37,204 nt of DNA from a virus (IMGVR_UViG_3300043331_001671:1-37204), one strand, 5' to 3'. Positions 1-37,204 are shown, counted from the stretch's first letter. Made by a program: numbers and translations. Notes: a model not told the origin generated them from the letters alone.

Positions 1-120
1 ACGGTCACTATGCCCCAGAGGCAGTGACTCACAGGCCAAGTGACGGTCACTATGCCCCAGAGGCAGTGACTCACAGGCCAGGTGACGGTCACTATGCCCC
101 AGAGGCAGTGACTCACAGGC
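1..120 (+). repeat. 42-bp tandem iterons inside the initiator gene (putative replication origin), left end
   Basis: Near-perfect 42-bp units begin at 42 and 84, with the tail of another unit at 1-41. Each keeps frame, since 42 bp is 14 codons. Each full unit contains the interrupted palindrome AGTGAC-G-GTCACT (39-51; GGTGAC-G-GTCACT at 81-93) plus a further GTGACTCAC half-site, so a dyad-binding protein would see regularly phased sites. Iterons inside the initiator's own coding sequence are the arrangement of phage lambda ori in gene O. Origin function is inferred. Confidence 0.75.
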
Positions 121-644
121 ATTCTGACGCTGAGACACTCTGCGTTCCTACAGGGATCCAGGACGGGATCTGCTCCCGGGTACCCCCTGTTCCAGATCCC
201 CAGGGTTCCGTAGATCCCCTGTCTTCCCAGATTCCTGAAAAACCCCCAAAGAAAAACCTCTCTCTTCGAGAGAGTCAAAAAGAAGGGCCCCCAACCAGCC
301 CAGAGCCGCGCCTCGCAACGCCCCGCATCGTGAAACGGCCGATGCCCACGACCCTGGCGGACCAGGAACGCCTCAAAGCGAGCATTTTCATTCCGACGTT
401 CCACGCCTGGATCGCCCGCAAGCAGCTCACGCATTTGGATCTCGAGGCGCAATGGGACGCGTTTGTCAGTAAAGCCCTCGCCAATGGCTATCGCTACGCC
501 AGCTGGTACAATGCGTTCCAGAACTGGCTGACCTCGCCCTATCAACACGTGGGACCCGTCAGCGGGGTCTCTCCGCCCATCGATCACGCCAAAGTCGCCG
601 CGTTCGAGGCTCTGCTTGCACGGATACACGAGGAATCACCATGA
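1..644 (+). CDS. Phage replication initiator, repeat region and C-terminal part; continuation of the gene at 36870
   Basis: The reading frame is open from position 3 with no start of its own, because the gene begins at 36870 across the circular junction. It contains three copies of a 14-residue repeat (core DGHYAPEAVTHR), then a polar Pro/Lys-rich linker. The C-terminal domain, roughly the last 90 residues, contains FIPTFHAWIARKQLTHLDLE and RYASWYNAFQNWL. The pattern W-x2-F then Y-x2-W-x3-F-x-NWL is typical of the DnaT-like DNA-binding domain at the end of phage and primosomal replication proteins. The stop overlaps the ATG of the helicase loader (ATGA at 641-644), so the two are translationally coupled. 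Repeat number may be under-counted, because assemblers collapse such repeats. Confidence 0.78.
   Translation, partial: GHYAPEAVTHRPSDGHYAPEAVTHRPGDGHYAPEAVTHRHSDAETLCVPTGIQDGICSRVPPVPDPQGSVDPLSSQIPEKPPKKNLSLRESQKEGPPTSPEPRLATPRIVKRPMPTTLADQERLKASIFIPTFHAWIARKQLTHLDLEAQWDAFVSKALANGYRYASWYNAFQNWLTSPYQHVGPVSGVSPPIDHAKVAAFEALLARIHEESP
230..290 (+). other. A-rich stretch beside the iterons, possible DNA-unwinding element
   Basis: Directly downstream of the iterons the strand becomes purine/A-rich (runs of A at 238-242, 248-256 and 277-281), in contrast to the GC-rich surroundings. It holds the palindrome CTCTCTC-TTC-GAGAGAG (58-74 within line 201-300, i.e. 258-274). In lambda ori an A-rich unwinding region lies next to the iterons within gene O. 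The same layout here supports an in-gene origin, but melting behaviour is inferred. Confidence 0.45.
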
Positions 645-1237
645 CGCATGACGAACTGACGGCCTTCCTCCAGATCTTATGTGGCCCGGCCAGCACGGGC
701 CACGACGAAGGATTTTATCCCCAGATCGCCACCAAACCCCGGGTGTTGAAGCTGTGGCAACAGACCATACAGGCCTACCCCTTCGACCGCGCCTGTAAGG
801 CCCTGACAGCGGCCTACAAAGCCGATCCACGCCATGAACCCGCCGTTGATGCCGTGGTGGACACGCTGAGAAGTCAGGCGCCACCCGTCTTCCATCCTCC
901 CGCCTGGCATCCGCAGCTGCACGGCAGCCTGCAGGACGTGATGGCGGCGGCCCGCCCGATGCATGACGATCTCGACCTCGCCCGGTGTTGTCAATACCTG
1001 ATCGAGCACGATCTCATGGTGACAGGCCAGGAAGCCGCCTGCATCGCGGCGTGTCAGCGGTTTGCCCAGCAGTACCCAGCGGATGCCGCCCACTGGCAGG
1101 CCGAAATCGCCCGCAAACAGGCCGAGGTGGACGCACGGGGCCCGACCCCGCCCCGGCCCGTGCCCCCGCCCCAGGTCGGCTCGTTCACCCACGTCAGCGC
1201 GCCGCGCCCGCGGAGGCCCCGCGATGCCCAGGACTAG
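641..1237 (+). CDS. Putative replicative helicase loader, G39P-like
   Basis: 198 aa. The N-terminal ~80 residues (ELTAFLQILCG, then VLKLWQQTIQAYPFDRACKA, then EPAVDAVVDTLR) follow the pattern of the SPP1 G39P family: a small helical domain with a W-x5-Y core and a conserved stretch near the end that contacts the DnaB-type helicase. The middle is helical and the C-terminus is a low-complexity Pro/Arg tail. It overlaps the initiator by 4 bp and, in this position (after an O-like initiator), would be the loader (the role of lambda P, DnaC or G39P). Similarity is by pattern only, so the family assignment is moderate and the role is supported mainly by gene order. Confidence 0.6.
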   Translation: MTHDELTAFLQILCGPASTGHDEGFYPQIATKPRVLKLWQQTIQAYPFDRACKALTAAYKADPRHEPAVDAVVDTLRSQAPPVFHPPAWHPQLHGSLQDVMAAARPMHDDLDLARCCQYLIEHDLMVTGQEAACIAACQRFAQQYPADAAHWQAEIARKQAEVDARGPTPPRPVPPPQVGSFTHVSAPRPRRPRDAQD

Positions 1238-1553
1238 CCCTCTGCCCACCGGCGAGACCCTCCACCACGAAGCCGCGCCTGGCCGCCGCTACGTGCTGCC
1301 CGGCGCCTCACTCACCGATTTTGGCGTGTGGGAGTACGTTCCCTGCACGCCCGAGCAAGCCCGCGCCTGGCTGCTGCAGGCGCCGTACGTCTCCTGCCTG
1401 GGCGATCACGAGATGGCGCTGGCGCTGACGCGGCTGGTCGATGTCGACGTGCCGAAAGGCCGCTGGCGGGTGGTGCGGCTGCAGCCGGAGGACGACGCGC
1501 TGGTCTACGTGCTGGCGCGGGGGGAACTGGGATGGCTGAAACGGTTGGCATGA
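1224..1553 (+). CDS. DUF1874-like (STIV B116 / AcrIII-1 fold) protein
   Basis: 109 aa; the ATG at 1224 overlaps the end of the loader gene by 14 bp. Residues 22-98 follow the DUF1874 layout: a start strand (RRYVLPGASL), then YVPCTPEQARAWLLQ, then YVSCLGDHEMALALTRLVDV, then DVPKGRWRVVRLQPEDDALV. Known members include AcrIII-1 viral ring nucleases, which destroy cyclic tetra-adenylate and block type III CRISPR immunity. The family usually has VGH with a catalytic His; here the aligned position is D61, with H62 next to it, and the Arg/Glu near the end are only partly kept (R99, E101). It could be an active variant, a binding-only sponge, or a structural homologue with another role. The neighbours (loader and methylase) make a counter-defence role plausible. 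Confidence 0.6.
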   Translation: MPRTSPLPTGETLHHEAAPGRRYVLPGASLTDFGVWEYVPCTPEQARAWLLQAPYVSCLGDHEMALALTRLVDVDVPKGRWRVVRLQPEDDALVYVLARGELGWLKRLA

Positions 1554-1795
1554 GCGTGCAGGATAAGGACGACAGTATGCCTACGGGGCACGATAACCCC
1601 GACACTATGCCTGGAAGGCCTCTGCCTGGAAGGTCCCGGCCGGCACCGCTCTCGAAGCTCCGCCCCTATGGGCGGGTGGTGCGCTGCTTGCCGGGGCTGT
1701 GCGAGCCGTACGGGGTGACGCCGCCGGGCGAGACGGAGCGGTGCCGGCATTGTGAGACCCTGTTGCCGCGGGAGGACGAGACCCATGCCCGATAG
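1550..1795 (+). CDS. Small hypothetical protein with Cys pairs
   Basis: 81 aa from the ATG at 1550, which overlaps the previous stop (ATGA), so it is translationally coupled. An in-frame ATG at 1577 is an alternative start. The C-terminal half carries C-x4-C (RCLPGLC) and C-x2-C (CRHC), a possible metal-binding ribbon. The N-terminal part is polar and probably disordered. I do not recognise a family. It lies in the early operon between the DUF1874-like gene and the methylase. Confidence 0.55.
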   Translation: MSVQDKDDSMPTGHDNPDTMPGRPLPGRSRPAPLSKLRPYGRVVRCLPGLCEPYGVTPPGETERCRHCETLLPREDETHAR

Positions 1796-2069
1796 TACCC
1801 TGACCACCACCACCCCGGACGGCCGCGACACGACCCGCCCCGTGCCGCCGTCCTGGGCCAGCGTGGCGCCGCTGCTGCAGCGCTGGCAGATCGCGCTGGT
1901 GCCGTATCTCGATGGGACGTGGGATGTCCGGGTCTTCGGCAGCCAGCACCGGGCGGCAGAGGTCGTCGCCGCCGTGCGCTTTGCCGACCTGCCGCAGGCC
2001 ATTTGGGAGGTTTCCCAACGCTGCGAGGCGCAGGCCGCGGAGCCGGCCGCGGGGGAGGAGGGGGGATGA
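1785..2069 (+). CDS. Small hypothetical protein
   Basis: 94 aa from the ATG at 1785, overlapping the previous gene by 11 bp; its stop overlaps the methylase start (ATGA at 2066-2069). The first ~25 residues are Thr/Pro/Asp-rich. The middle (APLLQRWQIALVPYLDGTWD, then VRVFGSQHRAAEVVAAVR) looks like a compact alpha/beta domain. The tail is acidic and Gly/Ala-rich. No family recognised. Tight overlaps on both sides support it being translated. Confidence 0.5.
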   Translation: MPDSTLTTTTPDGRDTTRPVPPSWASVAPLLQRWQIALVPYLDGTWDVRVFGSQHRAAEVVAAVRFADLPQAIWEVSQRCEAQAAEPAAGEEGG

Positions 2070-2929
2070 GCCCTGTGCTCGCCCCACCGCTCGCCTGGTT
2101 CGGCGGCAAAGCCCATGCCGTCCAGTGGTATCTCCCCCATCTGCCGCCGCATCACACCTACGTCGAGGTCTTTGGCGGCATGGCGGCCGTCTTATTCGCC
2201 AAGGCCCCCGCGCCGGTCGAGGTGTACAACGATATCGATCAGGGCCTGGTGACGTTTTTCCGGGTGCTGCGCGATCCGGCCCAGTGTGCGCAGCTCGAAG
2301 CCCGCCTGGCCCTGACCCCGTATAGCCGCGCCGAATTTCGCTGGAGTCAGGCCACCTGGCAGACGGTGGACGATCCCGTGGAACGCGCGGCGCGGTGGGT
2401 GGTGCAGCTCCGCCAGGGCTTCAGCGCCACGCCGGATGGCCACAGCGGCTGGAGCTTTTGTGTCACGGAAACGGCGCGGGGCATGGCCAAAGCCGTGGCG
2501 AGATGGCAGCGTACCCTCGACGCCTTGCTGCCGTGTGGCGCGCGGCTCCTGCAGGTCCAGATCGAGTGTGCCGATTGGCGCCAGATCCTGGCCACCTACG
2601 ATACCCCCCAGACGCTGTTTTTCTGTGATCCGCCCTATCTCCCGGCCACCCGGACGGCCCGCGGCTATGCCCACGAGCTGACGGCCGACGCGCACCGCGA
2701 CCTGCTCGCCGCGCTCCAGCAGGTGCAGGGGATGGTGCTGCTCTGTGGCTATCCCCATCCCACGTATGCCGTCCTGGAGCAGGCGGGGTGGACGTGTGCC
2801 CGGCGGGAGGAGCTGGCGAGCAGTGCGCGCCGCATCCGGCAGGACCGAAGCCGGGAGAGGCGCGACGAATGTCTCTGGCGCAATCCCGCCGCTGGGCAGG
2901 CTCTGGCGCAACTCCCGCTGTTTCCCTGA
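2066..2929 (+). CDS. DNA N6-adenine methyltransferase, D12 (Dam) class
   Basis: 287 aa from the ATG at 2066; the reading frame opens further upstream, but the ATGA overlap with the preceding gene sets the start. N-terminal PLAWFGGKAHAV (residues 8-19) and YVEVFGGMAAVLF are the S-adenosylmethionine-binding motifs of the MethyltransfD12 family, and FFCDPPYLPATR carries the catalytic DPPY at 188-191. Such enzymes methylate adenine in short sites such as GATC. In phages they protect DNA from host restriction or affect transcription and packaging. The target site cannot be read from the sequence. It is the last gene of the early rightward operon, and a long hairpin follows 4 bp after the stop. Confidence 0.92.
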   Translation: MSPVLAPPLAWFGGKAHAVQWYLPHLPPHHTYVEVFGGMAAVLFAKAPAPVEVYNDIDQGLVTFFRVLRDPAQCAQLEARLALTPYSRAEFRWSQATWQTVDDPVERAARWVVQLRQGFSATPDGHSGWSFCVTETARGMAKAVARWQRTLDALLPCGARLLQVQIECADWRQILATYDTPQTLFFCDPPYLPATRTARGYAHELTADAHRDLLAALQQVQGMVLLCGYPHPTYAVLEQAGWTCARREELASSARRIRQDRSRERRDECLWRNPAAGQALAQLPLFP

Positions 2930-2933
2930 AGCG

Positions 2934-2976
2934 CCACCACCCCGGCGCCGTGGCGTACGCGGTACCGGGGCGGTGG
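2934..2976 (+). terminator. Long GC hairpin after the methylase gene
   Basis: CCACCACCCCGG (2934-2945) pairs with CCGGGGCGGTGG (2965-2976) with one mismatch across a 19-nt loop. There is no U-tract, so termination by itself is uncertain; it may stabilise the 3' end. Its arms closely resemble the hairpin at 36384-36424. Confidence 0.4.
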
Positions 2977-3038
2977 GCCCACTGTCAACAGACCGGGGAT
3001 GGGCTACGATTCCCACCCTCCAGGCCGCAGTATACCAT

Positions 3039-3065
3039 CTTTACACCTTTACACCAGGTGTAAAG
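3039..3065. promoter_or_regulatory. Operator-like element: CTTTACACC in three copies
   Basis: CTTTACACC occurs at 3039-3047 and again at 3047-3055 (8-bp step). It occurs inverted as GGTGTAAAG at 3057-3065, giving a perfect 9-bp inverted repeat with a 1-nt centre. This is a typical binding site for a dimeric regulator. No other copy was noticed in the window, and the protein that binds it is unknown. Confidence 0.5.
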
Positions 3066-3321
3066 CCCGCCCAGCGCCAGGCCACGTCATGCAGACACCT
3101 GGCGCACGGACACCGCCGTCACCACGAGTGACAGGGTGGGGGCAGGCATACGCCTTACCATTGTGTAACGTGCTGTTTTTGTGGCTTTTGTCGCTTACAG
3201 TTGGGTATACTTTTCGGGTATGCTACTCTGGTGGCTGCCGGGTTGGGAGTCATGACCCCTGCGCTGGCAGCCTACACTGCCGGGACCCGGTATCCACTCA
3301 ACACCGTGTAGGAGGTGTTTC

Positions 3322-3657
3322 GTGCCCAGTTTCGATACGCATTCCACGTTTCAAAACCTGCAATCCCATGGCTTTTCCTCGGACCAGGCCGAGGGCATTA
3401 CCGCTGCGTTCGTGGCCTTCCTCGATGCCACCGGGCAGACCATGGCGACGAAAGCCGATCTCACGACGCTCCGCTATGACCTGACCACCACGATGGACGG
3501 GCGCTTTACACAGGTCGATACGCACCTTGCCGCCGTGCGCCATGATATTGGGCGGCTGGCGGTCCACCTCCGGTGGCTGATGGCCGGGATGGGGCTGGCC
3601 GCCGTCTGCAGCCTGGCGGTCCTGATTCTCCTGATAGTCGCCCTGGCGCGCTACTAA
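3322..3657 (+). CDS. DUF1640-like coiled-coil protein with C-terminal membrane anchor
   Basis: 111 aa with a GTG start 5 nt after AGGAGGT. The N-terminus (FDTHSTFQNLQSHGFSSDQA, EGITAAFVAF) and ATKADLTTLRYDL match the pattern of bacterial DUF1640/CCDC90-like proteins: FDTHKF-x-LxxxGFxxxQAE, then a coiled coil. Residues ~86-108 (LMAGMGLAAVCSLAVLILLI) are a transmembrane helix, so the coiled coil projects from the membrane. The role of these proteins in phages is unknown; a lysis or membrane-remodelling role is possible but only a guess. It stands alone on the plus strand, convergent with and overlapping the leftward gene at 3654-3893 by 4 bp. Confidence 0.7.
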   Translation: MPSFDTHSTFQNLQSHGFSSDQAEGITAAFVAFLDATGQTMATKADLTTLRYDLTTTMDGRFTQVDTHLAAVRHDIGRLAVHLRWLMAGMGLAAVCSLAVLILLIVALARY

Positions 3658-3893
3658 GTATGCTTCCTGGCCCTCCCGGCCCTGCCGTCCAGCCCGCACC
3701 ACGTGAGTCGCCCGGCCTGCGCCGCAAACACCGCAATGCCGCCCGGGTCGTCTCTGCGGTGCCCGCTGCAGCCGCAACAGCGCCCACACAGGAGCTGGGC
3801 GGGGCTGGCGGTGGCCGTACAGAGGACGTCCAGGTGCTGGCGCTCGGTGCAGGCGTCGCAGACGAAGAACTGAGGCATCTCCCGCAGACTCAT
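3654..3893 (-). CDS. Small Cys-rich (zinc-ribbon-like) protein
   Basis: 79 aa. I place the start at the ATG at 3893, which overlaps the stop of the upstream gene (ATGA). Residues from ~8 contain FVCDACTERQ, then LLCGRCCGC, i.e. two C-x2-C knuckles suited to one zinc ion. The C-terminal part is basic. No family recognised. It is the last gene of the leftward late block and ends convergent with the gene at 3322-3657. Confidence 0.5.
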   Translation of the reverse strand: MSLREMPQFFVCDACTERQHLDVLCTATASPAQLLCGRCCGCSGHRRDDPGGIAVFAAQAGRLTWCGLDGRAGRARKHT

Positions 3894-4093
3894 AAGACCT
3901 CCGCGATCAAGATGGCCAGTTCGTCCAGATGCTCCCAACAGAGCCGCAGCACGCCGCCGCCGTGCGTGCCCGCCCGGTGATCGCCCCACTCATACAGGAT
4001 CACGTACAGCGCCTCGTGCGGCTCCAGGCGATCGCTGGGGCACACCATGCAGAGCTGGGCATAGCCGCCTGCTTCCACACCAACCGCGAGCAT
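3890..4093 (-). CDS. Small hypothetical protein
   Basis: 67 aa. The ATG at 4093 overlaps the stop of the upstream gene (TAATG), and its own stop overlaps the next start. It contains YAQLCMVCPSDR and LRLCWEHLDELAILIAEVL, so C-x2-C plus a later CWEH could bind metal. It belongs to a run of four small coupled genes downstream of the tail fiber. No known family. Confidence 0.55.
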   Translation of the reverse strand: MLAVGVEAGGYAQLCMVCPSDRLEPHEALYVILYEWGDHRAGTHGGGVLRLCWEHLDELAILIAEVL

Positions 4094-4710
4094 TAGCGTC
4101 CCTTTCCAGGCTGTCCGACCAGTTCGAGGCAGCTCAGGCTACACGACACCGGCACACTCGACACCACCACGCCCGAGGCCATCAGCACATGCTCGGCCAG
4201 GCACTGCGACCCATCGCGGGTATACAGCCGCAGCACGACCGTGTCGCGGATGGTGGCGCAGCGCGTCGCGCCCCACACAATGCGCGACTGCAGGTACTTC
4301 GTCGGCGGCTCGGCCTGGGCATAGGCGACACCGGGGCGCTGGCTGTGGCGTGTGCCCGCCGTCGGATAGGCAATCCAGGTATACGTCGTGCGCTCTGGCG
4401 TCTCGTAGCGCAGCAGGGCGTCACCCGAGGGACAGAGCGTCACCCCCACCACCGTGCCGTGGGGGCCATCGACCGAGTACACCGGCTTGGCTTCCAGGCA
4501 GTCGAGGTTGCGCTGCCACAGGCGTTGTTGCTCCTCGGCATAATGGACCTTGGCGTAATTGACATCGAGCCGCCAGGATTTATAGGCTTGCCAGACCGTC
4601 GGGATGGCGCCGCCAATGGTGGTCAGGAGCGCCGGATACAGCAGCAGCGCTTGCCAGACCTTGAGCCCGGCAATCGTCGTGGAGGGTGGGCGCTCTCCCG
4701 CCTCAGTCAT
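4093..4710 (-). CDS. Hypothetical membrane-anchored protein
   Basis: 205 aa with an N-terminal hydrophobic segment (about residues 17-40, VWQALLLYPALLTTIGGAIP) followed by a basic residue cluster, then an external domain of ~160 residues rich in beta strands, with several Cys (C70, C92 region, CATI, CLAEH, SCSLSCLE). This suggests a single-pass protein with its main domain in the periplasm. Its position just after the fiber genes is where lysis genes (holin, spanin) often lie, but I see no specific holin, spanin or lysozyme signature. Translation is coupled to its neighbours by TAATG. Confidence 0.55.
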   Translation of the reverse strand: MTEAGERPPSTTIAGLKVWQALLLYPALLTTIGGAIPTVWQAYKSWRLDVNYAKVHYAEEQQRLWQRNLDCLEAKPVYSVDGPHGTVVGVTLCPSGDALLRYETPERTTYTWIAYPTAGTRHSQRPGVAYAQAEPPTKYLQSRIVWGATRCATIRDTVVLRLYTRDGSQCLAEHVLMASGVVVSSVPVSCSLSCLELVGQPGKGR

Positions 4711-4713
4711 GGC

Positions 4714-4872
4714 TCAGGCCGCCTGCCGATCCGTCGGGATGCCGTGCAGCGCGTGGACACAACAGGCCGTACACAGACAGGCGCCGACCGGCCACAGGCA
4801 GCCCGCCGGGAGCACCTCGCAGACGTCGGCGCCGCGCAAAAACTGGCGACACCAGAGGCAAAAGAGCCGCAT
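4714..4872 (-). CDS. Very small Cys-rich protein
   Basis: 52 aa, too short for many gene callers. It starts MRLFCLWCRQFLRGADVCEV and continues with ACLCTACCVHALHG, giving eight Cys in C-x2-C-type pairs. An AGGGAG-like SD lies 7 nt upstream of the ATG at 4872, and its end is 3 bp from the next gene's start. It is probably a zinc-binding peptide of the late block. The overlap-free fit between its neighbours supports it, but it has no recognised family. Confidence 0.5.
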   Translation of the reverse strand: MRLFCLWCRQFLRGADVCEVLPAGCLWPVGACLCTACCVHALHGIPTDRQAA

Positions 4873-4882
4873 GGCAGGCTCC

Positions 4883-5140
4883 CTATACGACTAATTCAAA
4901 AAGGTTAGTAGCGTGCCCTGCAGCAATGAACCCGTTGATCGCCTCGATGCTCGCCACCGCCGCGGTCAGCTCCGCCACGGTGAGATCGGCGTTGGCGCCG
5001 GCGAAATCTTCCTCCGTCAAGGTGGTGCCGAGGTCTAAAGCGTCCCATTGGCGTCGCGCCGCCATCAAGGCGTCGAGGGCATGCAGAAATGTCGTTACGT
5101 CGGCTCTGTAACGACTGATAAAGTCGGGGTTTGATGCCAA
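4883..5140 (-). CDS. Small conserved-type protein next to the tail fiber
   Basis: 85 aa, mostly helical: N-terminal FISRYRADVTTFLHALDALM, then LGTTLTEEDFAGANADLT and AAVASIEAINGFIA. Small proteins with an LTxxDF motif followed by 'NxDLT' and a helix are common immediately after phage tail-fiber genes. Their function is not established. An A-rich leader (GAAAGGAAAC) precedes the ATG at 5140, in a locally AT-rich stretch. Confidence 0.6.
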   Translation of the reverse strand: MASNPDFISRYRADVTTFLHALDALMAARRQWDALDLGTTLTEEDFAGANADLTVAELTAAVASIEAINGFIAAGHATNLFELVV

Positions 5141-5164
5141 AATTTGTTTCCTTTCAATATCTCT

Positions 5165-7114
5165 CTAAGCTCCCAGCCCAAACGTAATCAGCGCCGTACG
5201 AAGCGCGTTGGCCAATGCCTGCGTTGTCGTGGCGTCGGTCGCGGCGCTAGGGAGGGTGATCCGAGCGGCAGCCGAAGCCCCCAGGAACCCGATACGCGGG
5301 GCATTCGAGGCCGTCTCCCCGCGTAACACCTCTCGGGCTGCGGTCGCGTCATAGACGGATACCGTGACCCGTGATTCGCGGGTCGCATCCGTCGACACGG
5401 TAAACGACGGATCGATGAGAGCGATGGGCCGCTCCTGCACCGATGATTGACTAACAAAGAGCTGCGCGCCCTTGACGTTCAAGGGCTTATAGCTGGCGCC
5501 GCTGCCGAGTGTGGCGGTGAGCGGCGTGCCCAGGCCACACAGCCCGCCCCAGGTGATGAGGTTGCCCTGCCCATCGATTTCCAGGCGGGACGCGCTGCTG
5601 GTGGTGCCCGCCAGCGTGGTGTTGAGCGTGATCCGGCTGCCCCGATCCGCCGGCGAGCCCGCATTGACGGCCAGGAAATCGAGCCAGGCCGAGAACTGGG
5701 CGGCAAAGGCGCTGCCATCATGAATCTGGCCGCCGAGGCGCAGCAGCGGGCTGCCGGCCGGCGTGGCGGTGGGCAGGCTCTCGGTCCCCCCCGCATGGCG
5801 CCCGATAATCGTGGGCTGGCGCGTCGTCAGATTGGTATAGACGTGCATCTCATAGACGACATTGTTGCCATCGTCGCGGCGGTGGCGCAGGGTCCCGGCC
5901 TTGAGCAGCAGCTCCCCCTGGACCTGGAGTTGCATGCCGGTCTCGGGGGCGATGCCGACCCCCAGGCGGCCCTCGCTGGTGGTGAGCAGCCCCGGCGTCG
6001 CCTCCGCCGCCGTGCCGCTCACGGCGTAGCGCATCACGCTGAGCGGGGTGCCGGCGGGGACGGTGGCGGCGAGCGCGGCGGCCACGCCCGCGGCATGGGT
6101 GGCACGCGTCGTGTCCGTGCCGGCGGTGGTTTCGGCAGTGGTGGCAAGCTCGACAATCCCTGACACCGTTTCCGAGGCCGCTGGCGGGAGCACGGCGGCG
6201 AGGCGGGTGGCGAGTTTCAGCGGGGTGATGGCTTTGGTGTCGTTCGTCCCGGTGGTCACCTCCGCCTGGGTGGCGAGGCGCACCAGCCCAGACGTCGCTT
6301 CCGAGGCCTCAGGGAGGGCGGGGATGGCGTCAAGACGGGCTTCCAACCCGGCCGGCGTCACCGCCCGTTGCGTATCCGTCCCGGCCACGGCCTCGGCGGT
6401 CGTCGCCAATTCCACCAGGCCGGTGCGCGTTTCCGTCGCCGTGCGCCCGACCAGGCGGCCCGGGGTCACCGCTTTGGTGACGTCCGTGCCGGTCAGCACC
6501 TCCGCCGTCGTGGCGATCTGGATGAGTCCCTTCGTGGTATCCGAGGCGTCCGGCGGCGGATCCGGCAGGACCCCGGCGGCGAGCTTCGCGGCGGTGACCT
6601 GGCCGTCGCCGAGCTTCGGCGTGGTCACCGCGCCATCGGCGAGCTTGGCCGTGGTGACACTGCCGTCTTCCAGCGCGATGGTGCCCGGCGACACCCAGGC
6701 CAACTCTGGCCCGGCATCGAGCACCAGGATCTGCCCCGGGGTCCCGACCGCGGGCAGGAGATGCACCGCCTGCACGCTATGGTCGGCGAGCGGCTCACGC
6801 GGCAGCGGCTGGGGCGGTTGTGGCGCCGGGGCGTCCGGGTCTTCGACCACGCCCACGTACTCATAGGTGTGGCCGCTCCCGTCGTCCGCGTCGAGACGGA
6901 CGAACATCCGGGGGACGGGGTGCGCGATCTGGCCGCGAATATCCGGGATCTGCGGCGGCAGGGCGTCGACGCCCAGCTCGTAGGCCGTTTCCCAGGGCGG
7001 CTCGACGAGTTCCAGGACACAGTCGGCTTCGGTCGCGGCCGCGGCTACCTCGTCGGGATCGGGGATCCAGGTGGTCGCGGTGGCGGCCCGGCGGTAAGGA
7101 TAGGCGAACCACAT
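5165..7114 (-). CDS. Tail fiber / receptor-binding protein
   Basis: 649 aa. Order: residues ~36-96 form an N-terminal domain shared with the 116-aa protein at 17731-18081. A Pro-rich hinge follows (~93-110), then SVTTAKLADGAVTTPKLGDG-type short repeats (152-180). Four Phage_fiber_2 repeats lie at about 191-224, 227-262, 270-306 and 312-345 (core G-L/I-V-x-L-A-T-x-A-E-x3-G-T-D-x2-R/K-A-V-T-P). The C-terminal ~300 residues are beta-rich and presumably receptor-binding. The repeats are typical of side or tip fibers of phages of Gram-negative bacteria. It is the last large gene of the tail module. Confidence 0.9.
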   Translation of the reverse strand: MWFAYPYRRAATATTWIPDPDEVAAAATEADCVLELVEPPWETAYELGVDALPPQIPDIRGQIAHPVPRMFVRLDADDGSGHTYEYVGVVEDPDAPAPQPPQPLPREPLADHSVQAVHLLPAVGTPGQILVLDAGPELAWVSPGTIALEDGSVTTAKLADGAVTTPKLGDGQVTAAKLAAGVLPDPPPDASDTTKGLIQIATTAEVLTGTDVTKAVTPGRLVGRTATETRTGLVELATTAEAVAGTDTQRAVTPAGLEARLDAIPALPEASEATSGLVRLATQAEVTTGTNDTKAITPLKLATRLAAVLPPAASETVSGIVELATTAETTAGTDTTRATHAAGVAAALAATVPAGTPLSVMRYAVSGTAAEATPGLLTTSEGRLGVGIAPETGMQLQVQGELLLKAGTLRHRRDDGNNVVYEMHVYTNLTTRQPTIIGRHAGGTESLPTATPAGSPLLRLGGQIHDGSAFAAQFSAWLDFLAVNAGSPADRGSRITLNTTLAGTTSSASRLEIDGQGNLITWGGLCGLGTPLTATLGSGASYKPLNVKGAQLFVSQSSVQERPIALIDPSFTVSTDATRESRVTVSVYDATAAREVLRGETASNAPRIGFLGASAAARITLPSAATDATTTQALANALRTALITFGLGA

Positions 7115-7123
7115 AGACGTCTC

Positions 7124-7807
7124 CTAGCCAGTAATCAGCAAGGCGTAGCGCCCGACTTGATCGGTGACGACGCCGGTATTGGCCCCGCTACTGACCAGGC
7201 GACACCACTCGCCTTCGCCAAAGGACGTCGGGGCACTCGCCAGCGGAAAGAGATAGCTCAGGCGCGGCGCCTGGGTCTCGCGGTCGGGAAGCGTCGTGCC
7301 TGGCTCCAACCAGGCGTTGAGGAGTAACCCGCCATAGCGCGCATCATACACCCAGGTCATGGCCAGGGTATAGACCACGTCCAGGGTGTTGTAGAGCGGC
7401 GTGATATTGACGCTCGTCCCGGCCCCCTCGGTCCCGGTCAGGCCCCCGGCAAAGGTCGTCAGCCACAGGACGAAGCGCCCCCCGCTGAAGCTATCGCGAA
7501 AGATCCAGGCACTATAGGCCACCCCGGTCGTGCCGCTGATATCGGCCTGCGAGGCGCAGCAGTAATAGCCGAGGCGGAGGCCGTCGGGCAGGGCGGTATC
7601 GAGTTTCCAGCGCAGATACCCATACCCGGATCCGAAGCGGTACGGCGCCGTATTGCGGGCGGCGTGCATGGTAAAGGTCGCGGCCGTATTGCGCCAGGTG
7701 CGCAGCGACCCGCTGCCCTCGATGGGACTGGTCGGCGTCACGCCGCTGAGGATCCCGGCCTGGTTGCTATAGATGTCGATCTGATTGATGGTTGTGAGCA
7801 GTGCCAT
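7124..7807 (-). CDS. Tail-tip associated virion protein, hypothetical
   Basis: 227 aa. I use the ATG at 7807, which overlaps the hub stop (TGATG); the longer frame upstream is a shadow of the hub gene. The sequence is beta-rich with many aromatic residues and Gly (YRFGSGYGYLRW, VAYSAWIFRDSF), as in beta-sandwich or lectin-like virion domains. It lies between the hub and the fiber, so a role in fiber attachment or host contact is likely. No family recognised. Confidence 0.6.
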   Translation of the reverse strand: MALLTTINQIDIYSNQAGILSGVTPTSPIEGSGSLRTWRNTAATFTMHAARNTAPYRFGSGYGYLRWKLDTALPDGLRLGYYCCASQADISGTTGVAYSAWIFRDSFSGGRFVLWLTTFAGGLTGTEGAGTSVNITPLYNTLDVVYTLAMTWVYDARYGGLLLNAWLEPGTTLPDRETQAPRLSYLFPLASAPTSFGEGEWCRLVSSGANTGVVTDQVGRYALLITG

Positions 7808-10650
7808 CAGGGATTGTAGCCCTCCTCGGTGCCTTCGTCCTCGGTCACCACGACATCGGGATAGCCCGCCTCGGTCCCCTCGGTCAGCAGGACCGTAAAG
7901 GCTTCGTAGCGTTCCTCCGTCCCCCAGATGTCCGTCAAGCGCGCGGTCACGGTGAGCGCCGGGGTGCTGAGATCGACGGCCACGCCGAGGACCTCGCCGA
8001 CCTGGGGGAGATCCCCGAGGACGGGATGCTGCACCGCCAGCACGTCGCCGATCTCCAGCGGGGCATCGCGCAGCACCAGATCCGTACAGGTCACGCGGGT
8101 GCCCAGCGTCGTGTAGCGCGCCACCAGCGCGGCGAGCTTGAGATGGGCGGTCACCTGATCCTGGATGGCCTCGGCAAAGTAGCGCAACGTCTGGCGGATG
8201 CCGTAGACCGTCGCGACCTGGTAGCACGCCACCTGCCAGGCCGGATCCCCCGTCGTCGCTTCCGGCGTGGCGTAGACCACCGCGCCATAGTCGGCGGGGT
8301 CCTGGCCGCCCGTGCCCCGCCGGGCATTGTAATACACGTAGAGATCCGTGGCGAGCTGCGTCGGCGGCTCGCCGGTCGGCGTGACCGCCCGCGCGGTCTG
8401 CGGCGTGAGGGTGGCCGCGATGGCGCCGGTCTCGGGCGGCGTGGCGATGGGGACCAGGCAGGCTTCGCCCACCCCGTTTTCAAAGTAGCGCAGCTCGAAT
8501 TGATCCGCCAGGTGCGTCAGCAGCGCCCGCGAATCGCCCGGATCGCGCCACTGGCCGCCACAGCGCCACGCCGCCCGCGCCAGGTAGGCGGCCTCGAAGG
8601 CGGCGGCGTTGATGGCGAGGCCGGGCAGAAAGGTCTCGATGAGCCAGCGGATCACGTCCACCGGATGGCGGCCCTCCTCGTCCAGGCGGATGGTGTCGAG
8701 CCACAGCGCCGCCGGGAGCCCGGAGACATCGTACTGCGTGCGGAGCGTCAGCGTCGCGGTGCCCGCGGTGGCGACGAACGGCCCCCCGCCGTGCCACCAC
8801 ACCCCCGGACCGGCCTGGAGCGCCTGATCGAGATAGGCCGTGGGCTGCGCCGGCGGCCCGAGCGTCAGGTGGCCGGTGGGCCAGGAGGTGGCGCTGGCCT
8901 GGGCGAGCAGGAGGCCGCCATGCTGGACGAGCGGCGGCGGATAGCGATAGCCCAGCCCGTCCGCCGTGATGCGGATGCGCAGGGTCGTGCCGGTGGTCGT
9001 GAAGGTCTGGGTGGTCTGGTCGCGGTCCAGGCCGCGGTAGCACCCGCGTGAGACCACGGCCACCGGCGTGCCGGTCGCCTCGTTGAGCAGCTCCAGCACG
9101 ATGCCGCTGTGACTGAAGGCCTGGGCACTCGCGGGGATCCCTGCGGTCGCGCCCACCGCCTGCAAGACCCAGGCAAAGGTGTAGCGATAGAGGGTACTGG
9201 CCGTCACCGTGACCACCTGCTCCCAGCGCACCCGATAGGTAAAGGTCCCGTCGCGCCACGCGGCCCAGGCACGGCCCGCCGCATCGGGCTGGACGCGCAC
9301 CCCGGCAAAGGCCGGGATCTGCGCCACGCCAAACAGGGTGTCCATCGTCAGCTCAGGATGGGACGTGGTCAGCGTCACCGTCCACCCGCTGGTGTCCCCG
9401 GTCGCAAAGTCGGGATTCGTGACGGGACTCGCCAGGGCTTCGGGCTGCAGCGCGAAGGGCACGGTGAGCACGTAGGCGCGCCCCACGGTCACCGGAAAGG
9501 TTTGACTGAGGCTGCCATCCGCTCCAAAGCCCCCGACCAGCTCACATTTGTAGAGGCTCGCGTCCGGCGTGTCCCCGGTCGTCACCGTGGCCGTGGCACT
9601 CGTCACCGTCCATCCCGTGGTGTCGCCGGTCTCGAAGCCGCCGTTGACGATGGGGTCTGCCGCCGGGGCAATGTTGGAGCCATCGACATCGACGGTGAGC
9701 ACGGTGCCCGCTTGCGAGGCGGTGAACTCCAGGGCGGTCACCGGCAGGGTGCCAGGGACCGGGATCTCTTCCACCGTGTAGAAGGTGTCGGCGAGCAGTC
9801 GTCCATCGCGGTAGACGGCCAGCACGGTACACTGCCAACCGATCAGGTACTGCCAGGCCGCCAGGTCGATGGCGACGCCATCTCCCACCGCATGGCTCAC
9901 GGGGGACGGACGGGTGAGCCCGGACAACACCAGGACATCCCCGCCGGCCGTGCCGACGATCTCGCGCTGGGCATAGGTCACCGTCTCCGCCTCGTCCCCG
10001 AGGATGACCGTGCCAGCGGCAGGAAACCGTGCGCTGAATTGGCGCAGCCGCAGCACGGTGTCGGTGGGGCTCACCGCCTCGGCCAGCGCCCCACTCACCA
10101 CCGCCGTGATCGGCAGCACCTCGACCGCGACGTTGCGTCCGACCAGGAGCGGAATCGCCTGGCTGGTCTGCGTCTCCTCCGTCCCCGTAAAGAAATAATC
10201 GCCGAGCTGCACCGAGAGGTCGCGGTGCCAGGCAAAGGCGCCTGGGACCAGGGTGATCGTACACACCGGCCCGGTCGCCGTGACCTGTTCGACATGGCCG
10301 GTAAACAGCGGCAGAAAATCCGCCACGGACGCCAGGGCGCCAATGCCGAGGCGGAGGCGGACAGCGCTCTTGCGAAAGGTGCTCGGGAGGGTGCGCGCAA
10401 AGCCCGTGGCGTTACTGACCTGCACCTGCACCTGGTCGATCTGGGCCAGGCCGCTCCACGGATCCAGCGTGTTGGTCATGACCCCGACACTGCCCGCCAG
10501 GACACTGCGCAGCAGCGGCTCGGCGGTCGGTGCTGCCGGCGTGGCCGCATTGGTGAGCGTGCGCCCGAGGCCGAGCAGTTCGACCAGGACGGTCACCTGT
10601 TTCCCTGGCGCATCGTGCGCCGCCAGCCAGGCAGGGGACACGGCATACAT
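7807..10650 (-). CDS. Central tail hub / tip protein with carbohydrate-binding-like inserts
   Basis: 947 aa. The N-terminal ~330 residues resemble tail-hub domains (TGHVEQVTATGPVCTITLVP; a DUF2163-like layout). In the middle are two related motifs, NGGFETGDTTGWTV (336-349) and NPDFATGDTSGWTV (412-425), typical of the first strand of CBM_4_9-like carbohydrate-binding jelly-rolls. The C-terminal third (LKLAALVARYTTLGTRVTCT, PLEIGDVLAVQHPVLGD) is like the end of tail hub proteins. It probably closes the tail tube and carries host-surface binding modules. It overlaps both neighbours by 1 nt (TAATG, TGATG). Confidence 0.72.
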   Translation of the reverse strand: MYAVSPAWLAAHDAPGKQVTVLVELLGLGRTLTNAATPAAPTAEPLLRSVLAGSVGVMTNTLDPWSGLAQIDQVQVQVSNATGFARTLPSTFRKSAVRLRLGIGALASVADFLPLFTGHVEQVTATGPVCTITLVPGAFAWHRDLSVQLGDYFFTGTEETQTSQAIPLLVGRNVAVEVLPITAVVSGALAEAVSPTDTVLRLRQFSARFPAAGTVILGDEAETVTYAQREIVGTAGGDVLVLSGLTRPSPVSHAVGDGVAIDLAAWQYLIGWQCTVLAVYRDGRLLADTFYTVEEIPVPGTLPVTALEFTASQAGTVLTVDVDGSNIAPAADPIVNGGFETGDTTGWTVTSATATVTTGDTPDASLYKCELVGGFGADGSLSQTFPVTVGRAYVLTVPFALQPEALASPVTNPDFATGDTSGWTVTLTTSHPELTMDTLFGVAQIPAFAGVRVQPDAAGRAWAAWRDGTFTYRVRWEQVVTVTASTLYRYTFAWVLQAVGATAGIPASAQAFSHSGIVLELLNEATGTPVAVVSRGCYRGLDRDQTTQTFTTTGTTLRIRITADGLGYRYPPPLVQHGGLLLAQASATSWPTGHLTLGPPAQPTAYLDQALQAGPGVWWHGGGPFVATAGTATLTLRTQYDVSGLPAALWLDTIRLDEEGRHPVDVIRWLIETFLPGLAINAAAFEAAYLARAAWRCGGQWRDPGDSRALLTHLADQFELRYFENGVGEACLVPIATPPETGAIAATLTPQTARAVTPTGEPPTQLATDLYVYYNARRGTGGQDPADYGAVVYATPEATTGDPAWQVACYQVATVYGIRQTLRYFAEAIQDQVTAHLKLAALVARYTTLGTRVTCTDLVLRDAPLEIGDVLAVQHPVLGDLPQVGEVLGVAVDLSTPALTVTARLTDIWGTEERYEAFTVLLTEGTEAGYPDVVVTEDEGTEEGYNP

Positions 10651-11042
10651 TAGGGCGTCTCCAGATCGCGGCGGACCAGGAGCCGCAGGCCCAGGTCATA
10701 GGTGCCGATGGCGCGGTGCAGCACCTGCAGGCGCTCGTCGAGGAGCTGCACCGGCCACGGATCGCCATGTTCGTCGGTGTACGTGAAGGACGACTCGCGC
10801 CAGTTGACCGCCGGATCATTGAAAAAGGTCAGCAGGTCCTGGTAGACGTCGGCGGGGACATTGGCGAAGCCGAAGACCCAGGTCTCGAGCGCCTGCCCAT
10901 ACGTGTACACGTAGGGCACCCCGGCATCGCTCAGGGTCCAGGATTGATTCGTGGCGTGCTCGATGGTCGCGGGACTGGCGACGCCGGTGGGGAATTGCAC
11001 GACGATCGTGACCGCTGGATGGGAGAAGGTGGGGAGCGGCAT
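10650..11042 (-). CDS. Minor tail protein (distal-tail type)
   Basis: 130 aa, start ATG at 11042 (MPLPTFSHPAVTI). Beta-rich with late WRESSFTYTDEHGDPWPVQL and a closing YDLGLRLLVRRD. The position between a tube-like protein and the hub, the size, and the last strand fit a distal tail or tail-tip adaptor. The family is not certain. The gap to the upstream gene is 2 nt, and its stop overlaps the hub ATG. Confidence 0.55.
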   Translation of the reverse strand: MPLPTFSHPAVTIVVQFPTGVASPATIEHATNQSWTLSDAGVPYVYTYGQALETWVFGFANVPADVYQDLLTFFNDPAVNWRESSFTYTDEHGDPWPVQLLDERLQVLHRAIGTYDLGLRLLVRRDLETP

Positions 11043-11044
11043 GG

Positions 11045-12151
11045 CTACACCCCAAGCAGCGGATGGGTCGCCGTCGTCGTCTCCAGCTCGACCACCAGGC
11101 GGCCATCGTCGCGGACCCCGCCGAGCCAGGTCGGCACGCTCGGCGGCGCCAGCACCGTAAAGGCGATCTGCGCCGTCGGCGCCGCCGCGGTCCACGGGCG
11201 CGTCACCGCGTCGAGGTGACACGCCGGCCCCCACAGGCGCAGGACAGTCGGACTGCCCGGCCACGTCGCCCGCAGCTCCAGCGTGTACGGGGTCTGCGCC
11301 CGGATGGCCGCCAGCAGGTCATGCGCCCAGGGCGTATACCACGGGACCGTGAGGCTCCCGGTCACCACCGCCACCCCGGTACAGCTCGGCTCGGCCAGGA
11401 GCAGGCCGGAGGACAGCGACTGCTCCAGCCGCCACGGGCGCTGGCACTGGAGCGTCACCTGCATGATGTCGATCTCGTCCGTGGCACCCGGCGGCGTCGT
11501 CGCGCTCAGGGGCCCAAAACGGCACACCAGGTCCACGTCAGCCAGGTCGGGCGCCACCGGCGGCGGCAGGGCGGTCAGCGTCGCCCAGGTGTTGACCGGC
11601 GTGGCAGTCTCCAGCGTGGCGCCGACGGCCGCCACCTGCAGGCGGACACTGTCCGGCTGGGCGGTGAGTTGCCAGCCCGTCAGCATGCCGGACTGCACTT
11701 CGTACACGTCCACCGGACTCCCCAGGACGAGGGTCAGGCGCCGCAGCAGCAGGCTCGTGGCGATCCCGTCTGCCGCTGGCCACGGCATGGCCCGGAGCTG
11801 GTTGACCAGTTCCAGACGATGCCGCCAGACGCCACTGCCCAGCGCCACGGGATAGGTCGTCCCGGCGAGCACCCGTGGCGCATACCCCAGGGCACACGCC
11901 AGCAGGGACTCTTGCCCGAGGGCGGTGAGCGGCGCGGTCACCTGGCAGGCGGCGGTCTGTGCCACCGCGTCCACGGTCAGCGTGCCACTCATGCCGCCAA
12001 AGACTTCGCGCGCCGCAAAGCGGTCCATCGGCTCGACCGTGGCGCTGGTGAAGGCGAGCAGAGACGTGAGCGCCGCGGCCGGGGTCGGCCAGGTGGGCAC
12101 GGTGATCGGGCCTTCGAGGGCCACGCCATGATGGGTCAAAAAGCCGCTCAC
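11045..12151 (-). CDS. Tail tube-like / tail terminator-region protein
   Basis: 368 aa, beta-rich. The central TGSLTVPWYTPWAHDLLAAI, preceded by an IDIMQVTLQCQRPW strand, is reminiscent of phage tail tube proteins, which often have a T-G-S-F-T-V-P strand. Its N-terminus (FLTHHGVALEGPITVPTWPT) is short and polar. It could be a second tube-type or tail-tip ring protein between the tape measure and the hub, because the main tube candidate lies at 19072-20079. It is the first tail gene left of the rightward cassette, so in the late transcript it would follow the tape measure gene across 2.5 kb of antisense DNA. Confidence 0.5.
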   Translation of the reverse strand: MSGFLTHHGVALEGPITVPTWPTPAAALTSLLAFTSATVEPMDRFAAREVFGGMSGTLTVDAVAQTAACQVTAPLTALGQESLLACALGYAPRVLAGTTYPVALGSGVWRHRLELVNQLRAMPWPAADGIATSLLLRRLTLVLGSPVDVYEVQSGMLTGWQLTAQPDSVRLQVAAVGATLETATPVNTWATLTALPPPVAPDLADVDLVCRFGPLSATTPPGATDEIDIMQVTLQCQRPWRLEQSLSSGLLLAEPSCTGVAVVTGSLTVPWYTPWAHDLLAAIRAQTPYTLELRATWPGSPTVLRLWGPACHLDAVTRPWTAAAPTAQIAFTVLAPPSVPTWLGGVRDDGRLVVELETTTATHPLLGV

Positions 12152-12183
12152 CCGATTTTTCCCTCCGTCAGTCTCAAGTTTTT

Positions 12184-12212
12184 TTGTGGCCTGTCGATAC
12201 GTCCATTAGGTA
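12184..12212 (+). promoter_or_regulatory. Candidate promoter of the exported-protein cassette
   Basis: TTGTGG (12184-12189), a 17-bp spacer and TAGGTA (12207-12212) upstream of the RHH gene. The -10 is weak. The inter-operon position and the preceding T-run make a promoter here likely, but the exact boxes are uncertain. Confidence 0.3.
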
Positions 12213-12237
12213 CATTGAGTACACAGGAGGTGCAACG

Positions 12238-12411
12238 ATGGACGAACAGACACGACATACCATCAAAATCAGTACGGAAGCACTCAACGCCTTGCGTATC
12301 CTGGCTGCCTATACGGGCAAACGGCAACATCATCTCGTGGAACAACTCATCATTGCTGCCTTGCAGCGCGCCGAAATGGCACGCACCAAGAAAGGATTCG
12401 AACCATGTTGA
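12238..12411 (+). CDS. Ribbon-helix-helix (CopG/Arc-like) DNA-binding protein
   Basis: 57 aa, start ATG at 12238 with AGGAGG 7 nt upstream. HTIKISTEALNALRILAAYT then GKRQHHLVEQLIIAALQRAE gives one N-terminal strand followed by two helices, the RHH fold of small dimeric repressors. It is the first gene of a rightward cassette inside the leftward tail genes, so it likely regulates that cassette, perhaps its own promoter. Its end overlaps the next gene by 7 bp. Confidence 0.7.
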   Translation: MDEQTRHTIKISTEALNALRILAAYTGKRQHHLVEQLIIAALQRAEMARTKKGFEPC

Positions 12412-12905
12412 AGACCCTGCTCCTCACGGCTCTGCTCACGCTCGCGCCCGCTATTGTCGCGCATGCCGGTCTGTATCAGTGTGTTGATGCCACTGGGCGC
12501 CGTCAGATACAAGATACGCCGTGTACCCAGGAGACCACCGAAACCTTTATGACCCCTGAATCGGGCAGACCACAGGATCCTGTCGTCGCCCCACAAACCC
12601 TTCCCGCTCCGCCGACACGCCAGCCCTCCGCAAGCCTGCCGGCGAGCCGACAATCGGATGGCTTGTGTCAATCGATTGGACAGACCGCCTTTCATACCGC
12701 GATCGCCCGCAATAAGGGTGTCACAGCGACAGAACTGCTGGCCAAAACCGCCAACAGTTTTCAAGACCTTTCTGGGCAGGCCCGCCAGGCCTCTGAAGCG
12801 TATCTGCGCTCCCTCATCCTGCAAGTCTATGCCAACCGCTGGTGGTCGCCGACCGTCGCGCAACAGCGGATTGAAACGCAATGCTTGATCGCCTTCAACA
12901 AATAA
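12405..12905 (+). CDS. Exported DUF4124-domain protein
   Basis: 166 aa with a clear signal peptide (MLKTLLLTALLTLAPAIVAHA, cut after AHA at 21). The mature start LYQCVDATGRRQIQDTPC is a DUF4124 domain (Y-x-C-x-D-xx-G-xxx-D-x-P-C), found in exported proteins of Gram-negative bacteria. The middle is Pro/Ser-rich. The C-terminal half is a helical domain (GQTAFHTAIARNKGVTATEL; RWWSPTVAQQRIETQC). The function of DUF4124 proteins is poorly known. It would act in the periplasm or at the surface, which fits lysogenic conversion or superinfection exclusion; this is inference. Confidence 0.72.
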   Translation: MLKTLLLTALLTLAPAIVAHAGLYQCVDATGRRQIQDTPCTQETTETFMTPESGRPQDPVVAPQTLPAPPTRQPSASLPASRQSDGLCQSIGQTAFHTAIARNKGVTATELLAKTANSFQDLSGQARQASEAYLRSLILQVYANRWWSPTVAQQRIETQCLIAFNK

Positions 12906-12916
12906 AGGCCAGGGAC

Positions 12917-13399
12917 ATGAAACCCTTCACCCTCGTCACCTTCGTCCTCACCTTGCTCGTGTGCATGACGTCGCCGGTGCGTGCCCTCCAGGAATGCACG
13001 CGCGCCCCCATTGGCGCTGGCCCGGCACTCGGCCCCGTCGTCTGTACCGAGGTCCAGAGTGATCGCGGGACCATCATTGCCATACGACAAGCGCATGACA
13101 TCCGTGCCGCGCGCACGGAAGCCTCTCCAGTGCCCACAGAACCGCCCATGGCTCCCCCCGTCGGCTCGATCATCACGATGGATCAGGCGGGGTTCAGTCG
13201 CCGCGGCACCGCGGCCGGCGACCCGCGCCGCTTCTGTGGGGAGGATACGGCCTGCCAGCAGTGGTATATCGATCATACGTATATCGCCCAGGATGGCGCG
13301 GTGCGCCTGAAAACGCCCTATCGGTCGCATCGGTACTGGGATCGTCGTGGCACCGTGACCGGACCAAAACGCGGTGGCGTGTTCGTCAAGGTGCGCTAA
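12917..13399 (+). CDS. Exported protein of unknown function
   Basis: 160 aa from the ATG at 12917, because this start gives a good signal peptide (MKPFTLVTFVLTLLVCMTSP, cut after VRA at 23); an upstream in-frame start would bury it. The mature part has four Cys (ECTRAP, VVCTEV, RFCGEDTACQQWY), probably disulfide-bonded, and ends basic (GTVTGPKRGGVFVKVR). No family recognised. It is the second exported product of the cassette, 11 nt after the DUF4124 gene. Confidence 0.62.
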   Translation: MKPFTLVTFVLTLLVCMTSPVRALQECTRAPIGAGPALGPVVCTEVQSDRGTIIAIRQAHDIRAARTEASPVPTEPPMAPPVGSIITMDQAGFSRRGTAAGDPRRFCGEDTACQQWYIDHTYIAQDGAVRLKTPYRSHRYWDRRGTVTGPKRGGVFVKVR

Positions 13400-13418
13400 C
13401 GTGACAGGAGACCCGTTC

Positions 13419-13592
13419 ATGACCGCCGAACATTGGTTGCTTACCTCGCTCTCGTTCGTCACCCTGCTCTACGTTGCCTGGAGCATGGGCCGCATCCACA
13501 CGGCGTTGCGCGCCATTGCCGCCAGCGCCGAACGCATCGAAACGTCCGCCGAACACATCGCGCAGATGGTGCGCGAGCTACACAACCGCTAA
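13419..13592 (+). CDS. Small single-pass membrane protein with amphipathic helix
   Basis: 57 aa; AGGAG 8 nt before the ATG at 13419. Residues ~6-22 (WLLTSLSFVTLLYVAWS) are a transmembrane helix, followed by a coiled-coil-like amphipathic helix (ALRAIAASAERIETSAEHIA). No known family. It is part of the run of membrane/exported genes and could be a partner subunit of one of them. Confidence 0.55.
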   Translation: MTAEHWLLTSLSFVTLLYVAWSMGRIHTALRAIAASAERIETSAEHIAQMVRELHNR

Positions 13593-13608
13593 CCGAGAAA
13601 GGATCTCT

Positions 13609-13971
13609 ATGGAATGGCTCATTATTTGGATCATGTGCGGCGTCATCAGCGCCGTCGTCGCCGTGCAAAAAGGCCGCAGTGGTCTGGGATGGTTTTTCCT
13701 TGGCGTGCTGTTTGGCCCCCTCGGGTTCATTCTGTCCCTCGTGATGCCCGCGTTAGAAACAGAAGAGGCACGCGACCGCAGAAGACTGGGATTACATCGT
13801 CTCTGTCCCTTCTGTGCCGAAACCATCAAGGCTGCTGCGGTCAAATGCCGCTTTTGTGGCTCAGAGCTCCCTGTGCCCCCTGTCCCGCCCTCGGATGATC
13901 CCTCTGGGAAGGGAGGCGACTGGATCGACCGCCTCCCGCCGGTCACATCACCTCCTCACCCCTCACGCTAA
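13609..13971 (+). CDS. Two-helix membrane protein with C-terminal zinc ribbon
   Basis: 120 aa. Two hydrophobic segments (EWLIIWIMCGVISAVVAV and GLGWFFLGVLFGPLGFILSL), then CPFCAETIKAAAVKCRFCGSEL, a textbook double C-x2-C zinc ribbon of the kind common in bacterial membrane proteins. A Pro-rich tail follows. The ribbon would face the cytoplasm. Such proteins are widespread, mostly of unknown role. An AAAGGA SD is present. Confidence 0.65.
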   Translation: MEWLIIWIMCGVISAVVAVQKGRSGLGWFFLGVLFGPLGFILSLVMPALETEEARDRRRLGLHRLCPFCAETIKAAAVKCRFCGSELPVPPVPPSDDPSGKGGDWIDRLPPVTSPPHPSR

Positions 13972-13988
13972 CACAGAAAGGATACCCC

Positions 13989-14390
13989 ATGCACACCCCT
14001 CGTCTTGTTCTCCTGCTCTGCGGAATATTTGCCCTCGGCTTTCTCTCCGCGCATCTCTGTTCTTCAGTGCTCCGTGGCCCCCTGCCGGCTGCCGTGCCGA
14101 CCGCCGAGGCCCTGTATCACCAAGAAACCATGCTCCAGCGTTGTCAGGAACGCGGCATCCTCGCGGCCAAGATTGCCACCGCTCGGGACCAGGGGATGAC
14201 GCTCGAAGCGGCACAATTCCGCCTTGAGGTCCATGCTGGCTACTATCAAGAGGCCCCCTTACACGCCCTGGGCTTATCCGTCCAGGACACGCACGCCATG
14301 ATCCAGCGTGTCTATACCGCGCCGACCCTTGACGCCACCGCCATACACCAGCTCGAAGCCCGCCTCTGCGCACGACAGACATCTTCCTAA
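13989..14390 (+). CDS. Exported or membrane-anchored helical protein
   Basis: 133 aa with an N-terminal hydrophobic segment (RLVLLLCGIFALGFLSAHLC) that may act as a signal anchor, since no clear cleavage motif follows. The rest is helical: LYHQETMLQRCQERGILAAK, then GMTLEAAQFRLEVHAGYYQ. The pattern suggests a periplasmic helical bundle. SD AAAGGA lies 8 nt upstream. Probably the last well-supported gene of the cassette. Confidence 0.6.
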   Translation: MHTPRLVLLLCGIFALGFLSAHLCSSVLRGPLPAAVPTAEALYHQETMLQRCQERGILAAKIATARDQGMTLEAAQFRLEVHAGYYQEAPLHALGLSVQDTHAMIQRVYTAPTLDATAIHQLEARLCARQTSS

Positions 14391-14392
14391 GC

Positions 14393-14421
14393 CGCCACGC
14401 TCCCGCCACACGGACGTGGCG
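14393..14421 (+). terminator. Weak candidate terminator of the cassette
   Basis: Alternative stems CGCCACG (14393-14399) or CGCCAC (14404-14409) can pair with GTGGCG (14416-14421). There is no U-tract, so it is a poor intrinsic terminator. Another perfect short inverted repeat, CCGTTA/TAACGG at 14641-14657, spans the stop of the opposing tape measure gene. Confidence 0.3.
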
Positions 14422-14452
14422 TCCCTCAGAACCCCTCATAAATCGCCCCAGG

Positions 14453-14602
14453 ATGGCCCAGGTTAGGCGCTCACCGTCTGCCGCGTGTCTTCTCCCCCCA
14501 GGCCTGCGTGCCGCGTTGTCTGACGCTCCACTCGAGCGTCGTTTGCGCCGCGCCAAAGTCCTCGCCCTGCTCGCCCTCAGTCTCTATGCCCTCCTGCGCT
14601 AG
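14453..14602 (+). CDS. Possible small membrane peptide
   Basis: 49 aa (ATG at 14453, TAG at 14600). A basic segment (LERRLRRAK) precedes a hydrophobic C-terminal end (VLALLALSLYALLR), so a tail-anchored peptide is possible. The SD is poor (AGG directly before the ATG) and there is no family. It fills the otherwise empty space between 14390 and the end of the tape measure gene. Low confidence. Confidence 0.3.
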   Translation: MAQVRRSPSAACLLPPGLRAALSDAPLERRLRRAKVLALLALSLYALLR

Positions 14603-14650
14603 CCCCTTTCCGCCGCATGGACGCGGGCCTCTCTCTGCAACCGTTACGGA

Positions 14651-17600
14651 TTAACGGAGAGCCTGAGACAATTCTGGCCTCAGCACCCCACGCCGGATCG
14701 CCTCATTGAGCGCGTTGACCACCTCCTGCCCGGTGAGGGCGCTGGAATCGGCCCGCGTCTGCAGCGTGATCGGCTCCTGGACGTTGACGATGGTGGTCGT
14801 GGTCGTCGTAGGCGGCGGCCCGGGCTGCCGGGCCGCGCTGCGGACCCCCTGCGTGCTGTACGGATCATAGAGCACGCCGCCATCGGGCAGCCCCAGGTCA
14901 CTCGGCAGCGGCACGCCGGGCGGTAACGACGCGGGCGGGAGGCCAATGGTGAGCGAGTCGCCCCCGTCGCTGCCGACGAGCACGCCGTGCCCGCTGCCCG
15001 TGCTCGTGGCCTGCCGCCGGGCACTGCTCAGGCGGGGCCCGTGCGCCAGAAAGCGTTCGAGCATCGCCTCAAACTCGGCCTGGCTCCCCAGAAAGCGCGC
15101 ATTGGCGGCGGTCAGGGTATCGACGGCGCTGGCGGTCGTGCGCGCCGCCTGCCCGGTCTGGCCCACGGCCTCGGTGAAGCGCTGCGTCGTCGTGGTCGTC
15201 TCCTCCTCCTGGTCACGTAACGCCGCGATGCGCCGCTGGAGTTCGTTGATGATCTCGTTCAAGCGGGCCATCTGGAACTGCACGACGTCGCCGCCAACGC
15301 CGACCGCCCGACTCCACTGGTTGTACTCCTCGCGGGTCTGCGCGAGCTGCGCTTGGAGTTCCTCCAGCGTCGTGCCCCAGCGGAAGCCGCCGTTTTCGAT
15401 GGTGCCGGTGGTCGCCTGGATGATGCCGTTGATCCGCGTAAAGCCCTGTTCATAGGACAGGACGATCCGCTCCACCCCGTCGCGGTGCGCCCTGGCGCTG
15501 TCGTCGGCGCTGCGCTGGTTGGCCTCGGCGATCAGGCGGCCAATGCGCTCCACATGCGGCGGCAGGCGGTCATAGCCCCCCGAAATGTCATCAATCGTCG
15601 CGTCCCAGGCCTGCGCCGCTTCCTTGCTGCGGACCCCGAACAGACTGACGACGGTCAGGAGCTGGCTTTCCGCCTCGGCCGCTGCCGAGCGCAAGCCTTG
15701 CTCCGTCTGGATGCCCAGGTCGAGCAAGAGCTTGCTCAGGCTACTCATGGTGCCCTCGATGGTCTCTCCAGAGGCATGGAACACCTGCGTCACCTTCTCT
15801 CCCGCGGTGGTGGCGCTCTGTTGCACGATGCCCATGGCGGTCTCGAAGGACGGGGCAATCTTGCCCGTGGCCGCCTCGATGGCCGGGACCACCTGCTCCA
15901 CGTAGATGCGCCGCAGATCCTCCCAGCTCCGCGTCCCGCTGTCGACGATGGTTGTGAAGGCGTCGAGCGTGTCCGCAGCCATCTTCCGCAGCGCTTCTGG
16001 GGCGTCCAGGCCGAGCTTTTCGTAAGCGCGGGTGATGTCCGTCGTGGTCTGCTGCGCCCCGGCGAGGATCTGCTTGTCCACCTCGTCAAACTTCTCGGGC
16101 ATGCTTTGATAGGCGTCCACGATCTTCGGGACCACCTCTTCGGTCCAGATCTGCGCCAGCCGCTCTGGCGTCTCCGTGCCTGCCTGGCGAATCGTCTCAA
16201 AATCCTTGACCGCCTCATCCGCCAGTTTCCGTAAACTCTCGCCGCTCTTGACACCCAGATCCGTATACGCCTTGTTGGTCTCCATGAGCGCCTGGCGGTG
16301 CTTCATGGTCTCCTCGGTCATGGCCGCCTGCGCCGCGGCAACCTGCGTGCCCGTGGCCGTGGCGGTCTCCCCGAGGGCGGTCGTGGCGCTGGTGACGCCT
16401 TCCGTGGCGGTCTGCGTCGTGCCCAGGGTGTCCGTGGTGGCGTTCAGGGACTGCTGCCACTCCTGCATGGTCTCGCGGGCAATGTCGCCCATACGGTCGG
16501 CTTCGACCCCGACCGCGGTCACCGCCGCCCCGGCGCTCTGGAGCTGAGCCGCCACGCCGTCCATACCGAGGAAGTCGGCAGCCTGCCCGGCGGCAGTGAT
16601 GATCGTCCCCAGCCCCTGGGCAATGGTGCCAACACCCTCCAGGATGGCCATGACCACGGCATTGAAGGCGACGTTCAAGGCGGCCCAGACGTCGTGCAGG
16701 ACCCCGACGGCGGTGCCGATCTGGCCCAGCCAGCCCACCACTTCCTGGATGGTCGGAATGAGTTCTTTTTGCACCGCATCGGAGGTGCGCACGGACGCAA
16801 TCCACTCGGTGAGTTGCGGCAAGAGCTGGTTGATGGTCGGCAACAGCGCCGCGACCAGCTCCTGGGCCAGGCCCTGGACGGCGGCCATGAGGTCGGTCAT
16901 GCCGGTCTGAAACTGCCGCGACTGCTGCACCAGTTCGCCCCCGGCCACGGTGCCGTAGCGTTCCATGGCCGCCCGCGCCTGGTCGAAGGCTTGCGGGTTC
17001 TGGGACAGGGTCACCAGGACGCGGCTATCCTCCTCGCCAAAGAGCTGGATGGCGAGGCGGGTGCGTTCGGCAGGATCCTGCACACTGCCCAGGGCGGCCA
17101 CCAACTCGGGAAAGAGTTGCTCCATCGAGCGCACCTTGCCGCCGGCGTCGGTGAGCTGCACGCCCAGCAGTTGCAGCGCCTCGGCAGCGGGACCCGTGCC
17201 GGCGTTGACGAACTCCGCCACGGCTTCCTGGGAGGTGCGCAGCCCTTCGCGCAAGGCATCGGTTTCGCCGCCGGCGCGGACTGCAGCAAATTCAAACGCC
17301 TGCATGGCTTCGGTGGAGATGCCGACGGCCTGGGCGTAGTTGTCCGTTTCGACAATGGCCGCGGTGGTGGTCTGGACGAGCACCCCCAGGGCGGCGGCGG
17401 CCCCGGCGATGGCGGTCCCGGCCGCGGCCAGGCCGGTGCCGACGGTGCGGAAGACGTCGGACAGCGTCGTCCCCGCGTCGGCGGTCTCTTTGGTCGTCCG
17501 CGCCAGCTCCTCTTCCTTGACGATGAGCGCCTGGATGGCCGCTTCGATGATGGTGGAGGACGACCGGAAGATCTCCGCCAGGCGGTCCATTTCCTGGCCG

Positions 17601-17734
17601 GAGGCGCTCAGGCTCTGCTCGGCTTCGGCCTCCATGCGGTTGAAAGCGCTCTCCGTGGCATCGGCCAGGCTGTCGACGTTGGCGCGGGCGTCCTGGGTCT
17701 CAAAGTCGACGCGAAAGGAAGCGCTCTCGGTCAC
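14651..17734 (-). CDS. Tail tape measure protein
   Basis: 1027 aa, the longest helical protein of the window. The N-terminal helices are followed by hydrophobic segments (GTGLAAAGTAIAGAAAALGV; VVMAILEGVGTIAQGLGTII) and long coiled-coil regions, which is typical of siphovirus tape measures. Between about residues 490 and 735 there are three diverged ~75-residue repeats (YTDLGVKSGESLRKLADEA; YEKLGLDAPEALRKMAADT; LLDLGIQTEQGLRSAAAEA). By the usual ~1.5 A per residue this would specify a tail near 150 nm (inference). The start overlaps the upstream gene by 4 bp. The rightward cassette at 12.2-14.6 kb begins beyond its stop. Confidence 0.88.
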   Translation of the reverse strand: MTESASFRVDFETQDARANVDSLADATESAFNRMEAEAEQSLSASGQEMDRLAEIFRSSSTIIEAAIQALIVKEEELARTTKETADAGTTLSDVFRTVGTGLAAAGTAIAGAAAALGVLVQTTTAAIVETDNYAQAVGISTEAMQAFEFAAVRAGGETDALREGLRTSQEAVAEFVNAGTGPAAEALQLLGVQLTDAGGKVRSMEQLFPELVAALGSVQDPAERTRLAIQLFGEEDSRVLVTLSQNPQAFDQARAAMERYGTVAGGELVQQSRQFQTGMTDLMAAVQGLAQELVAALLPTINQLLPQLTEWIASVRTSDAVQKELIPTIQEVVGWLGQIGTAVGVLHDVWAALNVAFNAVVMAILEGVGTIAQGLGTIITAAGQAADFLGMDGVAAQLQSAGAAVTAVGVEADRMGDIARETMQEWQQSLNATTDTLGTTQTATEGVTSATTALGETATATGTQVAAAQAAMTEETMKHRQALMETNKAYTDLGVKSGESLRKLADEAVKDFETIRQAGTETPERLAQIWTEEVVPKIVDAYQSMPEKFDEVDKQILAGAQQTTTDITRAYEKLGLDAPEALRKMAADTLDAFTTIVDSGTRSWEDLRRIYVEQVVPAIEAATGKIAPSFETAMGIVQQSATTAGEKVTQVFHASGETIEGTMSSLSKLLLDLGIQTEQGLRSAAAEAESQLLTVVSLFGVRSKEAAQAWDATIDDISGGYDRLPPHVERIGRLIAEANQRSADDSARAHRDGVERIVLSYEQGFTRINGIIQATTGTIENGGFRWGTTLEELQAQLAQTREEYNQWSRAVGVGGDVVQFQMARLNEIINELQRRIAALRDQEEETTTTTQRFTEAVGQTGQAARTTASAVDTLTAANARFLGSQAEFEAMLERFLAHGPRLSSARRQATSTGSGHGVLVGSDGGDSLTIGLPPASLPPGVPLPSDLGLPDGGVLYDPYSTQGVRSAARQPGPPPTTTTTTIVNVQEPITLQTRADSSALTGQEVVNALNEAIRRGVLRPELSQALR

Positions 17735-18081
17735 GCGGAGGTCTCCTCAGGATCCGGCAGGGGATCGGCCTCCGGGATCTCCGCCTCCTCCACAGGCGCC
17801 TGCTCGGGGACGTCGACCAGGCCGAAGTATTGCCACTCCGGCCAGACCAGCCCGCGCCGGCGCACCCGCACCACCAGGGTGCGCGGCGGGGCCGGGATGG
17901 CGCGCCGCAGATCGGGAACCTGCCGAGGGAGATCGTCACGGCCCAGCTCGTAGAGTGCCTCCCAGGGCTGCGTGAGCAGTTTGGTGCGGACGGCGCCCGC
18001 ATTGGCCGCGACGATGAGCGCGGGCTCCTCCAGCGCCCAGGTACTATTCTGTTGCCGCCGCAGCGGCACGGCTGCGATCAC
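17731..18081 (-). CDS. Tail-associated protein sharing a domain with the fiber N-terminus
   Basis: 116 aa, GTG start overlapping the frameshift product's stop (GTGA) and ending in the ATGA of the tape measure gene. Residues ~36-96 (PWEALYELGRDDLPRQVPDL, then a strand ending WQYFGLVDVP) match the fiber residues ~36-96 (PWETAYELGVDALPPQIPDI, YEYVGVVEDP) at roughly half of the positions. The C-terminus is acidic and Pro/Glu-rich. It may be a free copy of the fiber's attachment domain, or a chaperone or ring protein of the tail. No family name is known to me. Confidence 0.6.
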   Translation of the reverse strand: MIAAVPLRRQQNSTWALEEPALIVAANAGAVRTKLLTQPWEALYELGRDDLPRQVPDLRRAIPAPPRTLVVRVRRRGLVWPEWQYFGLVDVPEQAPVEEAEIPEADPLPDPEETSA

Positions 18082-19075
18082 CGGTCACCTCCTTGCTGTG
18101 CCTGCGCCCGGTGCCTCCGGGCCAGGCCGTGCAGCGTGGCGAGTTTCTCCAGCACATGCTCGGCCTCCAGCCGGGTGAAGGCCAGGTCGACCAGGTCCAG
18201 GGCAGCGGGGCCCAGCAGATCCCAGCGCTGCCACAGCCACCATATGAAGCGGTTCTCGGCCCACAGCCGCCCCTCGAAACCCGGCGACGGACTCAGGGGA
18301 CAGCGCCGCGTGACGCCTTCGCACGGTGGCGGCTCGTGGCGGCGGGCGTAGCGCGCCCGGCAGTCGCCACAGGCGGACTCGCCGCCATAGGCGGTGTAGC
18401 ATGCGAAGGCCAGTCTAAATTTCCCAGCGCCGCCGCCTGCGCCAGCTCGGCGGCGGTGATGGTGGCAAAGGCGCGCTCGACCGCCGCCAGCGGCAGCCGG
18501 GCCACGGTCTCCGGGTCCAGGGGCGCCGGGGCCCCGCCATCCAGGACGCCCTCCCAGGCTTTCAGGCAGTGCTGCACCACGGCCAGCGACAGGCTCTGCG
18601 AGTCGAGCTGCCCGCGCAGCGTATGCTCCGCCCGCAAGATCTCCAGTTCATGCGCCAGGATCCGGCGTACCGTCAGGGTGGCGGGCGGTCCCGTGCTCGG
18701 CACGCCTGCAGGCCAGACCGCCTGACAGGGCGTGACGAAGGCGCTGCGGACGAGGGGCGGCAAGGCGTGCAGGAGGCGCTCCGGGACGGGGAGGGGACAG
18801 ACGACCGGCTCGCCGTGCGTGTCGACCAGGCCCTGCCAATCGAGCACCACGTATTGCAGCTCCAGGTCGCGCTGGTGACTGCGGGGCGCCGTGCCATTGC
18901 GCAGGCGCTGACTGTGCTGCTCGATGCGCGCCAGCTCCCGCACCGGGATCCGCCGATACGTCACCTGCGTGCCATAGACGGTCAGCGGGTAGCGCTCGTC
19001 ACTGCGGACCAGGGCGATGGTGGTCTCGAAGGCCACGGGCACCGCCTCGTCGACGTCGATCAAGCGAATGCTCAT
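18078..19075 (-). CDS. Tail assembly chaperone, -1 frameshift product (GT-like)
   Basis: Shifting -1 at 18416-18425 joins the first 220 codons to a 112-residue extension, giving about 332 aa. The extension has no start of its own and is plainly protein-like: CYTAYGGESACGDCRARYA (a Cys-rich, possibly zinc-binding loop), then FIWWLWQRWDLLGPAALDLV and LEAEHVLEKLATLHGLA. It ends at TGA 18078-18080, overlapping the next GTG. In siphoviruses the GT-type extension recruits the tube protein to the tape measure. The slip site supports this reading strongly. Confidence 0.72.
18293..19075 (-). CDS. Tail assembly chaperone, unshifted product (G-like)
   Basis: 260 aa, ATG at 19075, overlapping the tail tube stop by 4 bp. 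Residues 1-217 form the chaperone domain (PVRELARIEQHSQRLRNG; LTVRRILAHELEILRAEHTL). After codon 220 (the slippery site at 18416-18425) the zero frame runs only 40 more residues of Ala/Pro/Arg-rich sequence to a TGA. This is the usual arrangement of the short product of a lambda G/GT-type pair, located between tail tube and tape measure. The short form is expected to be the abundant one. Confidence 0.7.
   Translation of the reverse strand: MSIRLIDVDEAVPVAFETTIALVRSDERYPLTVYGTQVTYRRIPVRELARIEQHSQRLRNGTAPRSHQRDLELQYVVLDWQGLVDTHGEPVVCPLPVPERLLHALPPLVRSAFVTPCQAVWPAGVPSTGPPATLTVRRILAHELEILRAEHTLRGQLDSQSLSLAVVQHCLKAWEGVLDGGAPAPLDPETVARLPLAAVERAFATITAAELAQAAALGNLDWPSHATPPMAASPPVATAGRATPAATSRHRAKASRGAVP
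18416..18425 (-). promoter_or_regulatory. Programmed -1 ribosomal frameshift site GGGAAATTTA
   Basis: On the minus strand the zero-frame codons are GGA AAT TTA, so two X-XXY-YYZ heptamers overlap: G-GGA-AAT and A-AAT-TTA. Both allow re-pairing in the -1 frame (GGG AAA or AAA TTT). The codon phase was checked from the gene start (codon 218 begins at 18424). This is the canonical signal for lambda-type tail chaperones. Confidence 0.8.
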
Positions 19076-20079
19076 GGTGCGGGCACCTCCACCAGGCGAA
19101 ACTCGCGCTTGTCCGTGGCCCCGAAGGCCATCTCCGGGTGACTGTTCAGCCCCTGGAAGTCACTATAAATGTTCAGGGTAATCTGCGGCGACGGCGCCCC
19201 GGCGTTGGCGATGGTATCGTTGCCAACGGCGGCCACGGACATCGAGGGCAGGAGCAAGGTCTGCGACGCCCCGCCACTGGCCCAGATGACTTTGCCCTGG
19301 AGGGGGGTCTGAGTATCGCGCCAGGTGTGCCACTGCTGCGTAGCATAGTAGGGGACACTGAGCGTGAGCTGCACGATGCGCTTGTCGTTTTCCTTCGCCT
19401 CCGAGGGGACCAGACTGTTGACCACGCGCTGTTGCAGGTTGCGGTTGAAGGTAAAGGTATAGGCCGTCACGTCTTTGGCATCGCCGGCGGCCAGCGGATC
19501 GGTGAGGTCGCCGATCTGGATCTCGACTTCATCGAAGACCAGCTCGGGATCCGGCAAGGTCAGGGCATCGAGCACCGGCGGGGTATTGACCGCGCTGGCC
19601 AGGTCATAGCCGCGATAAAACGTCGTACTGGCCGCCAGGCGACAGCCATCCCCGGGGGACCCGGTCATCTGGAGCTGGGAGATTTTCAGGCCGGTGTGTT
19701 CCCGGACGCCGAGCTGCTCGCTGATCGCGACCGTCAGGCCGATGCCATCGGTGAGGTCGACAATGCTGTAATACGCTGGGGCAGCGGGAGGGTCAGGGCC
19801 AGGTTCCGCCGCCGTATAGGCGCCGAAGCATTGCCGGAAAAACGGGTTATTGCCTCCCAGGTCATGCAGCACCGTGATGGCGCCCTGGCGCTGCGACGGC
19901 CCGCGCACGGTGCGATGCTGCGCCCCGTAGCCGATGAGGCCCGGCGAAAAGGTCAGGGTGGGGGTATTCACCAGCGAATCACTGATGGCATAGAAGGCGC
20001 GGTCCACGGCGATGGCGGTATTGAAGACCGCCTCCAGCTTCGCCCCCAGGACGGACAGGAAGCCGATATTGGTTGGCAT
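19072..20079 (-). CDS. Major tail tube protein (probable)
   Basis: 335 aa, beta-rich. The N-terminus GFLSVLGAKLEAVFNTAIAV is followed by strand-rich regions (TGIKISQLQ-like VREHTGLKISQLQMTGSPGD; IVQLTLSVPYYATQQWHTWR) and a closing SPQITLNIYSDFQ. The position just before the chaperone G/GT pair and tape measure is where siphovirus tube genes lie. A GGAG SD precedes the ATG at 20079. The identification is from position plus general character rather than a family signature. Confidence 0.68.
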   Translation of the reverse strand: MPTNIGFLSVLGAKLEAVFNTAIAVDRAFYAISDSLVNTPTLTFSPGLIGYGAQHRTVRGPSQRQGAITVLHDLGGNNPFFRQCFGAYTAAEPGPDPPAAPAYYSIVDLTDGIGLTVAISEQLGVREHTGLKISQLQMTGSPGDGCRLAASTTFYRGYDLASAVNTPPVLDALTLPDPELVFDEVEIQIGDLTDPLAAGDAKDVTAYTFTFNRNLQQRVVNSLVPSEAKENDKRIVQLTLSVPYYATQQWHTWRDTQTPLQGKVIWASGGASQTLLLPSMSVAAVGNDTIANAGAPSPQITLNIYSDFQGLNSHPEMAFGATDKREFRLVEVPAP

Positions 20080-20165
20080 ATGACGACTCCGATTCGATAC
20101 ACTCTAGTGACCTGGGACGTCGCCTCTGCTCCCTGGAAGGGATTGAAAAGGCATACGTCTGTCTC

Positions 20166-20645
20166 CTATAGCCCGATGCGATAGGCGTACCAGGTCAGAA
20201 ACAGCGCCTGGTACGCGGAGAAGGTTTCCGTCGCCAGGACACTGCTATCGCCGCCGTAGGTGAACGGCGCGATGTCCGTGCGCCCCAATCTGTTCCCAAT
20301 CAAGAGCTGCCTGGCATCCACCACCATGCGATAGGTCCCGACGTTCACCGCCTGGGCATCGCCGCGCAGCGCCTGTTGAATCCCGTGGCGGTTCTGGTCG
20401 ATGAGCATCAGGGCATGGGTCTCGGTGAGCGTAATACTCTTATTGGCCTGCGTGGACGGCGTTGACCCTTGATAGACCAGCAAACAGGCCGGATAGCGGT
20501 AGAGCTGCGCCGCCACGGCCAGGGTCTCCGGGGTCAGGCCGCCTTCGTAGGGTTCGATGCTGCGGCAATACTGCCCCAGCGTCGTCGAGCCGCGGACGAC
20601 CGCCAGCAGACTATCCTGAATGTCGAGCAGCGTCGGGTTCGGCAT
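20166..20645 (-). CDS. Mu gp37-like (DUF1834) tail completion protein
   Basis: 159 aa. LLDIQDSLLAVVRGSTTLGQ at the N-terminus, then PACLLVYQGSTPSTQANKSI, follow the DUF1834 (Mu gp37) layout: a helix, then beta strands carrying the P-A-x-L-V-x-Y-x-G segment. It lies directly between the gpG-like gene and the tail tube gene, as in Mu-like head/tail modules. The role is probably tail completion or head-tail joining. Three nt separate it from the upstream gene. Confidence 0.7.
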   Translation of the reverse strand: MPNPTLLDIQDSLLAVVRGSTTLGQYCRSIEPYEGGLTPETLAVAAQLYRYPACLLVYQGSTPSTQANKSITLTETHALMLIDQNRHGIQQALRGDAQAVNVGTYRMVVDARQLLIGNRLGRTDIAPFTYGGDSSVLATETFSAYQALFLTWYAYRIGL

Positions 20646-20648
20646 GCG

Positions 20649-21167
20649 CTAAATCCCCAGATGGCGGCCAATGGCCAGGCGGATATACTGCCGATCACTG
20701 TCTTGTAAGAGCAGGTACGGCCTGGCCGGAATCCGCACCGTATGGGCTTTGGCCCGCCGCGCATACACCACCTGGCCGCTGGCGGTGACGAAGCGCAGGG
20801 CTTGCGCCCGCCGGGGCCGCACCTCCGGGACGTGGATGGTGCCGCCGTACTGGTGGATGGCGGCGTAGACGACGTTGGTCCCGACCACGACGCTCAAGCC
20901 CTCGATGCGCCCGGTGATGGACGCTTGCAGCCGCCCGGTGTCGCGCAGGATCTGCGCCCGTCCGCCGCGTCGATGCGCCAGGGTGCTCGGGGCCAGCGGC
21001 GTCCAGGCGCGGGGCCGCCCCTGACTGACGAAGTTCTGGTTGACCGACTGCAGCAGCCGGCCTTTGACGTCTTCCAGGAGCGGCCGCCAGTTCCCGAGCT
21101 GCTGGCTGAACGTCCCCAGCCGTTGCAGGACGGGCGTGGCGTTGACCGTGACACGGACTGCCGGCAT
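20649..21167 (-). CDS. Phage virion morphogenesis protein (gpG / Phage_tail_S family)
   Basis: 172 aa. WTPLAPSTLAHRRGGRAQIL then RDTGRLQASITGRIEGLSVV, and NVVYAAIHQYGG, are the hallmark run of the Phage_tail_S / Mu gpG family: an S/T-L-x2-R segment, then D-T-G-x-L-x-x-S-I, then V-Y-A-x-I-H-Q-x-G-G. It is a head-tail connector/tail completion factor. The C-terminus (RIPARPYLLLQDSD) also fits the family (ARPFL). Strong call. Confidence 0.88.
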   Translation of the reverse strand: MPAVRVTVNATPVLQRLGTFSQQLGNWRPLLEDVKGRLLQSVNQNFVSQGRPRAWTPLAPSTLAHRRGGRAQILRDTGRLQASITGRIEGLSVVVGTNVVYAAIHQYGGTIHVPEVRPRRAQALRFVTASGQVVYARRAKAHTVRIPARPYLLLQDSDRQYIRLAIGRHLGI

Positions 21168-21176
21168 AGGGGCTCC

Positions 21177-21623
21177 CTAGTAGTTGGCGAGGCTCTCCCG
21201 CGTAAAGATTTGCGGCCCGGCCACCACCAGCCGCACCGTGCCACCGAGGGCGTCGGGGGTGAGCGGCTGCTCCGGCTCCGTCGGCCCGAGCGTCGCCGTG
21301 CCCTTACTGACGTCTTTGAGCCAGGCCACGGCCTGGTCGAAGGCGGTCTGCACCGGCGGCGGCACCACCCCCCGCCGCAGGTAGAGGTAATACGCCGCGA
21401 GCAGCGTACAGTCCTTGTTGATGATCGCCGGGACCGGGTCCAGGGGGACAACGTAGCGCGCCCCGGCATACGAGTCGATCAGCGCCGCGGCATCCTCCAG
21501 GGCGTCCGTACTGATCGCCTGCACGCCCGCATCCTCCAGGTCGCCGGTGTCGGCATCGTCGGTCAGCTCCAGCAGGACCTCCGCCGAGAGTTCCTCGACC
21601 AGATCGTCGACCGTCGCATACAT
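21177..21623 (-). CDS. Mu gp36-like (DUF1320) head-tail connector protein
   Basis: 148 aa. MYATVDDLVEELSAEVLLEL, then ALEDAAALIDSYAGARYVVP-like segment LEDAAALIDSYAGARYVVPL and DCTLLAAYYLYLRRG, follow DUF1320: an M-Y-x-T-x-D-L start, then I-D-x-Y-x-x-x-R-Y-x-x-P-L. These are adaptor proteins at the portal-tail interface. It is followed by gpG, the order seen in Mu-type modules. Confidence 0.85.
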   Translation of the reverse strand: MYATVDDLVEELSAEVLLELTDDADTGDLEDAGVQAISTDALEDAAALIDSYAGARYVVPLDPVPAIINKDCTLLAAYYLYLRRGVVPPPVQTAFDQAVAWLKDVSKGTATLGPTEPEQPLTPDALGGTVRLVVAGPQIFTRESLANY

Positions 21624-21635
21624 ACGGCCTCCGAT

Positions 21636-22580
21636 CTAGGTGACAATGGTGTCATAGAACAGGTGCCCGAGGTCGGGCGCCACCACATAGGGTTGGAAGT
21701 TGGCCCCGGACTCGACCACATCTTTATGGTGGCGGTCGTCGCGGAAGCGGTAGCTGTCGATCTGCTCCCACTGCAGGAGATACCCGGCGGACGGCGAGGC
21801 AATCGCTGGGGTCCCTGAGCGGTAACAGAGGAAGGCCGAGCCCTTGCCCTCGTTCACCTCCCACAGATCGCGGGGGGTAAAGTCCGTGCCGTCGGCGGCT
21901 TCGCCAGCGGTCGAGTAGATGGTCTCGCCAATAATCACCTCGGCCAGATCGAACATGGCGGCAATCAAGGGCGCCGAGATGATGCCGCGCTCGACATACT
22001 TGATGCGCTCCAGGACGGCGGTATTGCGCTTCACCTGGGTCAAGGTCTTACTGTCCATCATGAGCACGTTGGGGCGCAGACCGGTGCGGCGGCGGATCGC
22101 CTCGATACCGTCTTCCACGTCCTCGATGAAGGTGTTGGTCGCGGCATCGGCGGCCCAGCCCCCGGTGACATCGAGGGAGGACGACCAGTTGCCGGCTTCC
22201 AGGACCTGGGAGGCGATTTTCGTCTCTTTGCACAGCAGGATGCCGTTGGCCGTATAGTCGGCGGCGTTCTGATCGACGACGGCATCGCCGTCGCGGCGGC
22301 GTTCCTCGTCGGCGATGTCCGTCGCCAGGGCCCAGTTGTCACAGGCATAGGCGCGCTCCTGGATGCGCCAGCCGCCCAGCGGCGCGGCGGCTTTCGGCGG
22401 CCTAGGCCGGGCTTCGTTGCGATACCAGGCGCTTTTGAGGTACTCGTGATACTTGGCCGCTTGCGCCTGCACCGTCACCAGCGGAAAGAGCCGCGTGCCA
22501 ATATAGACCGGGTTCATGAAGTTGCGGGCATACTCGGTGAGGACGGGATCGAGCGTCGCCCCCTGCGGTAAGGCTGGCAT
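21636..22580 (-). CDS. Major capsid protein, HK97-fold
   Basis: 314 aa. The N-terminus (LTEYARNFMNPVYIGTRLFP) and EEYHKYLKS-like AKYHEYLKSAWYRNEARPR resemble the E-loop/N-arm start of HK97-fold capsids of Mu-related and large families; GIEAIRRRTGLRPNVLMMDS and YVERGIISAPLIAAMFDLAE match the P- and A-domain pattern. No cleaved delta domain is seen, which agrees with a separate protease/scaffold gene next door. Its position after the decoration gene supports the call. Confidence 0.85.
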   Translation of the reverse strand: MPALPQGATLDPVLTEYARNFMNPVYIGTRLFPLVTVQAQAAKYHEYLKSAWYRNEARPRPPKAAAPLGGWRIQERAYACDNWALATDIADEERRRDGDAVVDQNAADYTANGILLCKETKIASQVLEAGNWSSSLDVTGGWAADAATNTFIEDVEDGIEAIRRRTGLRPNVLMMDSKTLTQVKRNTAVLERIKYVERGIISAPLIAAMFDLAEVIIGETIYSTAGEAADGTDFTPRDLWEVNEGKGSAFLCYRSGTPAIASPSAGYLLQWEQIDSYRFRDDRHHKDVVESGANFQPYVVAPDLGHLFYDTIVT

Positions 22581-22591
22581 AAGTCGCTCTC

Positions 22592-22996
22592 CTAGACAGT
22601 CTTATAGTAGTCAACGAGCTGAATGGTGGCCAGGTCATCCTCGGCCGCGGCGGGGACCAGCACCAGCCCGCGGACGCGGTACGTCCCGGCGGCCACGGGG
22701 AGGGGGATGGCCTTGCCGTTGTCGCTGCCGCTGACGAATTCCAGGATCACTTCGGTGTTGACCGGGAGCGGCGCCCCGGCCACGACTTTGGTAAACCCCG
22801 CGGTCATGACGGTCGCCCCCTGGCCCTGGCGCGGCGCGTTTTGCACCACATAGGCAAGCGTCTCGGTGGCCGCCCCGGCGCTCGGAATGGCGCGGCCCTG
22901 GCTGTCGAGGATGACGAACTTCCACTGATACGTCGAGAAATCGTACTGCGGATCGGTCTCGACGCCGATACAGAGTTCGGGATAGCTCACGGCCAT
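22592..22996 (-). CDS. Capsid decoration / cement protein (DUF2190-like)
   Basis: 134 aa. AYVVQNAPRQGQGATVMTAG, then FTKVVAGAPLPVNTEVILEF, follow the DUF2190/head-decoration pattern (V-x-Q-N-x-P-x-x-G-x-x-x-x-V, then V-x-K-V-x-A-G). It is beta-rich throughout. Placed between protease/scaffold and major capsid, as cement genes usually are. Probably binds the outer shell and stabilises it. Confidence 0.7.
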   Translation of the reverse strand: MAVSYPELCIGVETDPQYDFSTYQWKFVILDSQGRAIPSAGAATETLAYVVQNAPRQGQGATVMTAGFTKVVAGAPLPVNTEVILEFVSGSDNGKAIPLPVAAGTYRVRGLVLVPAAAEDDLATIQLVDYYKTV

Positions 22997-22999
22997 CGG

Positions 23000-23548
23000 T
23001 TAATTCCTCCCATTGCGGCGTTGCGCCTCGACGTAGGCGTGGTAGCCCTCGGGGTCTTCCTGGCCCAGGGCCGCCAGCGCCGCGGCCCGGGAGATGTTGT
23101 GCTCTTTGGCGCGGGCGTCGGCGCGGGCCAGCAGCGCCGGGATCGGCGCCAGGGTGCGCCCGGTCTCATCCGTCGGATCGACCAGGGTGGCCAGCTCCAC
23201 GGACCGGGGGAGCTGGGCGAGAAAGGCGCTGAACCAGGCGTCCAGCGGTTGGGTGGTCTGCGACCCATCCGCCGCGGCAAAGGTCACGGTCGTGTCGGGG
23301 GTGGCCGCCAACCGCTCACAGAAGGCGAGCAGGCCGAGCCGTTCCATGGCCGGGGTAATGCGGCCCTGGCGCTTGAGGGCTGTGAGGCGCTCCTGAATGG
23401 CCTGGCGCCGGTTCTCCGCCTCCAGAGCAGCAATGCGGTCGGCGTCGGCTTTGCGCTGCTCGGCAAAGGCCGCGGTCATGCGCTCCTCCGCCTGCTGGAC
23501 GGCCAGCGTGACGGACTGCGACGCTCCGGTATTGGTGCTTGTGCTCAT
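23000..23548 (-). CDS. Capsid scaffolding protein from internal start (Mu Z / lambda Nu3-like)
   Basis: Codon 301 of the protease gene is an ATG (23548) preceded by AAGGAGGGGAGACAGAG, a very strong SD placed ~10 nt upstream. Translation from it would give a 182-aa scaffold without the protease, as in Mu I/Z and lambda C/Nu3. The region upstream of it (residues ~265-300) is Gly/Glu-rich and looks like a linker. The product is mostly coiled-coil. Confidence 0.65.
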   Translation of the reverse strand: MSTSTNTGASQSVTLAVQQAEERMTAAFAEQRKADADRIAALEAENRRQAIQERLTALKRQGRITPAMERLGLLAFCERLAATPDTTVTFAAADGSQTTQPLDAWFSAFLAQLPRSVELATLVDPTDETGRTLAPIPALLARADARAKEHNISRAAALAALGQEDPEGYHAYVEAQRRNGRN

Positions 23549-24448
23549 CTCTGTCTCCCCTCCTTCCTGGCTCTCCGTAGCATTGCTGCCCTCCTGAGGC
23601 CGTCCTTGTAGTGCGGGCATACCCCCCGCTGGGACGCCAGCAATTAACGTGTCCTCCTCCTGCTGGGTGAGGATGCGATCTCCCCATTCCACGCCGCCGA
23701 CATTAATCATGAAGTCCCGCATCGCGCGCAAGGCTTTGGCAATCACCCCCGTCTCGATCGGGGGATGGTGCGCCGTGTGCGCCGGTGTCGGGTCCTCCAG
23801 GTCCATGACATGCGTACCGACGGGTTGCGTCGCAAAAGGCTTCACCAGGTCAGGCAGGCCCGCCACCGCCGGCGGGATGGCACCTAAGAAACCGAGGTGT
23901 CGTAAAGCCCAGGAATTCGTTCCTACATTGTCCAAAGCCACACTGCGTTTCTTGTATGCTCCTTGTTCAACAAGTGAAGCAAAGGCCGGAATAATGTCAT
24001 GCAGTTGGACTTCAAGAAGATCACCATTACGGCGAACAGATTGCACCCACGCGAAGGCAGGGTCATCGGTTTTTGGATGCCCAACAACTACAGGAGCTTC
24101 TCTCTCTTTTGCGTTGTAGTTCTGCACAATGCTTTCCAAATCACCACTGGTCCACTGTCGCGTAAAACCATGCATGTCTGTATGTGAACCAGTGCGGAAA
24201 GCAGCAAGCCAACAACCCTCCATAAGCTTCATACTGTGTTCTCCTGTGCGGCGCCACGTCCCATCGGCTTCTTTGGCATAGCCGGCGTTTTTCACCGCTC
24301 CCCACGCAATGCGCGCGAAGCGGGCTTCGTCCCCGGTGCCGTACTGCTCCTCGGCACTGTTAAAGGCATTCCTCCAGATCGTCTGGGCATGCTCGGGCAG
24401 GGCGTTTTTGACGCCAGCCGGGAGCGCACTATTGCGGGCGTAGGGCAT
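23000..24448 (-). CDS. ChaB-domain + Mu I-like prohead protease + scaffold fusion
   Basis: 482 aa. Residues 1-68 are a ChaB domain (MPYARNSALPAGVKNALPEH, then AQTIWRNAFNSAEEQY and IAWGAVKNAGY). Residues ~75-215 are a Mu gpI-like protease: GCWLAAFRTGSHTD, VVVGHPKTDDPAFAWVQSV with H124, and KKRSVALD with S169. Residues ~300-482 are a long helical scaffold (MTAAFAEQRKADADRIAALE). In Mu, protease and scaffold come from one frame with an internal start, and the same is seen here (23548). A second internal ATG at 24232 (codon 73) also has an SD (AGGAG, 8 nt), so the protease may be made without ChaB. Confidence 0.85.
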   Translation of the reverse strand: MPYARNSALPAGVKNALPEHAQTIWRNAFNSAEEQYGTGDEARFARIAWGAVKNAGYAKEADGTWRRTGEHSMKLMEGCWLAAFRTGSHTDMHGFTRQWTSGDLESIVQNYNAKEREAPVVVGHPKTDDPAFAWVQSVRRNGDLLEVQLHDIIPAFASLVEQGAYKKRSVALDNVGTNSWALRHLGFLGAIPPAVAGLPDLVKPFATQPVGTHVMDLEDPTPAHTAHHPPIETGVIAKALRAMRDFMINVGGVEWGDRILTQQEEDTLIAGVPAGGMPALQGRPQEGSNATESQEGGETEMSTSTNTGASQSVTLAVQQAEERMTAAFAEQRKADADRIAALEAENRRQAIQERLTALKRQGRITPAMERLGLLAFCERLAATPDTTVTFAAADGSQTTQPLDAWFSAFLAQLPRSVELATLVDPTDETGRTLAPIPALLARADARAKEHNISRAAALAALGQEDPEGYHAYVEAQRRNGRN

Positions 24449-24457
24449 AGATCTCTC

Positions 24458-26614
24458 CTACCGCCTCGACGTCCAGAGTTCCCCGACATTCTGCCGAAAG
24501 CCTTCGTCGGGGGCGTCCGGCGCGTCGGCCGTTTCCGGGGTGAGGCCAAATTCCTCCAGCTCGGACGCCGCCAGGGCGACCACGGTGCAGCGGCAGTGAA
24601 ACCCGTTGGGTGGATACCATCGCTGCCAGAAGGGATGATCGGCTCGGTAGACCTTGCCGTTTTGCGCCAGGTGCGTCGGGCGCACGCGGCTATCCGGGAT
24701 CGCATGGTACTGCCAGTACGGCCGCACGCTGGCCATGGCGACCATCTGTTGATAGCGCCCCACCTGATACGCCTGCATCGTGTTGGTGCGAAACACCGTT
24801 TCGAGTTGCGCCAGCGCCGGACTGGTCCCTGGCAATTCCTCCTTGAAGAGCGCCACGATGCGGTCTTGAAACTCCAGCAGCGTGCTGCCCTCCTCGATGG
24901 CCGTGAGGAGGGCGTCTCCGACCAGCGCCGTCATCATGGCCCGCTGCTCATCCGCCACATGCCTGGTCAGGCCGGCGATGCCCCTGAGCAGCGCGGTCCA
25001 CTGCGGCTCGGTGAGGTCAAGCAGCTCGGCAAAAAAGGCGAGGGCTTCCTCCGGATCCAGGATGGCGAAAGGCAAATCCTCCACTATGGCGAACGCGACA
25101 GTATTTCCAGCTATCTGTGCTTGTCCAAGTAATTGGCTTTCGAGGATAGACGGATAGAGTGCCTCCGCCAACGGCTGCATGTCCAGGCTGGCCTCCAGCG
25201 TCGGGAGCATGGTCTGGAGCAGCGACAGTGACTCCTGGGCTTGCGCGGTCCAGTGCAGGATCTGGCGCGTCATGGCATCACCCACCTGCTGGACGAAAGG
25301 GTTTGCAGCATCGACAAGCCTCCCCGCCTGCTGGCTGTCGGCCTGCGCCCGCCGGACCGGTGAGGCAACGCGGGGAGACGCCGCGAACCCGAAGCCGCCA
25401 CCGCCCGCTGGGGGCGTCACCACCGGCTCAACGCCTTCCGGTCGGGGCAGGTTATAGGTCTCGTAGAAATAGCGGTCGGGAATGCGCACGCCGGTTTTGA
25501 CCAGGCGCTCATCGCGCTGCGCCCGCGCATCAAGATCCTCCGCCTGCTCGAAGTTGACCCAATACTGCGGGTACGCCTGGACGTTCGGGTAGTTGAGATC
25601 GACCAGGGTGCGGATCAGCCCGCCGGGGCCATTCAAGGCTTCGGCCAGCGCGTCGCTATCCGCCTTGGTAATTTCCTGGCGCACCTCCATATGGACCTGG
25701 CCCAGGGCCATCGAGCCCGGCGCCCCTTGCTCGGTGGTCAGGGTCTGGCCGTGCACCAGCTTGGTCAACAGGCGGTCCATGTAGGTGGTCGAGCTTTCGT
25801 AGAGGGTCGAGGCCTCGCTGCGCCGCGATTCGAGCATCGTCACCTCGACTCCGGCCGGGATCGTGGCGGCAGTCTCGGCATGGATGTTTTGGAGGACCTC
25901 GACGATGGCGTCAATGGTCTCCGTCGGCGTGCCGCCCGGAATCGTGGCCAGGGCCGTGGGCATGCCGTACTTGTCGGCAAAGATGAGCCAGAATTTCACC
26001 AGGTTTTTTTTGAACCACACCGGGAAGTACGTCTTGCTCCCTAAGCCCGCGCCGTAGGGCGTCCCATACTCGTCGCCCCAGCTAAACACCTGGAACTTGC
26101 TCTGCGGCACCGCCTCGCCGGTGGTGGGATTGGCGCGGGTCAGGACGCGGAGCTGGTCCTCCTGATCAAACACGAAGCGGTAGGGGGGCCGGGCAAAGAA
26201 GTGGCGCAGGATGAGCGCGCCATCTGTATCGCGCACGGCCCACTGCAGTTCGCACACACTGAAGCCGCGGTGAATCGCCTTGAGCAGGTGCTGGCGCCCC
26301 TCGTCAAAATTGCTGTCCAGCAGGACCTCCTGCACGAAGGCGGCGATCTCGACGTCCCTGGCGGCCTCCGAGGCCGGGAGGATCTGCCATTCCCGACTGA
26401 TGACGGCCAGGGAGCGCGCATACAGGATGGCTGCCAGGTGGGCATCCTGCTCACTCTGCATGTACAGCTCGATGCCTTCGCGCTTGCCCTCCAGGCGCAG
26501 GACCTGATCGGGGTTGAGCAACAGATCGCCTGCGGTGAGCTGATAGCGTGGGTCCGTTTTCACGGGCACCAGCTGCACGGCATGCGGATCGATGGACGGG
26601 GCCGTATCGGCCAT
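24458..26614 (-). CDS. Portal fused to Mu F-like minor head protein
   Basis: 718 aa from the ATG at 26614 (MADTAPSIDPHAVQ; CAGGAG SD). A longer frame exists, but it runs through the terminator at 26661-26697, so I reject that start. Residues ~20-430 are a Mu gp29 (DUF935)-type portal (WFKKNLVKFWLIFADKYGMP, YAR-x-LAVISREWQILPASE). Residues ~600-700 (FRTNTMQAYQVGRYQQM, then PDSRVRPTHLAQNGKVYRAD and FHCRCTVVAL) are the C-terminal Phage_Mu_F domain with its conserved H and C-R-C. In Mu these are separate genes; here they are one protein. Confidence 0.88.
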   Translation of the reverse strand: MADTAPSIDPHAVQLVPVKTDPRYQLTAGDLLLNPDQVLRLEGKREGIELYMQSEQDAHLAAILYARSLAVISREWQILPASEAARDVEIAAFVQEVLLDSNFDEGRQHLLKAIHRGFSVCELQWAVRDTDGALILRHFFARPPYRFVFDQEDQLRVLTRANPTTGEAVPQSKFQVFSWGDEYGTPYGAGLGSKTYFPVWFKKNLVKFWLIFADKYGMPTALATIPGGTPTETIDAIVEVLQNIHAETAATIPAGVEVTMLESRRSEASTLYESSTTYMDRLLTKLVHGQTLTTEQGAPGSMALGQVHMEVRQEITKADSDALAEALNGPGGLIRTLVDLNYPNVQAYPQYWVNFEQAEDLDARAQRDERLVKTGVRIPDRYFYETYNLPRPEGVEPVVTPPAGGGGFGFAASPRVASPVRRAQADSQQAGRLVDAANPFVQQVGDAMTRQILHWTAQAQESLSLLQTMLPTLEASLDMQPLAEALYPSILESQLLGQAQIAGNTVAFAIVEDLPFAILDPEEALAFFAELLDLTEPQWTALLRGIAGLTRHVADEQRAMMTALVGDALLTAIEEGSTLLEFQDRIVALFKEELPGTSPALAQLETVFRTNTMQAYQVGRYQQMVAMASVRPYWQYHAIPDSRVRPTHLAQNGKVYRADHPFWQRWYPPNGFHCRCTVVALAASELEEFGLTPETADAPDAPDEGFRQNVGELWTSRR

Positions 26615-26660
26615 GGATGCGGGCTCCTGGTTGGGGGACCCTTCGGCGTCAGGCGGGCAC

Positions 26661-26697
26661 AAAAAAAGCGGCGTGAGAGAGGTGCACCTCACGCCGC
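26661..26697 (-). terminator. Strong Rho-independent terminator before the portal gene
   Basis: On the minus strand GCGGCGTGAG (26697-26688), a 10-nt loop and its perfect complement CTCACGCCGC (26677-26668) are followed by TTTTTTT (26667-26661). It lies between TerL and portal, inside the leftward late block, which is unusual unless reading past it is regulated. Confidence 0.88.
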
Positions 26698-26756
26698 TCG
26701 GATCTCAGGCGCCACCCGACCACCCGTCGATGGTCGGGACGCCGAAGGTTTGCAAG

Positions 26757-26786
26757 ACCATACACGAAAAGGCCCGCGCCCGTCAA
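26757..26786 (-). promoter_or_regulatory. Candidate late promoter upstream of the portal gene
   Basis: TTGACG (26786-26781), an 18-bp spacer and TATGGT (26762-26757). The predicted start near 26750 would give a ~135-nt leader containing a perfect hairpin (CCCGACCA/TGGTCGGG, 26715-26738) and then the terminator at 26697-26661, before the portal ATG at 26614. The -35 box overlaps the TerL stop. Confidence 0.45.
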
Positions 26787-28384
26787 CGCCCCGCGAGATA
26801 GCGCCGCAGGGTGTCAGAGGCGGTGGCCCGCGTGCCGCCGTGGCGGATGGACGCGGCATCCAGCGTCACGACGGGCGCAAACGTCATCCCCAGCGCATCG
26901 GCCAGATCCGGCGACTGCACGCCGCGTGCGGCCAGCTCGTCTTTCGACTCGACCACGAGCCGCCCGCTCGAATCCAGATGGCTCTTCGGCGTCGCCAGCT
27001 CGCCGGCGAGGTCTTCCGCCAGGGCTTTCGCACACACGAACACTGGCGCTTCGTCGCGCAACCAGGCCGCCATCTCCAGCCAGAGGTGATCGCGCAGCGT
27101 GCGCCCTTGCGGCTCGCCTTTCTTCCGTGGTGGTGCCGGCAGGGCCACGTTCACCGAGGTGAGCGGCAACTTCGACCAGCCGCGCCGGAGCATGGCGTGT
27201 CGCATCGCCTCAGCCAGGCCCGGCGTATGCGGGGTGATTTCGGCCAGGCGGTCATAGACGCCAGCCCCCATCCCTATCGTATCAATATAGACCTCATCGG
27301 CGTCCCAGTCTACCAACGCCTGCAGGACACAGCCCACCGTCACCATCGTATCCTGGCGGCTGTAGATCCGCGCCTGCTCCACGACCGTGCTCTGCCGCAA
27401 CACGAGCGCCGTACGGTTCGTCCCCATGCGGGCCACGTCCACCCCGAGGCGACGCGGGCCAGTCACCGTCTCAGGTCGCTCACGCGTCAGGGCCGCCTCG
27501 CAGTTCGCGAGCGGGATCAGCGTGTCATCGTCGGCCTCGGGGAACTCGCCGTCCGCACGCACACGTACCACGTTGGAGCCCTCGCCGAACTTGGCCACCA
27601 GGGTCGCGCGGTAGTCGGGGGCACACAGCGGTGAGTCCTGGCTGGCGAAGTGCAGCGGCGTGTAGTGCCCGCGGCGCTGCCGGTGCGAGGCGGCAAAGTA
27701 GCCGGTGGTCCGGGTGGGATTGCCGAGCATGAGGAGCCGTGCCCCCTGGCTGGCCAGGGCGCCTTCTGCCACCTCGAAGATACGATCATCGATGCCACTG
27801 GCCTCATCCACCACGAACAGCAGCGGCGAGGTCGTCTGGTGCGCCAGGCTGGCGCCATCGGCGGCCACGGTGATGGCCGTGGCGTGAAAGCCCTGGAGCG
27901 CTTCGGGCGCTTCCTTCCTGGCTGTCCGGGCCACCGCGAACCATTCGAGCGGGGCGCCGCGGTCATAGACGCGATCCTGCGTGAGTTGAAAGAGGGTCGA
28001 GAGCCACAGACGCTGCGGATCACCGCGCTGCTGGCTCTGCAGGTCGGCAGACCGCCGCCACTTCCCCAGCTCGCCCCACAGGACCTGGCGCAGTTGGGCC
28101 GAGGTCGGCGCGGTGCACGGGATGCGTGCCAGGTCGTGCGTTTCGAGTTGCCACCAGATGATGGCGGCGGCGGCACTGGACTTGCCGATATTGTGACCCG
28201 ACCGCACGCTGACTTTGGCCCCCTCGTGGGCGATCGCTTCCAGGATACGGCGCTGCTGGTGGGTGGGCGTGAGCCCGAGGCGTTGGGTCGCGTAGAGGAC
28301 GGGATCGTCGCGCCAGTAGGTGCGCAGTTCGAGGTAGGCGTCGATGTAGGCGGCGAGCCTACTCGCGGGCAGTGTGCTGGCCAT
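26783..28384 (-). CDS. Terminase large subunit
   Basis: 533 aa from the ATG at 28384. ATPase: SVRSGHNIGKSSAAAA (Walker A-type GHNIGKS at 63-69) and LLFVVDEASG (D193, E194). Nuclease: RRLGVDVARMG (D316), VYIDTIGMG (D368) and SPDLADALG (D493/D496). It therefore carries both the translocating ATPase and the RNase H-like nuclease. The frame is open further upstream, but that part is a shadow of TerS; the chosen start overlaps TerS by 26 bp. Packs DNA into the prohead. Confidence 0.92.
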   Translation of the reverse strand: MASTLPASRLAAYIDAYLELRTYWRDDPVLYATQRLGLTPTHQQRRILEAIAHEGAKVSVRSGHNIGKSSAAAAIIWWQLETHDLARIPCTAPTSAQLRQVLWGELGKWRRSADLQSQQRGDPQRLWLSTLFQLTQDRVYDRGAPLEWFAVARTARKEAPEALQGFHATAITVAADGASLAHQTTSPLLFVVDEASGIDDRIFEVAEGALASQGARLLMLGNPTRTTGYFAASHRQRRGHYTPLHFASQDSPLCAPDYRATLVAKFGEGSNVVRVRADGEFPEADDDTLIPLANCEAALTRERPETVTGPRRLGVDVARMGTNRTALVLRQSTVVEQARIYSRQDTMVTVGCVLQALVDWDADEVYIDTIGMGAGVYDRLAEITPHTPGLAEAMRHAMLRRGWSKLPLTSVNVALPAPPRKKGEPQGRTLRDHLWLEMAAWLRDEAPVFVCAKALAEDLAGELATPKSHLDSSGRLVVESKDELAARGVQSPDLADALGMTFAPVVTLDAASIRHGGTRATASDTLRRYLAGR

Positions 28385-28913
28385 TGGTGGCGGTCTTTCT
28401 GGCCTGGGCCATGAGCCCCATGAGCCCCTGGCCGAGCTGTTCCAGAGCGGCTTTGTCCCCGTAGAGGTCGAGATGCCGGGCCAGTTTGTCCAGGGCGTCC
28501 GTCTTGCTGTGGAGTTTGAACCGGATGCTGCCACCGCCCTGGGTGATGGTCTGTGACACCTCACTCACCACCCGCCGGGCTGCAGCATCGATCTGGGCCG
28601 AATCGCGCAACGTCACGCCGCCTGGTCCCCAGGTCACGTAGGCGTGGAGGTCGCTGAAGCCGATCAGGGCCAGCTCGGCAATGACGCGCTCGGGGGTCAC
28701 GGCGTTGGTGTCGGCGAGCTGGGCGCGGCGTTCCGCGAGAGCCGCTTGCACCTCAGCATTTCTCAGCAATCGCCAGGCGTTGGTCTCTGCAGCATGGCCA
28801 CGGGCCTTGTATCCCGCCGCAATATACGCCGCCGTCGCGTTCTGCTCTTTGTCGGCCAGGAACGCCTCGACAAAGCGTTGATGACGTGGGGTGAGGTTCT
28901 CGTACGCGCGCAT
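28359..28913 (-). CDS. Terminase small subunit (Terminase_2 type)
   Basis: 184 aa. LTPRHQRFVEAFLADKEQNA, then TAAYIAAGYKARG and AWRLLRNAEVQAALAERRA, are the N-terminal DNA-binding pattern of Terminase_2 small subunits (L-T-x-x-Q-x-x-F-V-x-x-Y/F, A-A-x-x-A-G-Y). The C-terminal half (KTDALDKLARHLDLYGDK) fits the oligomerisation part. It recognises packaging sites and positions the large subunit. The ATG at 28913 has no SD but a promoter-like sequence just upstream. Confidence 0.85.
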   Translation of the reverse strand: MRAYENLTPRHQRFVEAFLADKEQNATAAYIAAGYKARGHAAETNAWRLLRNAEVQAALAERRAQLADTNAVTPERVIAELALIGFSDLHAYVTWGPGGVTLRDSAQIDAAARRVVSEVSQTITQGGGSIRFKLHSKTDALDKLARHLDLYGDKAALEQLGQGLMGLMAQARKTATNGQHTARE

Positions 28914-28920
28914 GCCGCCC

Positions 28921-28950
28921 AGCCTAGCACCGCCGGCTGAGCGGCGTCAA
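28921..28950 (-). promoter_or_regulatory. Candidate promoter of the terminase genes
   Basis: TTGACG (28950-28945), an 18-bp spacer and TAGGCT (28926-28921). It shares the -35 and spacing of the candidate promoter before the portal gene. The predicted start lies at or very near the TerS ATG, so a leaderless message is possible. The -10 box matches the consensus only partly. Confidence 0.4.
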
Positions 28951-28970
28951 GCGGCGGCACGCGGCGGCAC

Positions 28971-28980
28971 GGGGGGGGGG
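28971..28980. repeat. G10 homopolymer
   Basis: Ten G in a row between the zinc-finger gene and TerS, next to short GCGGCGG(C/T)AC/TC direct repeats (28941-28970). Homopolymers of this length are prone to slippage and to sequencing error. It is intergenic, about 20 bp upstream of the candidate terminase promoter. Confidence 0.8.
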
Positions 28981-28990
28981 CGCCGGGTGG

Positions 28991-29194
28991 TCAGACTGGG
29001 CGATGCCCATTCGTGACGATGGAGACCACCCACCCCTCGTCGTCGTCCGTTTCCTCGTCAAATGCCGTCCCAAAGTCCCAGAGGTCCAGTGGGTCGCCAC
29101 GCCAATGGTTCAAGCTATGATCAATCCTGAGATGCGCGTCGAAATGTGGGTCGTCATCCAACACCAGCAAACAGTAATCACACTGCCATGCCAT
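28991..29194 (-). CDS. C2H2-type zinc-finger protein
   Basis: 67 aa. CDYCLLVLDDDPHFDAHLRI then DH gives C-x2-C-x12-H-x4-H, a classical zinc finger pattern. The rest is acidic (TAFDEETDDDEG). The SD AAGGAG is well placed before the ATG at 29194. Small single zinc-finger proteins are common in the region upstream of terminase genes. Binding target unknown. Confidence 0.65.
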   Translation of the reverse strand: MAWQCDYCLLVLDDDPHFDAHLRIDHSLNHWRGDPLDLWDFGTAFDEETDDDEGWVVSIVTNGHRPV

Positions 29195-29209
29195 ACGTTC
29201 CTCTCCTTC

Positions 29210-29275
29210 TTACGCCGCGTGCGCGTCGTCGTCGGCCGCCGGGCGGCGCTTTGGCGGGCGGCCGCGGCGAGGCAC
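29210..29275 (-). CDS. Possible AT-hook micropeptide
   Basis: A 21-aa frame with a GTG start whose product begins with PRRGRPPKRRP, a textbook AT-hook (R-G-R-P-x-K), and ends DDDAHAA. Its end overlaps the SD of the next gene. Other frames of the same stretch are Arg/Pro-rich too, so this may be chance in GC-rich DNA. Confidence 0.3.
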   Translation of the reverse strand: MPRRGRPPKRRPAADDDAHAA

Positions 29276-29311
29276 TGGGAGCTCGCATAAGCGTCTGAGT
29301 GGAAGGGCGCG

Positions 29312-29862
29312 TTAAAATAGATTGCCTTGAAAGGTGCCTCGCTCTTCTTCCTGCTCGCACTGCTTCATAAAGTCAGGATAGAAGCGGCGAAAATCCCACC
29401 CATCGTCGGTCTGATCGCCTTTTTTGCTATTGCAGGATTGGCAAAGACATTGTCCATTGTCCCAGGTAGATTTCCCGCCTTTATTGACAGGAATCACATG
29501 ATCGGCGGTTAAGAGCTCCGTCGCCCCACATGACATACATTCTCCAGCCCATGCAATGATTTTGAGCCGCATGTACTCTGGAAAACGCTCGCGTTGACTT
29601 TCCTGCCATTGCAGGCGGGCTTCGAGCTTCGCCAGCTCATCCTGAGCGTCACGATAATCGGTTTGGAGATGCAACAATTGAGCATCGAGGACGAGAATTT
29701 GCGCCTGTTGTGCCTCGATTGTTGCTTCTTTTTCTTGCAGGGTGTCAATAACTGCAGGATGCTCCAACGGCTGTTGGACGACATGTTCAAGTTTTTGGAC
29801 TTTGCTCTGTAAGGCGTGCCTTCAGCTTTGATGGCGTAAAGATAGCCTGCGGTCTTCGGCAT
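29312..29862 (-). pseudogene. HNH endonuclease, apparently frameshifted
   Basis: The 3' part (29312-29767 and upstream to ~29815) encodes a coiled coil (KVQKLEHVVQQPLEHPAVID) and an HNH domain: CMSCGATELLTADHVIPVNK, then NGQCLCQSCNSKKGDQ. That frame has no ATG (only TTG at 29767) and opens after a TGA. The natural start MPKTAGYLYAIKAEG (ATG at 29862) is in another frame, so a -1 shift or indel near 29800-29820 joins them. It may be a sequencing error, a true mutation, or recoding. HNH nucleases next to terminase often help DNA packaging. Confidence 0.6.
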
Positions 29863-29870
29863 GTGTGTTC

Positions 29871-30101
29871 CTACTGTGACGCCAGAATGCTTCTGGCGAG
29901 CTTTAAGGCCATCTGCGAGACGCCACGCTCCCCGCGTTCCCAACGTGAGATCGTATCAGCATGCACTCCCAAGGCTTCAGCGAACGCTTCCTGCGTCATC
30001 CCAAGCTGCTGGCGAATCTGTACGAGTTCTTCTTGTGCTGCGTCCAGATGCGGAACGTTCTTCCGTGGTCGCCCTCGTCCGCGTGGTGCTGTCATGAGCA
30101 T
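29871..30101 (-). CDS. AT-hook + XRE helix-turn-helix regulator
   Basis: 76 aa from the ATG at 30101 (AGGAGG 5 nt upstream). The N-terminus carries RGRGRPRKN, an AT-hook. Then ELVQIRQQLGMTQEAFAEAL and GVHADTISRWERGERGVSQM form a Cro/C1-type HTH. Its promoter (TTGATT-N17-GATAAT) and the shared operator words at 30130-30219 lie directly upstream, so it probably controls its own transcription and that of the divergent operon. It is the first gene of the leftward block and could be its main regulator. Confidence 0.78.
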   Translation of the reverse strand: MLMTAPRGRGRPRKNVPHLDAAQEELVQIRQQLGMTQEAFAEALGVHADTISRWERGERGVSQMALKLARSILASQ

Positions 30102-30112
30102 AGAATCCTCCT

Positions 30113-30122
30113 CACACGTGTG
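30113..30122. promoter_or_regulatory. Palindrome CACACGTGTG
   Basis: Perfect 10-bp palindrome overlapping the predicted transcription start of the AT-hook/XRE gene, just before its SD. Likely a regulator site or a transcript-end structure. Confidence 0.4.
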
Positions 30123-30129
30123 TACCATA

Positions 30130-30158
30130 ATTATCGGCAATAGGTCGGAAGTAATCAA
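30130..30158 (-). promoter_or_regulatory. Leftward promoter TTGATT-N17-GATAAT
   Basis: -35 TTGATT (30158-30153), 17-bp spacer, -10 GATAAT (30135-30130), predicted start near 30123 and SD 30112-30107. The word CCTATTGCCGATAAT covers the -10 box and is a close inverted copy of the word at 30205-30219. Confidence 0.65.
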
Positions 30159-30170
30159 GAAAAAAATATG

Positions 30171-30219
30171 CCAATGGCGGTATTTTACCCTTTACTTTTC
30201 TCTGCCAATGGCCGATAAT
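30171..30219 (+). promoter_or_regulatory. Rightward promoter TTTACT-N17-GATAAT with operator words
   Basis: -35 TTTACT (30191-30196), 17-bp spacer, -10 GATAAT (30214-30219). Operator-like CCAATGGCCGATAAT (30205-30219) covers the -10 box; a third copy, CCAATGGCGGTATTT (30171-30185), lies upstream of the -35. Drives the 30268-32890 operon. Confidence 0.65.
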
Positions 30220-30267
30220 ATAAGCATGACGCGGCGATGGTCGCCGCCGACAGAGGAGACACGACGG

Positions 30268-30543
30268 ATGGATGAGACGTTTTTTCAGGCGTGGGCGCAG
30301 GAGCTGCGCGCCTTCCATCAGGATACGGTGGCGCGGCTGGCGGCGCATGAGGAGCAGATGCAGGAGATGCGGGCCGAGCGGCAGGTGTGGATGCAGACGC
30401 ACGCGCGGCAGATGGCTGGCTTGCAGGCCATCATGGACCGATTGGCCGCCGGGGTGATCGACCACCAAGGCCGGATCAGCCAGAACGAACGGACGTTCGA
30501 GGCCTTGACGACCACGTTGCAGGCGATCAACGCGAAACTGTAA
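30268..30543 (+). CDS. Coiled-coil protein, first gene of the hairpin operon
   Basis: 91 aa, ATG at 30268 with GAGGAG 8 nt upstream. Almost entirely helical with heptads and Gln/Met/Arg-rich helices (LRAFHQDTVARLAAHEEQMQ; MQTHARQMAGLQAIMDRLA; HQGRISQNERTFEALTTTL). No enzyme motif. Divergent from the AT-hook/XRE gene; its product may form a multimer or be a DNA- or protein-binding accessory factor. Confidence 0.65.
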   Translation: MDETFFQAWAQELRAFHQDTVARLAAHEEQMQEMRAERQVWMQTHARQMAGLQAIMDRLAAGVIDHQGRISQNERTFEALTTTLQAINAKL

Positions 30544-30552
30544 GACAACAAC

Positions 30553-30591
30553 GCCCTCCCGGATGGAACCGCCAAGCTCTGCCGGGAGGGC
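30553..30591 (+). other. Intergenic hairpin 1
   Basis: GCCCTCCCGG (30553-30562) and CCGGGAGGGC (30582-30591): perfect 10-bp stem, 19-nt loop, no U-tract; 35 nt before the start of the SWIM gene. Confidence 0.6.
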
Positions 30592-30626
30592 ATCAAGTAA
30601 CCTCCACGTGGAGTGAAAGGATACCA

Positions 30627-31220
30627 ATGTCTACGATACCACAAATCTACACCGCTGACCACACGATTGCTTTTGATCACGCCCTGCGCGACGCCCGCAC
30701 GCAGCTCCCCCGCACCGCCGACCCGGCGCGGGCGGATCGCGGGCTGGTGCTGGCCTTGAACGGGCATGTGACGCTGGAGAGCCCCCGCGTGGCGCACGTG
30801 ACCAGCGAGAAGGATCCCGAGGTGGTCTATCACGTGTCCAGATGGGCCTGTGACTGCCCGGACAGTCAGCGCCGCCTGGCGCAGCGCACGGACGACACGA
30901 CGCCGCTCGGGCACTATTGGTGTAAACATCAGTACAGTGTGGCGCTGATGGGCCTGGCACACGTGAATCTGGTGCTCAAGGGCTACGTGCCCGCGGCGGC
31001 TGAGGTGTGGTATCCCGCCGTCAGTCTGGAGGAGTGGGCGTATGGCGTGGGCGGCTGGGCGGTGGAGCAGAAAGGCGGCGCCTGGTGGTTCGAGCCGCGC
31101 GAGGGGCGCCCCGGCTGGTATACGGACAGCACGATGCTGGAATTGTGGGACAAGCGGCCGTGTCACGAGACGCACTGGCACGGCGAGGTGAGCCGGTGGG
31201 AACAATGGCTGAAAGGGTGA
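30627..31220 (+). CDS. SWIM zinc-finger protein
   Basis: 197 aa from the ATG at 30627 (AAAGG SD). RWACDCPD (C75-x-C77) and GHYWCKH (C99-x-H101) form the SWIM pattern C-x-C-x(n)-C-x-H. The N-terminus is polar with one beta-rich strand (VLALNGHVTLES). The C-terminal half is Trp-rich (EEWAYGVGGWAVEQKGGAWW; RWEQWLKG). SWIM fingers bind DNA or proteins and occur in recombination and transposase factors. The function here is unknown. It follows the coiled-coil gene after a 30553-30591 hairpin. Confidence 0.7.
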   Translation: MSTIPQIYTADHTIAFDHALRDARTQLPRTADPARADRGLVLALNGHVTLESPRVAHVTSEKDPEVVYHVSRWACDCPDSQRRLAQRTDDTTPLGHYWCKHQYSVALMGLAHVNLVLKGYVPAAAEVWYPAVSLEEWAYGVGGWAVEQKGGAWWFEPREGRPGWYTDSTMLELWDKRPCHETHWHGEVSRWEQWLKG

Positions 31221-31254
31221 CAGGACGTAACGGTGAGTGACAGCACGCAACGTT

Positions 31255-31281
31255 GGAGCCGCACGGAACCGGGGCGGCTCC
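31255..31281 (+). other. Intergenic hairpin 2
   Basis: GGAGCCGC (31255-31262) pairs with GCGGCTCC (31274-31281), 11-nt loop, upstream of the gene starting at 31338. Confidence 0.55.
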
Positions 31282-31337
31282 CCGAACACGCAAGACCTGG
31301 TGAGTTGTTTGGCTCATCGTTGGAGGAGAGGCGACGT

Positions 31338-31718
31338 ATGACCGAGATGACCCTGACCCATGCCCAGCCCGCCGCCGTCCCGGCCGCCGTGCCGCCGGCC
31401 GAGTTCCCGCTGAGCACGCTGTGCCTGAAGGTGAAGGTGGGCGATGTCGAGATGAGTTGGACCCTCAGAGGCGACGACAGCGACGTGGCGCGCCGCCTGC
31501 CGCGGGCGCTGGCGACGATCAAGAAGTTGCAGGAGGACGGGAAAATCCCCCAGGCCGCCAGGCCGGAGCCCCAGCCGCCGTTAGAGGAGCGGGCCGACTG
31601 GTGCCCCATCCATCAGGTGGCGATGATCCGCCAAGAAAACGACCGCGGCGCCTGGTGGAGCCACCGGGTGCCCGAAGGCGGCTATTGCAAAGGGAAGCGC
31701 CGGAAGGCCGGCGCGTAA
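31338..31718 (+). CDS. Zinc-binding hypothetical protein
   Basis: 126 aa from the ATG at 31338 with GGAGGAG ~9 nt upstream; a GTG at 31233 would add 35 residues but crosses hairpin 2, so I prefer the ATG. N-terminus Ala/Pro-rich, then LCLKVKVGDVEMSWTLRGDD (strands) and a helix RRLPRALATIKKLQ. C-terminal DWCPIHQVAMIRQENDRGAW and GGYCKGKRRK give C-x2-H and C, a zinc-ribbon-like end. The strand-helix plus zinc tail may form a nucleic-acid-binding module. Family unknown. Confidence 0.6.
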   Translation: MTEMTLTHAQPAAVPAAVPPAEFPLSTLCLKVKVGDVEMSWTLRGDDSDVARRLPRALATIKKLQEDGKIPQAARPEPQPPLEERADWCPIHQVAMIRQENDRGAWWSHRVPEGGYCKGKRRKAGA

Positions 31719-31727
31719 CGACGACAC

Positions 31728-31745
31728 GGGGGCCGCAGGGCTCCC
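31728..31745 (+). other. Intergenic hairpin 3
   Basis: GGGGGCC (31728-31734) pairs with GGCTCCC (31739-31745) around the 4-nt loop GCAG (one G-U pair). The SD AGAGGAG starts at the next base. Confidence 0.6.
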
Positions 31746-31758
31746 AGAGGAGCTGACG

Positions 31759-31944
31759 ATGACCTATCCCGGTCTCACCAACGAGCATAGACGGCGGGAG
31801 ATCGCCCGGCATCTGCGGATGCTGCGGCGGCTGGAGCGGCAGCCGACGACGCTGCCCGGCGTCCTGGCCTCGGCGTGCCGCCAGGCGTATCGGCACGAAC
31901 AGCGGGGCGCCCGCGACCTGTTGCGCCTGCTCTACGGCGCGTAA
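31759..31944 (+). CDS. Small basic helical protein
   Basis: 61 aa, GAGGAG SD. HRRREIARHLRMLRRLERQP then HEQRGARDLLRLLYGA, two Arg-rich amphipathic helices. No family recognised. The gene lies between two hairpin-SD leaders and so belongs to the same operon logic as its neighbours. Confidence 0.5.
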   Translation: MTYPGLTNEHRRREIARHLRMLRRLERQPTTLPGVLASACRQAYRHEQRGARDLLRLLYGA

Positions 31945-31953
31945 CGACGCGAC

Positions 31954-31970
31954 GGGGGCCACGTGCCCCC
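31954..31970 (+). other. Intergenic hairpin 4
   Basis: GGGGGC (31954-31959), loop CACGT, GCCCCC (31965-31970), then AGAGGAG SD. Starts 10 bp after the stop of the previous gene. Confidence 0.6.
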
Positions 31971-31983
31971 AGAGGAGACACCC

Positions 31984-32262
31984 ATGCAATGCCCTATACA
32001 CCACCGTTACTACGACTATGAAGACTGTTGCCCTCGCTGTGCCGACGAGGCGATCGAGCCCGCGCCCTGGCGCCACAGCCTGGTCGTGGATTTGAGCGCG
32101 CACACCCTCACCTGGCACCTGGAGCGCTTCCGCGCGCTTATCGAGGGCGAGGCGCAGCGCCTGGCGCGCGAGGACGGCATCACGCTGCACGCGGACGTGA
32201 CCGCGATGGTGCTGACCACCCTGGACGTGCTGAGTACGGCCACGCACGCCCGGCAGCACTAA
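31984..32262 (+). CDS. Small zinc-binding protein
   Basis: 92 aa from the ATG at 31984. MQCPIHHRYYDYEDCCPRCA carries C-x2-H ... CC-x2-C, a possible zinc ribbon at the N-terminus. The remainder is helical (LERFRALIEGEAQRLARE, VTAMVLTTLDVLSTA). No family recognised. It is preceded by hairpin 4 and followed by hairpin 5. Confidence 0.6.
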   Translation: MQCPIHHRYYDYEDCCPRCADEAIEPAPWRHSLVVDLSAHTLTWHLERFRALIEGEAQRLAREDGITLHADVTAMVLTTLDVLSTATHARQH

Positions 32263-32271
32263 CACCGACAC

Positions 32272-32289
32272 GGGGGCCCCGGGGCCCCC
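32272..32289 (+). other. Intergenic hairpin 5 (perfect palindrome)
   Basis: GGGGGCCCC/GGGGCCCCC, a perfect 18-bp palindrome, followed by CAGGAG SD for 32304. Confidence 0.6.
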
Positions 32290-32303
32290 TGCAGGAGACG
32301 ACG

Positions 32304-32579
32304 ATGGAGACGAAAGATGCCACCATCCAGATGGTGGATGCCCACTGGTATATCGTGCGCCATGGGGAGCTGCTGGGCCCCTTCGAGTCAGCTGCCGAGG
32401 CGGGGCTCAACCGTGACATGCAGGCGGCGCGGACGTCCGGCGGCCCGGAGGCGATTGCCCCCGGCACCGTGCTGGGCGACGCCATAACGGCCTTTTACCG
32501 GGCACCGACCTCACGCCAGCGGCAAGCGGTCTACGAGGCCTATCTGGCCCGCCGCACGCACGGCGAGCCGAGCGCCTGA
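32304..32579 (+). CDS. Small hypothetical protein
   Basis: 91 aa. TIQMVDAHWYIVRHGELLGP and FESAAEAGLNRDMQAA read as strand-turn-strand then helix; the first part resembles a small barrel. TSRQRQAVYEAYLARRTHGE is a basic helix. No family recognised. CAGGAG SD 6 nt upstream of the ATG at 32304. Confidence 0.55.
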   Translation: METKDATIQMVDAHWYIVRHGELLGPFESAAEAGLNRDMQAARTSGGPEAIAPGTVLGDAITAFYRAPTSRQRQAVYEAYLARRTHGEPSA

Positions 32580-32592
32580 CCGCACCACATCC

Positions 32593-32615
32593 GCCGCCGC
32601 ACGGACGCCGGCGGC
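32593..32615 (+). other. Intergenic hairpin 6
   Basis: GCCGCCG (32593-32599) pairs with CGGCGGC (32609-32615), 9-nt loop, in the 83-nt gap before the 2-TM gene. Confidence 0.5.
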
Positions 32616-32662
32616 ACGTTGAGGGCCAGGGAGCGGCCACGGCTCGCGACAAGGAGCGCACG

Positions 32663-32890
32663 ATGGATTTTCTCCGCGAGGCCTGGACGCTTGGATGGCT
32701 CTCGTTCAGTGTCCTGTTTTTGAGTACCGGGTTCTTCCTGTTCCTGAAGATGCTGCTCGAAGATGCCCAGGCCGGCACGCCCCCGGAGCACTGGCTCCGT
32801 GCCGGCTGGCCCCTCCTTGCCTGTGGGATCGTGAGCTTTGTGCTGGGCGTGCTCGGCGTGGTGGCGAAACTCCGTGGCGTACTCCCCTAG
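32663..32890 (+). CDS. Two-transmembrane-segment protein (possible holin)
   Basis: 75 aa; ATG at 32663, AAGGAG SD. Two membrane helices at about residues 11-31 (LGWLSFSVLFLSTGFFLFL) and 48-68 (WPLLACGIVSFVLGVLGVV) separated by an acidic loop. The size and topology fit class II holins, but many small membrane proteins look the same, and no endolysin lies next to it. Its stop overlaps the integrase stop by 4 bp (convergent). Confidence 0.5.
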   Translation: MDFLREAWTLGWLSFSVLFLSTGFFLFLKMLLEDAQAGTPPEHWLRAGWPLLACGIVSFVLGVLGVVAKLRGVLP

Positions 32891-34050
32891 CCCTCCCCCC
32901 TGAGCACCCGCGCCAGCGCCGCGCCGGTCTGGGCGGCGGCGGCGTGGGCGACGGCGTCGGCGATGTGGCTGTAGCGCTGCGTCGTCTGCGCCCGCTGGTG
33001 CCCCAGCAGCTTGCCCACCTGGGAGAGAGAGAGCCCATCCCCCACCGCAATCGACGCATAGGTGTGGCGAAGGTCATGCAGTCGCACATCGGTCAAAGCG
33101 GCCAGACGCCGCAGACGATACCAGGGGCGCCGTAAATCGTTCCAGGGATGGCCGGGAATGGTCCCGGGGAGGACGTAGGGGTTGCCCGGGGTCCTGGGCA
33201 AGGACTGGAGGACCTCCAGGGCTTGTGGGGAAAAATAGAGCGATTTGGGGCCGGTTTTGGACGTCGGCAGCCGTGCCTCTCCCGTCTGCCAGTCGATGTG
33301 CTCCCACTTCATCCCCTTGATCTCGCCGCTCCGTGCCCCGGTAAGCAGCAGCAACCGGATCCCGCCAACGACACTCGTATGCTCCGTGCGTGTCGCCGCT
33401 GCTGCCTCCAGGATAGACCACAGCCGCTGCGCTTCGTCCGGCGTGAGATAGCGTTCTCTCGGACGCTCGACAAAGCGCGGCAGGCGCCAGACGGGATGCG
33501 TCAGGGCGGCACGCCATTCCCACCGCTCCGCCCAGGTAAAGAGCAGCGACACGAGGTTCACGACGCGATTGGCGAGCACGGGACGGTCCCCCAGCGTGTT
33601 CTGGAGGGTCAGGACCTCCGCACGGGTGACCGCCTGGACCTCGCGCGTTCCCAGGGCGGGCAGGATATGATGCCGGAGGAGACTGCGGTATTTCCGCTGG
33701 CTCTCGGGGGCGTTCTTGCGCGCCGCCACCTCGCAGAGATACCGCGCCGCCAGCTCCGCCACCGTATGGACAACCTGGACCGGCTGCGCCGCCGGATCGT
33801 CCCCGCGCTCCACCGCCGCCAGCCATTGCCGTGCCTGTGACCGCGCTTCCTCGACGGTGAGCACACCATAGCGTCCGATCGAGCGCTTGCGTTGCTGACC
33901 ACTGGGCAGCCGATATTGCACGTAGAAGCGCTTCGGCCCGCCGCCTGGACGGACCCGGACGCCAAAGCCGGGCAGGGCACTATCCCAGAGCATGTATTCC
34001 TTGCCGGTGTCGTCGAGCCCTTCGACGAGACTTTTGGTGAGTCGCGGCAT
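32887..34050 (-). CDS. int: Tyrosine-family site-specific integrase
   Basis: 387 aa. N-terminal DUF4102-type arm-binding domain (LWDSALPGFGVRVRPGGGPK, RYGVLTVEEARSQA). The catalytic domain has R240 (TGARSGEI), K265 (TSKTG), H325-x2-R328 (HDLRHTY), H351 (LGHQ) and nucleophile Y360 (TTQRYSHI). All six residues are present, so it should be active. It is leftward and convergent with the 2-TM gene; 270 bp with repeats follow upstream, next to the XRE repressor. Confidence 0.93.
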   Translation of the reverse strand: MPRLTKSLVEGLDDTGKEYMLWDSALPGFGVRVRPGGGPKRFYVQYRLPSGQQRKRSIGRYGVLTVEEARSQARQWLAAVERGDDPAAQPVQVVHTVAELAARYLCEVAARKNAPESQRKYRSLLRHHILPALGTREVQAVTRAEVLTLQNTLGDRPVLANRVVNLVSLLFTWAERWEWRAALTHPVWRLPRFVERPRERYLTPDEAQRLWSILEAAAATRTEHTSVVGGIRLLLLTGARSGEIKGMKWEHIDWQTGEARLPTSKTGPKSLYFSPQALEVLQSLPRTPGNPYVLPGTIPGHPWNDLRRPWYRLRRLAALTDVRLHDLRHTYASIAVGDGLSLSQVGKLLGHQRAQTTQRYSHIADAVAHAAAAQTGAALARVLRGEG

Positions 34051-34070
34051 GCCAGATCTCCTTGCCTAAG

Positions 34071-34317
34071 GTGGGCAGCAGATGGGAAGCCAGCCGATCA
34101 CGGCTGGCCATGGGTTATCATGGATCCTGCACCATCATGCACCACGGGACAGGGGTCTCATAGTGGCCATTTTCCTTGTCCATCCCCCCGCAAGACGGTT
34201 TCCCATGGCTGGCCATGGGAGCTGGAGCGGGAAGTATGCCATACCGTGTCGAGAGGCATTGTCCCCTCTGGAGAGGGGAGAGCGCGGCCCCACCGGTGTG
34301 TGTGGGCAGCACATGGG
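34071..34317. repeat. Direct and inverted repeats upstream of integrase (possible attP/arm sites)
   Basis: Direct repeat GTGGGCAGCA-G/C-ATGGG at 34071-34086 and 34302-34317 (15/16). GGCTGGCCATGGG is exact at 34102-34114 and 34207-34219. Inverted repeats: CCAGCCG-ATCA-CGGCTGG (34090-34107), CCCATGGC-TG-GCCATGGG (34202-34219) and CCCCTCT-GG-AGAGGGG (34263-34278). There is no gene here. The pattern fits integrase/excisionase binding sites around an attachment site; the core is not identified. Confidence 0.5.
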
Positions 34318-34322
34318 CAGCC

Positions 34323-34721
34323 TCAGGAGAACAACAGGAAGTCATCGCCACGCGAACGGACATGCCACTGATGCGTCATCAGCAACAACGTCCGGATCTG
34401 TTCCCGCATCTCCAGAGGAAACTGATTCAGCATGTAGACCAGATCGTCGGAGAGAGCTGGCGGTTCCGGTTCATACCGCAGCAACGCATCAATCGACTTT
34501 TGCAAATAGGCGGAAATGGCAATGAGATGGGGGAGGGACGGGAGCACCTTGCCTTTTTCGATGTTCGAAATCTGCGTGTGCCCACGATAGCCCGCTCCGG
34601 CCCCTAAATCGGTTTGCTTCATGCCGCGCTGCTTCCGGTATGTCTTGACATTCCGGCCCAAGATCTGCTTGAGGTCGTCTTCTTCCCACAACACCACTGT
34701 CTCTCCTTCAATGTGTGTCAT
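34323..34721 (-). CDS. XRE-family repressor (CI-like)
   Basis: 132 aa from ATG 34721; longer frames run back through the regulatory region. LGRNVKTYRKQRGMKQTDLG then GYRGHTQISNIEKGKVLPSL is a Cro/C1-type HTH; the C-terminal part (ALLRYEPEPPALSDDLVYML) may oligomerise, but no LexA-type protease domain is present. A TATAAT lies 7 nt upstream of the ATG and there is no SD, so the message may be leaderless. Alternatively a GTG (codon 9-10) after AAGGAG is the start. Adjacent to integrase and divergent from the Cro-like gene, so this is the expected lysogeny repressor. Confidence 0.8.
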   Translation of the reverse strand: MTHIEGETVVLWEEDDLKQILGRNVKTYRKQRGMKQTDLGAGAGYRGHTQISNIEKGKVLPSLPHLIAISAYLQKSIDALLRYEPEPPALSDDLVYMLNQFPLEMREQIRTLLLMTHQWHVRSRGDDFLLFS

Positions 34722-34728
34722 ACACACA
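34712..34728. promoter_or_regulatory. Operator O1 over the repressor start codon
   Basis: TGTGTGT-CAT-ACACACA, a perfect palindrome with 7-bp arms whose centre is the start codon of the XRE repressor (on the minus strand). The -10 TATAAT (34734-34729) is adjacent, so binding would shut the repressor gene. Confidence 0.6.
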
Positions 34729-34798
34729 ATTATACGTAGTGGGATGTGAGATGCATGCCAAAAATTGTTCCTATGACCTACAAGAGCAAGGAGAAAAA

Positions 34799-34815
34799 TG
34801 TGTCTGATACGCACA
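34799..34815. promoter_or_regulatory. Operator O2 between the divergent regulators
   Basis: TGTGTCTGATACGCACA matches the O1 palindrome at 14 of 17 positions. It lies 16 bp upstream of the -35 of the rightward promoter. Confidence 0.6.
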
Positions 34816-34830
34816 AAAGGCAAAATGTTC

Positions 34831-34859
34831 TTGTGGCACACATTTCTCTGCGATATACT
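34831..34859 (+). promoter_or_regulatory. Early rightward promoter TTGTGG-N17-TATACT
   Basis: -35 TTGTGG (34831-34836), 17-bp spacer, -10 TATACT (34854-34859). A degenerate operator-like GTGGCACACA overlaps the -35. It drives the Cro-like gene and the replication operon. Confidence 0.7.
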
Positions 34860-34885
34860 GTGTTCCATAGTGACATGGAGGGCGT

Positions 34886-35125
34886 ATGGAACCACAGCAA
34901 GGAATGGTGCTGGTGGCCCTCCGCAAGGCGAAACATCTGACGCAAGCCCAGCTCGCCACGCTCGCCGCGATGAACCGCTCGACGCTCGCCCACTATGAAC
35001 GCGGGGCTTTGCGTTGTTTACCTGCTGTCAAGCTCTATCGTCTTGCCAGGGCGCTCGACACGACCATGGATGACTTGTTTGCACGTTTGCACCCGGAGGA
35101 GGTGACACATGCCAGCGGTCCCTAA
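34886..35125 (+). CDS. Cro-like XRE regulator
   Basis: 79 aa. MVLVALRKAKHLTQAQLATL then AAMNRSTLAHYERGALRCLP is a compact HTH of the Cro/C1 type; the tail (LARALDTTMDDLFARLHPEE) is short. GGAGGG precedes the ATG at 34886 closely, and a second ATG at codon 7 has AAGGA. Divergent from the XRE repressor over two related palindromes. It is the first gene of the early operon, the normal place for Cro. Confidence 0.8.
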   Translation: MEPQQGMVLVALRKAKHLTQAQLATLAAMNRSTLAHYERGALRCLPAVKLYRLARALDTTMDDLFARLHPEEVTHASGP

Positions 35126-35402
35126 CCGCCTGCCGCACCTGGTGCGCCGCCTCGTGACGCTCGCGCCAGACGCCTACTACCTCCCCAGCGAGGTGGCGGC
35201 CTATATGCGGGTATCGCTGGCGACGCTCGAATACTGGCGACGCGTGGGCGGTGGGCCAGACTTTGTGCGCTTGAAGAATCGCCAGATCCGCTACTACGGC
35301 CAGGACGTGCGCGCGTGGATGCAGCAGCAGCGCCGCCGCACCACGTCCGACGCTTCGAGCGCGCCGCTGCGGGTGGTGGGGCAGGAGGGACGCCGTGGCT
35401 GA
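35109..35402 (+). CDS. MerR/HTH_17-type DNA-binding protein (possible excisionase)
   Basis: 97 aa, SD AGGAGG. YYLPSEVAAYMRVSLATLEY then WRRVGGGPDFVRLKNRQIRY is the winged-helix pattern of HTH_17 proteins, used by excisionases and other phage DNA-benders. The C-terminal QQQRRRTTSDAS is basic. It overlaps the Cro-like gene by 17 bp. An excisionase role is suggested by family and context, but it could be a regulator. Confidence 0.68.
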   Translation: MPAVPNRLPHLVRRLVTLAPDAYYLPSEVAAYMRVSLATLEYWRRVGGGPDFVRLKNRQIRYYGQDVRAWMQQQRRRTTSDASSAPLRVVGQEGRRG

Positions 35403-35619
35403 GCCCTTCCTGGACGCTGACGACATTGGCCCGGTGCCGCTGCATCACGTGCTCGCCGTGCTGGAGGGGCATCTGCGGCTGTGTGATCTGCTCTACCCCG
35501 GCAAGGTGGCGGCGGGCGAGTTGACCCACGCGGAAGCAGCCCTGCTCTACCGCGGCTGGGTGGCGGCGCGGCGCGTGGTGCTTCAGGCGATGCAGTTGGC
35601 GTTGCCGCTGAAAGGATGA
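35395..35619 (+). CDS. Small hypothetical early protein
   Basis: 74 aa, GTG start at 35395 (GTGGCTGAG) overlapping the previous stop. Helical: LDADDIGPVPLHHVLAVLEG, then LTHAEAALLYRGWVAARRVV. No family. Its stop overlaps the next gene by ATGA, so it is part of a coupled series. Confidence 0.5.
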   Translation: MAEPFLDADDIGPVPLHHVLAVLEGHLRLCDLLYPGKVAAGELTHAEAALLYRGWVAARRVVLQAMQLALPLKG

Positions 35620-36032
35620 CCATGACTGGCCAACAACGCATCGCCTTCACACACCCGTGTTACGACGCGGAGGAATGCTCCCATGGCCGCTACCGCGTGC
35701 AGCGGCAGACGGAGGGCGTCCGGCTCTCCGTGATCGTGACCGTCAATATCGGCTTGGAATGAGCGGCATTCTTCCACAGCAGGCCGCTGTGGCATTGCAG
35801 TGTCGCCCTGTGGGAGCTGGCCCATCCCCTCCCGCTGACCGCCTGGCTCGACCGCCATTGGCGCCTGGCTGCTCGCACGCATGCGCTGCATCTGAGCGGC
35901 GTCGGGAGCCAGACGGACGAAGTCCGGGAGGACGGCGGCATCGCCTGGCATCTGCGCCGGGTGTGTACGCCGGAGGAAATCACCCTGCTGACCCGTCGGG
36001 GAGCCTGGCCACGGCCTGGAGGCACCGGATGA
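35616..36032 (+). pseudogene. Early protein interrupted by an in-frame TGA
   Basis: The frame opens at ATG 35616 (coupled to the previous gene) and reads 48 codons to a TGA at 35760-35762. The same frame then continues 89 codons to TGA 36030-36032, which overlaps the start of the XRE gene (36029). The second part is clearly protein-like (LWHCSVALWELAHPLPLTAW; GGIAWHLRRVCTPEEITLLT), whereas the other frames there are Arg/Pro-rich noise. So one gene of 138 residues seems to be cut by one stop (a Trp codon TGG to TGA is the simplest idea). It could be a nonsense mutation, a sequencing error, or UGA read-through. No family is recognised. Confidence 0.62.
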
Positions 36033-36379
36033 GCCAGGACAAAAGGCGTATAGAGAAGTACCTATATTCTGAGGGAAAGATGAGCCAGACACAGACTGTC
36101 GTGCTCAAAGGGTCCCTGGTGCGCCTGCTCCGCACCCGGCAGCACCTGACGCAACGGGAGCTGGCGGCCGCGGTGGGCAAGTATCAACCCGATATTAGCG
36201 CCCTGGAGCATGGGCGCTATGGCAAGGTCTACCCGCAGACGCTGCAGGCACTCGCCCAGGCGCTGGGCGTGGCCATGGAGGATCTGGTGGGGGAGGAACG
36301 GGCGGCTGTCGTGGCACCAGAGGCACCGGACCGGCGCGGCCGCTGGCCCGGGGGCTGGGGCGACGCGGCAGGCGCCTGA
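36029..36379 (+). CDS. XRE-family HTH protein, early operon
   Basis: 116 aa from ATG 36029, or 99 aa from ATG 36080, which has the better SD (GAGGG). GSLVRLLRTRQHLTQRELAA, then AVGKYQPDISALEHGRYGKV and LQALAQALGVAMEDLVGEE form the Cro/C1-type HTH with its usual follow-on helix. The C-terminal RRGRWPGGWGDAAGA is Gly/Arg-rich. It may regulate the replication genes just downstream. Confidence 0.75.
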   Translation: MSQDKRRIEKYLYSEGKMSQTQTVVLKGSLVRLLRTRQHLTQRELAAAVGKYQPDISALEHGRYGKVYPQTLQALAQALGVAMEDLVGEERAAVVAPEAPDRRGRWPGGWGDAAGA

Positions 36380-36383
36380 CGTG

Positions 36384-36424
36384 CCACCGCCCGGGGGCAA
36401 GGGGATGGCGCACCCGGGCGGTGG
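36384..36424 (+). terminator. Perfect 12-bp GC hairpin downstream of the early XRE gene
   Basis: CCACCGCCCGGG (36384-36395) and CCCGGGCGGTGG (36413-36424), 17-nt loop, no U-tract. Almost the same arms as the hairpin after the methylase (2934-2976). It may be a weak terminator, an antiterminator target, or a processing site. The rest of the gap to 36592 contains CTCCTC-CGG-GAGGAG (36535-36549). Confidence 0.45.
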
Positions 36425-36592
36425 GAAGGGCAGGAATCCCACAGAATCTCTTCTCCTGGTTGTCGTGCAGGAGCAGAGGTGAAGCAGTATACCACACTCG
36501 TTCTGGAGTCCCTACCGCCAGAATCTCCTCCGGGAGGAGCGCCCGCGTGTTCACGTTTCTGAGTGTGTCCCACTGTTTCTGGAAGGAGGGTT

Positions 36593-36856
36593 ATGGTTCC
36601 GTTCACCAATACCATCGGGTTAGCGACGTTGACGAATACGCTCACGGCGTGCGAGCAAGCCATGGATCTCCTGGAAGCCCGCCCGCTCCAGGATGATCTC
36701 TTGACGCTGTATTTCCTGTTGCGGCATAGCACCGATGAGGGCACACCCGAGGAGCAGCGCAAGTATCAAAAGAAATTGCTGCGCTACATTGAACTGCTCG
36801 AAATGGTGAAACCGTTATGGAAGCTCTCCCACCGCCATATCAATGTGTTTGATTAG
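36593..36856 (+). CDS. Small helical protein upstream of the initiator
   Basis: 87 aa, AGGAGGG SD upstream of the ATG at 36593. Residues LATLTNTLTACEQAMDLLEA, then PLQDDLLTLYFLLRHS and KYQKKLLRYIELLEMVKPLW, are helical. No family recognised. It lies 13 nt before the replication initiator, so it is probably a small replication-accessory or regulatory protein. Confidence 0.58.
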   Translation: MVPFTNTIGLATLTNTLTACEQAMDLLEARPLQDDLLTLYFLLRHSTDEGTPEEQRKYQKKLLRYIELLEMVKPLWKLSHRHINVFD

Positions 36857-36869
36857 CGGGAGCGCTGCG

Positions 36870-37204
36870 ATGGCTCTACCACTCACACACCTGTATACGG
36901 TGCTGGAACAGTACGGCGCCACCATTGGCCCCTATGCGCTCGCGGTCTATGTCGGGCTGGCGCGGTGGGCCGGCCGCCCGGTGTCCCCCTCGATCGACGA
37001 TCTGGCCGGGTGGCTGGGGATGTCCGTCCGCTCCGTCCTCCGCGCCCTCGATACCCTCGAAGACCATGGCCTCATTACCCGCACCCATACCCGCTATCGG
37101 AACGTCTATACGGTCCCACCGCTCGACGGTCACTATGCCCCAGAGGCAGTGACTCACAGGCCAAGTGACGGTCACTATGCCCCAGAGGCAGTGACTCACA
37201 GGCC
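36870..37204 (+). CDS. Phage replication initiator (lambda O-like), N-terminal part; continues at position 1
   Basis: This is the 5' part of a gene cut by the window edge. The first 85 residues form a winged helix-turn-helix (SPSIDDLAGWLGMSVRSVLR, then ALDTLEDHGLI) of the type found at the start of phage O-like initiators, where it binds iterons. Residue 86 onward is the tandem repeat DGHYAPEAVTHRPS. The frame (D86 at 37125) is the same as that of the ORF at the start of the window, so joining across the 79-base terminal overlap gives one protein of about 299 aa. The start ATG has a GGGAG-type Shine-Dalgarno (SD) sequence upstream. It is the last gene of the rightward early operon before the helicase loader. 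The function is inferred from domain order and context; I am fairly sure of it. Confidence 0.8.
   Translation, partial: MALPLTHLYTVLEQYGATIGPYALAVYVGLARWAGRPVSPSIDDLAGWLGMSVRSVLRALDTLEDHGLITRTHTRYRNVYTVPPLDGHYAPEAVTHRPSDGHYAPEAVTHR
37125..37204 (+). repeat. 42-bp tandem iterons, right end, identical to the window start
   Basis: Units start at 37125 and 37167. Positions 37126-37204 are identical to 1-79, so the window is a circular molecule opened within the repeat, or possibly a repeat-limited assembly. The first unit lacks the left palindrome arm (CTCGAC instead of AGTGAC), so it marks the left border of the iteron array. Confidence 0.8.

Follow-up and report, generated by a model that had tools for sequence, protein, structure and literature searches.

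The window analysed here is the whole of a single virus record (IMGVR_UViG_3300043331_001671; 37,204 bp) from a temperate siphophage, which encodes an integrase, a tape measure and Mu-type portal and head genes, and whose late genes run leftward. Six antisense genes on the + strand (12238-14390) separate the tape-measure gene from the next tail gene. The cassette, its regulatory sequences and its borders are as follows:

11045-12151, - strand, leftward tail gene; left border, with its start codon abutting the cassette
12173-12237, + strand, regulatory region, beginning 22 bp past the start codon of this tail gene
12238-12411, + strand, RHH (Arc/CopG-like) regulator, 57 aa
12405-12905, + strand, DUF4124 exported protein, with a signal peptide, DUF4124, a proline-rich linker and a C-terminal helical domain related to phrog_2315
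12917-13399, + strand, second exported protein, four Cys in the mature part, without a family
13419-13592, + strand, TM-coil protein, 57 aa, one TM helix and an amphipathic C terminus (last residues IAQMVRELHNR); a conserved slot
13609-13971, + strand, 2TM-zinc-ribbon protein, 120 aa, with a CxxC...CxxC zinc ribbon (CPFCAETIKAAAVKCRFCGS)
13989-14390, + strand, signal-anchored all-helical protein, related to the C-terminal domain of the DUF4124 protein
14390-14427, + strand, hairpin directly after the last stop codon
14651-17734, - strand, tape-measure gene; right border, with its 3' end facing the cassette

The sequence-only reading had named these six genes, and all of them prove to be real: they lie on the + strand with stop codons and ribosome-binding sites, and each has its best codon-usage score in the assigned frame when the phage's own late genes serve as reference. 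Three of its details change. The RHH gene, placed at a TTG at 12184, starts at ATG 12238. The second exported protein, described as exported and Cys-rich, is indeed exported, but Cys-rich only to a modest degree (four Cys after the signal peptide), and its start is ATG 12917. A further ORF counted as the last member (14453-14602, 49 aa) was dropped, as it has no well-spaced SD, the opposite strand scores slightly better and the relatives have no counterpart; the cassette ends at 14390. The tape measure is identified by matches to PHROG tape-measure families (best E 2.6e-24). The tail gene at 11045-12151 was assigned from its ORF and its place in the late operon, following the tape measure, and a PHROG profile search with it gave no match.

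The cassette differs from its surroundings in base composition. Its GC3 is 0.685, compared with 0.70-0.89 in the late genes, and its regional GC is 0.61 compared with 0.72 and 0.68 in the two neighbour genes, which suggests a different origin. Late-gene junctions tend to be of a TAG-GGAG type; cassette stops are mostly TAA, and CGCTAAC...AAAGGA is found at several cassette junctions.

Hydropathy supports the proposed envelope location of all members but the RHH protein. The statement that most members belong to no known family was too strong, as we find matches to DUF4124, to phrog_2315 (two genes) and to phrog_8436 and a UPF0547-like ribbon, none of them with a known function. The DUF4124 protein belongs to PF13511 (29.2 bits, gathering cutoff 22), and its residues 80-156 match phrog_2315 (E 0.0012). 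The last gene product also matches phrog_2315 (E 0.0085) and aligns with the C terminus of the DUF4124 protein (shuffle p about 0.01). Because of these weak family matches and the mutual alignment, the C-terminal half of the DUF4124 protein and the last gene product are probably paralogous domains. A structure model of the last gene product is helical at low confidence (pLDDT 63), and that of the second exported protein (pLDDT 40) is unusable. The RHH protein has a weak match to a PHROG Arc-like repressor (E 0.044), and its counterpart in the related phage L002, described below, exceeds the Pfam Arc cutoff. The zinc-ribbon protein matches phrog_8436 (E 5.9e-25). Its ribbon and that of the L002 protein score 28.3 and 28.5 bits, respectively, with the UPF0547 zinc ribbon (PF10571), just under the cutoff of 29, with all four Cys present; in Pfam, the 2TM part of neither protein matches PF14373 (Imm_superinfect). 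Known anti-phage defence systems in PADLOC-DB gave no match to the cassette, only two sub-significant zinc-ribbon matches (E 0.03-0.04). The DUF4124, helical and second exported proteins have no match in phage records, cassette DNA has none in plasmids, viral contigs gave no relatives with the DUF4124 protein and the downstream tail gene as queries, and a literature search on DUF4124 in prophages found nothing relevant.

Related cassettes occupy the same site in other phages. Collections were searched with exact back-translated patterns, and absence from their results carries little weight. A zinc-ribbon search of viral contigs returned a single close relative, L002 (64% identical over the full length; its contig is G001), in which RHH, TM-coil, zinc-ribbon and DUF2846-like lipoprotein genes lie antisense between a tail gene and the tape measure. 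This tail gene reads as DUF2460-type in sequence and carries the PHROG name 'glycoside hydrolase'. L076, recovered by searching for TM-coil, combines RHH and TM-coil genes with those of another exported protein and the L002-type lipoprotein, at the identical site and in identical orientation; RHH and 22-mer scans of viral contigs found L076 alone again. L090 has the lipoprotein at the equivalent place, and its contig ends inside the cassette. No truly empty site was found, the contigs of L090 and L062 ending before the site can be judged. A TM-coil search in 99 genomes of the phylum of a bacterial metagenome-assembled genome (MAG) with a zinc-ribbon homologue found none and is uninformative, host and phylum having been guessed. 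The gene set was expected to be conserved as a unit, but the three cassettes have only the RHH and TM-coil slots in common; the zinc ribbon is present in two, and the exported cargo differs. The RHH/TM-coil set is known from only two independent phage backbones; the recurrence of RHH, TM-coil and zinc-ribbon genes at one site and in one orientation, where the tail genes themselves are unrelated, is more than would be expected by chance.

Comparison of L076 and G001 revealed that the cassettes have been exchanged. The two are sister phages with 84-91% DNA identity on both cassette flanks. Their similarity runs to L076 7773/G001 3710 and resumes at L076 8556/G001 4501, which is the lipoprotein start codon, and the intervening 780-790 bp have sharp edges and are unrelated except at the TM-coil 3' end (54 bp). 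DNA similarity between the window and L076 starts at 12173, just past the tail-gene start codon, and extends over the promoter region, RHH and TM-coil; the part similar to G001 consists of the end of TM-coil, the zinc ribbon and the junction that follows. In addition, the signal-peptide DNA of the second exported protein (window 12916-12959) aligns with the leader of the L002 lipoprotein (L002 4501-4544; 44 bp, 82%, E 1e-6), which suggests that cargo has been swapped behind a common leader. Blastp finds no match between the window tape measure and those of L002 or L076, and the window and L002 proteins match different PHROG tape-measure families. Differences at the three codon positions are 5/5/20 for TM-coil (window and L076), 12/6/24 for the lipoprotein, 32/27/58 for the zinc ribbon and 17/12/31 for RHH, and their concentration in third positions indicates purifying selection on the cassette proteins. 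Because the flanks of L076 and L002 are 84-91% identical while their cassettes are almost unrelated, and because the window shares parts with both despite dissimilar tape measures, the comparison identifies the locus as a horizontally exchanged moron cassette with constant regulator and TM-coil slots and variable exported cargo. It has two of the properties of a moron, namely extra genes between otherwise shared genes and a base composition unlike its surroundings. The suggestion of a lysogenic-conversion or moron-type module is supported by exchange at one site, the lower GC3, the envelope proteins and the presence of one member in known or likely superinfection-exclusion slots elsewhere.

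The regulatory region has been exchanged with its regulator. A 22-mer (TGTGGCCTGTCGATACGTCCAT) at 12185-12206 is identical at 22 of 22 positions in L076 and is followed by GTACATTGAGTAC and the SD AGGAGG, and the RHH proteins encoded below it are 63% identical. Judging from these alignments, this RHH type travels between phages along with its upstream region. We found no sigma-70 consensus promoter in the window or in L076. The L002 RHH gene has a promoter-like site (ATGTCA, 18 bp, TATAAT), and four ATGTC/GACAT half-sites (L002:3711-3747) overlay its -35 to -10 region and probably form an RHH operator. The position of the half-sites over the promoter, together with an RHH protein above the Arc cutoff, would fit autoregulation. 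The hairpin at 14390-14427 (-17 kcal/mol, z -3.0, no U-tract) possibly marks the end of the cassette transcript.

We located homologues of the zinc-ribbon protein near the tail genes of several other phages. The homologue of the Salmonella phage FSL SP-016 has the tail assembly chaperone genes on one side and the tape measure on the other, a position equivalent to the gp15 slot of HK97. In the Microcystis phage Mae-JY04 a homologue and a small exported protein are encoded antisense beside the tape measure; the two-gene cassette (L081:5001-5659) lies at the tape-measure 5' end, and its exported protein is phrog_914. Lambdavirus PDP110P1 and two Klebsiella records have a homologue in or beside apparent tail or baseplate genes. 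Most other viral zinc-ribbon loci inspected lie away from tape measures, and the bacterial MAG contains a lone homologue on a short contig that shows no tail genes. By its placement in these genomes, the zinc-ribbon protein is a recurrent tail-region moron. Two viral contigs (L007 and L013) contain a PF14373 superinfection immunity domain (T4 Imm-type) fused to a UPF0547 zinc ribbon, and a third such fusion (L028) is probable from its sequence only.

The Mae-JY04 pair resembles the window in that 2TM-zinc-ribbon and exported genes lie antisense to tail genes next to a tape measure; it differs in having two genes only, at the 5' end, without RHH or TM-coil. The fusions in L007 and L013 share with the window protein the order of two hydrophobic segments and then a zinc ribbon, but the 2TM part of the window protein does not match PF14373. 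Among the cassette members, the zinc-ribbon family would seem to point most clearly to exclusion. Given the homologue in the HK97 gp15 slot, this family (phrog_8436, function not known) becomes an exclusion candidate.

Exclusion at DNA injection has precedents. HK97 gp15 and Ltp are reported to prevent this step (PMC10883804); the target of Ltp is the tape measure, according to the title of a work cited as ref. B3 in PMC3952083, and the SNIPE nuclease likewise associates with tape measures (PMC13190303). Like the TM-coil protein, HK97 gp15 is a small one-TM protein with a helical C terminus, encoded beside the tape-measure gene. It is, however, a single late-strand gene, located 5' of the tape measure and followed by an annotated putative terminator, whereas the window has six antisense genes with their own regulator at the tape-measure 3' end. 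The cassette shares with the gp15 family its adjacency to the tape measure, whose 3' end it abuts, but in antisense orientation. TM-coil was rejected as a homologue of HK97 gp15, since there is no local alignment, the global shuffle p is 0.07, and only length and topology are alike. Ltp of Streptococcus phage TP-J34 is an envelope protein of a prophage and stops DNA injection, its target being the tape measure, going by the title quoted in PMC3952083; it differs from the proteins described here in being a Gram-positive surface lipoprotein, encoded in the lysogeny module and of unrelated sequence family. P22 SieA, an inner-membrane exclusion protein of a temperate phage (PMC10883804), has three TM segments, acts against podovirus ejection proteins and is comparable by description only.

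We propose an RHH-controlled prophage envelope operon, for which superinfection exclusion at genome injection of incoming siphophages is the most likely function, with roughly an even chance of being right. In the lysogen a promoter belonging to the cassette (at about 12173-12237) would drive its transcription, with the RHH protein regulating its own synthesis and that of the other members. TM-coil, the 2TM-zinc-ribbon protein and the helical anchor protein are predicted to enter the inner membrane, and the DUF4124 and second exported proteins the periplasm. Together they would most likely hinder superinfecting siphophages at genome injection, which the incoming tape measure drives. The same TM-coil/RHH type is paired with unrelated tape measures, so that no allele-level match to the tape measure is visible. 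The lack of TM-coil/gp15 similarity, of a PADLOC match and of a consensus promoter in the window count against exclusion.

The main rival to exclusion is lysogenic conversion by a moron operon to the benefit of the host, for example in envelope stress, metal handling or surface properties, and we consider it a serious if less probable explanation. The evidence for exchange applies to it equally. The cassettes contain DUF4124 and DUF2846-like matches, both of them to envelope families that are general among bacteria; with its likeness to general envelope proteins, the exported cargo (DUF4124, phrog_2315, DUF2846-type lipoprotein) is equally compatible with host fitness. The lone zinc-ribbon gene in the bacterial MAG, on a short contig with no tail genes in sight, also agrees with a benefit to the host. 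What speaks against it is that the zinc-ribbon gene turns up repeatedly at moron sites by the tape measure or in the tail region, among them the HK97 gp15 slot.

It is highly improbable that the cassette serves prophage addiction, with RHH and TM-coil as a small toxin-antitoxin pair and the other genes as passengers. RHH proteins are common antitoxins, and the two genes are adjacent and overlap in L002 and L076, but in the window two exported genes separate them, and the RHH proteins are minimal (51-59 aa), without a long toxin-binding tail. A lysis cassette, with a small TM protein as holin and TM-coil and a lipoprotein as spanins, is scarcely probable. Small TM proteins are present, the relatives encode lipoproteins, and no endolysin is recognisable among the scanned proteins of this effectively complete phage, including the regions 3000-5165 and 28900-37204; this phage may lyse its host with genes of a type not yet described. 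The cassette itself, however, contains no endolysin-like gene and no endolysin, holin or spanin domain in Pfam, PHROGs or NCBIfam, has its own regulator, and is antisense to the late operon. The TM-coil proteins (43-57 aa) have almost no room for spanning the periplasm, the positive charges after the TM helix place their C terminus in the cytoplasm, and sister phages differ wholly in content. Many spurious ORFs arise in GC-rich DNA, but chance ORFs antisense to tail genes are refuted by conservation, with homologous proteins, SDs, frame-specific codon usage and third-position-biased divergence.

Superinfection-exclusion genes are mostly known as single small genes. If exclusion is the function, a bolder and rather unlikely extension is that the cassette represents a multi-gene, regulator-controlled exclusion island, in which effectors would be swapped at shared junction and signal-peptide sequences and whose antisense position would make it self-cancelling. 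Were this true, the island would be on while the late genes are silent and be turned off through late antisense transcription, leaving the phage's own burst unimpeded. A cassette of several genes under its own regulator, with some slots fixed and others exchangeable and a set site beside the tape measure, may allow many more such systems to be found by position rather than by sequence.

Elsewhere in the genome, the terminase large subunit (26783-28564) shares 80% DNA identity with G001, and the major head proteins of the two phages are only 27% identical. This is strong mosaicism between the window phage and the L002 phage, which are likely to share a host. The window ends (1-120 and 37125-37204) both lie in one 42-bp tandem array with a 79-bp overlap, and this array is in-frame coding sequence (repeat DGHYAPEAVTHRPS) of an HTH-type gene. 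Because the ends overlap within a single in-frame array, the record, although classed as linear, is probably a complete genome of about 37.1 kb, circularly permuted or circular.
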